Source: Bacteroidota bacterium
GTDB taxonomy: Bacteria > Bacteroidota > Ignavibacteria > Kryptoniales > JAKASW01
Length of the DNA stretch: 64,000 bases
Reading direction: 5' to 3'
Assembly: GCA_021845665.1 (NCBI GenBank)
Contig: JAJZVO010000013.1
Span: 1-64,000 of the forward strand
Translations under genes and position numbers: made by a program
In this document: positions 1 to 64,000 of the stretch, one piece after another
Numbering within the stretch: position 1 is the stretch's first letter
How the letters are laid out: each line of letters starts with the position of its first letter
Notes under the pieces: generated by a model
What the model saw: only the letters and a program-made list of their open reading frames with translations
Databases searched by the model: none
What the model was told of the DNA's origin: nothing

Positions 1-1005
1 GTGACTTACAGCGCGCTTTCATCGGGCCTCATGCTTTACGGAATTTCCATACTATATGGACTGACGGGAAGTTTGAACTTCTACGCGTTGAATCAATCGT
101 TGGCTTCCGGCACCTCCTCTCAGGCTGCCGTACTCGTTGCTATTGTTCTTATGCTGGTCGGGCTCGGATACAAAATCAGCGCCGTCCCTTTCCATTTTTG
201 GACGCCCGACGTATACGAAGGAGCGCCCGTGACAGTGACCGCTTTCCTTTCGGTTACTTCCAAAGCAGCCGGGTTCGCACTTCTTATAAGGTTTTTCAAG
301 ATTGGCTTCATCGATGTCGCAGCGCAGCCCGCCGTCGCAGGGATGTGGGAAATTTTCCGCGGGCTTAACTGGACGGACATAATTGCCGTGCTCTCCGTCC
401 TGACGATGACAGTCGGCAACCTGGTTGCGCTTTGGCAGTCGAACATGAAGCGCCTCCTCGCTTACTCCAGCATAGCCCACGCGGGGTACATCCTGATGGG
501 CTTCGTAACCCTGACTGACCAGGGCATATCGGCGATGCTGATGTACTTCGTCGCATATCTTCTCATGAACCTCGGGGCCTTCTACATCGTGATGCTGGTT
601 GCGAATAAGTATCATACCGAGGAAATCGATGGTTATGCCGGGCTCGGCTACCGTTCGCCGTACGCAGCTTTCACGCTCGCAGTCTGCCTATTCTCTCTTA
701 CCGGTATTCCACCCACGTTCGGGTTTGTGGGAAAGCTCTATCTCTTCGCCGCACTCATAAAAACCAACTACATTTGGCTGGCGATAGTCGGAGTGCTGAA
801 CAGCGTAGTGTCTCTTTATTACTATGCGAAAGTTGTCAGGAGCATGTACCTCGTCCAGCCTGCGGAGAATACGAGGATCGAATTCGGTTTCGGTACGAAC
901 CTGATGATGACGATCCTTATGGTCCCTAACATTGCTCTTATGATCTATTTTACTCCGATATTGAGTTGGGCGGAGCAGTCTGTAAGGATGTTCGGCCTCC
1001 GCTGA
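1..1005 (+). CDS. nuoN: NADH-quinone oxidoreductase subunit N, C-terminal part (5' end outside window)
   Basis: This is the C-terminal 334 residues of a proton-pumping, antiporter-like membrane subunit of respiratory complex I. The family is normally about 480 residues, so roughly the first 150 lie upstream of the window and the GTG at base 1 is not a real start. The protein is a run of hydrophobic helices. Family signatures are visible: VPFHFWTPDVYEGAP near residue 60, where ionisable residues belong to the proton path, and a Lys in MKRLLAYSSIAHAGY near residue 150. As the last gene of a typical nuo operon, NuoN normally follows NuoM, which would lie upstream. No following gene looks operonic: 338 bp separate it from the next gene, and no clear terminator is seen. 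Confidence 0.93.
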   Translation: MTYSALSSGLMLYGISILYGLTGSLNFYALNQSLASGTSSQAAVLVAIVLMLVGLGYKISAVPFHFWTPDVYEGAPVTVTAFLSVTSKAAGFALLIRFFKIGFIDVAAQPAVAGMWEIFRGLNWTDIIAVLSVLTMTVGNLVALWQSNMKRLLAYSSIAHAGYILMGFVTLTDQGISAMLMYFVAYLLMNLGAFYIVMLVANKYHTEEIDGYAGLGYRSPYAAFTLAVCLFSLTGIPPTFGFVGKLYLFAALIKTNYIWLAIVGVLNSVVSLYYYAKVVRSMYLVQPAENTRIEFGFGTNLMMTILMVPNIALMIYFTPILSWAEQSVRMFGLR

Positions 1006-1343
1006 TCGGAAGGCCTTCTGAATTCCGGCATGTGGTGTATCATGACTGGATTCCCACACGCGGAGAACACAGAAGCAATTCAGGTATCACTCGGACGTGA
1101 TTTGGATAGAATCTGATCGGTGGTCGAGCCGTCTCTTGTACCGTTTCATCCGTGAGCTTCCCTCCTAACAATAGCCGGTCCCTTCACTCCAGTACAGCGC
1201 CGCTTGATTATCTCGGCGTGCGTTGAATGTGAGCAACGTTCCTCCTTATCTTAACTATCGAAACCATTACAAATGCTGAAACCAGGGTCCTGGTCGGTCG
1301 AGATACCGGCAGGGGATCCATCGTTAGTTGAAGGAGTAGCACA
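1006..1343. other. intergenic region, no gene recognised
   Basis: 338 bp between nuoN and the pilin-like gene. I found no open frame with a ribosome site, no RNA-gene signature and no T-tailed hairpin. A 6-bp palindrome (ACCAGG GT CCTGGT) lies near 1284-1297 and has no evident role. The only functional element seen is the AAGGAG at 1331-1336, which serves the next gene. Confidence 0.5.
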
Positions 1344-1781
1344 TTGGGACAGCAGCAATTATTGCTAATTGTATTGGGGGTGATAATCGTGGGCATTGCC
1401 ATTGCGGTCGGTCTTGCAGTATTCAGGAGCGAAAGCCAGAGTTCGAACCGCAATGATCTAATAACCGATCTTGAAAGGCTCGCTTCGGTGGCTCAGGAGT
1501 ACTACAGGAAACCGTCCAGCATGAATGGAGGCGGGATGAACTTCATGGGATTTGCCCTTTCTCCGGTTGACTCAGGAAATGCCGACGGGAGTTTTTCTCT
1601 GAGCACTCAACCGCCCAACGATGCGGATTTTAAAAGAGGGAGCACGCTGCCGATCAATATTCCGGCCAGCGAGATCTACATCATTGGTTGCGGAAAGGAA
1701 ACGGGAAACGATAACCGGAGGGCAGTGAAAGCGTATGCAACTGTCCTGCCCGATTCTGTCGCGATAACCATTATGAACTGA
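1344..1781 (+). CDS. small single-pass, type IV pilin-like protein, function unknown
   Basis: A 145-residue protein. It begins with the polar stretch MGQQQ, then one strongly hydrophobic helix (about residues 6-27), then a soluble C-terminal domain that opens with an amphipathic stretch (NDLITDLERLASVAQEYY). That layout, hydrophobic helix, charged helix, Gly-rich turn (MNGGGMNF) and beta-rich tail, is pilin- or pseudopilin-like. The canonical prepilin-peptidase site (G-F-T-L-x-E) is not visible. The start is TTG at 1344, supported by AAGGAG seven bases upstream. It stands alone, with no pilus assembly genes nearby. Similar short proteins occur in FCB genomes as far as I recall, but the role is unknown and the pilin comparison is inference. 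Confidence 0.7.
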   Translation: MGQQQLLLIVLGVIIVGIAIAVGLAVFRSESQSSNRNDLITDLERLASVAQEYYRKPSSMNGGGMNFMGFALSPVDSGNADGSFSLSTQPPNDADFKRGSTLPINIPASEIYIIGCGKETGNDNRRAVKAYATVLPDSVAITIMN

Positions 1782-1811
1782 TGCTACCGGTAAGCGCTTG
1801 TAACCTTCCCC

Positions 1812-1844
1812 TTAAAAAGGCCGTCCCGGGAGACCCCGGGACGG
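1812..1844 (-). terminator. rho-independent terminator of rpsU
   Basis: A perfect 10-bp inverted repeat, CCGTCCCGGG (1821-1830) and CCCGGGACGG (1835-1844), with loop AGAC. On the minus strand the stem is followed by a run of five T (AAAAA at 1814-1818 on the plus strand). It begins eight bases after the rpsU stop and also separates rpsU from the convergent pilin-like gene. Confidence 0.9.
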
Positions 1845-1851
1845 ATACGAA

Positions 1852-2046
1852 TCAACTGAGTTCCGATGCAAGTTTCTGAGAGCGACGTATTGCTTTCACT
1901 CGCTTCATCCGCTTGCGAACCGAGGGCTTCGTGAAGTAAGTTCTCTTCTTGAATTCTTTGAGAATTCCCGAGCGCTCATACTTCTTCTTGAAACGCCTCA
2001 GTGCTCTGTCGATCGGCTCATTCTCTTGAACAACGACGCCGACCAA
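1852..2046 (-). CDS. rpsU: 30S ribosomal protein S21
   Basis: S21 is a small basic protein of the 30S subunit that binds near the anti-Shine-Dalgarno end of 16S rRNA and helps initiation. From TTG at 2046 the product is 64 residues, the usual size. It carries the family pattern VxENEPIDRALRRFKKKYERSG followed by a Lys/Arg-rich tail. A longer frame runs to 2199, but its extra 51 residues have no counterpart in S21, while AAGGAAGGTG sits just upstream of the TTG, so the short form is preferred. A strong terminator follows. It is divergent from folP, 404 bp away. Confidence 0.93.
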   Translation of the reverse strand: MVGVVVQENEPIDRALRRFKKKYERSGILKEFKKRTYFTKPSVRKRMKRVKAIRRSQKLASELS

Positions 2047-2450
2047 TCGAATCACCTTCCTTTGTTTTTTTGTTAGGAACTTCTGTAAGAAGATAACCAT
2101 CCGATCCTGAAGATACAACAATTTCACCCTGTCCCAAACCCTCGATGATGGCTTGATGCGATTGACACCGGCAATTTGAGGGGGGGAGCTTACTGCCAAT
2201 TTCGGATGAAGTCTCCTTCACGGTACTTTGTCCCACGAGAAGCCCTTTCTAGTCATGACCACTCGGCCGTTTATCTGCCTTTTGCTCACGGCCACCTTAC
2301 TTAAATGAAGTTGAGGACAAACGACCGAATACCGCCTACCTGGCTCTACTTATGATTGTTCACAGAGGGAACGACTACATGGCTTATCACGGGTCACACA
2401 ACGATGAAAGTCTGGGGCTCAATTCTTATATTTAAATCGAAAAGAGTTCA
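2047..2450. other. divergent intergenic region between rpsU and folP
   Basis: 404 bp with no convincing gene. The minus-strand open frame that covers 2018-2236 overlaps rpsU in another frame and resembles nothing. An A/T-rich box, TATATTTAAAT (about 2427-2437), 14 bases before the folP ATG, could be the -10 element of the folP operon; the -35 region is not consensus. The minus-strand promoter of rpsU must also lie here, but I could not place it. Confidence 0.4.
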
Positions 2451-3299
2451 ATGAACGACACAAAACTCACATATCGATTCGGCAGTGCGACGGTTGAGTT
2501 CGGATGCCGCACTTACATTATGGGAATACTGAACGTCACTCCGGATTCGTTCTCGGACGGTGGGATGTTTTTCGACCAGACCGATGCGGTGCTTCATGCC
2601 TTCCAAATGGTGAAGGACGGGGCTGACATAATAGATGTTGGGGGGGAATCCACTCGCCCGGGGGCGGAGAGCGTTACACTAGAGGAAGAGATAAAACGTG
2701 TGGTCCCGGTCGTTCAGAAACTAAGGCAGAAGACTAAGATCCCCTTGTCGGTGGACACATATAAGGCTAAGGTCGCTTCCGAGGCGTTGAATGCCGGTGC
2801 AAATATTGTAAATGATATCTCTGGGCTACGTGCCGAACCGGAAATGGCAGATGTCGTTGCCGGAGCCGGTGCATCGGTCGTCATCATGCACATCAAAGGA
2901 ACTCCGAAGGACATGCAGATTAATCCTTCATATGACGACCTCGTAGGGGAGGTGTATGATTATCTATCGCGTGCGGTTGAGACAGCGCGCTCAAAAGGCA
3001 TCAAACAGATAATGGTGGATCCTGGAATAGGTTTCGGAAAGACTGCCGACCATAATTTGGAACTGATAAACCGCCTTTCCGAATTCAGGAGAATAGGTGT
3101 ACCGATCCTGATAGGCGTGTCGAGAAAATCTTTCATCGGGAAGATACTCGATACGGCGGTGGAGGCACGCCTTGAAGGGACCGCAGCCGCGATCACGGCG
3201 AGCATCCTGCACGGAGCGGATATCGTCCGAGTCCATGACGTAAGAGAAATGCGCAGAGTTGCGTTGGTAGCAGACGCGATACGGAGGCAGAAGGCCTGA
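2451..3299 (+). CDS. folP: dihydropteroate synthase
   Basis: Condenses p-aminobenzoate with 6-hydroxymethyl-dihydropterin diphosphate to give dihydropteroate in folate synthesis. It is 282 residues, the usual size for this TIM-barrel enzyme. Both signature regions are present: GILNVTPDSFSDGG (residues 25-38) and, near residue 60, IDVGGESTRPGAE. SVDTYKA, NDISG, VDPGIGFGKT and the late GVSRKSFIG loop follow in order. It is the first gene of an overlapping operon: its TGA shares one base with the ATG of cdaA. A folP-cdaA pairing is typical of Bacteroidota and relatives. Confidence 0.97.
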   Translation: MNDTKLTYRFGSATVEFGCRTYIMGILNVTPDSFSDGGMFFDQTDAVLHAFQMVKDGADIIDVGGESTRPGAESVTLEEEIKRVVPVVQKLRQKTKIPLSVDTYKAKVASEALNAGANIVNDISGLRAEPEMADVVAGAGASVVIMHIKGTPKDMQINPSYDDLVGEVYDYLSRAVETARSKGIKQIMVDPGIGFGKTADHNLELINRLSEFRRIGVPILIGVSRKSFIGKILDTAVEARLEGTAAAITASILHGADIVRVHDVREMRRVALVADAIRRQKA

Positions 3300-4114
3300 T
3301 GGACCTTTTTCATATCGGGTTTATTCCCGTCTCGGTAATTGACATTATCGATATCGCTATTGTCGCATTCATTTTTTACAAGCTTTACCAGGTCATGCGC
3401 GGCACCGTCGCTGCCCAGATATTTATCGGGCTGCTTATGATTCTCGCGCTTTCGTTCGCGGCGCAGGCGCTCGGTATGCGCGCGCTCGGCTGGCTTCTCG
3501 GAACGCTGACAAATATTTGGGTCATTGCGTTCATAGTGCTATTCCAGCCCGAGCTGAGGAGATTGTTCCTTTACTTTGGGAAGAACAGCTTTGTAAGGTT
3601 CTTCATTCATATCGACATCAGCGAGACGGTGGACGAGATCGCCGACGCCGCTACAGAGTTGAGCAACAGGCAGCATGGCGCTCTTATTGTCATTGTTCGC
3701 GGAAGTGCGCTCCGTACCATCATAGAAACGGGCGAGGAAATACGCGCGAAGGTTTCCAAGGGACTTCTCGTGACAATTTTCAATCCCAAGGCTCCGCTTC
3801 ACGACGGGGCAATCGTTGTGAGAGGAGACACGATAGAAGCCGCAAGATGCACACTTCCATTGAGCTCCACGACAAAACTTGGCGGCTATGTTCTCGGGAT
3901 GCGGCACCGCGCGGGGCTGGGCATGTCGGAACAGAGCGATGCCCTGGTCGTCATCGTCTCGGAAGAGACCGGGACTATTTCCGTTGCAGAGGATGGCATC
4001 CTCACCCGCGGCTTGTCGCCCGAAGGGTTGCGTCGACGGCTAAAGGAGACACTGCCGAGGCCGTCCGACAAGGGAGCTAAGTCGATTCTTAAGCACGCAA
4101 CCGAAGATGCCTAA
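3299..4114 (+). CDS. cdaA: diadenylate cyclase CdaA (membrane-bound DAC domain)
   Basis: Makes the second messenger cyclic di-AMP from two ATP. It has 271 residues. Three hydrophobic segments lie in the first 85 residues (about 13-32, 37-57, 63-82), followed by a cytosolic DAC domain with the catalytic DGA motif at 169-171 and the RHR motif at 202-204 (GMRHRAGLGMSE). Both are required for activity and both are intact. In Firmicutes cdaA sits with cdaR and glmM; here it follows folP directly, with no CdaR regulator. It overlaps folP by one base and the glycosyltransferase by eight, so translation is probably coupled. Confidence 0.95.
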   Translation: MDLFHIGFIPVSVIDIIDIAIVAFIFYKLYQVMRGTVAAQIFIGLLMILALSFAAQALGMRALGWLLGTLTNIWVIAFIVLFQPELRRLFLYFGKNSFVRFFIHIDISETVDEIADAATELSNRQHGALIVIVRGSALRTIIETGEEIRAKVSKGLLVTIFNPKAPLHDGAIVVRGDTIEAARCTLPLSSTTKLGGYVLGMRHRAGLGMSEQSDALVVIVSEETGTISVAEDGILTRGLSPEGLRRRLKETLPRPSDKGAKSILKHATEDA

Positions 4115-4793
4115 GGTTGCTGTAGTCATTCCCGCTCACAATGCGGCCCGAACTCTGGGGGAGCTCCTTTCCCGCGTTTCCCGGCAAGTAAAGCCCGATA
4201 ACATCTTTGTCGTCGATGACGGTTCGACCGATGAAACGGAATTCATAGCGCGCGATCTTGGAGTCTGGCTCCTCAAGCATTCAAGAAGAAAGGGAAAAGG
4301 AGCCGCTCTGAGAAACGGCACAATGAAAGCCCTTGAGCTGAACGCTGAATTGATCATCACTATGGATTCAGATTTGCAACATGACCCGGCAGAGATTCCG
4401 GCTTTCCTCGATGCTGCTGCAAGGTTCGACTTGGTTGTCGGCAAACGAAGCATCTCCACAAACGATATGCCTGTCCATAGATTTGTGTCGAATACCCTGA
4501 CATCGCGAATTCTCTCATCGAGGACGAGAACCAATATTGAAGACAGCCAATCCGGTTACCGCCTCTATAAGTCGGAAATTTTGAGGAATGTAGATTCGAC
4601 TTGCCGCCATTTCGATTATGAGTCCGACATGCTCCTCAAAGCGGTCTTGGCAGGTTACCGAGTTGGATTCATTCCAATCAGGACGATCTATAACGGTTCC
4701 GTGAGCTACATCAGGGTGATCGACATACTTCGTTTCATAAAAGTGTATTTGAAATCTTTCCCTGTTCTAAATGGTAAAATCCGGACTGCTTGA
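4107..4793 (+). CDS. family 2 glycosyltransferase (dolichol/polyprenyl-phosphate sugar synthase type)
   Basis: A 228-residue GT-A fold enzyme that probably moves a sugar from a nucleotide donor to a lipid phosphate or similar acceptor. It starts VAVVIPAHNAARTL, then DDGSTD (37-42) for nucleotide binding, then DSDLQHDP (87-94), which holds the metal-binding DxD. The downstream part (SGYRLYKSEIL, HFDYESDMLLKA) matches the DPM1/undecaprenyl-phosphate mannosyltransferase-like branch. There is no C-terminal membrane anchor. It overlaps cdaA by 8 nt and pcm by 23 nt. The acceptor and sugar cannot be told from sequence. Confidence 0.85.
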   Translation: MPKVAVVIPAHNAARTLGELLSRVSRQVKPDNIFVVDDGSTDETEFIARDLGVWLLKHSRRKGKGAALRNGTMKALELNAELIITMDSDLQHDPAEIPAFLDAAARFDLVVGKRSISTNDMPVHRFVSNTLTSRILSSRTRTNIEDSQSGYRLYKSEILRNVDSTCRHFDYESDMLLKAVLAGYRVGFIPIRTIYNGSVSYIRVIDILRFIKVYLKSFPVLNGKIRTA

Positions 4794-5442
4794 CAAATAC
4801 CGCGATGCACGCGAGGAGATGGTACAGTTGCTCGTCGACCGTGGAATCTCCGACGAGCGTGTGCTCACCGCGATGATTAACGTAGAGAGACATCTTTTCA
4901 TTCCTATCCCGCTGCGCAACCATGCCTATGACGACGCGGCCCTTCCCATAGGTGAAGGGCAGACGATTTCACAGCCGTTCACGGTTGCATTTATGACGGA
5001 ATCGCTCCGTGTCCAGGAATTGGATAAGGTCCTGGAAATAGGTACCGGGAGCGGTTATCAAACGGCAGTCCTCGCCGCTATGGGCGTGAGGGTCTTTACA
5101 ATCGAAAGGATACCCTCTCTCCTTAAAAGTGCAAGACAGGTCCTGGACAGTATGAACGTCCGCTACATCTCCAAATCGAGCGATGGCACGATAGGGTGGA
5201 AAGAATTTGCTCCTTTCGATGGAATAGTCGTAACTGCCGGCAGCCCTGGCATCCCGAAGTCGCTTGTCGAACAACTCAAGGTCGGTGGCAGGCTGGTCGT
5301 GCCGGTTGGAACGCAGGATTTTCAGCAGATGAAGATCGTTACAAAGACCGGCGAGGGGAACGACTACTCGATCGAAGAAAAATCGGATTTTAAGTTCGTC
5401 CCGTTGATAGGCAGGGATGGCTGGCCTGAACGCAATGGTTGA
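4771..5442 (+). CDS. pcm: protein-L-isoaspartate O-methyltransferase
   Basis: Methylates L-isoaspartyl residues in aged proteins, using S-adenosylmethionine, so that they can revert to aspartate. It has 223 residues, the usual length. Signatures: MINVERHLFIP, the substrate loop DDAALPIGEGQTISQP (about 52-67), and the SAM-binding VLEIGTGSGYQTAVLA (about 89-104). The start lies 23 nt inside the preceding glycosyltransferase, and the stop lies inside miaA, so it is embedded in the folP operon. Confidence 0.95.
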   Translation: MVKSGLLDKYRDAREEMVQLLVDRGISDERVLTAMINVERHLFIPIPLRNHAYDDAALPIGEGQTISQPFTVAFMTESLRVQELDKVLEIGTGSGYQTAVLAAMGVRVFTIERIPSLLKSARQVLDSMNVRYISKSSDGTIGWKEFAPFDGIVVTAGSPGIPKSLVEQLKVGGRLVVPVGTQDFQQMKIVTKTGEGNDYSIEEKSDFKFVPLIGRDGWPERNG

Positions 5443-6385
5443 AAGTGCGGACATCGCAAATCAAAAATTCGCAGTGGCTATCGTCGGTCCGACTTGCAGC
5501 GGAAAGACGGCCGTCGGAATTGAACTCTCGAAACTTGTCGAAAGCGAGATAATCTCCGCCGATTCACGACAGATCTACAGGCTCATAAATATCGGCACCG
5601 CAAAGCCGACGAAGGAGGAAATGTCCATCGTTCATCACCACCTTGTCGACATTGCTCCTCTCGACGAAGTTGTAAGTGCCGGGATATACGGTAAGCTGGC
5701 TCGTGATGCGGTCGCCGACATCTTATCCAGGCATAAGTTGCCGGTCATAGTCGGAGGTTCAGGACTGTATGTCAGAGCCGTGGTCGATGGACTTTTCGAT
5801 TCTCCCGTGATTGACCGCGGGATAAGAGATGAGCTGGGAAAGAGACTCAAGTCAGAAGGGGCCGGGAAACTGCTCGAAGAATTGAAACAGGTGGATCCCG
5901 ACGCAGCTGAAGGGCTCCTTCCTCAGAACTACAAGAGAATTCTTCGGTCCCTCGAAGTTTATCGCTCTTCCGGAATTAAGATATCGACCCTTCGTCTAGA
6001 ACGCACCCAGAAACCTGAATTCGAGACAATTCAGTTCGGCATTTTGCTGGAAAGAAAAGAACTCTACGGAAGAATCGAAACTCGTGTCGACGAAATAATC
6101 GCGAATGGACTTGTGGATGAAGTAAAGGATCTACTCCGAAGAGGATTTGACCCCGATCTGAATTCCCTTCAGACCGTCGGTTATAAGGAGTCGATCGGAT
6201 ACGTGCAGGGAAAACTCAGGTTCGAAGACATGGTATCACTTATAAAGATGAACACCCGTAGATATGCCAAGCGGCAAATGACATGGTTCAGGAAAGACTC
6301 AAGAATAATCTGGTTGAGCGCGGACGGGCGAAACGCTGGCAGCCTGGCTGAAGAGATAAGGGAGAAATTCCAAACCGTCCCTTAG
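5417..6385 (+). CDS. miaA: tRNA dimethylallyltransferase
   Basis: Transfers a dimethylallyl group to N6 of A37 in tRNAs that read UNN codons. It has 322 residues. The P-loop GPTCSGKT is at 24-31, SADSRQIYR follows at about 47-55, then GGSGLYVRAVVDG, and the C-terminal MNTRRYAKRQMTWFR is a hallmark. Two starts are possible: ATG 5417 (26 nt overlap with pcm) and ATG 5435 (8 nt overlap). The shorter one keeps all domains and fits the overlap style of this operon. It is the last gene of the operon and converges on the LOG-family gene 14 bp away. Confidence 0.95.
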   Translation: MAGLNAMVESADIANQKFAVAIVGPTCSGKTAVGIELSKLVESEIISADSRQIYRLINIGTAKPTKEEMSIVHHHLVDIAPLDEVVSAGIYGKLARDAVADILSRHKLPVIVGGSGLYVRAVVDGLFDSPVIDRGIRDELGKRLKSEGAGKLLEELKQVDPDAAEGLLPQNYKRILRSLEVYRSSGIKISTLRLERTQKPEFETIQFGILLERKELYGRIETRVDEIIANGLVDEVKDLLRRGFDPDLNSLQTVGYKESIGYVQGKLRFEDMVSLIKMNTRRYAKRQMTWFRKDSRIIWLSADGRNAGSLAEEIREKFQTVP

Positions 6386-6399
6386 AGGTTGAGATACCG

Positions 6400-6972
6400 C
6401 TACCCGTTTAGAAGCGACTTGATCACTAGATCTGCTGCATCGGCGGCATCTTTCGCTATCCTAACACACCGTGCGCCCGATTCATTTCCCTCGGAGGCAA
6501 GTTCCTGTACCATCAGATCGACCGCAGGCTTCCAGAAACCGGTTGCCAGTACGATCGGCTTTTTTGCCATCCTTTCCTTGTTGATAAGCTCCCACACCAT
6601 GGCGAACTCTACCATGGTTCCTGTTCCACCTTTCAGAACAATGTATCCGTCTCCAAGTTCGACTAGCTTCTGCAAGCGCTCAAATATGGTTTTGGTGTGT
6701 ACCTGGACGTTAACATATCGGTTCGGGGAAGGTGAGAACACGGCAGAAGTCACGCCTATTATCTTCACTTCCGATTCGGAGGCACCCCTGGAAACCCCTT
6801 CCATTATCCCGCGATATCCGCCGGTGCAAACAGATATCCCCCTGGAGGCGAGGCGACGCCCAATTACGACCGCATCTTCGTATTCGGGAGACCCCTCTAC
6901 GGGTTTGCTGCTCCCGAAGATTGTGACTATCTTTCCGGGAACAGGGGAGATTGTTTGGCCTGGTTCAGACAC
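6400..6972 (-). CDS. LOG-family Rossmann-fold protein (TIGR00730-like; putative nucleotide 5'-monophosphate phosphoribohydrolase)
   Basis: From GTG 6972 the product is 190 residues. It has an N-terminal Rossmann start (KIVTIFGSS), then GGYRGIMEGVSRGA, and the family motif region LKGGTGTMVEF, a variant of PGGxGTxxE. The family includes cytokinin-activating LONELY GUY enzymes that cleave the N-glycosidic bond of nucleoside monophosphates; many bacterial members are uncharacterised. The frame stays open to 7083, but that would overlap the LysM gene by more than 100 nt. GTG 6972 begins five bases after the LysM gene stop, so the two look co-transcribed. The start is uncertain. Confidence 0.8.
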   Translation of the reverse strand: MSEPGQTISPVPGKIVTIFGSSKPVEGSPEYEDAVVIGRRLASRGISVCTGGYRGIMEGVSRGASESEVKIIGVTSAVFSPSPNRYVNVQVHTKTIFERLQKLVELGDGYIVLKGGTGTMVEFAMVWELINKERMAKKPIVLATGFWKPAVDLMVQELASEGNESGARCVRIAKDAADAADLVIKSLLNG

Positions 6973-6977
6973 GAGCG

Positions 6978-9113
6978 TCAGTTGTAAATTACTAGCCTCT
7001 GACCCGGATGGATATCCGGAGCCGTATCGTTCCATTCTCGCAGTTTGTTGAGACTGACTCCAAACTTTCTGGCGATACTCCAAAGCGAGTCGCCGCGGCG
7101 AACCCTGTAAATGGTCCTAGAGTCCGTCGTTTCAGCAAGCATGTTACCTGTTCCTTTGTGGCCTGCCGCGTATGGCGAGCTTATCCGGATGCGGGCACCG
7201 GCCTGTATCCTGCTACCGCCAAGATTGTTCCAATCTTTGAGATCTGCGACCGTGACTCCGTAACGAAACGCAATGCTGCTGAGGGTTTCACCACGCCGGA
7301 TAATATGATATATAGAGCGCGGTCCCGGCGGATCGCTGTGCTGGACTATCGATGCTCTTGCTCTTTTGCGGCTGGGTGGATCCGGCGTTACGGCGGCTAC
7401 CAATAGCCTCTCCCTTGGTTTAATAAGTGAACTGCTCAAATGATTGAGTCGCTTCAACTTCGCGACCGATATGCCATACGCCGCAGCTATGCCGCTGAGA
7501 GTCTCACCTCTTCGTACGACATAGACACCGAAGTTGCTTCGCCTTGCAGAAGCGAGGCGACCGAACCTGACTTGAGCTTCGCGCTGGTAGTATGAGCTGT
7601 TAACCGGGATAATCAAACGCATCCCCGGATATATCCGGCTGCTCCGCCAGGAAAGATGGTTTGCCATTCGAAGCGACGTCAGGCCTACTCCGTAATCGCG
7701 GGCGATGGTCCAAAGGGTCTCGCCGTATCTTACAGTGTGGAACGCCCACGTAAGCCTTTCAGAAGCAGGGAGCTTCTGATAATCAGCTGCAAAAATCCGT
7801 TCCATTCCCTTTGGCACTAGCAAGGGGTATCCATTGTCGCCGTATTCGGGCGGTGTCACACCATGGACGAGCTCAGGGTTCATTGCGATGAGAGAATCGT
7901 AATCCATGCCTGCCGCGTCGGCGAGGACCCTGAGATCGACACTCTCCGGGATCCTGACCGTATCGCATGGCGGCGGTGCCGGCGCGAGACTGTCTGCGAA
8001 TCCATATTCCTTTGGATTCATGGCAATCATCGTGACCGCTATGTACTGAGGCACGTAATTTCTTGTCTCTCGCGGGAGAAACCTTTCGATCTTCCAGAAG
8101 TCCCTGTATCCTCCACTTCGCCAGATAGCCCTGTTTACTGAGCCTGTGCCGCAGTTGTACGCGGCAATTGCCAGGTACCAATTCTTGTAGTAGTTGTATA
8201 AATCCTTCAGATGGCTCGCCGCTGCTTCGGTCGCAAGAACCGGATTGCGCCTCTCATCGTACCACCAGTTGGATCGAAGTCCGTAAAGCGCACCCGTAGA
8301 ACGGATGAACTGCCATAAGCCCACAGCTCTAGCCCACGAACGTGCATCGGGGTTAAGACCACTTTCAGGCATCGAGAGGTACGCAATTTCTGGAGGCAGA
8401 GAGTCCGCAATGAAAATCCTCTTCATCATCGGAATATACCTGCCCGATCGGTATATCCATTCCTGCATGTGCCATCTTCCTCTCGTAGTGAAGAACTTCA
8501 GGTTCTGTTCGACAAACCTGTTCATCACGAGCGGCACCTTTCCGGTGGCGAGATGTTCCGGCTTAGGAAACTTGACCCCGTTTACGTTTATCGAGTCGAC
8601 TATCTGGGACAACTTCTCCTGAAGGGCAAATACCGAAGTGCCAGGGCCGAGGGTTTGAATGGTTGAGATGTATTTCTCATAATCTCCGATGATCCTCTGG
8701 CTGAGGTCTACAAAATCGGAGTCGCTCTCAATGCCGGGGTAATAACTCAAGTCGTTGAGAACAGTTATCGCTCTTTCGAACTCCACGGCAGAGGAATCCT
8801 GATTCCCGATTCCCTGAAGCCTGAGTGCGCTGGCGTATCTACTTCGCGCGATACCCATCAGCCTGTCCACCGCATCGTCATCCGTTATGATCGAATCAAG
8901 CCCATTTCGATACAACGATTGAAGCCTCGATTGCTGGACTATCGCTTTCCGGCTCATTTCGATTGAAGATCTTAAACTCATTGTATCCATCGCTGCGAGC
9001 CGATCGCCGGATGGCTTCTCTACTCCCCGATTTGTGGAGCAGGAAAACGAAACGACCGCAAATAGCCCCCCCAGTACTAGTAAAACTAATCGATTTTTAA
9101 GCATCTGCCTCAT
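6978..9113 (-). CDS. MltD-type lytic murein transglycosylase lipoprotein with four LysM domains
   Basis: Cleaves the glycan strands of peptidoglycan to form 1,6-anhydro ends. The 711 residues start with a lipoprotein signal (hydrophobic 8-23; lipobox VSFSC with Cys25), so it should be anchored in a membrane facing the periplasm. An SLT/GEWL domain spans about 225-345, with catalytic Glu250 in MPESGLNP, then GLWQFIRSTG and AIAAYNCG. Four LysM peptidoglycan-binding repeats follow at about 458-503, 530-572, 602-645 and 668-711. E. coli MltD has two LysM domains, so four is on the high side. It is upstream of, and probably co-transcribed with, the LOG-family gene. Confidence 0.93.
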   Translation of the reverse strand: MRQMLKNRLVLLVLGGLFAVVSFSCSTNRGVEKPSGDRLAAMDTMSLRSSIEMSRKAIVQQSRLQSLYRNGLDSIITDDDAVDRLMGIARSRYASALRLQGIGNQDSSAVEFERAITVLNDLSYYPGIESDSDFVDLSQRIIGDYEKYISTIQTLGPGTSVFALQEKLSQIVDSINVNGVKFPKPEHLATGKVPLVMNRFVEQNLKFFTTRGRWHMQEWIYRSGRYIPMMKRIFIADSLPPEIAYLSMPESGLNPDARSWARAVGLWQFIRSTGALYGLRSNWWYDERRNPVLATEAAASHLKDLYNYYKNWYLAIAAYNCGTGSVNRAIWRSGGYRDFWKIERFLPRETRNYVPQYIAVTMIAMNPKEYGFADSLAPAPPPCDTVRIPESVDLRVLADAAGMDYDSLIAMNPELVHGVTPPEYGDNGYPLLVPKGMERIFAADYQKLPASERLTWAFHTVRYGETLWTIARDYGVGLTSLRMANHLSWRSSRIYPGMRLIIPVNSSYYQREAQVRFGRLASARRSNFGVYVVRRGETLSGIAAAYGISVAKLKRLNHLSSSLIKPRERLLVAAVTPDPPSRKRARASIVQHSDPPGPRSIYHIIRRGETLSSIAFRYGVTVADLKDWNNLGGSRIQAGARIRISSPYAAGHKGTGNMLAETTDSRTIYRVRRGDSLWSIARKFGVSLNKLREWNDTAPDIHPGQRLVIYN

Positions 9114-9258
9114 TCATTTGAGAAATTCTTTCAAATATATGACCACGACATGGCTTTGTCAAGAACGAGTTTAACTGTTGGGCGAAACTGATTATCCGAC
9201 GATGACTTAGCCCTCGCCTAATCCAAATATCGGATTTTTGATGCGATACTGCAATGGC

Positions 9259-10923
9259 TTAGAACACAACCGGTTCTTCGTATACTCCGAATACTTCCTT
9301 TAATATCTCACACATCTCGCCGATTGTGACATATGCCCGGGTTGCCTGAAGCAACTCTGGCATAAGATTGCTCCCGTCCCCGGCAGCCCGCCTGAGACCT
9401 TCAATCGCTCTCCTAGCATCCGCGTCGCTCCGACCCGCTTTCACTTCCGCAACACGCCTGCGCTGCTTGGTTTCCACATCCTTCGAGATCTCGAGGATCG
9501 GAATAGAGAGACGTTCATCCTCCTGAACAAACTCGTTTACCCCAACGATAATTTTTTCCTTCCTGTCGAGCTCCTGCTGATACCTGTAAGCGGCCTCGGC
9601 AATCTCTCTCTGGAAGAAACCTTGTTCGATAGCGGGGATCACGCCGCCGAGTGATTCGATTTTTTCAAAATAATCCACCGCCTCGGCCTCAAGCCTGTTG
9701 GTCATGCTCTCAACGAAGTAGCTACCTGCCAAAGGATCGACGGTGTTTGCGACTCCCGTCTCGTACGCCAGTATCTGCTGTGTACGAAGCGCTATCGTTA
9801 CCGCCTTTTCGCTGGGAAGGGCAAGCGTCTCGTCCATCGAATTCGTATGCAACGACTGGGTCCCTCCAAGCACGGCGGCAAGTGCCTGATATGCCGTGCG
9901 CACCATGTTGTTCTCAGGTTGCTGTGCGGTCAGGGAACAACCGGCAGTCTGCGTATGAAACCTGAGCGCGAGCGTCCGTGGATTCTTAGCTCCGTACTTG
10001 TCCCTCATCCTCTTGGCCCAGATTCTCCGAGCCGCACGGTACTTCGCTACCTCTTCGAAGAAATCGACATGTGAATTGAAGAAGAAGGAGATTTGTGGGA
10101 CGAACTCGTCGACGTCTAGGCCCGCTGCGATTCCCGCTTCGACGTAGGCGAAACCGTCCGCAAGCGTGAAGGCGAGCTCCTGCGCCGCCGTCGATCCCGC
10201 TTCTCTAATGTGATAACCGCTCACGGATATCGGGTTCCACTTCGGCATCTCCTTCACGGCGTAACTGAACATGTCGGTGATGATTCGCATCGAGGGCACA
10301 GGTGGATATATCCATTCCTTCTGTGCGATGTATTCCTTCAGGATATCGTTCTGAATTGTGCCGCGAAGCTGACTCGGCTTGACTCCCTGCTTTTCGGCGA
10401 TCACAATGTAGAAGGCGAGGAGCATCGCCGCCGGAGCGTTTATAGTCATCGAAGTCGACACCTTATCAAGTGGGATTCCTTTGAAGAGAATTTCCATATC
10501 TGAAAGCGAACTCACGGAAACTCCACACACGCCGACCTCACCTTCCGAAAGGGGATCGTCCGCGTCTCGTCCCATAAGTGTCGGGAGGTCGAAAGCGACA
10601 CTCAGACCTGTTTGCCCATTCCCGAGTAGGTAGTGGTAACGGCTGTTGGAATCCTCCGGCGTGCCGAAGCCGGCGAACTGCCTCATGGTCCACAACTTCC
10701 CGCGGTACATCGTCGCGTGAATGCCCCGCGTATATGGGAATTCACCGGGGAAACCGATCTCGTTTTCGAAATCCATTTGGGCGGTATGCTCCGGCGTGTA
10801 AAGCATTTCGACCGGTTCACCGCTCACAGTCGTAAACTTCACCGGACGGATCTTACTCTCATTGGCTTTGCTCTCCCATTCCCGCTTCCGTCTTTCGAAT
10901 TCCTCAGCCGACCGTTTCATCAA
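9259..10923 (-). CDS. acyl-CoA mutase large subunit (methylmalonyl-CoA mutase family), without B12-binding domain
   Basis: A 554-residue TIM-barrel catalytic subunit of the coenzyme B12 mutases, which rearrange the carbon skeleton of acyl-CoAs such as methylmalonyl-CoA/succinyl-CoA. Hallmarks: [18 protein letters not shown] (from residue 65), [50 protein letters not shown] and SLHTNSMDE. It ends after the linker ([12 protein letters not shown]), so the C-terminal cobalamin domain of one-chain enzymes is absent and a separate small subunit is needed; none is nearby. His69 stands where P. shermanii mutase has substrate-contacting Tyr89 (GPYATMY). The same GIH form is, as I recall, common in this subfamily, so the substrate is not certain. 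It overlaps the upstream membrane protein by 4 nt. Confidence 0.9.
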
Positions 10924-11630
10924 TTCACCTTGTAAGGTCTATCTCCCGTGGTATTGGGACTAGCGGATCTCAACTTGTGGAATGAATCCGTTAATGTTCT
11001 GAAAACCGCCGCACATATCGAAAGGTAGCCGATGAAGAAGAGCATCCAATCGTATGTCTTCGGCGTGTAGCTTTCCAGGCCTTTTGGGCCGCTGACATTT
11101 AAGATATGAAAAACTCCAGCAGTAAACGAGTACAGAGCTAAGACACAACCTACAACAAAGATCACTATATCTACTCCCCTGATGCTTATATCTGGCACTC
11201 TCCCGTGAAGGACGATTAGCGACGCTGAGGCGAATGCGAGCAATGCCGCAATCATCAGGGGAGCGATCACCGGCCCTACCCACATCACCGGTATGAGGAA
11301 AAGGACGTCGAATGTTGTGAACGACGGTGGCCAGCCTACCGCCGCCCTAAGGAATACGTAGTAAAATATATCCCATACCGCGAATGCATATATGAAGTAC
11401 ATGCTTCTGTCAAACTTCTTCTTCCCTGCAAGTATTGCGACCATCGCGAGCATTATGATAGTCATAGCTTCCCTGACTATCTCGACCATCGCAAGCTGTG
11501 GATCCAGGGCCCTGAGAGGGAAAAGCTGCCGTGGGTTCGCAAACAACATCTCGCGAAGGTAAATTACTACCGCAGCTTCGACGTATCCCATCGCAATCGA
11601 GTAAATAGTTACCGTCATCAATCTTTTCAT
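10920..11630 (-). CDS. polytopic membrane protein of unknown function
   Basis: 236 residues with about six hydrophobic helices (roughly 8-27, 50-67, 77-98, 103-145 as two, 153-174, 193-212) and a short charged C-terminus. I do not recognise the family. Aromatic and Pro-rich turns ([12 protein letters not shown]) suggest an integral protein rather than a transporter with known motifs. Its stop overlaps the start of the acyl-CoA mutase (ATGA type, 4 nt), so the two are translated together. Whether that reflects shared function is unknown. It is divergent from dxr, with 188 bp between. Confidence 0.8.
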
Positions 11631-11818
11631 ATTCGAATTTCAAAAAGTCATCTGACTGATTCAATGTCAAACTTGCCACGTTCAAGGAGCGGACGGGCTG
11701 AACAGATCATGCTTCCTTCCCTGATATGCAGTGATCCTTTAGTACATCGAGGTTTACGTACTCCTTCGTTTCTTGCTTTGCGAAATGGGCTTATTTAAAT
11801 TGATCAACGGCAAATTTG

Positions 11819-12991
11819 ATGAGTAAAAGGACAAGTATCGCTATACTCGGCTCCACTGGGTCGATTGGAAGAAACAGTCTGGACGTTATCACCAGCATGA
11901 ACGAGCATGGCGAAGACTATCATGTCGCTTATCTTGTCACGAACAAAAACGTAGATTTGCTTTATCAGCAGGTAAAGAAGTACACTCCTGCCGGGGTCGT
12001 CATAATCGATGAGAAGAGAGCCGATCAATTCAGGTCCTATTTGAACGGCGAAAAACTGAAGGTCTATTCCGGAGAGTCGGGTCTCATGGATGTAATGTCG
12101 GGCGAGGAATTTGACGTCCTAATAAGCTCGCTCGTCGGCTTTGCGGGACTTCGCCCTACGTTGAAGGCGCTGGAGGCAGGGAAGACTGTTGCGCTTGCAA
12201 ATAAGGAGACGATGGTTGTAGCAGGCGAGATCGTCAACCAGACTGCAAGTAAGTATCATGCAAACCTGCTCCCCGTCGACAGCGAGCACAGCGCGATCCT
12301 CCAATGCTTCTCGGGTGAGGGGAAGAAATCGATTGCGAAACTGATTCTTACGGCTTCCGGAGGCCCGTTCCTGAATCGGAGCAAAGAGGAACTCGAAAAC
12401 GTGACTGTGGAAGAAGCCCTCAATCATCCGAATTGGAAAATGGGAAACAAGATCACGATCGATTCCGCGACGTTAATGAACAAAGGGCTGGAAGTCATTG
12501 AAGCTCATTATCTCTTCAGCTTGCCGGCGGATAAGATTGAGATTGTCGTCCATCCTCAGTCTATCATACATTCGATGGTCGAATTTGTAGACGGCTCCAT
12601 AAAAGCGCAGCTCGGCATGCCTGATATGAAGATTCCAATTCAATACGCGCTCACGTACCCGGAACGTGTCGAGTCAAAATATCAAAGAATAGATTTCAAC
12701 AAGATCGGGCAGCTCACGTTCATGCCGCCGGATATGGAGAAATTTACCCTTATCAATTCGGCTTATGAGGCTTTGCGTCAGGGCGGAACCTCTACGGCTA
12801 TTTTGAATGCAGCGAATGAGGCGGCTGTCGATCTCTTTCTCCGCCGCAGGATAAGGTTCATGCAGATATCTGAGTTTGTCGACGCTGCACTCGGAGCCAT
12901 CGAGTCGAAAAACTTTCCCGACTTAGACGAGATATTCGAAGCGGATCGGGATGCCAGAAAGTTTGTGTATGCGGAGGCGGAGCACGTTTGA
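11819..12991 (+). CDS. dxr: 1-deoxy-D-xylulose 5-phosphate reductoisomerase
   Basis: Second step of the MEP isoprenoid pathway: converts DXP to 2-C-methyl-D-erythritol 4-phosphate with NADPH. From ATG 11819 it is 390 residues, the family length; the in-frame TTG one codon earlier is not needed. NADPH-binding GSTGSIG is at 11-17. ALANKETMV, the metal and substrate site PVDSEHSAI, the LTASGGPF loop, NWKMGNKITIDSATLMNKGLE and VVHPQSIIHSMVE all follow in order. An AT-rich box (TTAAAT, 11795-11800) lies 18 bases before the start. rseP follows after 72 bp, and the pair ends at a terminator. Confidence 0.97.
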   Translation: MSKRTSIAILGSTGSIGRNSLDVITSMNEHGEDYHVAYLVTNKNVDLLYQQVKKYTPAGVVIIDEKRADQFRSYLNGEKLKVYSGESGLMDVMSGEEFDVLISSLVGFAGLRPTLKALEAGKTVALANKETMVVAGEIVNQTASKYHANLLPVDSEHSAILQCFSGEGKKSIAKLILTASGGPFLNRSKEELENVTVEEALNHPNWKMGNKITIDSATLMNKGLEVIEAHYLFSLPADKIEIVVHPQSIIHSMVEFVDGSIKAQLGMPDMKIPIQYALTYPERVESKYQRIDFNKIGQLTFMPPDMEKFTLINSAYEALRQGGTSTAILNAANEAAVDLFLRRRIRFMQISEFVDAALGAIESKNFPDLDEIFEADRDARKFVYAEAEHV

Positions 12992-13063
12992 AGTCAGCTT
13001 CTATTCAGGCAGCGTCGGGCTGCCGTGATTAGAGAATTTGAAATCTAAACCAGAGAATTGTGG

Positions 13064-14365
13064 ATGGCTTATATACTTTATTTCATAATCACCGTCGGAG
13101 TTCTTGTCTTGGTGCATGAGTTCGGCCATTTCATTGCCGCCAAATTGTCCGGGATGAAGGTGGACACCTTTTCGATCGGCTTCCCGCCCCGCGCCTTCGG
13201 CAAGAAAATCGGTGATACCGACTATTGCGTGTCATGGATTCCCATCGGAGGGTACGTCAAAATCGCCGGGATGATCGATGAGAGTTTCGATACCGATTTC
13301 GTGAACAAGCCTCCGCAGCCAAACGAGTTCCGCTCGAAGCCGATGTACCAGAGAATGATTGTCGTCTCGGCCGGCGTGATAATGAATTTCCTCCTTACCT
13401 TCCTGATCTTCTACGGTATAAACCTGGTCAACGGCAAGATGTATCAGGCGACCACGACTGTCGGGATGGTACGCCCGGGTACTCCCGCTCAGAAACTTGG
13501 CTTCGAGGGCGGCGACAGGCTCATGTCCATCAATGGTAAGGCTGTTAAGAACTGGGAAAATGTTTTGACAGATCTCTACCTTGACAACGTCGCCAACCCT
13601 TTGTCGGTAAAGCTCTATCGTGGCGGAAAGACTGCGGACATCACTGTTGCTAAAGGGGTGGTGCGGCCTGATAAAGACTTCGGCCTGTACCCGAACCATA
13701 TGCGGGTTCAGATTGATGCTGTTGAACCTGGAATGCCCGCCTCAAAAGTCGGCATCTTGCCGGGCGATTATGTCCTATCTGTGGACGGAGATCGTGTTGT
13801 TACCGACACTCAACTCGTTCAGATCGTAAAGTCAAATAAGGGGAAGTTGATTCAGCTAGGCATCGAGAGAGGGAATGAGGTAAAGAATATTTCGGTGATG
13901 CCTAACTCGGACGGAAAGATCGGAGTGGGAATCATCATGGCCTACACCGGTCCGATCGAAAGGTTTAAGTATAACGTCATCTCTGCTATACCCGCCGGTT
14001 TTGACCAGACTGTCGGTGCGACTGGTCTGCTTCTGAAATCAATTTATCAAATGATCGACGGAAAAGTATCGTTCACGAAGTCAATCGGCGGACCAATCAA
14101 GATCGCGCAGCTCGCCACACAAAGCGCTGAAATGGGACTGGTCAGTTTCCTTGGTTTCATGGCATTGCTCAGCATTAGTCTGGCTGTACTTAACATACTT
14201 CCTTTCCCGGCACTTGACGGAGGACATCTCGCGTTTCTTGTGTACGAGTCGATATTCAGAAGGGAAGTGCCCACGAAGGTGAAACTCGTAGCCCAACAGA
14301 TCGGCTTCGCAGTGCTTCTCCTGTTCATGGCATTTGTCATTTACAACGATATTGTACATTTCTAA
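13064..14365 (+). CDS. rseP: RIP site-2 zinc metalloprotease
   Basis: Intramembrane protease that cuts membrane-spanning regulators such as anti-sigma factors and also clears signal-peptide remnants. From ATG 13064 it is 433 residues. HEFGH (18-22) lies in the first membrane helix, GGYVKIAG follows, there are two PDZ domains in the periplasmic loop (about 125-290), and the second zinc motif NILPFPALDGGH sits near residue 385, followed by the last helix. It is the usual neighbour of dxr. No sigma or anti-sigma pair is present in this window, so its target is unknown. Confidence 0.95.
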   Translation: MAYILYFIITVGVLVLVHEFGHFIAAKLSGMKVDTFSIGFPPRAFGKKIGDTDYCVSWIPIGGYVKIAGMIDESFDTDFVNKPPQPNEFRSKPMYQRMIVVSAGVIMNFLLTFLIFYGINLVNGKMYQATTTVGMVRPGTPAQKLGFEGGDRLMSINGKAVKNWENVLTDLYLDNVANPLSVKLYRGGKTADITVAKGVVRPDKDFGLYPNHMRVQIDAVEPGMPASKVGILPGDYVLSVDGDRVVTDTQLVQIVKSNKGKLIQLGIERGNEVKNISVMPNSDGKIGVGIIMAYTGPIERFKYNVISAIPAGFDQTVGATGLLLKSIYQMIDGKVSFTKSIGGPIKIAQLATQSAEMGLVSFLGFMALLSISLAVLNILPFPALDGGHLAFLVYESIFRREVPTKVKLVAQQIGFAVLLLFMAFVIYNDIVHF

Positions 14366-14375
14366 GTTGTACCCT

Positions 14376-14408
14376 GCCTTCCGATAAATCGGATGGCTTT
14401 CGTTTTGT
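14376..14408 (+). terminator. probable rho-independent terminator after rseP
   Basis: GCCTTCCGAT and ATCGGATGGC form a 10-bp stem with one T-T mismatch and a very short A-rich loop (14376-14397). The stem is followed by TTTCGTTTTG (14398-14407). It begins 10 bases after the rseP stop and separates dxr-rseP from the secreted-protein/FecR/cyclase genes. Confidence 0.7.
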
Positions 14409-14538
14409 TACATGCCTGATGCCGTGTACCTATGAGAGGGGGCTGGCTCCGGCTTGTTTTGAAGAATGCGTCCGACATAATTGTCAAACTATAAGTTTTT
14501 GACGGATATACCGCATTCCGGCAAAAAGGGAGGAGCTT

Positions 14539-15642
14539 ATGAGACGCTTCAACATTACCGTGTTGTTCACCAGTCTGATTGCTCTTTCAGCCTCAGTGAA
14601 CGCGCAGACTTCTACAAATCTCGTCAGTATCGTCCTTACCGTTCCGCAGACCAATCAGATTTACGTAGCCGATCTGGATATCCAGCACATCCAAAGCTCC
14701 GGGGTTCTCTTTTCCGCGACGCTCCAGTCACTTGCTTCAGCTCGTATCAAGGTTAAGCTGAGGATGACGGTTAATGTAACGCTCGCCGATGGAACATCGT
14801 ATCCCGATATCGCGGATGCAACGACCAACCCCTTCACGCTGGCGCCCGGACAGGTGCGCGTCATAACTAATGTCGACCTTTCCGGCAGCAATCCGTCGAT
14901 TAGCGTCGAGAGCTCGCACTACAATTCCAACCAGCTGGACCAGCTGAAGAATGTCGCGCTAGCCACAGGTAAAGCTCCGGCCGGAGTGTATCAGTTCGTG
15001 CTGCAATGTCTCGACCAGGATAACATGCCGGTTTCCGAACAGTCTCAGGGGAACATCATTGTAACGAATCCAAGCAGGATAGAGCTTGCGCTCCCTATGG
15101 ATCAGGGATCCGTCTCGACGCTCTTCCCGCATTTCCAATGGATGGCGAATGTCGATACTGTAGTCTTGTCCGTCTACGAAAAACTTCCAAGCCAGGTTAG
15201 TCCTGAAGATGTAGTGTCCGGTGTTCCGTACCTGCGAATGACCGTGCCGAACTCGACTTCACCGGTGCCGGGGTCGTTCAATTACCCGCCATACGGTCCG
15301 GGTGTGAGACCTTTGAAAAACGGGAGAACTTATTATTGGTATGTACAAATACCCGGCTCCGCTTCGCGCGGGAGCGGTCTGAGAAGCGACATCTGGAGCT
15401 TCACCATCGGGAGCATGGATTCTGCCGAACTGGAGGGGACACAGGGCGGCAACATCAATAGCATGGCGACTGCCGCGTTGAAAAGTTTCCTTACTGGCAC
15501 ACCTTACAGTTATCTCGTCTCTCAGATCAGCATGCTGACGGGACAGGCCACATACGACGGCAATGAAATTTCGATCGACGAACTCATAGACATCCTCAAG
15601 AACATGGATCGGTCGAAAGTCACAAGTGTGATAGTCCATTAG
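14539..15642 (+). CDS. secreted beta-rich protein of unknown function, first gene of the FecR/CHASE2 locus
   Basis: 367 residues with a cleavable signal peptide (about 1-22, ending SVNAQ). The first half (residues 24-190) is beta-rich and Thr/Ser/Asn-rich. A second domain has an FPHFQWM motif near 200 and PLKNGRTYYWYVQ near 260; the pattern of Q-W strands and YYW recalls a fibronectin- or Ig-like fold. A short helical tail (ISIDELIDILKNMD) ends the protein. I do not recognise a family. The start has a strong GGGAGGAG ribosome site. The FecR-domain gene starts 10 bp downstream, so the two are almost certainly one transcript. Confidence 0.8.
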   Translation: MRRFNITVLFTSLIALSASVNAQTSTNLVSIVLTVPQTNQIYVADLDIQHIQSSGVLFSATLQSLASARIKVKLRMTVNVTLADGTSYPDIADATTNPFTLAPGQVRVITNVDLSGSNPSISVESSHYNSNQLDQLKNVALATGKAPAGVYQFVLQCLDQDNMPVSEQSQGNIIVTNPSRIELALPMDQGSVSTLFPHFQWMANVDTVVLSVYEKLPSQVSPEDVVSGVPYLRMTVPNSTSPVPGSFNYPPYGPGVRPLKNGRTYYWYVQIPGSASRGSGLRSDIWSFTIGSMDSAELEGTQGGNINSMATAALKSFLTGTPYSYLVSQISMLTGQATYDGNEISIDELIDILKNMDRSKVTSVIVH

Positions 15643-15652
15643 GGAGGCGGCC

Positions 15653-16336
15653 ATGGAAAAGAGGAATCTTATTATCGCTTTCGCGCTGCTTGCCTTTGCG
15701 GCAACGCTTTCTTTTAAAGTGGCGGCGCGCAGCAACGTGGCGCTTTTCTGGATAATAAAGAATGAGGTCGAGAAGAGTCCAAACTCAGAAGTATGGAAAG
15801 GCGCGAAGAAAGGGGAGTTGATTTACGGCGGCGACTACGTCAGGACGCTTCCCAAGTCCTTCACGCTGATAAAGTTCAATGATTCCAGTACTTTGCGCCT
15901 TGGACCCGAGTCGGAGGTGCAGGTCAACGGGGTCGACAATCCGTCGAACATGTTCGTCAACAAGGGCGATGTGGGATTTTCGATGGCTAAACGAAAGGAC
16001 AAGCCATTCGAGTTTACGACACCAACCAGCGTCGCCTCAATTCGAGGGACCCAGGGTATCCTGGTTGTCGGGCTCAACAACTCGGATTTCCTTACCATAG
16101 TTGAAGGGCTCGTCTCATTCGTGAACAACATTTCCCACGATTCCGTGAACGTCGGAGCCGGGCAAACCGGAGTCTCCTCCTCGAACGGCGGCTTGATTGT
16201 CCACAAGTCTACCGAGGCCGATCTGGAAAGGCTCGCGCAGTTGAATGACCAGTTTGGCTGGAAACATGAACTTAAGATCCAATTCCGAGGCAGCGATGGA
16301 CAAATGCATGAGATCATAATCGATACTCAGAAATAG
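15653..16336 (+). CDS. periplasmic FecR-domain protein
   Basis: 227 residues with an N-terminal hydrophobic signal or anchor (about 5-25), then a FecR domain: GELIYGGDYVRTLPKSFTLIKF, LRLGPESEVQV, NKGDVGFSM, FEFTTPTSVASIRGTQG (about 118-138) and VEGLVSFVN. FecR domains are beta-helical periplasmic modules known from FecR of the iron-citrate system, and are also common next to CHASE2 sensors. Here there is no sigma factor, TonB receptor or siderophore gene, so an iron role is unlikely. GGAGG precedes the start. It lies between the secreted protein and the outer-membrane barrel gene, with small gaps on both sides. Confidence 0.88.
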   Translation: MEKRNLIIAFALLAFAATLSFKVAARSNVALFWIIKNEVEKSPNSEVWKGAKKGELIYGGDYVRTLPKSFTLIKFNDSSTLRLGPESEVQVNGVDNPSNMFVNKGDVGFSMAKRKDKPFEFTTPTSVASIRGTQGILVVGLNNSDFLTIVEGLVSFVNNISHDSVNVGAGQTGVSSSNGGLIVHKSTEADLERLAQLNDQFGWKHELKIQFRGSDGQMHEIIIDTQK

Positions 16337-16380
16337 TCTTTTTCTGCCCTAACTATAGAGCAGTGTTGGTCGGAGGCATT

Positions 16381-18804
16381 GTGAGCAAATCTAGCAAGTT
16401 GGTTGCGGGGGGCAGGAGTGCACTCACCCTTGTGTCCGTATCCGTCCTTTTTCTCGCGCGGCCCGCTTCTGCACAGCAGGGGCTCGTGATTAATGTGACA
16501 GCCGCAACCGGGGCTGTCGAAAACAGCCCTGTTGTGATAATGGCTGATATGAAAAGTCTGACGAACATCTCACAGGCGCTCCTCTTCTACAGGAACGATC
16601 TTTCTACTGACTTCCAGCAAACCGAAATGAGTTTTCAGGAATCATCGATGTCTCTCTCGGGGACCGTGCCTTCCTCCTACGTGATCAGCCCCTATATTGA
16701 AGTATATGTCAGATTAATGATGAGGGACGGGTCGATCGAAACTTATCCCACAGAAAATCCCACGGAGAACCCTGTACGCATAAGTGTCCGCAGGTCGGAA
16801 TCGGAGAAGGATATCCTCATAATAAGCCCGGACCGTGACCAGCGGTTGACCGTCGACAACCTCATGATTGCCGTCTCCATGCTCTTTGCGCCGAAGTCCG
16901 TAGAGAGGCAAAAAACCCAACTATACTTCGATGGACTGGATGTTACATCGGACGCCGTGGTGAGCGGACAGGTTATCGTCTATTCCCCCACGAAGTTTCC
17001 AGTGCCGGTATCGGGCGGGGTCCACACGGCGAAGGTCGTGTTGTACGATTCAAGCGGTGCACGGGCCGCAAGTCTCGAGTGGCATTTTTACATTATCGCC
17101 CTTGGCGAAAATCAGCGTCCAAGTTTTTCCTACCAGGGATCTGGAAAGATCGAGCTCAGCAATGAGACTATCAGCGGTGTTTCAACGTGGTACAACAGAG
17201 GCGATTTGAACCTCGGCGGAACGGGGTTCGGTATGAATATGGGCGCGATTGTGCACATAACATCCGAGGAAAAGTCCTACCGTCAGCCGCAGGACCGGTT
17301 CGGCCTCTATGCCTCCACATCATGGCTCAGCCTGAAACTCGGCGACGGCTACCCGGCGTTCAGCCCGCTAATTATGAACGGCCTCCGCGTTCGCGGAGTG
17401 TCGGGGAGATTATCGCTCGGCTTCTTCAAGCTGGAAGCGGCGTACGGCCAGACCGTGAGAGGCATCAACGGCCAGTACCTCGATACCCTCGTCGTGGCGC
17501 CAGGCTCGGGACTTCAACTCACAGGAGCCAACTACATTAGGCTTAACGATTCAACTTTCATAAATGTAAACTACGGTACTTATTCGCGAAATCTGTTTGC
17601 AGTTCGGCCCTCGTTCGATTTCGGGAACCACGCGAGCCTCGGCTTCACGTTTCTCAAATCCTCCGACGTTCTCAGCTCTATAAACCTCGGGAGTAATCCC
17701 AACCAGAACTTGGTGGTCGGAAGCGATTTCTCCATGAATTTCGACAATAGGAGGATAAACTTCCTGGCCGAGGGAGCGATGAGCATGCTGAATCAGAACA
17801 CAGCCGTCGGAAACAGATCCGCAGCGTTTATAGATTCTGTAGCACAGTCAGATATCGGCACGCAGATCAACAATATCGTCCCCTTGACAACGCTATCCAG
17901 CCTCATCACAATCAACGAGTACCTCGTACCCCTCGACCCGACCAAGCTTTCGTCGCTCGCGTGGGATGTTAGCCTCAGCCTCAATTACCTCAACACTTTT
18001 GCGAAAGTTGGATACATCTACCGGGGACCAGACTACACGTCTTTCGGTCAGCCGTTCATAAATACGGACGTCCGCGGGGTGAACGTCTTCCTGCGCCCGC
18101 GATTGTTCAGTAACCAGGTGCTCCTTTCCATTTCCTACGAGAACCTGTTCGATAACTTGCAGCATCAAAAAGTCACCACGACGAATTTCGTCAACTCTAA
18201 CGTCTCCCTCTCTTATTTCCCAATTGCATCCCTCCCGGGACTGACGTTGGGGTACTCCTCTTATTACAATACGAATTCGATCTCTCCAGATTCCGCGTAC
18301 GCAGTCGACAACCTGACTTACAGATACTATGTAGAGTCGGACTATTCATTCCAATGTCTCGGGCAGCAAAATCTTGCCGTGAGCGTCGGGATCAGTAAGC
18401 GACGGGACAAGGTCCTCCTCGGCACGAACATAAATAACTCCAACGTGTCTTTAATGCTCAACTCAAATTTCGGTGTCGCCCCTCTGAAAACGTCGGTAGG
18501 CTTCAACTTGAACGGCAACAGGAGTGCCATGAAGGACACTACAGCTCTAGCACTTTACGAACAAATCCAGACTTTCAACTACACATTCATCACGATCGGG
18601 GCCACTTATGGATTGTTCCACGAAAGGCTGAGCGTCGGAGCCAACTACACGCCCACCTTCGGCGCGTTCACAAGGAACGGCTACGGTTTCATCGCAATCC
18701 TCCTGGTCGCAAAAGCCCAATCCATCGATCTCAACATCAACTATTTTGCCTCTACCAGTTCGAATGACCTCATAGGTTCCCTCGTCTATGCCGTGGATTT
18801 TTGA
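16381..18804 (+). CDS. large outer-membrane beta-barrel protein of unknown family
   Basis: From GTG 16381, with GGAGG five bases upstream, it is 807 residues and starts with a typical signal peptide (ending PASAQQ near residue 33). A more upstream in-frame GTG (16363) lacks a ribosome site. Residues about 35-250 look like two Ig-type domains, including a Ser/Glu-rich ISVRRSESEKD linker. From about 255 to the end the protein alternates polar and hydrophobic residues in many Tyr/Asn-rich strands and closes with LVYAVDF, a C-terminal Phe beta-signal for BAM insertion. There is no TonB box or plug. It sits between FecR and the CHASE2 cyclase and could be the surface-exposed part of that system. 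Confidence 0.82.
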   Translation: MSKSSKLVAGGRSALTLVSVSVLFLARPASAQQGLVINVTAATGAVENSPVVIMADMKSLTNISQALLFYRNDLSTDFQQTEMSFQESSMSLSGTVPSSYVISPYIEVYVRLMMRDGSIETYPTENPTENPVRISVRRSESEKDILIISPDRDQRLTVDNLMIAVSMLFAPKSVERQKTQLYFDGLDVTSDAVVSGQVIVYSPTKFPVPVSGGVHTAKVVLYDSSGARAASLEWHFYIIALGENQRPSFSYQGSGKIELSNETISGVSTWYNRGDLNLGGTGFGMNMGAIVHITSEEKSYRQPQDRFGLYASTSWLSLKLGDGYPAFSPLIMNGLRVRGVSGRLSLGFFKLEAAYGQTVRGINGQYLDTLVVAPGSGLQLTGANYIRLNDSTFINVNYGTYSRNLFAVRPSFDFGNHASLGFTFLKSSDVLSSINLGSNPNQNLVVGSDFSMNFDNRRINFLAEGAMSMLNQNTAVGNRSAAFIDSVAQSDIGTQINNIVPLTTLSSLITINEYLVPLDPTKLSSLAWDVSLSLNYLNTFAKVGYIYRGPDYTSFGQPFINTDVRGVNVFLRPRLFSNQVLLSISYENLFDNLQHQKVTTTNFVNSNVSLSYFPIASLPGLTLGYSSYYNTNSISPDSAYAVDNLTYRYYVESDYSFQCLGQQNLAVSVGISKRRDKVLLGTNINNSNVSLMLNSNFGVAPLKTSVGFNLNGNRSAMKDTTALALYEQIQTFNYTFITIGATYGLFHERLSVGANYTPTFGAFTRNGYGFIAILLVAKAQSIDLNINYFASTSSNDLIGSLVYAVDF

Positions 18805-18829
18805 TGGGCCCAGTTGTTAGATTTAAACG

Positions 18830-21031
18830 ATGAAGACGATCGGCAGCACAATTACGAGGACCCGAAAGTTCCTTTTGCCGCTTCTTATCGCCTTACTTTC
18901 CTCGGGTATCGCTTTCCTTCTTTCGCGTGATATTCCCTTCGACGTTCCATTTTTGAAGACGGCTCAACTGAGGACGTTGGACCAGAGATTCGAAGCGAGA
19001 GGGCCGGTGGACATCATGGACAGTTCCAAAGTGGTGATAGTGGCCCTGGACGATCAGTCGTTCCGCGCGCTGCCCGACGAGATAGTCTTCCCGCGGAGCT
19101 ATTACGCAATGGCGATAGCGAACTTGTACGCCGCAGGGGCAAAGGTGGTTTGCGTGGACGTTGTCTTTGATGGCCGCTCGCCTCTTAAAGGAGATGACAG
19201 CACATTGGCAGCGGTCCTGAAAAAGTACCCGTCGACGGTGCTCGCTGTCCGAAATACTATTTCAATTTCTGGCAGGGTAACGGTTCTTAAGAGCCGCGAT
19301 TACTTCCATAATTTATTTCTCAAGTATGACAGTTCAATGGGGTCCGTATTACTTCCGAACGACCCTGATGGCGTTTACCGGAGATATATGCCATACGTCG
19401 ATTTCCGCACCGGGGCGGGCAGCTATACTCAGGTGCCTTCTTTCGGCTTCGAAGCTGTATCGAAATATTTGGGACTCGGGAATCGCGTGGCCTCGAACCG
19501 CCCGGCGTTTTTCAAGTTGGGAGGGATAAGAATTCCTAAGTACAACCGTTCATCAATGCTCATTAACTTTCCGGGGCCGGCAGGGAGTTTCCCTACGTAC
19601 GATTTCTGGCAGGTGCTCGATGATTCTTCTTTCCAGACCCGGGACGAGAAAGACTTCGGACTCCAGATAAACGCTTATTATCCGCTGAAACAGAGCGGAG
19701 TGTTCAAGAACAAAATCGTCCTCATAGGTGCCGAGTATCCGGAGTCGGGAGATCTACGCCCGATACCTTTCTTGAAGAACAAATTAAACGACCAGAGCAA
19801 CATGGCTTACGGAGTTGAGATTCATGCCGCGGCTATTCAGACTCTTTTGGACGGACACTTCTATCATACTTCTGCTGTCTGGGTGGATTTCCTCGAGATG
19901 TTTCTTGGAGCATCCTTGATTGCTCTGACATCCTTTCTCTTCAAGTCCGCCAAACACTCGAGGATGTTCCTCGTCATTTTCATCCCCCTCATTGTAACAG
20001 CAGGAGTCGTAGCAGCGTCCTATGAGGCCGCCTTCGCACTTTTCATCAGGAACAGGCTGATCCTGAAGATCATATATCCCATTCTCGCGTATTCGTTCAG
20101 CTATGTCGCAGTAGTGGTTTATCAGTTTGTGTCCGAGCGAAAAGCTAAAGCTGCGATCAAGTCCCTCTTCAGCAGGTATGTCGATCCCTCCGTCGTGAAT
20201 CAGCTTGTCGGTAACCCCGACCTCGTTCGACTCGGAGGAGAACGCAAGGAGCTTACCGTACTCTTTTCAGATATTGCTAGTTTCACATCTGTAAGTGAGA
20301 AGCTCTCCCCCGAGGATCTAGTTACCCACCTGAACGATTACCTGACTTCCATGACGGAAGTTGTCTTCAAGAATTCGGGAACTCTCGATAAATACATCGG
20401 GGATGCGATAATCGCTTTCTGGGGAGCACCGCTGGATGTTAAAGATCATGCCTGCCGTGCTTGTCAGACGGCGATCGAGATGACGAGGAGGCTGGACAAG
20501 CTCCACGAGAAATGGACAAGCGAAGGGAAGCCTCTCCTGAACTTCAGGATTGGTATAAATTCCGGTGAGATGGTCGTCGGAAATGTCGGCGGCCGGGATC
20601 GTTTCGATTATACCGTCATCGGCGACAATGTTAACCTTGCCTCGCGGCTTGAATCCGCAAATAAGATGTACCGCACCAGGCTGCTCATGAGCGAATACAC
20701 CTACGAGCTCGTAAAGGATACGGTCTATGTTCGTGAACTGGATCTGATTATCGTGAAAGGGAAGACCAGGCCGGTAAAAATATACGAGCTCATATCGGAC
20801 CGAACTGACAATGTATCCGAAGAAAAGAAAAACCTCGTCGACATCTATTGCGCCGGGTTGGCGGCATATCGCAAACGCCGATGGAAGGCGGCGAAAGACC
20901 TGTTCGAAAGAGTCCTTTCAAAAGATCCCGCAGACTATCCTTCCGAAATGTATCTGGAAAGGTGCATGCTCTACGAAATGGAACCGCCGCCTGACGAATG
21001 GAACGGCGTGTTCATAATGCAGACAAAGTAA
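18830..21031 (+). CDS. CHASE2-domain class IIIb adenylate cyclase
   Basis: 733 residues. One N-terminal membrane helix (14-32); an extracytoplasmic CHASE2 sensor (about 35-345: VVIVALDDQSF, YAAGAKVVCVDVVF, VLIGAEY); about three further helices (351-432); a class III cyclase domain (about 470-655); and a short TPR-like tail (670-710). Metal ligands Asp481 and Asp525 are present. The purine-selecting pair reads Lys521 and Thr595, the adenylate cyclase class IIIb combination, and the transition-state residues Asn602 and Arg606 are intact. It should therefore make cAMP; bicarbonate sensitivity, known for some IIIb enzymes, is possible. No Shine-Dalgarno site precedes the ATG. It follows the barrel gene by 25 bp. 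Confidence 0.92.
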   Translation: MKTIGSTITRTRKFLLPLLIALLSSGIAFLLSRDIPFDVPFLKTAQLRTLDQRFEARGPVDIMDSSKVVIVALDDQSFRALPDEIVFPRSYYAMAIANLYAAGAKVVCVDVVFDGRSPLKGDDSTLAAVLKKYPSTVLAVRNTISISGRVTVLKSRDYFHNLFLKYDSSMGSVLLPNDPDGVYRRYMPYVDFRTGAGSYTQVPSFGFEAVSKYLGLGNRVASNRPAFFKLGGIRIPKYNRSSMLINFPGPAGSFPTYDFWQVLDDSSFQTRDEKDFGLQINAYYPLKQSGVFKNKIVLIGAEYPESGDLRPIPFLKNKLNDQSNMAYGVEIHAAAIQTLLDGHFYHTSAVWVDFLEMFLGASLIALTSFLFKSAKHSRMFLVIFIPLIVTAGVVAASYEAAFALFIRNRLILKIIYPILAYSFSYVAVVVYQFVSERKAKAAIKSLFSRYVDPSVVNQLVGNPDLVRLGGERKELTVLFSDIASFTSVSEKLSPEDLVTHLNDYLTSMTEVVFKNSGTLDKYIGDAIIAFWGAPLDVKDHACRACQTAIEMTRRLDKLHEKWTSEGKPLLNFRIGINSGEMVVGNVGGRDRFDYTVIGDNVNLASRLESANKMYRTRLLMSEYTYELVKDTVYVRELDLIIVKGKTRPVKIYELISDRTDNVSEEKKNLVDIYCAGLAAYRKRRWKAAKDLFERVLSKDPADYPSEMYLERCMLYEMEPPPDEWNGVFIMQTK

Positions 21032-21050
21032 CCTGCCGGGGTTCAAAACC

Positions 21051-21079
21051 TTGACAAGGTTGGCCGCTCGGGTTTAAAT
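21051..21079 (+). promoter_or_regulatory. candidate promoter giving a leaderless ruvB mRNA
   Basis: TTGACA (21051-21056), a 17-base spacer, then TTAAAT (21074-21079), which matches TATAAT at four of six positions. The expected transcription start, about seven bases on, falls at 21086-21087, the ruvB ATG. There is no Shine-Dalgarno sequence before ruvB, which fits. Predicted by eye only. Confidence 0.45.
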
Positions 21080-21086
21080 TGATACC

Positions 21087-22178
21087 ATGAGTAAGTCAAA
21101 AGAAAGAAGTCCGAAGGACGCGAGAACGGACCGCGGTGTGTCACCGGAACAGGTCGGCGACGACGTCAACTTCGACAGGGCGCTTCGCCCGAGGTTCCTG
21201 AACGAGTTTGTCGGACAGAAGAAGATCGTCGACAAACTCGAAGTTTTTATCAAGGCCGCGCGGAAGCGCCGCGAAGCTCTCGACCATGTTCTTCTGATGG
21301 GGCCGCCCGGGCTCGGCAAGACCACGCTGGCGAACATAATAGCCAACGAGCTTGAGTGTGAAATCATCTCCACAACCGGACCGTCGCTCGAAAAGGCGGG
21401 CGATCTGGCGGGTATACTTACATCGATCAGCGGGAAGGTCGTCGTGTTCATCGACGAGGTACACAGGATGCCGGCCGCTGTCGAGGAGATGCTCTACGGC
21501 GCGATGGAAGACTACAAGCTTTCCATAGTCGTGGACCGCGGACCGGGCGCCAGAAATGTTCAGCTGAACGTAAGCCCGTTCACGCTTGTCGCAGCAACTA
21601 CGAGGGCCGGACTCCTCAGCAATCCTTTCAGGTCGCGATTCGGAATCATCGAGCGGCTGGAGTATTATGACGACGAATATCTCGAGAAAATTGTCAAAAG
21701 ATCCGCCTCGATACTTAAAGTCAGTATCGAGGGCGACGCCGCCTTCGAGATAGCCAGGAGAAGCAGGGGAACGCCTAGGGTTGCCAACAGGCTTCTTCGG
21801 CGCACGAGGGATTATTCCGACGTGAAGGGAAAAAACTCGATAGACATCGAAATTGCCAGGCACGCTCTCGACCAGCTCGAAGTAGACAAGACCGGTCTCG
21901 ACGAGATGGACAGGAAAATTCTTGCCACAATTGTCGATTACTACAAAGGAGGTCCTGTCGGCGTCAATTCCATAGCCGCCGTTGTCAGCGAAGACGCCGG
22001 TACAATCGAAGAGGTTTACGAACCGTTTCTTCTCCAAAAGGGCTACTTAAGAAGGACTATGAGGGGGCGTGAAGCTACGGAGAAGGCCTACGAATTCCTC
22101 GGGAAAGAAAAGAGAAACGTCGCTTCCCGGCAGGAAGAACTCCCGATTAGCGACCCGGCAAAAAAGCCGGATGCCTGA
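21087..22178 (+). CDS. ruvB: Holliday junction branch migration ATPase RuvB
   Basis: Hexameric AAA+ motor that, with RuvA, drives branch migration of Holliday junctions in recombinational repair. It has 363 residues, slightly longer than usual because of a Pro/Lys-rich C-terminal tail. Walker A GPPGLGKT is at 72-79, Walker B FIDEVHR near 118, sensor loop VAATTRAGLLSNPFRSRFG near 170, and the C-terminal winged helix (GPVGVNSIAAVVSED ... EPFLLQKGYLRRTMRGR). It is not next to ruvA or ruvC here. The 3-methyladenine glycosylase gene follows after 30 bp. Confidence 0.97.
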   Translation: MSKSKERSPKDARTDRGVSPEQVGDDVNFDRALRPRFLNEFVGQKKIVDKLEVFIKAARKRREALDHVLLMGPPGLGKTTLANIIANELECEIISTTGPSLEKAGDLAGILTSISGKVVVFIDEVHRMPAAVEEMLYGAMEDYKLSIVVDRGPGARNVQLNVSPFTLVAATTRAGLLSNPFRSRFGIIERLEYYDDEYLEKIVKRSASILKVSIEGDAAFEIARRSRGTPRVANRLLRRTRDYSDVKGKNSIDIEIARHALDQLEVDKTGLDEMDRKILATIVDYYKGGPVGVNSIAAVVSEDAGTIEEVYEPFLLQKGYLRRTMRGREATEKAYEFLGKEKRNVASRQEELPISDPAKKPDA

Positions 22179-22208
22179 TCCGGATATTCGATTCCCAAAA
22201 TCAAGCTG

Positions 22209-22853
22209 ATGCCCACCCGATCATCTGACAAAGTTGAGAACGGCCGGCGTTCGTTCAACGAATACAAGCCGCTCCCTCTCGAATTTTACCGGCAGGATAC
22301 TTTCGCGCTTGTTCCAAAGATTCTCGGCAAAGTCCTGGTACACAGAATCGGGAGGAGGGCCCTGGCGGGGAGAATAGTCGAGGTTGAAGCCTACGTCGGG
22401 AGCGATCCCGCCAGCCACGCCGCCAACGGGATGACCGAAAGAAACAAGGTGATGTTCGAAGCCGGCGGCGTTGCGTACGTCTACTTCACGTACGGAATGC
22501 ATTTCTGTTTCAACATCGTCACTGGTAGAGAGGGATTTCCGGCGGCACTGCTGGTTCGTGCACTTGAACCGTTGGAAGGTTTCGAGGAAATGAAGCGGCG
22601 AAGAGGAACCGATCTCCTGACAAATCTGACGAATGGTCCGGCGAAGCTGTGCCAGGCTATGGGGATCGACCGTAAATGTAATGGGATGAGACTCGATGGC
22701 AAAGGTATCTTTATTCTGGACGATGGATTCGTGATTGATGAGAGCTACGTGTTATCCTCCACGAGGATAGGCATAAGGGTAGGGACGGAATCCGAATGGA
22801 GATACTTCCTGCGTGGGAACGAGTTCGTCAGCAGGCGTCAACCGAGGAAATAA
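22209..22853 (+). CDS. 3-methyladenine DNA glycosylase (MPG/AAG family)
   Basis: Base-excision enzyme that flips out and removes alkylated or deaminated purines. It has 214 residues. The N-terminal extension (about 1-20) is polar. The core shows LGKVLVHRI, then AGRIVEVEAYVGSDPASHA, with the catalytic Glu in VEAY, then MTERNKVMFEAGGVAYVYFTYGMHFCFN, the family signature, and LTNGPAKLCQAMGID. Placed after ruvB, it gives a small DNA-repair pair. Its last 16 bases overlap the end of the convergent kinase-like gene. Confidence 0.93.
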   Translation: MPTRSSDKVENGRRSFNEYKPLPLEFYRQDTFALVPKILGKVLVHRIGRRALAGRIVEVEAYVGSDPASHAANGMTERNKVMFEAGGVAYVYFTYGMHFCFNIVTGREGFPAALLVRALEPLEGFEEMKRRRGTDLLTNLTNGPAKLCQAMGIDRKCNGMRLDGKGIFILDDGFVIDESYVLSSTRIGIRVGTESEWRYFLRGNEFVSRRQPRK

Positions 22854-23572
22854 ACGTTGACGTGCGGCAGGAATATGATATACAGCGCCCACATGCTTAG
22901 CCCGAATGCAATCGGCACCGCGATGTTGTCATCTACGATATTGTAGGACAATGCTTCTGCCGCTGCTGCGACAATAGCGGCAGTGATTCCAATCAAAAAT
23001 TCAACCGGTAAGTAATCCGCCTTGGGTGTGAGTGCTACTGCCGCTATGCCGGCTATCACGAAGGCCAGACTTCCCTCGTAGCTTTTCGGGATTGCCTTGT
23101 CGGGAAATATCCTGTGCCTGCCGAACCTCTTCCCGAAAACGGCTGATGACGCGTCTGCCAGTATCAGGACGGTGAAACTGCTTATCATTATGAACTTTGG
23201 AAATATGATGATGCAGATAACGGCAGAGATCAGCAGGTTCGTGGCACCGTTGAGTGCGCGCTTTTTGCGGTCCATCTCGTGCCTCCTGAGGAGGAAGCCA
23301 AAGAACCTGTAGAAGAATTTTGAGATTACGGGGACGTCATAACGGGCGAGGTCTATCGCTACGAAAACGAGAGTCATAGGGACGATGATGCACAGTGCTG
23401 CCGTCTTCGGGATGAAATAGTAGGCCGCCGGGATTATCAGCGAGAAAAGGTGAATCCCCTTTCTCACCAGCTCTGCCTTGAAGTCGATGGTGTCCTGTAC
23501 CACGGCCTGCTCCATCAGATTATTCGATGAGTCCGCACTCGTAAATCTCGCCCGTAGATGCCCGCTGTCCAT
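22838..23572 (-). CDS. membrane diacylglycerol/polyprenol kinase-like protein
   Basis: 244 residues with about seven membrane helices. It resembles the SEC59/DGK1/CdsA-like group of CTP- or ATP-dependent lipid kinases: RKGIHLFSLIIPA near residue 36, then LADASSAVFGKRFGRHRI and KSYEGSLAF, the cytidine/nucleotide site pattern. The likely role is phosphorylation of a polyprenol or diacylglycerol. Two starts are possible, ATG 23572 and ATG 23515; neither has a Shine-Dalgarno site, and the second removes only 19 polar residues. It lies 25 bp after ftsH and is probably the last gene of the tilS-hpt-ftsH run. Confidence 0.83.
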   Translation of the reverse strand: MDSGHLRARFTSADSSNNLMEQAVVQDTIDFKAELVRKGIHLFSLIIPAAYYFIPKTAALCIIVPMTLVFVAIDLARYDVPVISKFFYRFFGFLLRRHEMDRKKRALNGATNLLISAVICIIIFPKFIMISSFTVLILADASSAVFGKRFGRHRIFPDKAIPKSYEGSLAFVIAGIAAVALTPKADYLPVEFLIGITAAIVAAAAEALSYNIVDDNIAVPIAFGLSMWALYIIFLPHVNVYFLG

Positions 23573-23597
23573 TAGAGAATGAGGTCCGGTGAGCGCC

Positions 23598-25652
23598 TCA
23601 GACGGTCTTGGCCGTGCCCGGAGCAGAAGCGACTTTGATTTCTGAAATCGCTTCCTGGTTCTTGCCGTTGCCGTTGGGCTGCTTCACGAACGGAGGGAGT
23701 TCCTCGTCCTTGATGCACTTATTGATTTCATCCGCATCCAGTATTTCTCGTTCGAGCAGTGCATTCGCAAGTCTGTTCAGGGCATCCTTGTGCTCCACGA
23801 TAATTCCTTCAGCGCGATTCATGCATTTGAGAACGAGCGACCTTATTTCCTCGTCGATCTCGATGGCGGTCTTCTCGCTGTAATTGCGGTGCTTCGTTAT
23901 TTCCCGCCCGAGGAAGATTTCCTGCTCGTTTTCTCCCCAGGTTAGCGGGCCGAGCTTGTCGCTCATTCCCCATTCACATACCATCTTCCGTGCGATATTA
24001 GTCGCCTTCTCGATATCGTTGCCGGCTCCGGTGGTGAACTTATCAAAAATGATTTTCTCTGCGGCACGCCCGCCAAGAGCATACGTTATCATGGCCAGTA
24101 GATATTCGCGCGAATACGTGTGCTTCTCGTCTATCGGGAGATAGGTCGTCACGCCGAGAGCTCTGCCGCGAGGTATGATCGTGACCTTGTGAACAGGGTC
24201 TGCCTCGGGAACCATCCGCGCCACGAGCACGTGACCAGATTCATGGAATGCCGTGACCCTTTTTTCTTCGTCGGAAATGATGGTGCTCTTTCTTTCGGGA
24301 CCCATCATCACTTTGTCCTTGGCCTCTTCCAAATCCGTCATGGTAACACTTGCGCTGTTCTTCCGTGCAGCGAGGAGCGCCGCCTCGTTGACAAGATTCG
24401 CGAGTTCTGCACCGGCAAATCCCGGCGTCTCCTTCGCTATGATGCCCAGATCGACGTCCGGTCCAAGCGGTATGTTGCGCGTATGAACTTTGAGTATCCC
24501 TTCTCTTCCCTTGACATCCGGCCGGTCCACAACCACTTGTCGGTCGAATCTACCGGGGCGGAGAAGGGCAGGGTCGAGCACGTCGGGGCGGTTTGTCGCG
24601 GCGATGATGATCGTACCGCTGTTCTGTTCGAAGCCATCCATCTCGACGAGGAGCTGGTTCAGAGTCTGCTCACGCTCGTCGTGGCCGCCTCCGAGGCCCG
24701 CGCCTCGGTGCCTGCCGACAGCATCGATCTCATCTATGAATACGATGCACGGTGAATTCTTCTTCGCAGTATCGAATAGGTCTCTCACACGGCTGGCTCC
24801 GACGCCGACAAACATCTCGACGAAGTCTGCACCGCTGATCGAGAAGAATGGAACTCCCGCTTCGCCGGCAACCGCGCGCGCAAGGAGCGTTTTTCCGGTT
24901 CCTGGAGGGCCAAGGAGCAATACGCCGCGCGGGATCTTGCCGCCAAGACGCTGGAACTTGGCCGGCTCTTTCAGAAACTCTATTATTTCCGCCAGCTCTT
25001 CCTTCGCTTCATCAGCACCGGCAACATCATGGAACGTCACTTTCACCTGGTTTTCGGTCATCAATTTCGCGCGGCTCTTCCCGAAACTGAATATCCCTTT
25101 CGTGTTGTTCCCCTGCATCCTGCGCATGAAAACCAGCCATATCCCGAGGATGAGCACCCACGGGAGGAAATTGATCAGACCGTTTACCCATTCGTCGCTT
25201 TCTTTGACGAAGTTAAATTTCACCCCGGCCTTTTCCCACGAATCTATAACGTTCTGGTCTGAGGCCTGCGGGAGGAACACGACGAAGCGTGTTATCTTGA
25301 TTCTCTTTCCGGTGTCCGTCGTGATTTCGGTTGGCTCCTTCAACACGCCGTGAAAGTCATAATTGTTGACACCGGATTTTTTAATGACCGCCTCTTTGAT
25401 GAGGTTTGAATCTAGAAGAGTCTGGTACTGAGTATATGTTATCTCTGTCTCAGGGTTGCTGTTCCCGCGAAAGAGTGTCATTATAAGAAAAACCGCCAGA
25501 ATAATTGTCGCCCACCCGATGATAATCTTGCCTGTCCGCCAGTTGAAATCGTCCTCAGGCGGCTGGTTTTGTTTTCGCTTAAGGTTCGGAGGTGCAACCC
25601 GTCTCTTCTGCTGTTGGCCGCTCTTATTCTTGTCGTTCTGCGAATTTGGCAT
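23598..25652 (-). CDS. ftsH: ATP-dependent zinc metalloprotease FtsH
   Basis: Membrane-anchored hexameric AAA+ protease that degrades misfolded membrane proteins and short-lived regulators. It has 684 residues. A Lys/Gln-rich cytosolic N-terminus is unusually long (about 40 residues) before the first helix (42-61). A periplasmic domain and a second helix (157-176) follow, then Walker A GPPGTGKT (248-255), Walker B FIDEID (305-310), the arginine-finger region RPGRFDRQ, and zinc-binding HESGH (470-474). It lies between hpt and the kinase-like gene, the common tilS-hpt-ftsH order. Confidence 0.97.
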
Positions 25653-25694
25653 TTAAGAAAAACTCCTGTTTATATCCCGCCTTTTGCGGTCGAG

Positions 25695-26258
25695 CTATTT
25701 ATCCAATATATATATAGATCGTAGGTTTCTTGCTCTCTGCGCATAATCCAGTCCGTAGCCGATGACGAAGTGGTTGGGAATTTGGAAACCTATATAATCT
25801 ACCTTAAAATCGATTTTAACGCAATCACTCTTGTAAAGGAGGGTTACGACCGCGAATGACCGCGGATTCTGTTTGCTAATCAGCTTCTTAATGAAGTCCA
25901 TCGATAAACCGGAATCGATGATGTCCTCCACTATTATTATATCCCTTTCAGTAACTTGACAGTTCAGGTCCTTCAAAAGTTTCACGTTTCCTGAAGAAAT
26001 TTTCGCATCTCCGTAACTTGACAGCTTGAAAAAATCGATTTCGCAGTCCACTTCTATGTTGCGGATCAAATCGGAAAAAAATATGAAGGATCCATTTAAG
26101 ACGCCGATAAATATTGGTGTCCGTGAGGAATAATCATTGTTGATCTGCACAGCAAGGTCTTTAACGCGTTTTTGGATTTCTTCTTCCGTGATGAAGACAC
26201 GAAATCTTTCGTTGTTGACGGTTATTGTGCGCACGGGATCATTTGTAACCGAATTCAA
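25695..26258 (-). CDS. hpt: hypoxanthine phosphoribosyltransferase
   Basis: Salvages hypoxanthine and guanine to IMP and GMP using PRPP. It has 187 residues. GVLNGSFIFFSDL and LSSYG are the substrate loops, and IIIVEDIIDSGLSM (about 109-122) is the PRPP-binding loop; the YIGFQIPNHFVIGYGLDYAQRARNL end is typical. Its start lies 20 nt inside tilS, so translation is probably coupled. ftsH follows 42 bp downstream. Confidence 0.95.
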   Translation of the reverse strand: MNSVTNDPVRTITVNNERFRVFITEEEIQKRVKDLAVQINNDYSSRTPIFIGVLNGSFIFFSDLIRNIEVDCEIDFFKLSSYGDAKISSGNVKLLKDLNCQVTERDIIIVEDIIDSGLSMDFIKKLISKQNPRSFAVVTLLYKSDCVKIDFKVDYIGFQIPNHFVIGYGLDYAQRARNLRSIYILDK

Positions 26259-27615
26259 GTTTTAGTATTCTCCTCGTTTCATCTTTGAGTTTAAACCGCT
26301 CATCTACCCTGAGACCGCAGACCCAGATTATTCCATCCTTGTTAGATAATACAAACACGCTATTCTTCTGATACAGCGGCATCTTCGAGTCGATCAAAAA
26401 ATCGCTTATCTTCTTGTGCCCTGTCATTCCGAGGGGGATAAACCAGTCGCCCGGATGCCAGTTTCGTAAGGTGAGTACCTCGCCGGCCCCATCTGCATCA
26501 ATAAACTCAACAACCGGAGAGAGAGAAAAGTGCACTTCTTCACGCCCGACTACTTCGCTGCTAAAGTAGAAGTCGTCAAACTCGTACTTTTTTCCCGGGA
26601 TAATCTCGGCAACGAATCCCGATGGCTCCTTCGGATTTCTGATGAAGACGAGATTATGCCTGTCACGGTAAATCACTACTTCATTACCGATTTCGATCGA
26701 TGTTCCCGTCTCCGCTTCGAGGAGATCCATGATGGCGTGAACCCTGGCGCGGTCAATCTCGCCGTGTACGAAATTGCGAAGCGCCTGGATTATGACGTTC
26801 TCCTGGATGAACAGGAGAGAGTTCCGCAGCTTGAAGATATCTAGAACGAGCTTTCCCTCTCCGAAATCCTTCGCGAGATTCTGGTACAGCGACCTTACTT
26901 CATTGTTGACGAAGGTGCCGAGCTCCTGGAAGATTTCTCCCGTCCGGTTCAGTGTATTGATCACCCCGGGATTTACCTTTTCTTTTATCTGGGGAAGTAT
27001 GGAGTGCCGGATGAAGTTACGCGTGTAATAACTCTTGAGATTGGATGAGTCTTCTCTGAACTGCAGGCTCTTTAGTTTCGCATACCGTTCGATCTCGCTT
27101 CTCTCGGCGAACAACAAAGGGCGTATGATGGCTTCCCGCTTGACCGGAATTCCGCCCAGACCGTTTGCACCTGAACCGCGGATGAGATTGAAGAGTATTG
27201 TCTCTGCGTTATCGTTGGCGTTATGCGCCGTGGCAATCCTGGTGAAATTCTTGAGAATCTTCACCGTCTCGAAAAATTTGTATCTGATATCCCTTGCCCC
27301 TGCCTGGAGGGAAGCCTTATGCTCGAGCATGTATGCCCTCGTGTCGGCGCCATGAACGAAACACTCTATTCCGTAGCCGTCCGCGAGTGTCTTCACGAAG
27401 GTCTCGTCTTCGTCCGATTCCTTTTCCCTGAGATGGTGGTTGATGTGTGCGACCGATATTTCGGTATTCCGGTGGCTTTTCATTTCCATGAGAAGGTCGA
27501 GCAAGACTACCGAATCTATTCCACCCGAAACGCCCGCAAGTATCCTGTCTCCGTCAGAAATAAGCTGATGCTTTCTGCAGAAAGCATCGAATCTATTGTA
27601 AAAGTCGCGCAACAT
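26239..27615 (-). CDS. tilS: tRNA(Ile)-lysidine synthase
   Basis: Joins lysine to C34 of the CAU-anticodon tRNA-Ile, changing its reading to AUA. It has 458 residues. The PP-loop motif SGGIDS is at 30-35, then HINHHLREKESDEDE, ATAHNANDNAETIL and NLIRGSGANGLGG; the C-terminal domain (IPLGMTGHKKISDFLIDSK) is present. It is the first gene of the tilS-hpt-ftsH run. Upstream lies a repeat-bearing intergenic region. Confidence 0.95.
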   Translation of the reverse strand: MLRDFYNRFDAFCRKHQLISDGDRILAGVSGGIDSVVLLDLLMEMKSHRNTEISVAHINHHLREKESDEDETFVKTLADGYGIECFVHGADTRAYMLEHKASLQAGARDIRYKFFETVKILKNFTRIATAHNANDNAETILFNLIRGSGANGLGGIPVKREAIIRPLLFAERSEIERYAKLKSLQFREDSSNLKSYYTRNFIRHSILPQIKEKVNPGVINTLNRTGEIFQELGTFVNNEVRSLYQNLAKDFGEGKLVLDIFKLRNSLLFIQENVIIQALRNFVHGEIDRARVHAIMDLLEAETGTSIEIGNEVVIYRDRHNLVFIRNPKEPSGFVAEIIPGKKYEFDDFYFSSEVVGREEVHFSLSPVVEFIDADGAGEVLTLRNWHPGDWFIPLGMTGHKKISDFLIDSKMPLYQKNSVFVLSNKDGIIWVCGLRVDERFKLKDETRRILKLEFGYK

Positions 27616-27915
27616 CGTCCATTGAAAAAAATGTCCCGCATGGCGGGGGATAAGTTTTTTATGAAGTTATTAATCGGATGCGTGAATTGCAATTTAGGGG
27701 CCGTTCCTGGACTGACTATCGCACACGGATTACACGGATAGGAGCACGGATTCCCGCTGATATGAATTGAGTAGAATAATATCCGTGGTCATCTCGAGCT
27801 TCTTACCATGTGATCACGTTTGTTTCTCTTATGCGTCTGCGCATTGCCGATGTCGAAAAGGGGAATTGCTTTCGATTTTGGTGATGGAAGGTTATATTAA
27901 TTGGTAATTTCTATT
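27616..27915. other. intergenic region between tilS and tRNA-Pro, carrying a CACGGAT repeat
   Basis: 300 bp with no gene. It holds the CACGGAT repeat block (27724-27787) and an AT-rich box (TTATATTAAT, 27892-27901) about 15 bases before the tRNA-Pro gene that may be its -10 region. The divergent promoter for tilS should also lie here but was not identified. Confidence 0.4.
27724..27787. repeat. CACGGAT direct/inverted repeat block
   Basis: Three direct copies of CACGGAT (27724-27730, 27733-27739, 27745-27751) and one inverted copy ATCCGTG (27781-27787). The first two sit inside ACACGGATTACACGGAT, a pattern I recall as a common dispersed extragenic repeat in many bacterial genomes. Nothing here suggests coding. 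Confidence 0.5.
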
Positions 27916-27990
27916 CGGGGTGTGGCTCAGTCCGGTTAGAGCACCTGCCTTGGGCGCAGGGGGTCGGAGGTTCGAATCCTCTCACCCCGA
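27916..27990 (+). tRNA. tRNA-Pro (anticodon TGG)
   Basis: A full cloverleaf. Acceptor arms CGGGGTG (27916-27922) and CACCCCG (27983-27989) with discriminator A; D arm GCTC/GAGC; anticodon stem CCTGC/GCAGG with loop CTTGGGC, so the anticodon TGG is at 27951-27953; T arm GGAGG TTCGAAT CCTCT with one mismatch-tolerant end pair. CCA is not encoded. Confidence 0.95.
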
Positions 27991-28137
27991 CTAGCTATAA
28001 ATTCTGAATTGTTGAAAGCAGAAGACTCTGAAGAAATACCGATTCCAATGGATGCGGGTGAGATGCTACAACGTCTGCCCGTCGGTGGCTGTTACAGAAG
28101 TATCCACCCGATGAATCGGACGGTTGCCAACAGCGCA

Positions 28138-28167
28138 TCCCGATAAGTTGGACTCAACTTATCGGGA
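28138..28167. repeat. perfect 13-bp palindromic hairpin
   Basis: TCCCGATAAGTTG (28138-28150) and CAACTTATCGGGA (28155-28167) with loop GACT. There is no T-run on either side, so it is not a standard terminator of either strand, although it could stop transcription from tRNA-Pro. It looks like a REP-type palindromic element; copies elsewhere in the genome would confirm that. Confidence 0.65.
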
Positions 28168-28263
28168 CGTGTATCGAGGTGTCTATTTCAATAGAAGCCA
28201 CTTTTGAGACGGCCTCTCGCGCCTGTTCTTCATTAGACACGCTGCTGCGCTGCCCGCAAGTTC

Positions 28264-28292
28264 TTGACTTTTCTTCGCTTTACGGCTATATT
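28264..28292 (+). promoter_or_regulatory. sigma-70-type promoter of tRNA-Gly
   Basis: TTGACT (28264-28269), a 17-base spacer and TATATT (28287-28292), each one base from consensus. The predicted start, about 28299, is five bases before the mature tRNA. Confidence 0.7.
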
Positions 28293-28303
28293 TTTACCAC
28301 AAC

Positions 28304-28376
<73 letters not shown>

Positions 28377-28473
28377 CGAAAGGTAGCTCATAGCTGATAT
28401 CCTCCTGGCTCATGGCAATGTGCCCCGTATGTTGTGAGTACTGGTGTCGACTGTGGGCTATTAATATAATGAC

Positions 28474-28548
28474 GGCGACGTACCCAAGTGGTAAGGGAGA
28501 GGTCTGCAAAACCTTTATGCGGCGGTTCGAATCCGCCCGTCGCCTCCA
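28474..28548 (+). tRNA. tRNA-Cys (anticodon GCA)
   Basis: Acceptor GGCGACG (28474-28480) pairs with CGTCGCC (28538-28544), discriminator T as expected for tRNA-Cys, followed by an encoded CCA (28546-28548). The anticodon loop is CTGCAAA with GCA; T arm GGCGG TTCGAAT CCGCC. TATAAT at 28465-28470 is too close to the gene to be its -10 with a normal leader; TATTAA at 28459-28464 fits better. Confidence 0.95.
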
Positions 28549-28630
28549 AACTTCACACCGGATCAGGTAGTGAAGAAGCGGAACCGGCCAGTACCCCCAT
28601 CCTCTTGCCCTTCAACTAAAGGAGTCTCTT

Positions 28631-29314
28631 ATGAAAAGTGTCCTCGTAGTTGACGATGAGAAGGACATCGTCCAGTTGATTCGGTACAACCTCGAACGGG
28701 AGGGATTCAAGGTCGAATCCGCCTCTGACGGCATCGAAGCTCTTAAGAAAGCAGCCGAAGTCAAGCCGGATCTCATCCTCCTCGACATAATGCTCCCCGG
28801 AAAGGACGGATACGAAGTCATGAAATCGCTCAATCAAAGCGAGAAGACAGCCAACGTCCCTGTGATTTTCCTTACCGCCAAGAGCGCGGAATTTGATGAG
28901 GTGCTCGGTCTCGAGCTGGGCGCGGATGATTACATCGTGAAGCCGATCAGTCCCAGGAAACTGATTTCTCGAATACGTGCCGTCCTCAGACGCTACGAGG
29001 GAGTGAAGTCTGAAGAGGGAAAGAATCTCGACTTCGGCCCGGTTATTATCGACAGGGAAAGTTACATGGTGAAGATCGGCGGAGAGCAGGTCTTCTTCCC
29101 GCGAAAGGAATTTGAGATACTGTATTACCTGGCTTCTCACGAGGGGAAGGTGATCTCCCGCGAAACTCTCCTCAGCAGGGTATGGGGTGCCGACGTTTAC
29201 GTCGGCGACCGGACGGTCGATGTCCACATCCGGAAAATCCGCGAGAAGCTCGGCAGCCATGCTGAGATGATCGAGACAATTAAGGGTGTAGGCTACAAAT
29301 TCAAAATCGAATGA
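28631..29314 (+). CDS. PhoB-type response regulator (OmpR family)
   Basis: A two-component transcription factor of 227 residues: receiver domain 1-120 with acidic pocket Asp8/Asp9, phospho-acceptor Asp52 (LLDIMLPG) and Lys104, then a winged-helix DNA-binding domain (about 130-226; EFEILYYLASHEGKVISRETLL, VDVHIRKIREKLG, GVGYKF). The start has AAAGGAG nine bases upstream. It overlaps the histidine kinase gene by 4 nt and is followed by phoU, so the phosphate-starvation role of PhoB is likely but inferred from context. Confidence 0.92.
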   Translation: MKSVLVVDDEKDIVQLIRYNLEREGFKVESASDGIEALKKAAEVKPDLILLDIMLPGKDGYEVMKSLNQSEKTANVPVIFLTAKSAEFDEVLGLELGADDYIVKPISPRKLISRIRAVLRRYEGVKSEEGKNLDFGPVIIDRESYMVKIGGEQVFFPRKEFEILYYLASHEGKVISRETLLSRVWGADVYVGDRTVDVHIRKIREKLGSHAEMIETIKGVGYKFKIE

Positions 29315-30363
29315 ACACGCTGATCTATTCGTACAAAGCCAGGACTGCACTGGCGCTTTTGGTTGGGATGGTGGTCTATTTCCTCTTCCTGGGTGTGGAG
29401 AATGCCTTCCGGCTCCAGCCGTCACTTCTGGAGCACCATCTCTTCATAACGGCGGCTGTGAGCACCGTGATTTTCTTTTTCTTCGAAGAAGTCCTTGTCG
29501 CGTTCAGGCGAAGGCAGACGAAGATCCTCAACATGATTGTCGATGCTCTCCGGCGAATAAGTGCCGGCGATCTTTCTGTCCAGCTCCCCGAAACGGGGGC
29601 GGTAGAGCTGAGACAGGTAAGCGTCCTGACCAATCAGATTGTCGGAAACCTTAAGGCCGATATCGGAAAACTCGAGAAGCTGGAGAGGGTTAGGAGCGAG
29701 TTCCTTGCAAACGTCTCACATGAACTTCGCACACCGATCTTCAGTATACAGGGCTTCATCGAGACTCTCATAGACGGCGCGATCGATGACCCGAAGGTCA
29801 ACAGGGAATTCCTTCAGAAGGCGTACGAGCACTCGGAACGATTGAATACTCTGTTAAACGACCTCATCGAGATTTCCCGCATAGAAAGCGGAGAAATGAG
29901 GATGAGTTTCAGGTATTTCAATATCTCGGAATTTCTGACGAATGTTGTTGATGAGATGCGGCCGAAGGCGGAGAAGAAATCGATTAAGCTCTCCACGACT
30001 GTTGGTTCGAATGAACTGCTTGTGCTGGGAGACAAAGACAGGCTACGGCAGGTGATGTCGAACCTTATCGACAATTCCATCAAGTACACCGACGAAGGTG
30101 GGGCAGTCGAAGTCGGGGCTATTGAGCTCCGGAACTCGGTCAGAGTCTACGTCAGAGACAATGGCAGCGGAATCGGCAAGGAGCATCTCGGCAGGATTTT
30201 CGAGAGGTTCTACAGAGTGGACAAGGACCGCAGCAGGAAGGTGGGAGGCACCGGTCTGGGATTGGCGATAGTCAAGCACATTGTCGAAGCTCACAACGGT
30301 AAAATAGAGGTCAAGAGTGAGCTCGGAAAAGGGTCCGAATTCGGTTTTCTTTTGAAAAAATAG
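29311..30363 (+). CDS. PhoR-type sensor histidine kinase
   Basis: 350 residues with two N-terminal membrane helices (about 12-30 and 43-63) separated by only a dozen residues, a HAMP-like linker (about 68-120), a dimerisation/phosphoacceptor domain with SHELRTP (His137), and a HATPase domain with N box NLIDNSIKY, DNGSGIG, FERFYRVDKDRS and GGTGLGLAIVK. With no periplasmic domain and no PAS, it resembles PhoR-type kinases that sense through a partner. It overlaps the regulator gene and is followed by phoU after 54 bp. Confidence 0.92.
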   Translation: MNTLIYSYKARTALALLVGMVVYFLFLGVENAFRLQPSLLEHHLFITAAVSTVIFFFFEEVLVAFRRRQTKILNMIVDALRRISAGDLSVQLPETGAVELRQVSVLTNQIVGNLKADIGKLEKLERVRSEFLANVSHELRTPIFSIQGFIETLIDGAIDDPKVNREFLQKAYEHSERLNTLLNDLIEISRIESGEMRMSFRYFNISEFLTNVVDEMRPKAEKKSIKLSTTVGSNELLVLGDKDRLRQVMSNLIDNSIKYTDEGGAVEVGAIELRNSVRVYVRDNGSGIGKEHLGRIFERFYRVDKDRSRKVGGTGLGLAIVKHIVEAHNGKIEVKSELGKGSEFGFLLKK

Positions 30364-30417
30364 GATGGAAATTTAGCGGACAGGAATTATGTTCCTATCA
30401 TTGTAGAGGAGAGAGTA

Positions 30418-31083
30418 ATGCACAGACATTTTGAAGATTTGCTGGAGGAGTTGAGGGTAAACCTGATCAAGATGGGAAGTCTTGTCGACGAACAGCTTGA
30501 TCTGGCTTTTCGCGCGCTTCACGACGGCGACCTCGAGGCGACAAAGAGAGTCTACGATACAGAAAAAAGAGTCAACAACTTCGACAACCTGCTCGATCAG
30601 CAGGTGGACGAGATAATGGCACTTGAGCAGCCTGTGGCTACCGACTTGAGGCTTGTGGTATCGGCCATCAAGATGAACCACGAGCTTGAACGCATCGGCG
30701 ACGTCGCCGTGAACATAGCGCAGCGGGTCGAGCCGTTGAAAAATTACCACGACCTTGTACAGAGTGTCGCCCTTCTCGAGATGGGAGATGTCGCCCGCAG
30801 AATGGTTCATGACAGCATAGATGCCTTCATACACGCCGACGCGGAACTTGCCCGGCGAATATGCAGGCAGGACGATATCGTGGATGAGATGAACAGGCAG
30901 AAATTTCGACTGGTTATTGTCGAGATGAAGAAGAACCCGGACATCGTGGAACCCGGCGCTCATCTCATAGTTGCACTGAAACATATCGAGCGGGTAGCCG
31001 ACCATGCTACAAACATTGCGGAAGACGTTGTTTTTCTCGTCGACGCGAAGGTCATCAAGCATCACGCCGCCGACAAGGGCTAA
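30418..31083 (+). CDS. phoU: phosphate signalling protein PhoU
   Basis: 221 residues, made of two repeated three-helix PhoU units (about 10-105 and 115-210), with the conserved metal-site stretches NHELERIGDVAVNIA and LKHIERVADHATNIAEDV. PhoU links the Pst transporter to PhoR and keeps the Pho regulon off when phosphate is plentiful. GAGGAG precedes the ATG. No pstSCAB genes are adjacent, which is less usual. Confidence 0.95.
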   Translation: MHRHFEDLLEELRVNLIKMGSLVDEQLDLAFRALHDGDLEATKRVYDTEKRVNNFDNLLDQQVDEIMALEQPVATDLRLVVSAIKMNHELERIGDVAVNIAQRVEPLKNYHDLVQSVALLEMGDVARRMVHDSIDAFIHADAELARRICRQDDIVDEMNRQKFRLVIVEMKKNPDIVEPGAHLIVALKHIERVADHATNIAEDVVFLVDAKVIKHHAADKG

Positions 31084-31210
31084 GCCGTACTATCTATCAG
31101 TTCCTGACGGAAAAGTTCGCTGGAATTTCGTGCTGATTTATCGCGCAAGGGCATTTGTTGCTAATCAAGGGGGCCTTTCATAACTTGTTTCAGGATTCTG
31201 CGGAGTAACG

Positions 31211-33325
31211 ATGCTTTTTAAGAAAACTCAAAGCCCTAGAACAGGTTCACCACAACCTCAGGATAACGCACGGCAGGAAGTAGCGGCCCATCTGCGCATG
31301 GCCGACAAGTATATCAGGGAAGGAAAATTCTCGGAAGCGAAGGACGAGCTCGATGCCGTAAGGTCGAATGAGCCTAACAATGTCTATGCCTTAGCTCTTG
31401 AAGAAAGAAGACAAGCAATGGAAGCTGCTGCTTCCAAAGGACAACAGCAGAAACAACCTCTGCAAAACCAGCCATCTAAAACATCCCAACCTTCGCAGTC
31501 CCCCCTGCCAGGTGGGGCGCCGGTCTCACAAGTCGTGGCCGTAACACCGGAGCCCGCTCCCGTAGAACCACCAACTCCTGCTGTCGATGAGGAGGCTATC
31601 AGGCGGGACATTGAAGCGCGTCTTAAAAGCGAGTATGACAAGAAATTTACCGACGAGATCAGGAAAGCTGAACAGCGAATCGCCGACGCTTTGAAGAAAG
31701 AGCGCGAGTGGCAGGAGGCAGAAAGGGCTTCCTTGATAACGAACCTCCAGAAAGAAAAGGAGAAGTTCAAGCAGGAACTCGAAAAGCAGTCCAAGCAAAA
31801 GCTTGAAATGGAAATTGGCAAGATGGAGGCCACTTACAGGCAGCAGCTTGCGAGCGAACGAAAGAAGGCCGAGGAAGATACACGGGCCGAAATGAGCGCC
31901 CTGTATGAGAAGTCGATGCTCGATCTGAAAGAGGCTGCCGTCAGGGAAAAGCGCGCCCTCCTTGAGAAGGAGCGTAAAGCCATTGCCGACAGCAGAAAGC
32001 AGATGGAAGCCGATTTCGAGAAGCAGCTTGCAGCCGAGCTCGCGAGAGTTAAAACCTCGAGCCAGGAAGAGCAGGAGAAAGAACGCGAGAAACTTGCTGA
32101 GATGGCCCGCGTGAGGCTCCAGAAAGAGTTTGAGGAAAAACTCGAAACCGAAAAGGCCAAGATCGAAGAACAGATCAAGTCCCAGCAGACCGACGTCGAG
32201 AAATCCTACGATGAACGTTACAGGACACTCCAGGCACAGACTGAGACGGAATTGCAGAAGCGACTGGAAGAGCTGAGGAAGAAAGAACAACTCGAGTTTG
32301 ACCGGAAGTATTATGACATGCGAAAGCAGCTCGAAAACGATTATGAGCAAAAGCTTGTGAATGAGCTCGCCTCTCAGCGCGAAAAAATAGAAAAAAAGAT
32401 CGAAAGTGAAATTAAGGACCAGCAGTCAAGACTGGAAGACGACCGAAAGAAAGTAGTCGAAGAAGAACAGCAGAAGCTCAACGAAGCAAGATCCTCGATG
32501 CGGTTCGAGATGGAGAAAGAGATCGAAAGAAGAATCGCGGACGCTCGCTTTTCTGTCGCTGCCAGCTACGAAGAGAAACTTAAACTGCTCGGCGTCAAAC
32601 TCCCTGATACCCGTGAAGAGAAACTTCGCATCTACATGACTCGCCTCCGTGAAGCCTGGGCCCATCCTCCGATCACGCCGGATGTCGCACGGGAATTGAT
32701 GCAGCTGAGGGATGTCCTTGAGCTCTCCTTCGAGGATCATATCGAATGCGAAGGCGATATTAGACTCCAGGTCTACGTTACCGAGGTGGAAAAGGAAATA
32801 AAAAGGGGAAAAGTCAAGCCGGGCGACGACAAGACCCTGAACGATCTTAAGCAGAAATACCAGATCACCATCGAAGAGTCGAGCAAGCTCGAACCTCACA
32901 TACTGACGGCCTTCCAAAGAGCCGTCATGAAGGCGGTAATACTGGTCGTCGACGACGAGCAAAGCTTCCTCGATACGGTAAGACCCGTTCTGGAAGGATA
33001 CGGTTACAGCGTTCTTACGAAGCAGAGCCCGACTGACGCGTTGAAGCTTCTTGAAACCACAAACGTTGACATGATCATCGCAGACGTCATGTTCTCTGGT
33101 ACCGAGGGCGACGGCTTCTCGTTCTATGAGAGGGTACAGAAGGTCCCCCATCTTAAGAAGGTACCGTTCATTCTGATGAGCGGAATGCACGAAAGCTTCT
33201 TCGTGCGCACGGGTATCCAGCTCGGCGTCGATGATTACCTGACGAAGCCGGTCGACCCTGATATGCTGGCAGCTGTTGTTGAAGGGAAACTGAAGAAATA
33301 CCGCTCTCTTATGGAAAAAGATTAA
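31211..33325 (+). CDS. TPR / long coiled-coil / receiver-domain protein of unusual architecture
   Basis: 704 residues. A TPR-like N-terminus (about 18-60, KFSEAKDELDAVRSNEPNNVYAL); a Gln/Pro-rich linker (70-125); a very long Glu/Lys/Arg/Gln-rich coiled coil (about 130-455); a conserved-looking globular or helical segment (460-570, including LREAWAHPPITPDVARELMQL); and a C-terminal receiver domain (about 575-700) with acidic pocket near 581-582, acceptor Asp near 624 (MIIADVMF) and Lys near 678 (YLTKP). There is no signal peptide, DNA-binding or enzymatic domain. It may be a scaffold whose state is set by phosphorylation. The partner kinase is unknown; the phoR-like kinase is 0.8 kb upstream. 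Confidence 0.85.
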   Translation: MLFKKTQSPRTGSPQPQDNARQEVAAHLRMADKYIREGKFSEAKDELDAVRSNEPNNVYALALEERRQAMEAAASKGQQQKQPLQNQPSKTSQPSQSPLPGGAPVSQVVAVTPEPAPVEPPTPAVDEEAIRRDIEARLKSEYDKKFTDEIRKAEQRIADALKKEREWQEAERASLITNLQKEKEKFKQELEKQSKQKLEMEIGKMEATYRQQLASERKKAEEDTRAEMSALYEKSMLDLKEAAVREKRALLEKERKAIADSRKQMEADFEKQLAAELARVKTSSQEEQEKEREKLAEMARVRLQKEFEEKLETEKAKIEEQIKSQQTDVEKSYDERYRTLQAQTETELQKRLEELRKKEQLEFDRKYYDMRKQLENDYEQKLVNELASQREKIEKKIESEIKDQQSRLEDDRKKVVEEEQQKLNEARSSMRFEMEKEIERRIADARFSVAASYEEKLKLLGVKLPDTREEKLRIYMTRLREAWAHPPITPDVARELMQLRDVLELSFEDHIECEGDIRLQVYVTEVEKEIKRGKVKPGDDKTLNDLKQKYQITIEESSKLEPHILTAFQRAVMKAVILVVDDEQSFLDTVRPVLEGYGYSVLTKQSPTDALKLLETTNVDMIIADVMFSGTEGDGFSFYERVQKVPHLKKVPFILMSGMHESFFVRTGIQLGVDDYLTKPVDPDMLAAVVEGKLKKYRSLMEKD

Positions 33326-33404
33326 TCCTCCGGGGCTCCGTGTAGCTCAAATCTCTTCGTGTCGTTGATTGCTTTCAGCAGTGTTTATTCATGGGGAAAG
33401 TAGG

Positions 33405-33596
33405 ATGACAAAATTCCATCGCTCCACCACGGACAAGAAAATTGCGGGCTTATGCGGGGGACTCGCGCAGATGCTCGATGTGGACCCAACACTTGTAAGA
33501 CTCGGAGTTGTATTTACCTGCTTTATCACGGGAGTGTTGCCCGTCGTGATCACTTACCTGATCGCCTGGTGGATAGTCCCGCTCAGGAACGACTGA
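33405..33596 (+). CDS. small PspC-domain membrane protein
   Basis: From ATG 33405 it is 63 residues: a cytosolic N-terminus with [23 protein letters not shown], the PspC signature, then one or two closely spaced hydrophobic segments (about 31-58) ending WWIVPLRND. PspC-type proteins act in envelope stress responses of phage-shock type; no pspA is nearby. A longer frame starts at 33369, but its 12 extra residues are not part of the domain. It stands between the receiver-domain protein and a small lipoprotein. Confidence 0.85.
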
Positions 33597-33743
33597 AAAA
33601 CCGATCATAAACAGGGTATAAAATTCCCCGCTCAACTTCCCGCCTCAGGCATTTGCCTGGAAACGTGGGGACGACCGGGAGCGCTCAGGGGTATTGAGCT
33701 TCTGACTTCGGCAATTTATTTTCACGTGAAATCAGGAGGTGTT

Positions 33744-33884
33744 ATGCGAGGGAAAATGACGGCGGCAATACTTCTCGTCGCGATATCTGCGCTGGCTGGA
33801 TGCGACATTGCAGGTTTGAGCACCCTGATGGCGTACTTCCATCACGTTTCGGAAAGGACCATGGAAAAGGGGTATCGTATCTGA
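33744..33884 (+). CDS. 46-residue putative lipoprotein
   Basis: A short gene with an excellent ribosome site (AGGAGGT, four bases before the ATG). The product starts MRGKM, has a hydrophobic signal (about 6-18) and a lipobox LAGC with Cys20, leaving a mature peptide of only 27 residues with aromatic and His residues (YFHHV) and a charged tail. It resembles entericidin-type small lipoproteins in size only. It ends 12 bases before the convergent DUF5916 gene stop. It could be a real small lipoprotein or the surviving start of a longer gene. Confidence 0.6.
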   Translation: MRGKMTAAILLVAISALAGCDIAGLSTLMAYFHHVSERTMEKGYRI

Positions 33885-33896
33885 ACCCTTCATGGT

Positions 33897-35807
33897 TCAG
33901 CTTCTCAGGAGATATTGCAGTTTTACGAAAAACTCTCTGCCGGTCTGAACGAAACCGTAAGGCGCTCCGTACCCTTCAAGAGTGTGCGTTGAGCCCGCGT
34001 AGAAAATAGCAAATGCATTCAGCTTGAAACTGAATAACGGATCGATCTCGATCTCCTTCTGGAACTCATCGTACTGACCGATCAGCCGGACGAAAAGTTT
34101 TGTGTTGAATTGGTAGATGCTGACGATTCTTGAGATGTATCCGTCGAAAAGGAGCTGTCCGCCGACAATGTTTGATAACCGCGACCTCGAATAGTCCAGA
34201 GTTACGGAGAGCTTGTTTGTTGGTTTTAGGATGACCTCCGCGCTGATGTCGTGGCCGCGTCCGATGGCCGGCGGGTCGGCGAGGTATACGAAACTTCCGA
34301 TCGCAGCGTTCAGACTTAAAGTGATCGAGCTTGTTGGAACCGAGTAAACGCTGAAGTTCCAGCGATGAACGCCCTTGAAGTCCACGGAGTTGAACATCTC
34401 ATTGTTTACGAGCAAATAACTGACATAAATATTAGTCTGGCTTTTCAGATTCAAATAAAAATCCGGTACGACGAATTCATGCTTCCTCGTCCCCTGGTAG
34501 TCGAATTGTATCGCCGATTCAACATCGGCGCCCCAGTTGTCCAGCAGCCCGTCGTTAGGGTAGAACTCCAGGCTGTGAATCATGTCCAAATTTCTCAGGT
34601 CGTTCGAAAAAACATAACCGTCTTCTGCCTGAAAGGTCGGAGAGTAGTCCGTATATGTCAGGCTGAAACTGTACGTCCGCGCAAGTCTCCTTATCCTGGC
34701 AAGGAAGCCGGTCCCGTCATACTCCTGCCCGTTGCATGCCTTTTTTAAATGCTTGTTGCCGTAATAGCTCCGATCTGAAACGAGGCTCGTGTCATTCAAC
34801 TCGCGGGTGTTCGAAAGGAGGAATTGTCCTTCGAAAGTATAGCTGTGGTCGAAGAACAGGCTCCAATCGACACCTCCGACGTAATTGTGTGCCTTCGTGA
34901 AGTTCCTCACCGTGGCAAGCGCGCCGACGTATGAATCGATACCGAAATTGTAGCTGGCGCGGAGTATGTTTGAGAATGATCTGAATGGCGTCAGGAACGT
35001 GTTGTTGCCGCTGTTGTCCGATACGCTTCCTTCCTCTCCTGCAACGATGAAGGGGGAATTCCTGTCCTCGGCCCCGAGATAGGCAATCGAGAGTGGCCCT
35101 GTCTTTTCGACTACTTTAGCTGCCCCAACGGGATCGTTGATTGTCCTGGAATAATAAGCGTGTATCAGGGTCGAGAAAATATCGCTGCCGTCCATGAAGA
35201 ACGGCCTCTTCTCTGGATAGAAGAGGGCAAATGTGTTGTTGACGCTTATCTGCGCCGCATCCGATTCGACCTGGCTGAAGTCAGGATTTACAACGCCTTC
35301 CAAAGACAGAGTCGGATTCGGGACGAACTTCAAGCCGACGCCGAATCTCCCCTGGACGGCTCCGTTGGAAAAGCCGGAGGTCGGTATTGTGTTGTTGTTT
35401 ATGCTGCCACTCTCGAGCCCCATTGCGTAGGGAAGGATTTCCGCCGACCCAGTAGATTCGAGCCCCTTCAATCCTTTCAGCGTTCCCATCTGGCAAAGGA
35501 GACATGGATCATTCATATTGAGTTTCACCCAGGATATCTGGATCCTGCTTGCTCTCGGAATGTTCCTGATGAATTCTATTCCCCAGTTCTGAACTTTCTT
35601 TGCGGGAAAACGGAGGCTGGCGAATGGGATCGCCATTTCCGCCGTGTAGGCGCTGTCGTTCATGCCGGCTCTCGAATGCCACAGCATATCGAAGCTCATG
35701 TCTTCATTGTTACCGTTCCTGAGGCCGTCCATCTGAACTCCAAAAGGGTTTTCAAACACCTCGTAAGCCCGCTGGTGGTCGTCGTATGTATCCATTATCA
35801 CGCCCAC
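33897..35807 (-). CDS. DUF5916-type outer-membrane protein missing its N-terminus (probable remnant)
   Basis: A 636-residue frame that matches the body of DUF5916 proteins. The end of a CBM9-like domain (GVIMDTYDDHQRAYEVFENPFGVQ, residues 2-25; IPFASLRFP) is followed by a long barrel-like region (LSLEGVVNPDFSQVESDAAQISVN, FYPEKRPFF). Family members carry a signal peptide and about 100-130 more residues of the CBM9 domain before this point; here they are gone. Only 48 bp separate the GTG from the stop of the upstream aminopeptidase, and homology seems to begin in that gap (FDDDF). Without a signal it cannot reach the outer membrane, so it is probably non-functional, although the frame is otherwise intact. 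It is in the same frame as the aminopeptidase. Confidence 0.7.
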   Translation of the reverse strand: MGVIMDTYDDHQRAYEVFENPFGVQMDGLRNGNNEDMSFDMLWHSRAGMNDSAYTAEMAIPFASLRFPAKKVQNWGIEFIRNIPRASRIQISWVKLNMNDPCLLCQMGTLKGLKGLESTGSAEILPYAMGLESGSINNNTIPTSGFSNGAVQGRFGVGLKFVPNPTLSLEGVVNPDFSQVESDAAQISVNNTFALFYPEKRPFFMDGSDIFSTLIHAYYSRTINDPVGAAKVVEKTGPLSIAYLGAEDRNSPFIVAGEEGSVSDNSGNNTFLTPFRSFSNILRASYNFGIDSYVGALATVRNFTKAHNYVGGVDWSLFFDHSYTFEGQFLLSNTRELNDTSLVSDRSYYGNKHLKKACNGQEYDGTGFLARIRRLARTYSFSLTYTDYSPTFQAEDGYVFSNDLRNLDMIHSLEFYPNDGLLDNWGADVESAIQFDYQGTRKHEFVVPDFYLNLKSQTNIYVSYLLVNNEMFNSVDFKGVHRWNFSVYSVPTSSITLSLNAAIGSFVYLADPPAIGRGHDISAEVILKPTNKLSVTLDYSRSRLSNIVGGQLLFDGYISRIVSIYQFNTKLFVRLIGQYDEFQKEIEIDPLFSFKLNAFAIFYAGSTHTLEGYGAPYGFVQTGREFFVKLQYLLRS

Positions 35808-35855
35808 GAAATCGTCATCGAACGGTGGACTTGGAACAACCTCCGGCGAATCCGG

Positions 35856-38279
35856 TTACTTCGCTCTGCTTTTGATTTCAGCGATAGCTTCTTTCACCAT
35901 TTGGACGAGGCGGCCGTCGGACTCGACTTTCATTCGCTCCTTCAGAAGAGGTATCACAGACCTCCCTCCGATTTTACCGAGACCCTTGATTGCCCCCGCC
36001 CGGACCCATATGTAAGGATCGGTGAGGTATTTCGAGAGCAATGCCACCGTCTCCTTGTGGTCCATATCCATGTCTGCCAGCACCGCTATTCCGGCAGTTC
36101 GCAAATATTCAGGCTCACCGTATAATGAATAGTTTACCGCGATCTCGTGTGCCATATTGGGCCGGATACTTGTCAGGTCACGGAGAGCCGTTGTGCGCAG
36201 AATCTGATGGTAGGACCGCCTGTCTAGAGCAGTATATATGACGTGAAGAGCCATGTGGGGATCGACTTCCGAGATAGCGTTGATGGCGGCAGCTCTGACA
36301 AAATAGTTTGTCCTGTTGTAGAAGATTCCCCACATGAGCCTGGCGATCGCCTTGTCGTTTTTGAACTCGCCGAGAGCCTCTATCGCCGCTGTCTGAACCC
36401 TCGGATCTTTATCGTTGACCGCCGCGAGCAACGAGGTCTTCGCCTCATCATTCCTGTATTTCCCGAGCAGCGTAGCGCACTCTTGCCTCACCGCCCAGAA
36501 GTCGTCGTCCTTAAGGGAACTCGCGAGCGCAGTCTCGGCAGTATCCTTGTAGTCGCGCTCAAGCTCCTCGGCGGCACGGATCCTTCCTACGACATCCGCG
36601 TCGTGCATGAGCTGGTATTTCAGCATCGCAGCCGATTTTGAGAAGTAAACCTGGTCAAGCAGCCAGTGCCCCTGGTCGAAGTTTAACATCAGTGGTTTTC
36701 CATTAACGTGGAATAGGTATGTGTTCGAAAGGGAATCGAGCCATACCCTTTTCAGATATGTGGAAAGTGGAGTGACTATCTGGATGTCCACAGGCATTTT
36801 ATAGACGGGAGTCAGGCTGTCGACAGTTTGAATTTGTTCGACGCGCATCTTGACGGTTTCACTTCCCGGGTGGTAGGAGTAGCTGACGTTGAAATCGGGA
36901 TGGCCTCCCTTGTAAAGCCACTCTCTGAAGAACCAGTTCATGTTGTAGCCGGTCGCCTCCGTAATTGCCTGGGCGAAATCGTGCGTATCGACGTTTCTGT
37001 ATTTGTACTCTTTGACATACAGGCGAATCGCCCTGTCGAAGAGCGTGTCACCGAGGAAAAATCTCAGCATGTTGAGCATCGAGGCGCCGCGCGGATAAAT
37101 GTATGTAGTGAAGACGTCGACCGGTCTGGCGTAATGTCTCCAAACTGTCGGCTGGCGCCGGACATTGTCGGCAGCTATTACCTGCTTATGATTGTTATAC
37201 ATCTCATATTCGAATTCCTGTTTTCCAAAAGCGTGTTCCTGGTAAAGCGCTTCGAAATATGTTGCGAAACCTTCGTTCAACCACGAGTTAGCCCAATTTC
37301 GTGTGGTCAGGAGATCGCCGAACCACTGGTGCGCAGTCTCATGGGCTATAAGCGGAACGCTCGAAATCTGTGGCTCCGCATATTCGTCATGAAGCGTGGC
37401 GTCCGTCAATGTGATGGCTGAAACGTTTTCCTCGCCCCCCCAGGTGAAGTCGGTTACCGTTGTAAGTGCGAGTTTCTCCCATGGGAAAGGCTGTCCTGTT
37501 ATGTGCGAATAGAATCTTACGATATCCGGCTCACGCTCGAAGTCGGTCTTGATGAGCGATCCATAGCTTGGGTCGCAGTAAAAGTCGATCGGGAGCCTTC
37601 CGAGGTGATCCGTAAATTCTTCGAACTTTCCGGCAATTATGGAGATCAGGTAAACTACGTGTGGTCTCGGCTCGACCCAATCGAATCTCTTTTCAGTACC
37701 GCCATTGACAGCAGTGACCCTCTTCAAGTAGCCGTTGGAGATTACGGTCCAGCTTGCCGGTACTGTCGCGATCATTTCACTTGCCGTGAAGTCGTCAGGA
37801 TAGTCGTGACAGGGGAACCAGTATCTGGCGTCTTCCGGTTCGCTCATGCTCCAGACCTCTGGATTTCTCTTGGGATATCCCTTGTCGGGTGAAATGAAGA
37901 ACAATCCGCGCGACGGCTGCGTCGAATAGGTAATTGTGTAAGTGAGCCTCGCATTTAATCCGTATGGTCTCGGGAAAAATATCGTCAATACTTTCCCGTC
38001 GTACCGGTAATCAAGGGAGACTCCTCTCATAGTAACCCTGTTGATCTTCATGTCCACGGCATTGAGATGAATCGAGTCGAGGGAAGTCCGAAACGGTGTA
38101 ATTGTTTCGGAGACTTTTCCGAATACCGTCTTTGTCGTCATATCAAAGTGCAGCCGTATGATCACGTTGGACATGTGAAATTCCCTGTTGGGTGCGTGAT
38201 GCGCTGGCGGGAGTGTATGGGCAGATGCGATTGAAACTGCCAGGATCACAAATAAGGGCAAAAGGTACTTCTTCATCAC
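35856..38279 (-). CDS. secreted M1-family aminopeptidase with C-terminal HEAT repeats
   Basis: 807 residues with a signal peptide (about 1-20). An N-terminal beta domain, then the gluzincin catalytic domain: exopeptidase motif GGEEN (281-285, in place of GAMEN), zinc site HETAH (313-317) with third ligand Glu336 (NEGFATY), and a late Tyr-containing YPRGASML. From about 590 to the end are HEAT-like repeats (AAIEALGEFKNDKAIARL, AGAIKGLGKIGGRSVIPLL). It should remove N-terminal residues from peptides outside the cytoplasm. It follows the UbiA gene after 52 bp on the same strand. Confidence 0.9.
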   Translation of the reverse strand: MMKKYLLPLFVILAVSIASAHTLPPAHHAPNREFHMSNVIIRLHFDMTTKTVFGKVSETITPFRTSLDSIHLNAVDMKINRVTMRGVSLDYRYDGKVLTIFFPRPYGLNARLTYTITYSTQPSRGLFFISPDKGYPKRNPEVWSMSEPEDARYWFPCHDYPDDFTASEMIATVPASWTVISNGYLKRVTAVNGGTEKRFDWVEPRPHVVYLISIIAGKFEEFTDHLGRLPIDFYCDPSYGSLIKTDFEREPDIVRFYSHITGQPFPWEKLALTTVTDFTWGGEENVSAITLTDATLHDEYAEPQISSVPLIAHETAHQWFGDLLTTRNWANSWLNEGFATYFEALYQEHAFGKQEFEYEMYNNHKQVIAADNVRRQPTVWRHYARPVDVFTTYIYPRGASMLNMLRFFLGDTLFDRAIRLYVKEYKYRNVDTHDFAQAITEATGYNMNWFFREWLYKGGHPDFNVSYSYHPGSETVKMRVEQIQTVDSLTPVYKMPVDIQIVTPLSTYLKRVWLDSLSNTYLFHVNGKPLMLNFDQGHWLLDQVYFSKSAAMLKYQLMHDADVVGRIRAAEELERDYKDTAETALASSLKDDDFWAVRQECATLLGKYRNDEAKTSLLAAVNDKDPRVQTAAIEALGEFKNDKAIARLMWGIFYNRTNYFVRAAAINAISEVDPHMALHVIYTALDRRSYHQILRTTALRDLTSIRPNMAHEIAVNYSLYGEPEYLRTAGIAVLADMDMDHKETVALLSKYLTDPYIWVRAGAIKGLGKIGGRSVIPLLKERMKVESDGRLVQMVKEAIAEIKSRAK

Positions 38280-38331
38280 TCTTCTCCTGGTTTTTGTCGG
38301 GCGAGAACCGGACGTAAGTTGTGAATAATTA

Positions 38332-39153
38332 TCAGACTTTTCCCACTATCAGCGCCACAAGGCCGAAAATCATCATCAGCTTGTAGCCGAAGCTCGCTTC
38401 CGAAAAGTCGTCTCTCATGATAAGCAGGTATGTTATGTAAATTCCGATTGGGAAAATCGTCAGACCACAGACTGTTAGAAACTGGATCGGCAGGATTCCC
38501 AACTGAAAAGCCCCCCAAGCCACGATCAGAAGTATAACTGTCAGAATAATTGAAAGCCACGCGGATGTTCTGGTCCCATACCTGGTGGCTATCGTCCGAA
38601 CACCGATTTCACCGTCGCCTTTAACGTCTTCTGCATCCTTGATTATTTCGCGAATGAGGTTTGCTAGGAAAGCGAAGGCGGCAGCGGGGTACACGTCACG
38701 GATATCCCCCACCGCTGCGCCGCCGTAGAGAAATGCGAGACCGGTAACCGCTGCTACAACAAAGTTGCCGAGGAAGATCACCCGCTTGAATTTGAAACTG
38801 TACATGAACACCAGCACGCCGGCGGCTAATGCAATCGATAGTGTCCAGACATTTACCGCCGCGCTGATGACAAGACCCGACAATGTGGTAATGATATAGA
38901 AATTCGCCGCCTGTCTCGTCGTGAGTTTTCCGGAAACGATGGGACGCTGAGGTCGATTGATCGTATCAATGTCCACGTCGAAGAGATCATTGACGGCGTT
39001 CCCACCGGCGGTAATTAATGATGCGGCGAGCGCAGCCGCAAAAACCGGCAAGCTCCGGCCGATGTCAATTCCGCATAGTATGCTGGCGACTTCCACACTG
39101 AGGAAAGCTATTACTACGTTCCCGATGCGAGCGAGCTTTAAGTACGCTGCCAT
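38332..39153 (-). CDS. UbiA-family prenyltransferase (geranylgeranylglyceryl-phosphate geranylgeranyltransferase type)
   Basis: 273 residues with about eight to nine membrane helices. Both Asp-rich motifs are there: NDLFDVDID (55-63), followed by NRPQRP, and KDAEDVKGD near residue 170. These bind the Mg-diphosphate of the prenyl donor. Overall it looks closest to the archaeal-type digeranylgeranylglyceryl-phosphate synthases that are also widespread in FCB bacteria, rather than to UbiA or MenA proper. The acceptor is not certain. It sits 17 bp after the BamA-like gene on the minus strand. Confidence 0.85.
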   Translation of the reverse strand: MAAYLKLARIGNVVIAFLSVEVASILCGIDIGRSLPVFAAALAASLITAGGNAVNDLFDVDIDTINRPQRPIVSGKLTTRQAANFYIITTLSGLVISAAVNVWTLSIALAAGVLVFMYSFKFKRVIFLGNFVVAAVTGLAFLYGGAAVGDIRDVYPAAAFAFLANLIREIIKDAEDVKGDGEIGVRTIATRYGTRTSAWLSIILTVILLIVAWGAFQLGILPIQFLTVCGLTIFPIGIYITYLLIMRDDFSEASFGYKLMMIFGLVALIVGKV

Positions 39154-39170
39154 TTATTCCCTTTGTGTTT

Positions 39171-40931
39171 TCAAAACCGGTTGACCAGCCCGAAATGTAT
39201 TTTCCCTTGGGTGAAGGAATCCCCTTTTCCCAGGGCAAAGCTGGCTTTCAGAATGCCGAGCCCCGTTTCCACTTGTGCGCCGATGCCGTAGCCGTAAAGC
39301 GTGAACGATGTGGCCGGCGTATCCGCTAGCGGATCGGCCTGCTCGTAAATGTACCCGGCATCGACGAATGTGAACAGGAATGACTCGCGGCCGGTGGCGA
39401 ACCTGTACTCAATGTTTGTCCAGGCGGCCTTCGAGGCGAGAAACTGGTTTTCCAGGTAGCCGCGTATCGTGTTCGTGCCGCCTATCCTGTACATGTCGGT
39501 CTGATCGAGCTCGGTGCCGGTGACCTGCTCGCCATGTAAGCTGATCGCCAGAATCTGCCTCGGCAGAAACTCGTGGTAAATTGAAAGATCGACGTTCAGG
39601 TGCTGTACGTAGTTGGTCAGTCTTGTGTCGGGCTGGATTAGCTGCGATGGCCCGTAAATTCTCTTTTCACCGAATTGGACTTGCGTGTCGTACAGTATGC
39701 CTTTTGTGGGACTGTAAAAATCGTTTCTGGTATCGTAGGTTATGCCGATACCAAGATTGAGAACGCTGCTTTCGTAAACGGAGTAATTGCTTTCGGAACT
39801 AAGTAGCGGCGTTGTGGCAAGGTCACTGACGGAGAGGTTGGCGTTAAGGTTATCGTTGAACGAGAAGATGCCGCTGACGCCGAAGTCTCTTGTGACCGAG
39901 GTGGAATCCTGCTGGCGCTGAGTGAAGCTCAACTGTGCCGTTATCGGCAATCCGAAAATGTAAGGCTCCGCGTACGCAATCTGAAGCTGTTGTGTAAGCT
40001 TCGTTTCCTGGTGCCACTGCGCACTGAACTTCCTTCCGGTCCCGAAAAGGTTCAGCATTGAAATGTTGATCATTCCAGTGAAATATCCCGGTTGGCCGAA
40101 CTGGCCGGGCATATATCCGATTATTCCGTCGAATGTATTTGTATTTCCCTCGGCGACCCTCATCAATATCCCGGTCGTGTCGCCGCTCTCGAAAAGCTCG
40201 GGCTCGCTGACGCTCCTGAAGAACCCGAGTTTCTCGACGCGCTGTCTCGCCTGACTCAATTCATTCTCATTGTAGTAAGAACCTGGCGGAATGCTCAGCG
40301 CCCTGAGAATAACGTAGCTCCTAGTCTCTGTGTTTCCTTCGATACGGACCGCCTCGATGCGTATCCGTTTACCTTCGTGAACGCCGAGCGATACACAGAG
40401 AGAATCATGGCCGTCGTTCCTGTATATATACAGGCTGTCGATGGATATCCTTGCAAGCGGAAATCCGTCCGCATTGTATCTCTTAAGGATATAGTCGAAG
40501 TCACCTTCAAGTACGGCCTGGTCGAATGGTTGCCCTCGTCTCGTGTTCATCTCTTCAGTGAGCCTCGCGTAGGACATGAATTTGTTTCCATGGATTAGAA
40601 TCCTGCCGACGACGATGCGCGGACCTTCCGTCACAAAAATTTCGAGGCGGGACTGGCCGGAGTCTTGCGGTACTTCGACACGGAACGAATCGACTCTGAA
40701 GAGTAAGTATCCGTGTGAGTAATATGTCTCGCTCAGTTGAGAAATGCCGGATCTTATTCGTGAAGTATCGGTGGCGCTGAAGCCGAGCGGCTGGAAATCT
40801 TCTGCAAGCGTAGGATCGCTGAATGCAGAGGTCCCTACAAACTTCAGCGATGTTATTTTCGGTTGCGCTCTCAAGTCCGCCGCAAAAACAAAAATGATAC
40901 ATAAAAAAACGACTGCTAAAGGAAACTTCAT
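39171..40931 (-). CDS. BamA/TamA-like outer-membrane protein with POTRA domains
   Basis: From ATG 40931 it is 586 residues with a clean signal peptide (MKFPLAVVF ... RAQ, about 23 residues); a further ATG at 40958 only adds nine polar residues. About three POTRA domains follow (residues 25-270: VGRILIHGNKFMSYARL, RIEAVRIEGNTETRSYVILRAL), then a 16-strand-type barrel with the Omp85 motif TIRGY (from GGTNTIRGYLENQF) and a final Phe (LVNRF). It is shorter than true BamA, which has five POTRAs and about 800 residues, so it is more like TamA or another Omp85 family member. It heads a run with ubiA and the M1 peptidase. Confidence 0.9.
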   Translation of the reverse strand: MKFPLAVVFLCIIFVFAADLRAQPKITSLKFVGTSAFSDPTLAEDFQPLGFSATDTSRIRSGISQLSETYYSHGYLLFRVDSFRVEVPQDSGQSRLEIFVTEGPRIVVGRILIHGNKFMSYARLTEEMNTRRGQPFDQAVLEGDFDYILKRYNADGFPLARISIDSLYIYRNDGHDSLCVSLGVHEGKRIRIEAVRIEGNTETRSYVILRALSIPPGSYYNENELSQARQRVEKLGFFRSVSEPELFESGDTTGILMRVAEGNTNTFDGIIGYMPGQFGQPGYFTGMINISMLNLFGTGRKFSAQWHQETKLTQQLQIAYAEPYIFGLPITAQLSFTQRQQDSTSVTRDFGVSGIFSFNDNLNANLSVSDLATTPLLSSESNYSVYESSVLNLGIGITYDTRNDFYSPTKGILYDTQVQFGEKRIYGPSQLIQPDTRLTNYVQHLNVDLSIYHEFLPRQILAISLHGEQVTGTELDQTDMYRIGGTNTIRGYLENQFLASKAAWTNIEYRFATGRESFLFTFVDAGYIYEQADPLADTPATSFTLYGYGIGAQVETGLGILKASFALGKGDSFTQGKIHFGLVNRF

Positions 40932-41037
40932 CCTATTTTGAAAATAAGGCGAGAACATGAGAAGAAACAGGGGCGAACATCGGGCAATGCTCGCTTATCC
41001 TCAAGAAGGGTGCCCGGGCCGATTCTCCCGGACTTTC

Positions 41038-42825
41038 CTACCTATGATAATTCTGGATCGGCTTCACCCCGAGCTGGCCTGCCTGCAGCGATTTGATCGC
41101 CTTCACCGCCGCGGATGCCGCCGAGAGGGTAGTCGCAAATGAGACCTTGTGCTCGATTGCTGCCCATCCGATCGCGTATTCGTCGTAACGCGCCTCTTCT
41201 CCGAAAGGCGTGTTTACTATGAACTGTATCTTCCCGTTCTTTATGAAGTCGACTATGTTCGGCCTTCCTTCGCTAACCTTGAATATCTTCTCGTTAGCTA
41301 TGCCATGCTCACTGAAAAATCTGGCAGTCCCCTCGGTGGCTATAACTTTGAAGCCGAGTCCGATGAAATCGCGAGCGATCTCGATCGTCGATCCATTCTT
41401 GTCATTGTCGTTCACGCTGAACAGAACGCACCCTGTCTTCGGAAGGGGATTGCCCGCAGCCGCCTGCGACTTTGCGTACGCTGCCCCGAAATTTGTGTCG
41501 ATCCCCATGACCTCCCCAGTGGATCTCATCTCGGGCCCGAGGAATACTTTGACGCGCGTGAACCTGTTGAAGGGAAACACCGCCTCCTTTATCGCTATGT
41601 GCTTGAAATCGCCGTTAACGGGTCCGACTCCCATCTCTTTGAGTTTCTTTCCGAGCATTATCTTCGCGGCGATCTTGGCAAGCGGCAGCCCGATGCTCTT
41701 GCTTACAAAAGGCACGGTCCGGCTTGCTCGAGGGTTGACTTCGATGACGTATACGACATCGTCTTTCATCGCAAACTGAATGTTCATCAGCCCGACGACG
41801 TTCAGCCCTTTCGCCAGCATGTGTGTGTAATCCTTCAGCTCCTGAAGACACTTGTCGGTTATCATATATGGAGGGATCACCGCTGCGCTGTCGCCGGAAT
41901 GTATCCCTGCTTCCTCGATGTGTTCCATTATGGCGCCGATCACTACATCGTCGCCATCCGCGACGGCGTCTACATCGAACTCGAACGCATCCTCCAGGAA
42001 CCTGTCGATCAGCACCGGCTTGCCGGGGGAGATGTCTGCCGCGGTCTGCATGTATTGCCTGAGAGACTCTTCGTTGTAGCAGATTTCCATGGCGCGGCCT
42101 CCAAGCACATACGATGGGCGAACCAGCACAGGGTATCCAATAAGCGAAGCCACGTCTGTCGCCTCTGCCACCGAGTATGCGGTCCCGAATTCCGGGTGTG
42201 GTATCTTCAGCTTCCTGAGAAGCTCACCGAACCGTTTCCTGTCCTCCGCCACGTCTATTCCATCCGAGCTCGTGCCGAGAATCTTTACGCCGGCCTCTTC
42301 CAGGGGCTTTGCAAGCTTGAGGGGTGTCTGTCCGCCGAAGCTCACGATGATCCCATCGGGCTTCTCGACGTCGATCACGTTCATGACATCCTCGAATGTC
42401 AGAGGCTCGAAGTAAAGCTTGTCGGCTGTATCGTAATCCGTCGATACCGTCTCGGGGTTGCAGTTGAGCATGATCGCCTCGTAACCCTCTTCGCGGGCGG
42501 CTATCACGCCGTGTACGCAGCAGTAGTCGAATTCGATTCCCTGGCCGATCCTGTTGGGGCCGCTCCCGAGAATGATCACTTTCTTCTTCGCGCTCTGGAC
42601 AGACTCGGTCTCCTCCTGGTATGTCGAAAAATGGTATGGCGTCTCTGCTTCGAATTCAGCTGCACATGTGTCCACCGTCTTGAAGACCGGAATGATGTTG
42701 TTCTTCTTGCGAAATTCCCTTATTGCATTTTCCGATCTCCCGAGCATCTCCGCGATTTGCCGGTCCGAGTAACCGAGACGCTTGGCTTTCAACAAAATTT
42801 CCGTATCGAGGGGTTTCTTCTTCAT
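41038..42825 (-). CDS. carB2: carbamoyl-phosphate synthase large chain, C-terminal half (separate gene)
   Basis: From ATG 42825 it is 595 residues. It holds the end of the oligomerisation domain (LLKAKRLGYSDRQIAEMLG), the linker FKTVDTCAAEFEAETPYHFSTY, the second ATP-grasp (carbamate kinase-like) domain with VIILGSGPNRIGQGIEFDYCC and RPSYVLGGRAMEI, and the C-terminal MGS-type allosteric domain (IEIARDFIGLGFKVIATEGT). The N-terminal half is a separate gene 45 bp upstream, in the same frame but separated by two in-frame stops (TGA, TAA). Together they cover the whole 1070-residue protein with no missing domain, so a working two-chain enzyme is plausible. Confidence 0.93.
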   Translation of the reverse strand: MKKKPLDTEILLKAKRLGYSDRQIAEMLGRSENAIREFRKKNNIIPVFKTVDTCAAEFEAETPYHFSTYQEETESVQSAKKKVIILGSGPNRIGQGIEFDYCCVHGVIAAREEGYEAIMLNCNPETVSTDYDTADKLYFEPLTFEDVMNVIDVEKPDGIIVSFGGQTPLKLAKPLEEAGVKILGTSSDGIDVAEDRKRFGELLRKLKIPHPEFGTAYSVAEATDVASLIGYPVLVRPSYVLGGRAMEICYNEESLRQYMQTAADISPGKPVLIDRFLEDAFEFDVDAVADGDDVVIGAIMEHIEEAGIHSGDSAAVIPPYMITDKCLQELKDYTHMLAKGLNVVGLMNIQFAMKDDVVYVIEVNPRASRTVPFVSKSIGLPLAKIAAKIMLGKKLKEMGVGPVNGDFKHIAIKEAVFPFNRFTRVKVFLGPEMRSTGEVMGIDTNFGAAYAKSQAAAGNPLPKTGCVLFSVNDNDKNGSTIEIARDFIGLGFKVIATEGTARFFSEHGIANEKIFKVSEGRPNIVDFIKNGKIQFIVNTPFGEEARYDEYAIGWAAIEHKVSFATTLSAASAAVKAIKSLQAGQLGVKPIQNYHR

Positions 42826-42870
42826 TTTATCCTGGTTCAATGCTTACTCTTGTCTGTTGGGGGTACCATT

Positions 42871-44352
42871 TCAAGCCTCAAGGAAGTAGTTTTCACGAAG
42901 AGTGGTTTCGAAATCCACGATCTCCTTTATGTTTTCCAGGAACCAGGGATCGATCTTAGTCAGATCGTGAATCTCTTCGACGGTCAGACCTGCCTGGAGC
43001 GCGTAACGAATGTAGAATATGTTGTCTGATTTCGGTTGCTTAAGCTTGTTGGTGATCGCCTTCTTCGCCTCGGAAGACTTGGAGCTTCTCAGCTTGCCGT
43101 ATTCATATACATCTTTCCCGTCACTTCCAATTCCGAACCGTCCTTGTTCGAGTGACCTCAGACCTTTCTGGAGTGCCTCCTTAAACGTGCTTCCGAAAGC
43201 CATCGCCTCGCCGACCGATTTCATCTGGACACTCAGCGTGTCGTCCGCACCCTTGAACTTCTCGAAGTCCCAGCGCGGTATCTTGACTACAACGTAGTCT
43301 ATCGACGGCTCGAATGACGCCGGGGTCTTCTTGGTGATATCATTCGGGATTTCGTCAAGTGTGTAGCCTACGGCGAGCATAGCCGCTATCTTCGCAATGG
43401 GAAAGCCGGTAGCTTTCGAGGCCAGCGCGCTTGAACGCGATACTCGCGGATTCATTTCAATCACCACCATTCGGCCGCCTTTCGGGTCCACGGCGAACTG
43501 GATGTTCGATCCACCTGTCTCAACACCGACCGCGCGTATAATCTTCTTTGCCCAATCTCTCATCTGCTGGTACTCGCGGTCTGTCAAAGTCTGAGAAGGT
43601 GCCACGGTTATCGAGTCGCCCGTGTGAACTCCCATCGGATCGACATTTTCGATGGAGCAGACTATCACGACATTGTCGCGCCGGTCCCTCATCACTTCGA
43701 GCTCGAATTCCTTCCAGCCCAAAACCGACTCCTCTATCAGTATCTCGCTGATAGGGCTGGACGTCAGTCCGTGTCGTGCGATTTCGCCGAACTCTTCGAT
43801 GTTATATGCGATCCCGCCTCCCATTCCACCGAGAGTGTATGACGGGCGGATGATCGCCGGGAACCCGACATGACCGATGATGTCCATAGCCTGTTCCATC
43901 GTCCTTACGAAACCGCCCTTGGGAACGTCGAGCCCGATACCTGTCACCGTATCCTTGAAGAGCTCTCTATCCTCGGCTTTCTGGATAGCCTGCAGGTTCG
44001 CGCCAATCATCTCAATACCGTACTTCTCCAGCAGTCCGGATTCGGCAAGATTGACTCCGATGTTAAGGGCAGTCTGTCCTCCCATCGTAGGGAGTATCGC
44101 GTCGGGTCTTTCGGCTTCAATGATCTTGGCAACAAACTCCGGCGTCAGCGGCTCGATGTAGGTTACGTCCGCAAGTTCCGGATCCGTCATGATCGTCGCA
44201 GGGTTGCTGTTGACAAGTATTACCTTGTAACCGAGCTTACGCAAAACTTTGCACGCTTGCGTCCCAGAGTAGTCGAACTCACATGCCTGTCCTATTACGA
44301 TCGGTCCGCTACCTATTATCAGTATTGATTTTATATCTTCGCGTCTAGGCAA
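42871..44352 (-). CDS. carB1: carbamoyl-phosphate synthase large chain, N-terminal half (separate gene)
   Basis: 493 residues: the carboxy-phosphate half with the first ATP-grasp domain ([21 protein letters not shown] at the start, [13 protein letters not shown] near 180, [21 protein letters not shown]) and the first part of the oligomerisation domain, ending in [28 protein letters not shown]. In one-piece CarB this passes directly into the segment that opens the downstream gene. Split CarB is known from some archaea and from Aquifex. carA, the glutaminase subunit, is not in the window. Confidence 0.93.
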
Positions 44353-44637
44353 TTATTATCCTGGGTTTATATACACTTCACCACGCAGAATGTTTTACAG
44401 TGATTGCGTAGCTCCTCGTGAATTGTCGATTAAAAAGTTAAGAATTGGAGAAGGTTGAATCAACCCTGGCCGATAACTATTTGCGGTCGGGTTTTTACCT
44501 GTGTCGTATAACCATTCCTTCCCATGAGTGGTTGGATACTCATTTGCCTTTCGCAGTCAGGCGGATTAAAATGTCCTTGAAGGCGGCAATTCATAATGCA
44601 TTGTCAGCCTACTCAGTTGTCGGAGGGGATCGTTGAA

Positions 44638-45051
44638 ATGAAGAGTCCGCAAGCATCTCAGGTTCTTACATCGCTGAAGGGAATGGCCGACGCCGGCAAC
44701 GTAAAGGGCATGGCACGCTTCGGCATAAATTCCAAAAACACTCTCGGTGTCCCGGTCCCGGCCGTGAGAGCGCTGGCAAGCGAAATTGGGAGGAGCCACC
44801 AGCTTGCTCTCGAACTTTGGAGGTCAGGCATTCATGAAGCGAGACTTCTCGCGGGCTTCATCGACGAGCCTGCAGCCGTAACGCCGAGCCAAATGGAAAG
44901 TGGGCACTCGACTTCGATTCTTGGGACGTCTGCGATCAGAACGGCAAACGAAATTCTACGGATCGACTCGAAAGTTGCAAAATGGATCGCATCTGATGCA
45001 CTCAGGGAACTGCAAGGCCCGGCAGTCGTACGCAAATTGGCCAAACGATAA
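44638..45051 (+). pseudogene. DNA alkylation repair protein (AlkD-like), inactivated by a 1-nt deletion and an internal deletion
   Basis: The frame starts like a complete family member (VKGMARFGINSKNTLGVPVPAVRALASEIGRSHQLALELW, HEARLLAGFIDEP ... PSQMES) and ends like one (IDSKVAKWIASDALREL). Between them the expected WALDFDSWDVCDQ is encoded at 44901-44939 in another frame, so one base was lost just before it. Then about 85-90 residues (the catalytic middle of the HEAT-like fold) are missing, and the frame is restored at AIRTANEIL. The junction is GCGATCAG, which fits both flanks (C-D-Q and A-I-R), a sign of deletion between short direct repeats. The frame stays open (137 residues) but cannot make the enzyme. 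GGAGGGG lies 11 bases before the ATG. Confidence 0.8.
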
Positions 45052-45379
45052 AATGCTGCATATCGATGGCAGCCAATTGAGGGATTGTCCGCTAATTAAG
45101 TCGACACTGCCAATTCTGTATTGAATACGAGCGCAATACTAACCCTCTCCATTTTCTGGTCCAAAAGCCGACATCCATCAATAACGCTTGCGGTTTCGCC
45201 GTGCGAGATGCCGGTTGCTCCCTAACTTCATTCACGAGTCTCTCGTTGATGTGATGGTACTTCCAGGTGAATTTTGTCGTCTCGTCGGCGGAGATTGTTC
45301 GCAGTAGCTGCGCCGATCCTTCCAAGCTTCAACTTTCCTGGATTGGCGAGAGGTGGACTGCTGTCTTGGTGCAGCCGTC
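45052..45379. other. intergenic region, possibly with decayed coding sequence
   Basis: 328 bp between the AlkD-like pseudogene and the convergent sucB gene. A minus-strand frame (45092-45325, 77 residues) has a plausible protein-like composition but no ribosome site and no family I recognise. I saw no terminator. It may be decayed DNA like the adjoining pseudogene. Confidence 0.35.
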
Positions 45380-46636
45380 TTATTCCAGCAGCATAGACGC
45401 GGGGTCCTCGATGAATTCCTTGACCTTCACCAGGAATTGCACCGACTCGCGGCCGTCAACAATCCTGTGATCGTAAGTGAGTGCAACATACATCATGGGG
45501 CGCACGGATATCTGCCCGTCGATTACGACCGGTCGCTCGGTAATTTTATGGAGCCCGAGTATCCCGACCTGAGGCGGATTGAGTATCGGCGTGCTCATCA
45601 TCGATCCGAAGACTCCCCCGTTCGTGATGGTGAATGTACCCCCGCGAAGGTCGTCCAGCGTGAGAGTCCCCTTAGTTGACTTGTCGGAGAAGTCCTTTAT
45701 CGTCCTGTCGATCTGTGCGAACGACATCCGGTCCGCGTTCCTGAGCACGGGTACAACGAGGCCTTCCTCGGCCCCGATGGCTACGCCGATGTCGTAGTAG
45801 TACTTGTAGAGAATTTCCTCCCCGTCGATCTCCGCATTTAGACGTGGAAACTCATTCAGTGCAGCGACGACTGCCCTGACGAAGAATGACACGATCCCGA
45901 GGCTGATCCCATGTTTCTGTTTGAAGTATTCTTTGTATTTCTTCCTAAGCTCCATCACGCGGCTCATGTCGATCTCATTGAAAGTGGTAAGCATCGCCGC
46001 ATTCTGCTGCGCCTCCACCATCCTTCGGGCTATAGTTTTCCGGCGCATAGACATCTTCACTCGCTCTTCATCTCCCGCTCTATGGGGGACTCCAGAAGGC
46101 TGTGATTTTCCGTTTCTGCCTTTCGGTGCAGGGACTGGCGACGGTGAAGGCGCACTCCGGCTCGTGATAAACGTCTCCACATCATGCCTTGTGACCCGGC
46201 CGCCAGATCCTGAGCCTGCAATCTGAGAAATTGCCAAACCGCTCTCCTCGGCGACGCGTTTCGCGAGGGGGGTCGCCTTATCTTTTGACGCCGCCTCCGC
46301 AACGGCATGAGCCTCGGCTCCATTTTGTGACGTTTTGGCCTGCGCTTCGGCCTTTGGTGCAGCCTGTTCCTTTTTCGAGGACACTTCAACCGGTTGCGCC
46401 GAGGAATCAATCTCAGCGATCGCATCACCTATGTGTACCATAGCGTCCTCTGCAGAGATTATCCTGGTGAGAACTCCGTCGCTTTGCGCCGCAACCTCGA
46501 CGTTGACTTTTTCCGTTTCAAGCTCGACGAGTATATCGCCGACATTTACCTTTTCACCCTCTTTTTTCAACCAGTGTGCTATGCGTGCTTCTACTACCGA
46601 TTCTCCCAGTGCGGGAACTACAACCTTGTTCTTCAT
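45380..46636 (-). CDS. sucB: 2-oxoglutarate dehydrogenase E2, dihydrolipoamide succinyltransferase
   Basis: Transfers the succinyl group from E1 to CoA within the 2-oxoglutarate dehydrogenase complex. It has 418 residues. A lipoyl domain (1-77, lipoyl Lys in LETEKVNVEV near 43), an Ala/Lys-rich hinge, a peripheral subunit-binding domain (about 117-152, TPLAKRVAEESGLAISQIAGSG), another Pro-rich hinge, and a catalytic domain with VPHRAGDEERVKMSMRRKTIARRMVEAQ and the active-site YDHRIVDGRE close to the end. It lies 12 bp after sucA, so it is the second gene of an sucAB operon. E3 (lpd) is not in the window. Confidence 0.95.
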   Translation of the reverse strand: MKNKVVVPALGESVVEARIAHWLKKEGEKVNVGDILVELETEKVNVEVAAQSDGVLTRIISAEDAMVHIGDAIAEIDSSAQPVEVSSKKEQAAPKAEAQAKTSQNGAEAHAVAEAASKDKATPLAKRVAEESGLAISQIAGSGSGGRVTRHDVETFITSRSAPSPSPVPAPKGRNGKSQPSGVPHRAGDEERVKMSMRRKTIARRMVEAQQNAAMLTTFNEIDMSRVMELRKKYKEYFKQKHGISLGIVSFFVRAVVAALNEFPRLNAEIDGEEILYKYYYDIGVAIGAEEGLVVPVLRNADRMSFAQIDRTIKDFSDKSTKGTLTLDDLRGGTFTITNGGVFGSMMSTPILNPPQVGILGLHKITERPVVIDGQISVRPMMYVALTYDHRIVDGRESVQFLVKVKEFIEDPASMLLE

Positions 46637-46648
46637 ATACTATAGCCT

Positions 46649-49477
46649 TTATGAATTTAACAGACTCTTTGCGGCTTTGACCTGTGCGGCTCCTTCTTTT
46701 ACCGGTCCTCCCTTGAAAGCCGTCTCTATGACGATAGCATGATGGGCCGAATGGAGCGCCGTAGAGCCTTCCGCCGGACTCGCGTTCGGAGTCCTGCCGA
46801 CATACCCGAGTGGAACATCATCGCCAAGTATGTTCTCTAGTCTCGGTCGTATGAAATTCCATGCCCCCATGTTCTCGGGCTCCTCCTGAACCCAAACCAC
46901 CTCTTCAACTTTCTTGTAGCTTGAAATTACCGCGCTGACCTCATCGGACGGGAAAGGATAAAGCTGCTCGATCCTGATTATTGCCGTCTCGTGGTTTCCC
47001 TCTCTGTATTTGCTGTCCACGAGGTCGACGAAGATTTTGCCGCTGCAGAGGAGCAGACGCTCAGCTGTGTTCTTCAGCGTCGATGAATCGGGATCGTCAA
47101 GCACCGGCTCCCACTTTCCGGACGCAAATTGATTCGGGGCGGAAGCCGTCTTCGGATGCCTCAGAAGGCCTTTCGGTGTCATCACGACTAGCGGGAGTGG
47201 ATCGGTTTTCAACAGAAGGGCCTGTCGTCTGAGTAAATGAAAGTATTGAGCTGACGTTGTACAATTAGCTACGCGCATGTTCGTCTCGGCGGCAAGGTCG
47301 AGGAAACGCTCCAGCCTCCCGCTCGAATGATCCGGGCCCTGGCCTTCGTAGGCGTGAGGGAGTAGGAGTACAAGCGATGGGGTCTGTCCCCATTTCGCCC
47401 TCGCGGAAGTTATGAACTCGTCCACCATTAACTGGGCGCCATTGATGAAATCTCCATATTGGGCTTCCCATATGACGAGTCTGCCCGGTTCCTGTACGTT
47501 GTAACCGTATTCGAAACCGATCGCGGCATTTTCTGTAAGAGGGCTGTTGTGTCCCTCGAATGACGCCTTTGCCGAATCGAGAGCTTCGAGGGAAGTGTAG
47601 ACAGCCCCGGTCTTTACGTCGTGGTACTTCATATGCCTGTGGCTGAACGTACCGCGTTCCACGTCCTGGCCGGTAAACCGGATCGGTATCCCATCCTCCA
47701 GGATCGATGAGAAGGCAAACAGCTCGGCAGTGGCCCAATCCACCGTGGGAGCGCCGTTGTCCTCGAATATGTGCTTTCGCTTTTCGACGAGGCGCTCGAG
47801 CTTTGGATGAAGCGAGAATCCTTCTGGAAGTCTCAACAACTTGTTGTTTATTGCCTGTAGCCGGTCGATGTCTACCTGAGTCTTGATCCTTCTCGCAGCG
47901 CCGGTAGGCGGGGCGGTAGGCCGTGATTCGATGCGCGCCTTGTCGGCATCCAGAGACGAGAGAGCATTCTGTAGCTTGTCGAACTGCGCCTTCACCATGT
48001 CGGATGCCTCTGTCGCTGTAACTATCCCGCGCTCCTCGAGCACGGTAGCCCACTTTTGGCGAACTGTCGGCATATTCTTGATCGTCTCGTACATGAGCGG
48101 CTGCGTGAAGGTCGGCTCGTCGCTTTCATTGTGGCCGTGACGCCGGTAACCTACCAGGTCGATTAGAAAATCTCTGTGGAATCTTTCCCTGTAGGCCGAC
48201 GCGATCCTGATCGATTCGATGCAGGCGATTGGGTCGTCGGCATTCACGTGGATTATCGGGATTTCGAAACCCTTTGCCAGGTCACTTGCATATTTCGTGC
48301 TTCTCGTCTCGTCGGGAGAGGCTGTGTAGCCGAGTTGGTTGTTCGTAATTACATGAATCGTCCCTCCAGCGGAATACCCCTGCAGCATGGAGAGGTTGAG
48401 CGTCTCTGCGACGATTCCCTGGCCGGGGAATGATGCGTCGCCGTGGATGAGAATGGGAAGCGTGATTCCCGGGTCGAATACCGGCTTGCCCGGCTTGTGC
48501 GCGTCCGTTCCGGCGGCTCTCGCCATCCCTTCGATGACCGGATCTATCGCTTCAAGGTGGCTCGGATTCGGCGCGAGGAATATCGAGAGGCCGTGTTCCG
48601 TGCCGTTCTTCTGCACTTTGATTGCCCCGCGGTGATACTTCACATCGCCGGTCCAGTCAAGATCCGCGCGCGAGTGCTTTTGTGGAGTCGGATCCTTGAA
48701 CTCCGCGAGTATGGCGGTGTAGGGAAGCTGAAGAACGTGGGCGAGCACATTGAGTCTCCCGCGATGCGCCATCCCAATCACGATTGCGCCTATCCCGGAT
48801 TGCGAGGCGAGCTGGACTACTTCGCCGAGCATCGGTACAAGCATATCGACGCCTTCTCCTGAAAATCTGAATTTGCCTGGGAAAGACCTCTGCAGGAACT
48901 GCTCGAAAACTTCAGCTTCAGTCAGGCTCTGCAGGAGGGCCTTCTCATCTATGTGTAGGTTCGGAGGCGCAAGTTGTTTTCCCTCTATCACGTCGCGTAG
49001 CCAGAGCCGCTCGGCCGCGACGTTCACGTGTTCAAAATCGAATCCGATCGTTGAGGTGTAAATTCTAGTGAGCGCCTCGATAGCTTCGAGCGCGTTCTGC
49101 GACCGGACCGTAATAGGCCCGCCCACGAGATCCGCGGGAAGGGCGCGCAACTCGCGGTCAGTTAAACCGTGCGAGTCTTTCCCGGGGATTACGCTGCCGA
49201 GCGGTAACAGGCCCAGTGGATCGATCTTCGCCGCCAGGTGGCCGAACTGTCTGATATCCTGCGCCAGCTTCGCTACTGACAGTATGGTCTGCCAATTCTC
49301 AGCCGCTGCCTGACCGGAAGTTGCTGGTTGCGCAGTCGTCTGATCCTGGGTCGGTTTCCAATTCTGGAAAAACTTCTTTGTTTCCGGCTCTACTGAAGAT
49401 GGGTCGTTGAGAAATCTGTCATAAAGTTCCAGGACATAACCGGCATTTGGTCCATAGAACTCTCGTAGTGTATCCAT
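46649..49477 (-). CDS. sucA: 2-oxoglutarate dehydrogenase E1 component
   Basis: Thiamine-diphosphate enzyme that decarboxylates 2-oxoglutarate and passes the succinyl group to E2. It has 942 residues, the usual size. The N-terminal segment starts REFYGPNAGYVLELYDRFLNDP, typical for E1o. Core motifs: GMAHRGRLNVLAHVL, HGDASFPGQGIVAETLNLS (ThDP site), YRRHGHNESDEP, SHRHMKYHD and GPDHSSGRLERFLD, with VWVQEEPENMGAWNF near the end. It is the first gene of the sucAB operon, divergent from sdhCDAB. Confidence 0.96.
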   Translation of the reverse strand: MDTLREFYGPNAGYVLELYDRFLNDPSSVEPETKKFFQNWKPTQDQTTAQPATSGQAAAENWQTILSVAKLAQDIRQFGHLAAKIDPLGLLPLGSVIPGKDSHGLTDRELRALPADLVGGPITVRSQNALEAIEALTRIYTSTIGFDFEHVNVAAERLWLRDVIEGKQLAPPNLHIDEKALLQSLTEAEVFEQFLQRSFPGKFRFSGEGVDMLVPMLGEVVQLASQSGIGAIVIGMAHRGRLNVLAHVLQLPYTAILAEFKDPTPQKHSRADLDWTGDVKYHRGAIKVQKNGTEHGLSIFLAPNPSHLEAIDPVIEGMARAAGTDAHKPGKPVFDPGITLPILIHGDASFPGQGIVAETLNLSMLQGYSAGGTIHVITNNQLGYTASPDETRSTKYASDLAKGFEIPIIHVNADDPIACIESIRIASAYRERFHRDFLIDLVGYRRHGHNESDEPTFTQPLMYETIKNMPTVRQKWATVLEERGIVTATEASDMVKAQFDKLQNALSSLDADKARIESRPTAPPTGAARRIKTQVDIDRLQAINNKLLRLPEGFSLHPKLERLVEKRKHIFEDNGAPTVDWATAELFAFSSILEDGIPIRFTGQDVERGTFSHRHMKYHDVKTGAVYTSLEALDSAKASFEGHNSPLTENAAIGFEYGYNVQEPGRLVIWEAQYGDFINGAQLMVDEFITSARAKWGQTPSLVLLLPHAYEGQGPDHSSGRLERFLDLAAETNMRVANCTTSAQYFHLLRRQALLLKTDPLPLVVMTPKGLLRHPKTASAPNQFASGKWEPVLDDPDSSTLKNTAERLLLCSGKIFVDLVDSKYREGNHETAIIRIEQLYPFPSDEVSAVISSYKKVEEVVWVQEEPENMGAWNFIRPRLENILGDDVPLGYVGRTPNASPAEGSTALHSAHHAIVIETAFKGGPVKEGAAQVKAAKSLLNS

Positions 49478-49822
49478 TTTGGTTCGTCAATTCTTTATTT
49501 TTTTCCGTTAGACGGTGCGAATCTCGGTATCTGCTCATTTGCACGAAAGAAGATGCAATAAGGGCCAGCGAGGCCATTCGTATCCCGTCGCACAGAACTA
49601 TCTTTCGCTTTCGTCCGGGTCTAGTATAATAAAAAGATTCCTCTTTTTCATCTGATTTGACAAGCCTCCGGCAGCTAGTGGATGTCATAAGTGCCGTCAA
49701 TTTATCCCACCGTCTCTCCGAATTAGGTCGAAGACGTTTATTTCTCCAAAAAAGGTGGAATCGTTGCATAAAAAGGGGGTGTTCGTTAACTTTTTCCAGC
49801 AAAAATTTTCAAGGAGATAACG
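49478..49822. other. divergent regulatory region between sucA and sdhC
   Basis: 345 bp without a supported gene. It should hold back-to-back promoters for sucAB and sdhCDAB. TATAAT occurs at 49625-49630 and TTGACA at 49657-49662, but neither has a good partner at 16-18 bp. A short A/T hairpin (AAAAAG/CTTTTT, 49631-49648) lies between. AAGGAG precedes sdhC. Confidence 0.4.
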
Positions 49823-50239
49823 ATGGCATACCAACCAAAACCGCCCGATGGATGGGTTAAAACTAATATTAAGTACACGAAAGAACGTGGAAGTGTGGCA
49901 TGGATCCTTCACCGGATCACCGGACTCGGTCTTACGGCATACATCTTTGTCCACATTTATGCGCTCACCTCTCTCACTCAGGGGCCGAAAGCATTTGACG
50001 ACGAAATGAAATTGTTTCAGACCCCCGTATTTCATGTTCTGGAATGGCTCCTTTTTTCGCTGGTCATATATCACGCGCTCAACGGTATGAGGATAGTAAT
50101 TGTCGACTGGGCAAACGGGGCAAGGTATCACAAAAAGTTGCTCGCGGTAGTCTACGGACTTGGAGTTGTTCTCTTCATCGGGATGGGAATCCTTATGTTC
50201 AGGGAACCTATTGCTAACATGTTTGCATCGTTAAGGTGA
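49823..50239 (+). CDS. sdhC: succinate dehydrogenase cytochrome b subunit
   Basis: Membrane anchor of complex II that helps bind haem b and quinone. It has 138 residues with three helices (about 30-52, 72-95, 108-128). Typical stretches are SVAWILHRITGLGLTAYIFVHIY (Ser/Arg near the quinone site) and WLLFSLVIYHALNGMRIV, whose His is the likely haem ligand. AAGGAG precedes the ATG by seven bases. First of four closely spaced sdh genes. Confidence 0.92.
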   Translation: MAYQPKPPDGWVKTNIKYTKERGSVAWILHRITGLGLTAYIFVHIYALTSLTQGPKAFDDEMKLFQTPVFHVLEWLLFSLVIYHALNGMRIVIVDWANGARYHKKLLAVVYGLGVVLFIGMGILMFREPIANMFASLR

Positions 50240-50247
50240 GGTGAAAA

Positions 50248-50598
50248 ATGTATAATCACACTGGTTCGAGAGGGAGCGGCGCTCCCGGATGGGTACTCCA
50301 AAGAATCACGGGAGTCCTTCTGTTCGTCGTAGTACTCACACATTTTTTCGTAATGCATGCCAACCCTGCCAGCGGCCACACATATGCCGCGGTCCTCGCG
50401 AGAATGCACGATCCGTTCTGGAAAATGTTCGATCTGACTTTCATAACCGTTGGACTGTGGCACGGTTTGAATGGGACGTGGGGAGTGTTCCGCGACTATA
50501 AGATGAAGCCCGCCGTCAGCCTGACAATTTACGGCGCAATCATTCTGTCTGGGATCGCTTTCTGGGTTCTCGGAGTCAATACAATTCTTTCTTTCTAA
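50248..50598 (+). CDS. sdhD: succinate dehydrogenase membrane anchor subunit
   Basis: 116 residues with three hydrophobic helices (about 14-33, 56-75, 90-114). APGWVLQRITGVLLFVVVLTHFFVMH and TVGLWHGLNGTWGVF mirror the sdhC pattern and offer a His on each side for haem. It lies 8 bp after sdhC and 18 bp before sdhA. The two-anchor layout corresponds to E. coli-like complex II rather than the single-anchor Bacteroidetes fumarate reductase type. Confidence 0.9.
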   Translation: MYNHTGSRGSGAPGWVLQRITGVLLFVVVLTHFFVMHANPASGHTYAAVLARMHDPFWKMFDLTFITVGLWHGLNGTWGVFRDYKMKPAVSLTIYGAIILSGIAFWVLGVNTILSF

Positions 50599-50616
50599 AT
50601 CGAAAAGGAATTCATA

Positions 50617-52374
50617 ATGATCAAGCATCAATATGATGTGGTTATAGTCGGAGCGGGCGGGGCGGGACTCCGCGCAGCGCTGGAAATACCGGAAGGATTT
50701 AGCTGCGCCGTCCTTTCCAAAGTATTCCCAACCCGTTCGCACACCGGGGCGGCGCAGGGGGGTATCGGCGCCTCGCTCGGTAATGAGGAGGAAGATAGCT
50801 GGGAATGGCACATGTTCGATACCGTGAAGGGAAGTGATTACCTCGGTGACCAGGATGCAATCGAGATAATGGCGAAGGATGCCGTCAGGGCAATCATCGA
50901 ACTCGAACATATGGGCATGCCTTTCTCCAGAACCCCTGAAGGAAAAATCGCGCAACGGAAATTCGGTGGTCACACCCGGCCAGAAGATCCCAATGACCCT
51001 GATTCCAAAAGGATCGCGGTAAAACGCTCATGCTATTCCGCCGACAGGACGGGGCACGTAATGCTGCACACCCTTTACGAGAACTGCATCAAGCAGAAGG
51101 TACATTTCTTCTCGGAATTTTTCGTCACCGATCTGGTGATGTCCGGCAAATCCTGTGCTGGCGTCGTTGCCATGGATATAGCGACAAATGAGATCCATGT
51201 GTTCCATGCCAAGGCCGTTATGCTTGCCACCGGTGGATATGGAAGGGTCTTCAGGATTACTTCAAACGCGCACGTCGGTACAGGAGACGGATTCTCTTTC
51301 GTCTACAATAACGGTTTGCCTCTTCAGGATATGGAGTTCGTGCAATTTCACCCGACCGGGCTCTGGAAGCTCGGCATATTGATCTCAGAAGCGGCCCGCG
51401 GCGAAGGAGGAATACTCCTGAACAACAAGGGAGAGCGTTTCATGGAACGCTACGCTCCCACAGTGAAAGACCTGGCGCCGAGGGACATGGTATCACGTGC
51501 TATCATAACCGAGATTCGGGAGGGAAGGGGCTTCAAGGGAAGCGATGGAACAAGCTATGTCCAACTGGACGTCTCGCATCTCCCTAAGGAAGTCCTCAAC
51601 GACAAGCTCCCTGAGATAACCGGGTTCGCGCGCACTTATCTCGGCGTGGAGCCAACCAAAGAACCGATACCGGTTCAGCCGACTGCTCACTACGCAATGG
51701 GCGGAATACCGACTACGGTTGACGCCGAAGTTACTCGCGATAAGAAGGGCACAAAGGTCACTGGCTTGTACGCTGCGGGCGAGGCCGCCTGCGTCTCCGT
51801 ACACGGTTCGAACCGGCTTGGTACGAACTCTCTTCTCGACCTGATCGTCTTCGGGCGTAGGGGCGGAAAGGCGATCGCGAAATTCATCAAGGATGCTGAA
51901 TTCCCTCCGCTTCCGGAAGACGCGGCTGACAGGACCATTGCGAGAATCGATACTCTCATGAATTCCAAGGGTAAAGAAAAAGTCGGTGCCCTTCGTACAG
52001 AGCTTCAGGAAAAGATGATGGAAAAGGTAGGGGTCTTCAGGAACGAGAAAGACCTTACCGAAATGACTGCTGAAATAAAGAGCCTGCGTGAGCGATACAA
52101 AGAAGTCTCCATAGACGACAAGGGAAAAATCTTCAACACAGATCTCATGGAAGCTTTGGAGCTCGGTAACCTCATCGACACGGCCGAACCTATCATACAT
52201 GGTGCGCTGGTGAGACAGGAATCGCGTGGCGCACATTCGCGCGAAGATTTCCCGAATCGGGACGATAAGAAGTGGCTCAAGCATACCCTTATCTATAAGA
52301 CCGACGGGAAACCTAAAATAGATCTCAAGCCTGTCTCCATCACTCGTTTCCAGCCAAAGGAAAGAAAGTACTGA
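50617..52374 (+). CDS. sdhA: succinate dehydrogenase flavoprotein subunit
   Basis: Oxidises succinate to fumarate and carries covalent FAD. It has 585 residues. The dinucleotide fold GAGGAG (12-17), the covalent-flavin His42 in [28 protein letters not shown], the active-site Arg region [30 protein letters not shown], and [20 protein letters not shown] follow in order; the C-terminal helical domain ends with [17 protein letters not shown]. Between sdhD and sdhB. Confidence 0.97.
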
Positions 52375-52389
52375 AAGGACGGCCGAATA

Positions 52390-53097
52390 ATGAAAGTAAC
52401 CTTACGTATACAGAGATATAATCCCGAGAGGGATTCCGAGCCCTATTATCAGGAATTCATTGTCGAGGCCGGCGACGAAAAAGAGAGGATACTCGATCTC
52501 CTTCTCCAGGTCAAATGGAAATTCGACGGCACCCTTACTTTCCGGCGGTCGTGCGCCCACGGTATCTGCGGCTCCGACGGTATGAGGATAAACGGAAAGA
52601 ACAGGCTGGCTTGCTCGAGTCTCCTGAGAGACGTCAATTTCAAGAAGCCGATCGTTATCGAGCCCCTTCCTTCGATCCCGATAATCAAGGACCTCGTTGT
52701 CGACATGTCGGACTTCTATAAGAAGTATGAAGCGGTGAAGCCTTATCTCGTCAATAATTCACCGCCGCCGGAACATGAACGCTACCAGAGCAACGAGGAC
52801 GCTGAAAAATTGTTTGAGTCCGCTAAGTGCATACTCTGCGGTTGTTGCACGACCTCGTGTCCGTCGTCCTGGTCCGATGAGAACTACATCGGGCCGGCAG
52901 CCCTCTTGAAGGCTTACAGATTCGTCTTCGATACGCGCGACGAGGCCGCAGATGAAAGACTCGACGTTGTGGATACTCCGGACGGTGCCTGGCGATGTCA
53001 TACAATATTCAATTGTGTAGAAGCGTGCCCGAAGGAAATAAACATCACATGGCACATTTCGAAGCTGAAGAAGCGCCTCGCCGAAAGAGAAATGTAA
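52390..53097 (+). CDS. sdhB: succinate dehydrogenase iron-sulfur subunit
   Basis: Passes electrons from FAD to quinone through three Fe-S clusters. It has 235 residues. The [2Fe-2S] site is Cys55, Cys60, Asp63 and Cys75 (RRSCAHGICGSDG ... NRLAC; Asp in the usual third position, as in E. coli). The [4Fe-4S] and [3Fe-4S] ligands come from CILCGCCTTSCP and the CVEACPKEIN stretch near the end. It closes the sdh operon and is followed by a strong terminator. Confidence 0.97.
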   Translation: MKVTLRIQRYNPERDSEPYYQEFIVEAGDEKERILDLLLQVKWKFDGTLTFRRSCAHGICGSDGMRINGKNRLACSSLLRDVNFKKPIVIEPLPSIPIIKDLVVDMSDFYKKYEAVKPYLVNNSPPPEHERYQSNEDAEKLFESAKCILCGCCTTSCPSSWSDENYIGPAALLKAYRFVFDTRDEAADERLDVVDTPDGAWRCHTIFNCVEACPKEINITWHISKLKKRLAEREM

Positions 53098-53123
53098 GCC
53101 ATGGCTTCAAGTAAGTGAAGCGA

Positions 53124-53150
53124 AAGGCGGGCCCTTTGCCCGCCTTTTTT
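53124..53150 (+). terminator. rho-independent terminator of sdhCDAB
   Basis: AAGGCGGGC (53124-53132) and GCCCGCCTT (53138-53146) with loop CCTTT, followed by a run of six T (53145-53150). It begins 26 bases after the sdhB stop. Confidence 0.92.
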
Positions 53151-53179
53151 GCGCTAAACTCCCACTTACCTCCTTTCCT

Positions 53180-53240
53180 AGTGCGACTTACCTTCTTTGT
53201 AATTATGAAGAAATCTTCCGTTCTCCTGTTGAGTCGCACT
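53180..53240. repeat. 9-bp inverted repeat upstream of the TPR gene
   Basis: AGTGCGACT (53180-53188) and AGTCGCACT (53232-53240), 43 bases apart and 41 bases before the TPR gene start. It could form a leader hairpin or be a split operator, but may be chance. Confidence 0.35.
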
Positions 53241-53281
53241 TTCAGCCTTTCGCAATCCTCCGTAACCATTTATATTATTCC

Positions 53282-56200
53282 ATGTTAAAGAGAACGCTTT
53301 TGCCGATCACGCTATTCATGATGCTGGTCTCCATTTCATATGCACAGCAAAATCAGTCCGACTCCGACCTGAAATTCGGAATGGAACTTTACCAGAACAA
53401 AATGTATGACCTCGCCGAGGAACAATTCACCAAGTTTCTTCAGGAGTATCCTGCCTCAACCTCCGCTGGACAGGCGAGATATTATCTTGCGATGTCGCAG
53501 TACCAGGAAAACAAGTTTGGCAGTGCTGCCGCAAACTTTCAGGCTTTCGCTGTACAGTACCCGAACGATCCTCTCGCCCCGAAAGCATGGCTGACCGCCG
53601 GCGAATCGTACGCGAAAGTAAAAGACTATATGAACGCCGCCCTCTCTTACCAGAGATTCCGCGTGTTTTACCCCACCGACGTAAAGGCGCCGGGAGCGCT
53701 TCTCAAGGCAGCGAAATATTTTGAGCTCGCCGGCGATACCGCTCGTGCGGAGGAGTCGCTCGTCGCGATCGTTCAGAACTACACAACTACTTCAAGCTAC
53801 TTCGGTGCCACGCTCTGGCTCGGCAATCTCTACTTCCTCTCCGGTGAGCTTTCCAAGGCCGAAGACCAATACAAAGCTCTGCTTACTTCGGACGACGACT
53901 CCGTGCGCGTCATGGGGCTGCTCGCACTGGGCAAAGTCGACCGGCTGAGAGGAAGGCCGCAGCAGGCCGAAGCCTTTCTGCAGGATGCCGCCGACCTGAA
54001 TATTGCACCGCAAAGCTTCGACGCGATGCTGGAATCGATAGAGATCGACCTCTCTGCCGGAAGCTACACGCTCGCCGACCGCCAGGCCGCCATGATCGAT
54101 ACAACGGAATTGTCACAGCCCCAGAAAGAATGGCTCCTTTTCGAGAAGGCGTATTCGAGAATCGCCCTCGGCAATCAGTCCTCTTATCCGGCAAGTACGC
54201 TGAACACCCTTCCGTTGAAGTACAGGGTGAGGCTCGCCCACCTGCTGAATACTACGGGGAGGTACAATGCAGGCATTTCAATTCTCGGCAACCTCGCGGA
54301 GAACGAATCGACAGAATCTATCCTGAGACTCTATTCTGAACTTGCTTTTAGAGCCGGGCGGATGCGGCTGGCGGATTCGCTGCTTACAATAGCCATCGGT
54401 GAGTCGAAACCCGTCGATGTCAGGCTTGTTGTGAAACTGCTCGAGATCGAGAACCGCTATCTCAATGATCCAGAGAAAATCAGGGAGACCTTCTACCGCT
54501 ACGAAAATGTACTGAAGCAGCGCCCCGATCTTTATGATTTCTACAAGGCGCGATCCGAGGAAGAGGTTGGCGATTATGAGGCAGCCATTCGCGACTTCGA
54601 AGGTTTGACGGCCGAATATCCTGAATCGGATTACGCCGGGGCCGCAGACAGCCTCTCGAGATACGACAAGAATTACAAGGTCGTGAACTACCGCGATGCC
54701 GTCGTCACGATGGCAGACATTCTTCTCGAGCAAGGATCGGCAGACAGGATAAGCGCATTGTTCCATTTGGGCAATCTTTATGAAAATGAATTGAAAGATT
54801 ACAGCAAGGCCGCAAGAGTTTATAAACAACTCGCTTCGATCTCAGCGGGAGATACCGAGAGGGTCGCGGAATTCAAATATGCGGAGGCGTTGGAGAAAAT
54901 GCCTGGAGACGGAAGGGGCGAGTCTTCACAAGCATACCCGATCTATCAGCAACTATCGACCGGACTCCAGAAGGACAGCGTCGCAGAACGCTCGCTTCTC
55001 AGGCTCGCGGAGATGCAGGCTCTATCAGGCGATTCTCTTGCGGCGGAAGGCTCGGCACTGAGCTTCCTGAAACGATTCCCCACTTCGCAGGAGACGCCTC
55101 GTGCCTACACGATTCTGGCTGAGTCCCTCTACGGGAGCGGGGCCTATCACGAGGCTATGGCGCAGGGTATACTCGCAGGAAACCGGCCTGAAGCGCAACT
55201 GATTGTGGCAAGGGCTGAGATCGCGCTCGATTCCCTCCGGGACGCGCAACAAACTCTGCAAGTTTTTATCGGCGCAAACCCTCCTAAGAAGTATTGGCTG
55301 GAAGGAAGCATGCTTTATGCCCACGTCCTCCAGAAGATGGGCAAGGACGCGGTGCCGACTTACTCCGGGATGCTCGAACAGCTGCAGCCTTCCCACTATA
55401 AGGATGAAGTCGCCGCTCACCTGGCAAATTATCTCTACGCGACAGGCCGCTACGACAGCGCTTACACCGTCTACAAGAGTATCGGGGAGGACGAGCTTTG
55501 GTACAGCAAACCTCCGTCGATCCTGTACAAGATGGCCTACTGTAAACTCAATTCAGGCGACCTTGACAACGCAAAGGATCTTTTCCAGGAAGTTGCGACT
55601 ACTTCCGCCGACTCGTCACGCGTTCTCGAATCATATTATCAGCTCGGGAATATCTACGCTACACTTGGCGACCGGAAGATGAGCGCTTCGTTTTACGAGC
55701 GTGCAGGGAGTTCGATGCCAGACGCCTTGGTGAAGGCGGCTGATATTTATTTTGCCTTGAAAGATTACGCAGATGCCGCCAGGGTATACGGTGAGGAAGT
55801 ATCTGAAGCAAGTTCCGACACGCTCAGGGCATATTCAGCGGCCAGGCTTGTAGACATCGATTACCTCGGAGGCAATCTCAAGACCGCAGATCTCGATGCG
55901 GCAAGGTTCAGGCGAACCTATCAGGACCCGGGAGGAAAATATTGGGCGCGCTTCCTCGTCGACAAGGCGGAATACTTCATACACGGTAAGAATTATGCCG
56001 AAGCCGAACGTCTCCTGGCAGATGTAGGACGTAATTACAAGAAGACTCCGGCTTATCCGCGCTCGCTTCTTGACGAAGCCAGGATATCAGTTGCTCTCGG
56101 CGAGCTTGATGTGGCCGAACAAAGGCTGAAGTCGCTCATCGCGAAATTTCCGGACGCCGATGCCGCCCCCGAGGCACATCTGGAACTCGGCAATATTTAC

Positions 56201-56782
56201 TATGCTAAACAGAAGTACCAGGATGCGGCCGATAATTTCCGGGCCGTTTATCTCGATTCGCTCGCCGAGCAAACGCTGGTGCGCGACGCGATGAGCCGCC
56301 TTATCAGCTCTTATGAGTCGGTCGGCATGTACGACGCCGCGCTCGACATCACGCGGAAATTCATAAAGATGTTTCCCGAAGACAAATCGATCATGGACAA
56401 ACGGATACAGGTCGGAATTCTCTATGAGGAACTGAGATATTTCGACCAGGCGCTTCTCACTTTCAAGGGCCTCATAAAGGAAGCAAACCGTGATTATCAG
56501 GCGGAACTTCACTATTATGTCGGAGCGATATATGATGACAAGGGCGAATATGCAAACGCGATCCTGGAATTCCTGAAGGTCCCTTACCTGGTCAGACGAA
56601 ACGCCGTTGTCGACTGGGCCGCACAGTCATACTACATGGCAGGGAAGTGTTATGAGAAGCTGAACAAGCCGAACGAAGCGATTGCCATGTACGAGAAGAT
56701 AGTTCACAAACCGAACACCGATCCGACTTTCATTGCCGGAGCGGAAAGAGAGATAAACAGAGTAAAGGCGCTGCTGAAATAA
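53282..56782 (+). CDS. large secreted tetratricopeptide-repeat protein
   Basis: 1166 residues with a signal peptide (about 1-21, ending ISYAQQ). The rest is a near-continuous array of TPR-like helix pairs, with YDLAEEQFTKFLQEYPASTSAGQARYYL at the start and KYQDAADNF, RYFDQALLTFKGLI and KPNEAIAMYEKIV towards the end. The first repeats resemble BamD/YbgF-type TPRs, so it is probably a periplasmic or outer-membrane-associated scaffold. No enzymatic domain is visible. Its stop and the next start share one base (TAATG), which ties it to the unknown 418-residue protein. Confidence 0.88.
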   Translation: MLKRTLLPITLFMMLVSISYAQQNQSDSDLKFGMELYQNKMYDLAEEQFTKFLQEYPASTSAGQARYYLAMSQYQENKFGSAAANFQAFAVQYPNDPLAPKAWLTAGESYAKVKDYMNAALSYQRFRVFYPTDVKAPGALLKAAKYFELAGDTARAEESLVAIVQNYTTTSSYFGATLWLGNLYFLSGELSKAEDQYKALLTSDDDSVRVMGLLALGKVDRLRGRPQQAEAFLQDAADLNIAPQSFDAMLESIEIDLSAGSYTLADRQAAMIDTTELSQPQKEWLLFEKAYSRIALGNQSSYPASTLNTLPLKYRVRLAHLLNTTGRYNAGISILGNLAENESTESILRLYSELAFRAGRMRLADSLLTIAIGESKPVDVRLVVKLLEIENRYLNDPEKIRETFYRYENVLKQRPDLYDFYKARSEEEVGDYEAAIRDFEGLTAEYPESDYAGAADSLSRYDKNYKVVNYRDAVVTMADILLEQGSADRISALFHLGNLYENELKDYSKAARVYKQLASISAGDTERVAEFKYAEALEKMPGDGRGESSQAYPIYQQLSTGLQKDSVAERSLLRLAEMQALSGDSLAAEGSALSFLKRFPTSQETPRAYTILAESLYGSGAYHEAMAQGILAGNRPEAQLIVARAEIALDSLRDAQQTLQVFIGANPPKKYWLEGSMLYAHVLQKMGKDAVPTYSGMLEQLQPSHYKDEVAAHLANYLYATGRYDSAYTVYKSIGEDELWYSKPPSILYKMAYCKLNSGDLDNAKDLFQEVATTSADSSRVLESYYQLGNIYATLGDRKMSASFYERAGSSMPDALVKAADIYFALKDYADAARVYGEEVSEASSDTLRAYSAARLVDIDYLGGNLKTADLDAARFRRTYQDPGGKYWARFLVDKAEYFIHGKNYAEAERLLADVGRNYKKTPAYPRSLLDEARISVALGELDVAEQRLKSLIAKFPDADAAPEAHLELGNIYYAKQKYQDAADNFRAVYLDSLAEQTLVRDAMSRLISSYESVGMYDAALDITRKFIKMFPEDKSIMDKRIQVGILYEELRYFDQALLTFKGLIKEANRDYQAELHYYVGAIYDDKGEYANAILEFLKVPYLVRRNAVVDWAAQSYYMAGKCYEKLNKPNEAIAMYEKIVHKPNTDPTFIAGAEREINRVKALLK

Positions 56783-58038
56783 TGTTCGAGAAAGAAATCA
56801 CAAGCTACGCGTTCAACGTCACGAAGCGCTATACGGGCGACCGCGTGAAGCTGAGCGGTCTCATGTCTGACGTGGAACTCCCCGAAGCATTCAGGAAATT
56901 TGCCGAGGCTGAGGTCGACGACATCATCGACATGGAGGAGTTCGACAGGAGCAGAACCGGGAAATTCGACCTGTCCAAGCCTGAGATCCAGGCGCTGTTG
57001 AAGGAAGTAAGACATATACTCAAGATCTCTCACGAATTCACCCGCGAGGAATTCATGGAACTCGCCGACAAAGCCTCCAAGTTCCTGTTCAATTACGTGA
57101 TTCGCCCGAAGTGGACTCTGGAGAAATTTCTGTTCAAAGGCGAGAATTCCGTCGATGCGGTTTCCATCCGGAAAGCGTCCAGGTTCTTTCATTACTACGC
57201 CTACTATCCGAAAGGGATAATGGAGTATCTCGATTTTCACGGCAAAACTACTCTCGATATCGAAACTTGGAAGAAACTGCACGCGAAGATCGACGAACAC
57301 CTCGTAAGCACGCTTCCGGCCAAGCTGAATACGCTCGCTGCACCGCTGTTCGGGATGTTCAAGTTCTCATCCGACACGGATCGGATACCAACGGATGCCG
57401 CTGCTCTCTTTTTCAAGGACAAGTCGGCAAACGAAATCGTGGACAGACTGGAATTTGCCAGGGAAGTCAAGAGTATACGTTCCGTCGATCTCATGACACT
57501 CGCGATGATTCTCGAAGCCACGTCACGCGATGTCGACCAGAACATTGCGGTGCTTCCGAAGAACGAAGAGCCGGCGAAAGAGTTCAGAAGCTTCGAGCGC
57601 CAGAAGGTCACGCATCCGCTCCACCCCGAAGCGCCGCCCACGCCGCATATCCCGGACGTCGTGCTGAATGAGACTCCAGGCGGCCCAACCCCACCTGAGC
57701 CGGCTATGCCTGTAACCCGGCAGCCTCAGCCGCCGCGAGTTGAGCAGCCCCGCCGCCAGGAGCCCCACCGGAACACCGCAAGCACATCCGTGCGTAACTA
57801 TATGTCGGCCAAACTCGAAGACAAAATCATCAAGAAGATATTCCGGGGCAGCAGGTCCGCTTACCAGATTTGTCTCCACAAGCTGGATGAGAGTACAGAT
57901 TGGCACAACGCTTCGAGGCTTGTCGAGGGAGTGTTCATAGATAACGACATCGATCCTTTTTCCAAGTATGCGGTCGCGTTCACCGACGCCGTGAGCGCGA
58001 AGTTCCGCGGACCCCGATCCATCGACAAGAAATCCTGA
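56782..58038 (+). CDS. conserved-looking cytosolic protein of unknown function
   Basis: 418 residues, no signal peptide. An N-terminal helical part (1-270) rich in Phe/Lys/Asp, without known motifs; a Pro/Glu-rich linker (about 280-345); and a small C-terminal domain (about 350-410: EDKIIKKIFRGSRSAYQICLHKLDESTDWHNAS). The linker suggests two separate folded parts. It overlaps the TPR gene by one base and precedes obg by 14 bp, so the three are likely co-transcribed. I do not recognise the family. Confidence 0.82.
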   Translation: MFEKEITSYAFNVTKRYTGDRVKLSGLMSDVELPEAFRKFAEAEVDDIIDMEEFDRSRTGKFDLSKPEIQALLKEVRHILKISHEFTREEFMELADKASKFLFNYVIRPKWTLEKFLFKGENSVDAVSIRKASRFFHYYAYYPKGIMEYLDFHGKTTLDIETWKKLHAKIDEHLVSTLPAKLNTLAAPLFGMFKFSSDTDRIPTDAAALFFKDKSANEIVDRLEFAREVKSIRSVDLMTLAMILEATSRDVDQNIAVLPKNEEPAKEFRSFERQKVTHPLHPEAPPTPHIPDVVLNETPGGPTPPEPAMPVTRQPQPPRVEQPRRQEPHRNTASTSVRNYMSAKLEDKIIKKIFRGSRSAYQICLHKLDESTDWHNASRLVEGVFIDNDIDPFSKYAVAFTDAVSAKFRGPRSIDKKS

Positions 58039-58052
58039 TCGAAAAGTAGCCG

Positions 58053-59036
58053 ATGGCACATTTTGTAGACGAGGCGGTTATTCTTGTCAAGGCCGGCAAC
58101 GGTGGGAACGGCTGCGTCAGCTTTAGAAGGGAAAAGTTCATCCCGCGCGGCGGGCCGGATGGGGGAAACGGCGGCCGGGGGGGAAGCATCATACTTGTCG
58201 CAGACAAGAGCCTGACCACGCTTCTCGATTTTCATTACAGGGCTTCCTTTAAGGCGAACCGCGGCCAGCATGGGCAGGGCTCGAATAAGTACGGCAGGAG
58301 CGCCGAGGATCTTATTATAAAGCTTCCGACGGGTACCCTGGTAATGGATGCTGAAACGGAACAAACGATAATCGATATGGTCGAAGACGGCCAGGAATTT
58401 ATCATCGCCAGGGGCGGGAGAGGCGGAAGAGGCAATGCGGAGTTCGCAACTCCGACTGACCGCGCACCGAGAAGGGCAGACCCTGGTGAGACCGGAGAGG
58501 AGAAAACCCTCAAACTCGAGCTGAAGCTTCTCGCAGATATCGGTCTTGTCGGGTTTCCCAATGCGGGGAAGTCGACTATGCTTTCCGTCATATCGGCCGC
58601 AAAACCGAAAATAGCAGACTATCCTTTCACTACACTTGCACCTATTCTCGGGATAGCCAGCTTCCGCGACAAGTCGTTCGTCGTTGCCGACATGCCGGGG
58701 CTCATCGAAGGTGCAAGCAGCGGAAAAGGTCTCGGTATCTCCTTCCTTAAACACATTGAGAGGACAAAGGCGATAGCCGTGCTGATCGAATCGACCTCAA
58801 CTGATCCGGAAGGGGATTATGCCAAACTTATGGAGGAAATGCGGCTCCACAGCAGGGACCTTCCTAAGAAAGTAATGACAGTCGTCTTCACAAAGACCGA
58901 TCTCGTCGACCAGGATGCGTTGAAAGAACTCCGGAAGATTGCCTTTCCGAAAAAGCTTAAGATACATTTTGTCAGCGCGGTTACCGGGAGCGGAATAGAA
59001 GATCTCCTCAAAAGATTTTGGGAATCGTTGAAGTAG
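58053..59036 (+). CDS. obg: GTPase Obg/CgtA
   Basis: Ribosome-associated GTPase important in 50S assembly and stress responses. It has 327 residues: the Gly-rich Obg fold (1-157: AGNGGNGCVSFRREKFIPRGGP) and a G domain with P-loop GFPNAGKST (about 166-174), DMPGLIEGA and TKTD. There is no C-terminal OCT extension, as is normal for many phyla. Third gene of the TPR run. Confidence 0.96.
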   Translation: MAHFVDEAVILVKAGNGGNGCVSFRREKFIPRGGPDGGNGGRGGSIILVADKSLTTLLDFHYRASFKANRGQHGQGSNKYGRSAEDLIIKLPTGTLVMDAETEQTIIDMVEDGQEFIIARGGRGGRGNAEFATPTDRAPRRADPGETGEEKTLKLELKLLADIGLVGFPNAGKSTMLSVISAAKPKIADYPFTTLAPILGIASFRDKSFVVADMPGLIEGASSGKGLGISFLKHIERTKAIAVLIESTSTDPEGDYAKLMEEMRLHSRDLPKKVMTVVFTKTDLVDQDALKELRKIAFPKKLKIHFVSAVTGSGIEDLLKRFWESLK

Positions 59037-59518
59037 CGGCCCCCTCGCGTTTCTTTCACACACAAGACCCTGAAAAGGGCGCCATTCCCGGGGATAAGGA
59101 TTCAATCGAGAATTGTCCTTGATTCTCCCCTGTTAGTTCCACTTCATCGACGTGCGAATCATTTCGTTCCGACCACCCCAACTCGCAATGCAAGACTATC
59201 TTGATTTTCCCTCAAGCCGGAGATAAATTCTTCTGCAACGGTCGTCTGGACTGCCGGCTTGAATCTAAAGGCCAGAACCTCACAATGTAGCACCTCTTAC
59301 CATTATGCGACATCAAACGATTCACGTTGAGAACGTCGAACTCAGTGATTCGTCACCTTTACTCGTGTACAGATTGGAAGGAACATTCTTCTTGCTGCTG
59401 ACATGTTGTCCTCTGCTGCCTGATCGAGAAGACCGCGTATTGTCCGTTGACGGCTAAAATCTGGACTCCGACAGCTTCCTATCATTTCTGTCCTTTTCCG
59501 CTGAAGAGGGAGGGAAAT
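59037..59518. other. intergenic region between obg and the PAS protein
   Basis: 482 bp with stops in all frames and no RNA or terminator signature found. Because the following gene starts part-way through a PAS domain, the region could contain decayed upstream coding sequence, but I could not recognise any. A GGGAGGG ribosome site ends it (about 59508-59514). Confidence 0.4.
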
Positions 59519-60097
59519 ATGACACAAGGATACGAAGAGTCTTCGTTGGACACGCTGGCAAAAGTGCGATTCGGAAGGATCCATACGGCACTCGATCACG
59601 TGAGACCTGATGGGAAACTGAGGTGGATTCACAACAGGGGAGTCGCACTTGTCGAGGCGGGTGAGGGAACCATTACCATGGCAGGAATAGCCGAGGACAT
59701 AACCGACCGCAAGGTTACCGAGGAAGACCTTATCCAATCCCGTGAGCGCTACAAGAGCGTCCTCGATAGCATGCTGGAGGGATGCATGGTGATAGGATTC
59801 GACTGGACATACATTTACGTGAACGAGGCTGCCGCCCGTCACGGATACCAGGAGAGAGACAACCTCCTCGGACGAAAAATGACGTCGGTGTATCCCGGCG
59901 TCGAGAAATCCGAAGTATTCATGCAGTACAGACATTGCATGGATGAACGCGTTCCCCAACGTTTTGAGTCGAGCGATACTTTCGAGGACGGCACGACGAA
60001 CTGGCATGAGTTCAGGGTTACGCCTGTCCCGGAAGGCATCTTCGTCCTCTCACTCGATATCACAGACCGTATCAAATCGAAGATTGAAAAAGGTTAG
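59519..60097 (+). CDS. PAS-domain protein without output domain (possibly N-terminally deleted)
   Basis: From ATG 59519 (with GGGAGGG upstream) it is 192 residues. It begins with what looks like the second half of a PAS/PAC unit (FGRIHTALDHVRPDGKLRWIHNRGVAL ... AGIAEDITDRK); the usual first half of that PAS is missing or collapsed into RIHTALD. A second full PAS follows (about 77-188: YKSVLDSMLEGCMVIGFDWTYIYVNEAAA ... ITDRIK). It stops there, with no kinase, cyclase or GGDEF domain. The next sensory gene starts 8 bp later. Either a partner sensor or the leftover of a hybrid kinase. Confidence 0.75.
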   Translation: MTQGYEESSLDTLAKVRFGRIHTALDHVRPDGKLRWIHNRGVALVEAGEGTITMAGIAEDITDRKVTEEDLIQSRERYKSVLDSMLEGCMVIGFDWTYIYVNEAAARHGYQERDNLLGRKMTSVYPGVEKSEVFMQYRHCMDERVPQRFESSDTFEDGTTNWHEFRVTPVPEGIFVLSLDITDRIKSKIEKG

Positions 60098-60105
60098 GAG
60101 AATAA

Positions 60106-61692
60106 ATGAGACTTGGCTCAGGCGCGGGCATACGGGTCAGGATATTTATCGGCTTCGGCGCTCTTGTCGTCGTACTTCTCGTGATTTTGATAACGGCCTA
60201 TCTGGCTCTTGACGAATCCCAGCGGGCACAGAGAAGGATTCTTGAGTATAACTTCGGAAACCTGTACGATCTTCCGGATTTCAGGTCGAATCTTAACGAG
60301 CAACGCCTCGCGGTAGCGCTTATTCTGGAGAGCCCGAAAGAGAGCTGGGACACGCTCGCGGCTCAGTTCGATAGTTGCCGCAAGAAGGCCGACAGCCTAA
60401 TCAACAATCTCATCCTTAGATTCCGCGACTTTCCTGTTGAGTCGGAGCGGCTCGGGGTGCTCATTGCCGCAAGGGATAGGTACAATAGGGTACAGGATTT
60501 CCAGTTGAAGCTGCTGGCAGACGGAAAACTGGACGAGGCAAAAGCATTATTCCTTGGGGCTCAAATGGATAACTATGCCAGGATACGCCTCCTCGCTGGA
60601 GAACTGGAAACCATGGAGTTGCGCGGGGCGCGTGAGATAGTCGGTCGCGCTGAAGATGATGCCGCTCTGAGGTCTCGTGAATTCCTGATCCTTGGGATCA
60701 TAGGTGTCCTTATTGCCGCTGTGCTCGTCGTCTATTTGAACCGAACGATCTCATCTTATGTGCTGGAGGCCGGTTCGGCAGGAATCGCAAGATCAAAGGC
60801 AAACAGAGCGCTGAGGATGATGAACGCCTGCAGGTCTGCGGCAATCCGTGCCGCTGACGAGAGCCAGCTGCTTGAGAGTGTTTGCCGCGCCATCATCGAG
60901 ATTGGAAGTTACAGAATGGCTTGGGTAGGTTATGCCGACGGCGATAAGGATAAGTCGGTTCGCCCGATGGCTTATGCGGGCGATGACGGCGATTACGTGG
61001 AACATGCGAAGATCTCGTGGGGAGACAACGAAAGAGGGCACGGACCGACCGGTACTTGTATAAGGACCGGTGAATTGGTGATTGCGAGGGATACTTCGAC
61101 AGAGCCCGGCTACGAACCCTGGCGGTTCCGTGCGGCAGAAAAGGGGTATCGCTCGTCCGCAACACTTCCACTAAAAAACGATGGAAGGACTTACGGTGCG
61201 CTGATGGTATACTCCTCCGTTGCGGATGCTTTCGATGATCGTGAAGTGGAGCTTCTGAAGGAATTAGCGGATGATCTTGCTTACTCTACGGCTTCGCTCA
61301 GGGATCAATCGGCGCGTTCGATGGCGGAAAAGAAAGGGCGCGAGTCCACCGCATATGCCCGAAGTCTGCTGGAAGCAAGTGTCGACCCGCTTATCGCCGT
61401 CAGCCCATCCGGAAAGATCACGGATGTCAATCTCGCTATGGAGGAAGCGACAGGTAAAAGGCGGGCGGAGCTCCTCGGATTCGATTTCTCAGCTTGTTTC
61501 TTCGATCCCGAAAAGGCGGCGGAAGGACACAAAAGAGTGCTTTCAGAAGGGAGTGTTCGTGATTTGCCCCTGACTCTCAGGCACAGGTCGGGGCTGCCCG
61601 TCAGCGTTGTCTACAGTGGGAGCGTTTATCGTAATGATTTGGGCGAACCACAGGGAGTCTTCGCCGCTGTAAGGGAAAACTCTAAGCGTTGA
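60106..61692 (+). CDS. membrane 4-helix-bundle / GAF / PAS sensor without output domain
   Basis: 528 residues. TM1 (about 9-31), a periplasmic helical bundle (32-190) of the kind seen in chemoreceptors, TM2 (about 191-210), then no clear HAMP; a GAF domain (about 225-400: LESVCRAIIEIGSYRMAWVGYADGD, GPTGTCIRTGELVIARDTS, SSATLPLKNDGRTYGALMVYS); and a PAS domain (about 415-524: LLEASVDPLIAVSPSGKITDVN ... GVFAAVREN). Normally a histidine kinase or cyclase would come next; here the gene ends with NSKR and a stop. GGAG precedes the start. It may signal through another protein or be truncated. Confidence 0.8.
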   Translation: MRLGSGAGIRVRIFIGFGALVVVLLVILITAYLALDESQRAQRRILEYNFGNLYDLPDFRSNLNEQRLAVALILESPKESWDTLAAQFDSCRKKADSLINNLILRFRDFPVESERLGVLIAARDRYNRVQDFQLKLLADGKLDEAKALFLGAQMDNYARIRLLAGELETMELRGAREIVGRAEDDAALRSREFLILGIIGVLIAAVLVVYLNRTISSYVLEAGSAGIARSKANRALRMMNACRSAAIRAADESQLLESVCRAIIEIGSYRMAWVGYADGDKDKSVRPMAYAGDDGDYVEHAKISWGDNERGHGPTGTCIRTGELVIARDTSTEPGYEPWRFRAAEKGYRSSATLPLKNDGRTYGALMVYSSVADAFDDREVELLKELADDLAYSTASLRDQSARSMAEKKGRESTAYARSLLEASVDPLIAVSPSGKITDVNLAMEEATGKRRAELLGFDFSACFFDPEKAAEGHKRVLSEGSVRDLPLTLRHRSGLPVSVVYSGSVYRNDLGEPQGVFAAVRENSKR

Positions 61693-61758
61693 TATGGAAC
61701 GAAGGGTGACCGCCGGATTCCTGCAATCGAGAGCGACGGTCACTCTTCTAAACGTTTC

Positions 61759-63174
61759 CTAAGGCTCCATTTCTGAAAGCGACCTCCTGATAATCTCAAT
61801 CCCTTCATCGACCTCAGGCTGGCTCAGGTTCAACGGCGGTCTGAAGCGTATCGTGCGTTCACCGCATCCGATCAATAGCAGTCCCTTGTCGAATACCCTT
61901 CGCCTTAGTTCAAGTCTCTTTTCAGCTGAAGGCATGTCGAATGCACAGAACAATCCGAGACCGCGAGGATTGATTATCAGCGATGGGAACTCCTCACCCA
62001 GCTCCGATATCTTTTTCGACAAATGGACTCCTACCTTTTCTGCATTCTCAACAAGCCGCTCTTCATGAATGATTTCCAGGAACTTTGTAAAGCGTACCAT
62101 ATCAGTGAGATTCCCGCCGAATGTGCTGTTGAGCCTTCCCGGGGTCGTGAACACATTGTCCTTTACTTCGTCAAATTTTCTTCCCGCGAGCATACCGCAG
62201 ACCTGAGTTTTCTTTCCGAACGATATCGCATCGGGCTCGACGAAATGCTGGTGTGCCCACATCCTGCCCGTCAGGCCGATGCCTGTCTGGACTTCGTCCA
62301 TTATCATGATTATGTCGTCCTCGGAGCAAATCTCGCGGAGCTTTTCGAAGAACTCCTTTCGGAAATGGTTGTCGCCTCCTTCCGCCTGTATCGGCTCGAT
62401 TATCAGGGCCGCCAGGTCTTTGCCGAATTCCGATACCGCCTGTTTCAGCTGGTTAACAGAAATTTCTTCCTCGTGCTTTACGAAGTTCAGGTTTTCATCG
62501 TTGAGCGGGAAACGGACCGCGGGATTGTGAATTCGCGGCCACCTGAATTTAGGAAAATATTTCGTCTTCACGGGGTCGGTGTTTGTCAGCGAGAGTGTGT
62601 AACCGGTGCGTCCGTGGAATGCGCGCCTGAAGTGAACGACTTTCAGTCTGTCTTCATCGTTGTCCGATCTATATATTCCCGCCTCGAGATTCTTTCTCAT
62701 CCTGTAGTCGAAGGCAGCCTTCAATGCATTCTCGACCGCGAGTCCGCCTCCCTCGATGAGAAAAGCATGAGGGAGATAGTCCGGGATCGCGATCCTGGAA
62801 AATGTCTCCATAAACTCGGCCATCTCGACCGTGTATGAGTCCGAGCTCGACGGCTTGTGTACCGAGACTCTCGCGAGTTTCTCCAGAAACTCCGGAGAAG
62901 TCATTTTGGGATGGTTGAATCCGACCGGGGACGATGCAAAGAACGTGAAGAAGTCGAGGAAATACTTCTTCCTTCTTGAATCGAACACATAAGAGCCTTT
63001 GCTTCGTTTCAGGTCGAAGACTAGGTCGAAACCGTCGACAAGAAGATGCCTGCGGAGAACATCCATCACCCTCTCCGGAGTTACGCTCTCGGAGTATGCG
63101 ATTGTGCCGGCACTGACATCGTGCTCCTTTTCTCTCGCTCCGGATGCTCTGTTTCGTGTGTCATTGATAATCAT
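61759..63174 (-). CDS. lat: L-lysine 6-transaminase
   Basis: PLP enzyme that moves the epsilon-amino group of lysine to 2-oxoglutarate, giving 2-aminoadipate 6-semialdehyde (cyclising to piperideine-6-carboxylate) and glutamate. It has 471 residues; class-III aminotransferase fold. Key spots: FLIEGGGLAVENALKAAFDYR, HFRRAFHGRTGYTLSLTNTDP, MIMDEVQTGIGLTG and the PLP Lys in SFGKKTQVCGML. It lies 18 bp after the aldehyde dehydrogenase gene on the same strand, which can take the semialdehyde on. Confidence 0.93.
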   Translation of the reverse strand: MIINDTRNRASGAREKEHDVSAGTIAYSESVTPERVMDVLRRHLLVDGFDLVFDLKRSKGSYVFDSRRKKYFLDFFTFFASSPVGFNHPKMTSPEFLEKLARVSVHKPSSSDSYTVEMAEFMETFSRIAIPDYLPHAFLIEGGGLAVENALKAAFDYRMRKNLEAGIYRSDNDEDRLKVVHFRRAFHGRTGYTLSLTNTDPVKTKYFPKFRWPRIHNPAVRFPLNDENLNFVKHEEEISVNQLKQAVSEFGKDLAALIIEPIQAEGGDNHFRKEFFEKLREICSEDDIIMIMDEVQTGIGLTGRMWAHQHFVEPDAISFGKKTQVCGMLAGRKFDEVKDNVFTTPGRLNSTFGGNLTDMVRFTKFLEIIHEERLVENAEKVGVHLSKKISELGEEFPSLIINPRGLGLFCAFDMPSAEKRLELRRRVFDKGLLLIGCGERTIRFRPPLNLSQPEVDEGIEIIRRSLSEMEP

Positions 63175-63192
63175 AAATCACCTTTTGGGAGT

Positions 63193-64000
63193 TTAGTCTT
63201 TCTTCCGGTTGTTGCCGGGTTTGGCTGAATAAGTGTCTATTTGTGCTCGCTGCAGCTTGTCGCTGTAATCGACGTACACGGTCTTTGTCTCCGTGAAGAA
63301 GTCGAAAGCGCCGGCGCCGCCCTCGCGGTGGCCGTTCCCGGTCTGTTTGACTCCGCCGAACGGCATGTGTGTTTCCGCACCGATCGTCGGCGCGTTTATG
63401 TATGTTATTCCCGCTTTGATGTCTCGTATCGCTCTGAACGCGTCGTTTATGTCCCTCGTGTAAACCGCTGAGCTCAATCCGTAGATGGTCCCGTTGAGAA
63501 GTTCGATCGCATGGTCGATCGAATGTGCCTTCATCACGCTGAGAACCGGCCCGAAGATCTCTTCGCGGGCTATCGTCATCTCCGGCGTAACATCGGCGAA
63601 TATTGTCGGTTTGTAAAACCACCCCTTCTTAAGATCGCCGCCGGTCGCTGCCTCGCCTCCGATTACAAGCTTTGCGCCCTCTTCCTTTCCGATCTCGACG
63701 TAGGAGTGCACCTTCGCCCGCTGTGCTTCGTTGACGCAAGGGCCGACTTCCACCGATTCGTCAAGCCCGTTTCCGAGCTTGAGTCTTGATGCCCGCTCGG
63801 CCAGCATGTCCACAAACTTCTCATATATCTTCTCGTGAACGATCAGGCGGCTGGTTGCTGTGCACCGCTGCCCGGTTGTCCCGAATGCCCCCCACAAAAT
63901 ACCATCCAGAGCCAAATCAAGGTTCGCGTCGTCCATGACTATCTCCGCGTTCTTCCCGCCAAGTTCCAATGAAACGCGTTTGAGGGACTTCGACGCGATT
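63193..64000 (-). CDS. aldehyde dehydrogenase, probably 2-aminoadipate semialdehyde dehydrogenase (5' end outside window)
   Basis: The C-terminal 268 residues or so of an NAD(P)-dependent aldehyde dehydrogenase. The reading frame runs to the window edge ([17 protein letters not shown]), so the start lies beyond. The catalytic Glu is in LELGGKN and the nucleophilic Cys in [65 protein letters not shown] and [13 protein letters not shown] are typical of the ALDH7-like/AmaB group. Paired with lat it would complete lysine to 2-aminoadipate. The substrate is inferred from the neighbour. Confidence 0.88.

Follow-up and report, generated by a model that had tools for sequence, protein, structure and literature searches.

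A conserved four-gene block combining an outer-membrane barrel protein, a FecR-domain protein and a CHASE2 cyclase in the Ignavibacteria

Described systems with FecR domains and CHASE2 proteins

Genetic evidence for the transfer of an outside signal across two membranes to cAMP comes from essentially one case, the NsrA-CyaK system of the rhizobium Sinorhizobium meliloti, and no mechanism for it was found in the literature. Without either NsrA or CyaK there is no response to signal 1 (PMC7529298, PMC13001267). The nsrA gene overlaps cyaK by one base and encodes a single protein of 1200 aa with FecR, TPR and barrel parts, of which the N-terminal FecR domain (66-160) was found in this analysis. 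A linkage of FecR and CHASE2 is also documented in the Campylobacterota (PMC9239204) and in Burkholderia (PMC5192318). The Campylobacterota cluster combines a CHASE2 adenylate cyclase and a FecR-domain outer-membrane protein with a cAMP phosphodiesterase and a TPR protein (PMC9239204), and the Burkholderia BiofilmReg operon combines a LysM-FecR protein with a CHASE2 histidine kinase (PMC5192318).

The window, a stretch of 64,000 nucleotides from a genome of the Ignavibacteria, contains four genes encoding a secreted Ig-like protein (g1), a FecR-domain protein, a large barrel protein and a CHASE2 cyclase (table 1); that FecR domains neighbour CHASE2 proteins, as the original prediction had stated, agrees with the linkage known from all three of these groups. 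The best parallel of the block is NsrA-CyaK, in which a CHASE2 and class III cyclase likewise adjoins an outer-membrane barrel and a FecR domain lies on the periplasmic side. CyaK and the window cyclase are 30% identical over 82%, and the FecR domains of NsrA and the window locus match at 7e-12. The NsrA barrel was rejected as a homologue of the window barrel (hhalign probability about 0), and the resemblance is therefore one of architecture. In contrast to NsrA, the block encodes FecR domain and barrel in separate genes, neither with a TPR, and it includes g1, which NsrA-CyaK lacks. The Campylobacterota cluster shares the CHASE2 cyclase and the FecR-domain protein with the block but differs in its phosphodiesterase and TPR protein: Pfam detected no phosphodiesterase domain in the four block proteins, and the sole TPR match is a weak one at the cyclase C-terminus. 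No g1 is described in that cluster. In the Burkholderia operon, too, a CHASE2 receptor is encoded next to a secreted protein with a FecR domain, but the output is a histidine kinase/response regulator and the operon has no barrel. FecIRA resembles the block in its periplasmic FecR domain and outer-membrane barrel; unlike FecIRA, the block has no ECF sigma factor, anti-sigma FecR N-domain or TonB-dependent transducer. Overall, the block presents the logic of NsrA-CyaK as a modular four-protein system, with a separable FecR protein, that occurs across a whole class and in several other families, and it connects a signalling output with two families of outer-membrane proteins that had no earlier description.

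Organization of the locus and its proteins

The open reading frames bear out the originally proposed arrangement of four same-strand genes separated by 10, 44 and 25 bp; the mechanical reading frame of the barrel gene starts at 16363. Each of the first three genes has a ribosome site ahead of its start and no purine-rich site was found upstream of the cyclase start, as had been predicted, and all four proteins carry the expected hydrophobic segments or signal-like N-termini. A promoter and terminator scan gave numbers at or near chance, and its hits carry no weight in the conclusions. The named flanking genes (methylmalonyl-CoA mutase, dxr, rseP, ruvB, 3-methyladenine glycosylase and ftsH) are housekeeping genes, and two flanking ORFs are unnamed.

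Table 1. Positions of the block genes, their ribosome sites and domains, and neighbouring genes in the window
Feature	Position	Strand	Remarks
dxr	11816-12991		flank, with rseP
rseP	13058..14365	+	flank, outside unit; stays when block is lost
g1 ribosome-binding site	14527..14535	+	AGGGAGGAG, purine-rich
g1	14539..15642	+	367 aa
Ribosome site before FecR gene	15642-15647		GGGAGG, purine-rich
FecR-domain protein gene	15653..16336	+	227 aa
FecR domain	about 15836-16066		Pfam FecR 5e-11
Ribosome site before barrel gene	16372-16376		GGAGG, purine-rich
Barrel gene	16381..18804	+	807 aa, GTG start
Predicted periplasmic Ig-like region	16486..17100	+	aa 36-240
Predicted barrel	17125..18798	+	aa 249-806
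CHASE2 cyclase gene	18830..21031	+	733 aa
CHASE2 extracytoplasmic domain	18935..19915	+	aa 36-362, Pfam 2e-44
Cyclase catalytic domain	20246..20785	+	aa 473-652, Pfam Guanylate_cyc 2.7e-27
ruvB	21087..22178	+	flank, outside unit; directly after rseP in two block-less genomes

The cyclase consists of a CHASE2 domain, a transmembrane region and a class III (IIIb-type) nucleotidyl cyclase, with one hydrophobic segment at the N-terminus and several in the centre. Its best solved relative is CyaB of P. aeruginosa (2.7e-44). The marks of class IIIb are present, namely the two metal Asp (D481 and D525), the Lys/Thr base pair (K521 and T595) and the Asn/Arg transition-state pair (N602 and R606), and these six residues, which the original prediction had named as intact, are invariant in 86/86 aligned CHASE2 cyclases. 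Judged by this alignment, the cyclase keeps every catalytic residue.

The FecR-domain protein starts with a hydrophobic signal or anchor segment followed by an AxA-type site (VAA/RS). This N-terminal segment and the presence of rseP next to a third of the loci would suit a variant of Fec signalling based on cleavage of the FecR protein by RseP, with the resulting fragment active in the cytoplasm. Such a variant is very improbable: the Pfam search found neither an anti-sigma domain in the FecR protein nor a TonB-dependent receptor or plug domain, no ECF sigma factor is present among the named flanking genes, and rseP lies outside the mobile block. Fec-type iron signalling was rejected on the same absences, in agreement with the original view that the locus is not a Fec iron system.

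The barrel protein has a signal peptide (a hydrophobic N-terminal segment and an AxA-type site, ASA/QQ), about 200 residues of Ig-like domains and about 26 predicted strands, with long loops after odd strands and short turns after most even strands. It has no Pfam match at E<1, and so none to a TonB plug or receptor domain. The structure model is of moderate confidence (pLDDT 77, pTM 0.62), and a Foldseek search with it returned only generic large barrels (MtrB-type, ushers and TonB receptors; TM-scores over the query no higher than 0.36), on which a specific fold was rejected. The g1 protein is a secreted or periplasmic protein with a signal-like N-terminus (VNA/Q) and two Ig/FN3-like domains. 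It also lacks a Pfam match at E<1; structure comparison gave tandem Ig-like matches only, from which no specific fold was obtained, and a profile search for solved relatives gave only weak Ig matches.

The original prediction recognised no family for the barrel and g1, which requires correction: both belong to families that are spread over the phylum. The barrel family occurs without g1, FecR or CHASE2 in two families, and in many genomes a homologous barrel domain adjoins a giant secreted protein (about 1,000-3,500 aa) whose N-terminal two-domain module is homologous to g1. No published name for these two-gene pairs was found in the literature. Unlike the block, the pairs carry a giant passenger on the g1 module and lack FecR and CHASE2, whereas g1 in the block (340-400 aa) is essentially the N-terminal module. 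The existence of barrels without FecR and CHASE2, alone or paired with a giant protein, counts against a purely signalling role and indicates that the barrel has other roles. From the match of g1 to the giant N-termini, the barrel and g1 appear to be partners whose output here runs through FecR-CHASE2. Such neighbours are expected of a transporter and its substrate or an anchor and its passenger, and the barrel and g1 might accordingly form a secretion or surface-display system on which the cyclase reports, or which it controls, with no outside cue being sensed. The absence of a passenger on g1 and the low scores to generic barrels speak against this explanation, which is judged quite unlikely.

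Conservation, loss and movement of the block

In 43 out of 56 named, independently found loci, all four genes are present in the order g1-FecR-barrel-CHASE2 cyclase, a grouping far beyond chance; twelve of the remaining thirteen loci are truncated where the contig ends, and the last has its cyclase elsewhere. The co-occurrence search proposed with the original prediction thus found the genes together across relatives, not scattered. Median gaps across loci are 10.5, 32 and 9 bp, and the gene after the cyclase is on the opposite strand in 34/46 loci. The same order is present outside the Ignavibacteria in three families. The block is found in at least 16 upstream and at least 20 downstream contexts, and of 61 relatives, 31 have the barrel gene and precisely these 31 have the FecR gene. 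An empty site (dxr-rseP, about 150 bp, ruvB) is present in two genomes from the genus of the source, neither of which has a class III cyclase anywhere. Membership of dxr-rseP or ruvB in the unit was rejected, since these genes remain after loss of the block and many other contexts exist.

The cyclase of the block is the only PF00211 protein in at least seven genomes (G023, G029, G038, G042, G047, G054 and G056). In G038 and G056 it has been relocated, yet it is retained and groups with the block cyclases. In one incomplete genome, G060, the cyclase is the only one of the four genes present, in the order dxr-rseP-cyclase, a case that counts against a single unit. These unlinked or lone cyclases would be expected if the first three genes and the cyclase were functionally unrelated chromosomal neighbours. 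This hardly credible reading is refuted as far as genomics can refute it by the order kept across many families and contexts, the loss of the whole block and the identical distribution of barrel and FecR. The four genes are inherited, moved and lost as one block. That they form one functional unit, as originally proposed, is well supported by the class-wide order, the varied contexts, the clean block loss that leaves an empty site, the sole-cyclase genomes and the invariant catalytic residues. The separable FecR protein, the natural block deletions and the sole-cyclase genomes also make the role of FecR beside CHASE2, and the input of CHASE2, directly testable.

A possible signalling route to cAMP

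Their joint retention and joint loss make it most likely that the genes constitute a single device, which would take a surface signal across both membranes to cAMP. The four genes probably represent a conserved trans-envelope sensory unit that passes a surface or envelope change via FecR and CHASE2 to cAMP, a direction of signalling that we infer. The barrel would reside in the outer membrane, its Ig-like part lying in the periplasm, and together with g1 it would make up a surface assembly of two partners. Ligand binding or a changed envelope state at the barrel and g1 would be passed on to the periplasmic FecR domain, which would contact CHASE2 and so activate or shut off the cyclase in the cytoplasm and alter cAMP. 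The unit would work like NsrA-CyaK, with the FecR and barrel parts of NsrA split into two genes and g1 added. The originally suggested roles (sensing by the barrel and g1, relay by FecR, setting of cAMP by CHASE2) are supported only by analogy with this genetic precedent. Proteins that bind cNMP are present in the module-carrying genomes checked; a stand-alone cNMP-binding protein was rejected as a module-specific effector, as its relatives are common both in genomes that carry the module and in those that lack it.

An alternative explanation differs from the sensory unit only in what is sensed. The barrel and g1 would be ordinary constituents of the outer membrane that, when properly assembled, hold FecR away from CHASE2, and misassembly would free FecR to change cAMP with no external ligand involved. 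High conservation in some of the longer loops of the barrel is easier to reconcile with a fixed partner or structure than with a variable receptor. In 15 of 52 loci the block lies behind rseP, whose product is a protease of the envelope-stress response, and barrel homologues exist without any signalling partner. However, the rseP neighbourhood is missing in most families, rseP stays when the block goes, and dxr-rseP is a common housekeeping pair. Sensing of envelope integrity is considered unlikely, although it retains some weight.

More tentatively, the barrel and g1 may represent a new two-partner outer-membrane system of the phylum that in this lineage is stripped of its passenger. The usual form would be a barrel with a giant surface protein, and g1 would be a leftover docking module that senses or gates and is wired via FecR-CHASE2 to cAMP. 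In other families, similar barrel pairs have an ECF sigma factor and a Ser/Thr kinase as neighbours, suggesting that a single kind of surface device may be combined with various outputs inside the cell.

Organization and conservation of the four-gene block

The open reading frames of the window exactly match the predicted coordinates, strand and gaps (10, 44 and 25 bp) of four genes encoding a secreted Ig-like protein (g1), a FecR protein, an outer-membrane barrel and a CHASE2 class III cyclase, and ribosome sites were found where the original prediction had placed them, ahead of all but the last start.

Coordinates of the block, its flanks and related barrel loci (L, compared locus)
Feature	Position	Strand	Remarks
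Methylmalonyl-CoA mutase N-terminal-type large subunit (TIGR00641)	9259-10923	-	upstream; no link to the locus seen
dxr, rseP			upstream of block
g1 (gene 1)	14539-15642	+	ribosome site precedes start; no Pfam match at E<1
FecR gene (gene 2)	15653-16336	+	ribosome site precedes start; Pfam FecR
Barrel gene (gene 3)	16381-18804	+	ribosome site precedes start; no Pfam match at E<1
Cyclase gene (gene 4)	18830-21031	+	Pfam CHASE2 and Guanylate_cyc
ruvB, 3-methyladenine glycosylase, ftsH			downstream of block
Barrel and giant g1-like pairs	L177:4919-12681, L178:280-12351, L179:3007-10884, L219:4324-10998, L244-L253 and others		

A scan of the named genomes with a barrel profile identified 56 loci, labelled nearly exclusively as Ignavibacteria, Melioribacteraceae, Kryptonia or unplaced Bacteroidetes MAGs and including the isolate Stygiobacter electus. 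Based on profiles of the four proteins, the genes are kept in order and not scattered: 43 out of 56 loci carry the full order g1-FecR-barrel-CHASE2, contig ends interrupt a further 12, and the cyclase is located elsewhere in the last (L138, genome G038). Median intergenic gaps are 10.5, 32 and 9 bp, the gene after the block lies on the opposite strand in 34 out of 46 loci, and the barrel (E<1e-20) and FecR are present in the identical 31 of 61 relatives. Outside the class, the same order was found in three families (f32, f21 and f47). Across 52 loci, the immediate neighbors represent at least 16 different groups upstream and at least 20 downstream (some groups may be antisense ORFs from the simple gene caller), indicating that the block stayed together while its surroundings changed. 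Overall, it is well supported that the four genes are one unit.

Two genomes congeneric with the window genome (G002, 100% complete, and G007, 90%) lack all four genes and carry dxr-rseP and ruvB separated by about 150 bp, with flanks 72-87% identical to the window sequence; neither contains a class III cyclase. Because the block sits behind dxr-rseP in several other families too, this represents loss as a unit. The dxr, rseP and ruvB genes were retained where the block was deleted and are therefore ruled out as block members. G038 and G056 retain the cyclase at an unlinked position, and a tree groups each copy with the module cyclases of its own family. In G060 (68% complete) the module cyclase directly follows dxr-rseP and the three middle genes are absent (L091:5463-9216); either a partial loss or a faulty assembly could explain this arrangement.

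The cyclase and cyclic-nucleotide proteins

Among solved structures, the cyclase domain has its best match in Pseudomonas aeruginosa CyaB (2.7e-44). The predicted catalytic residues D481, K521, D525, T595, N602 and R606 proved invariant in 86 out of 86 aligned CHASE2 cyclases, a set that includes a paralogue from the same genome, and were also kept in eleven tested cyclases from other families and genomes. Seven genomes (G023, G029, G038, G042, G047, G054 and G056) have no PF00211 protein other than the module cyclase, which is thus their only class III cyclic-nucleotide source.

Proteins that bind cyclic nucleotides (cNMP) are present in the checked genomes bearing the module. Two were found in genomes of family f12; these are small proteins of about 150-185 aa, one of which has a motif resembling a cAMP (phosphate-binding) cassette. 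In the single-cyclase f12 genomes (L160:231-782, L162, L164 and L166) they are the only ones found and apparently lack a DNA-binding domain, so that cAMP may work in these genomes independently of any CRP-type transcription factor.

Elsewhere in the window's own genome (G000, contig C17; L087:589-4638), another CHASE2 cyclase lies between an LPP20-like lipoprotein and a protein with SH3 and M48 peptidase domains; FecR was not found in the adjoining genes.

Precedents and a possible signaling route

The expected association of FecR with CHASE2 proteins is borne out by three precedents. In Sinorhizobium meliloti, the cAMP response to signal 1 needs the adenylate cyclase CyaK and NsrA, an outer-membrane receptor according to published descriptions (PMC7529298, PMC13001267); in Campylobacterota, a FecR outer-membrane protein clusters with CHASE2 cyclases (PMC9239204); and in Burkholderia, a CHASE2 kinase is paired with LysM-FecR (PMC5192318). 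On pSymB, nsrA and cyaK overlap by one base, and NsrA carries FecR (66-160) and TPRs ahead of its barrel. CyaK resembles the window cyclase (30% over 82%) and the FecR domain of NsrA matches that of the window (7e-12), whereas the two barrels do not match. By analogy the block would work like NsrA-CyaK, yet it is no member of that system by barrel sequence or gene architecture. The literature search found no paper on the four-gene block in Ignavibacteria.

The AlphaFold2 model of the barrel protein (pLDDT 77, pTM 0.62) has an Ig-like region at its N-terminus, followed by about 26 strands (own count from DSSP), with odd strands leading into long loops and even strands mostly into short turns; Foldseek matched it only to generic large barrels. 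Some long loops (295-306, 549-563 and 592-600) are among its most conserved parts, and others vary freely. The g1 model (pLDDT 84) contains two Ig/FN3-like domains and a short C-terminal part. The conserved four-gene unit, the intact cyclase and the domain homologies are established. Judging from this architecture, the barrel would sit in the outer membrane with its Ig-like region in the periplasm and g1 as its partner, and FecR would be the periplasmic relay to CHASE2, with cAMP as the probable output. The main alternative is that the block senses the state of the outer membrane rather than a ligand.

Relatives of the barrel and g1 outside the block

Neither the barrel nor g1 had been assigned to a recognized family, which holds for Pfam, but relatives of both exist elsewhere. 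Barrel homologues adjoin giant proteins, secreted and about 1,000-3,500 aa long, that resemble g1 at their N-termini; matches scoring below about 30 bits, the weakest ones, are uncertain. In the recurring two-gene pairs the barrel has about 570-660 aa and its giant partner roughly 1,650-3,460 aa. No Pfam family accounts for either protein, and the pair is a candidate for an undescribed two-partner outer-membrane system. Given these N-terminal matches, g1 would correspond to a barrel partner's docking module, minus the passenger. In families f24 and f39 (L210, L211 and L214-L216) a barrel homologue follows short HIT-like and TPR-like genes, named by eye from their sequences, and g1, FecR and cyclase are absent from these loci. 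Finally, the barrel-giant pair of L219 is accompanied by genes for an ECF sigma factor and for a Ser/Thr kinase with TPRs (825-6051; Pfam), and both are also assigned, by similarity to L219, beside the pair in L248; here the same surface pair adjoins a different output.
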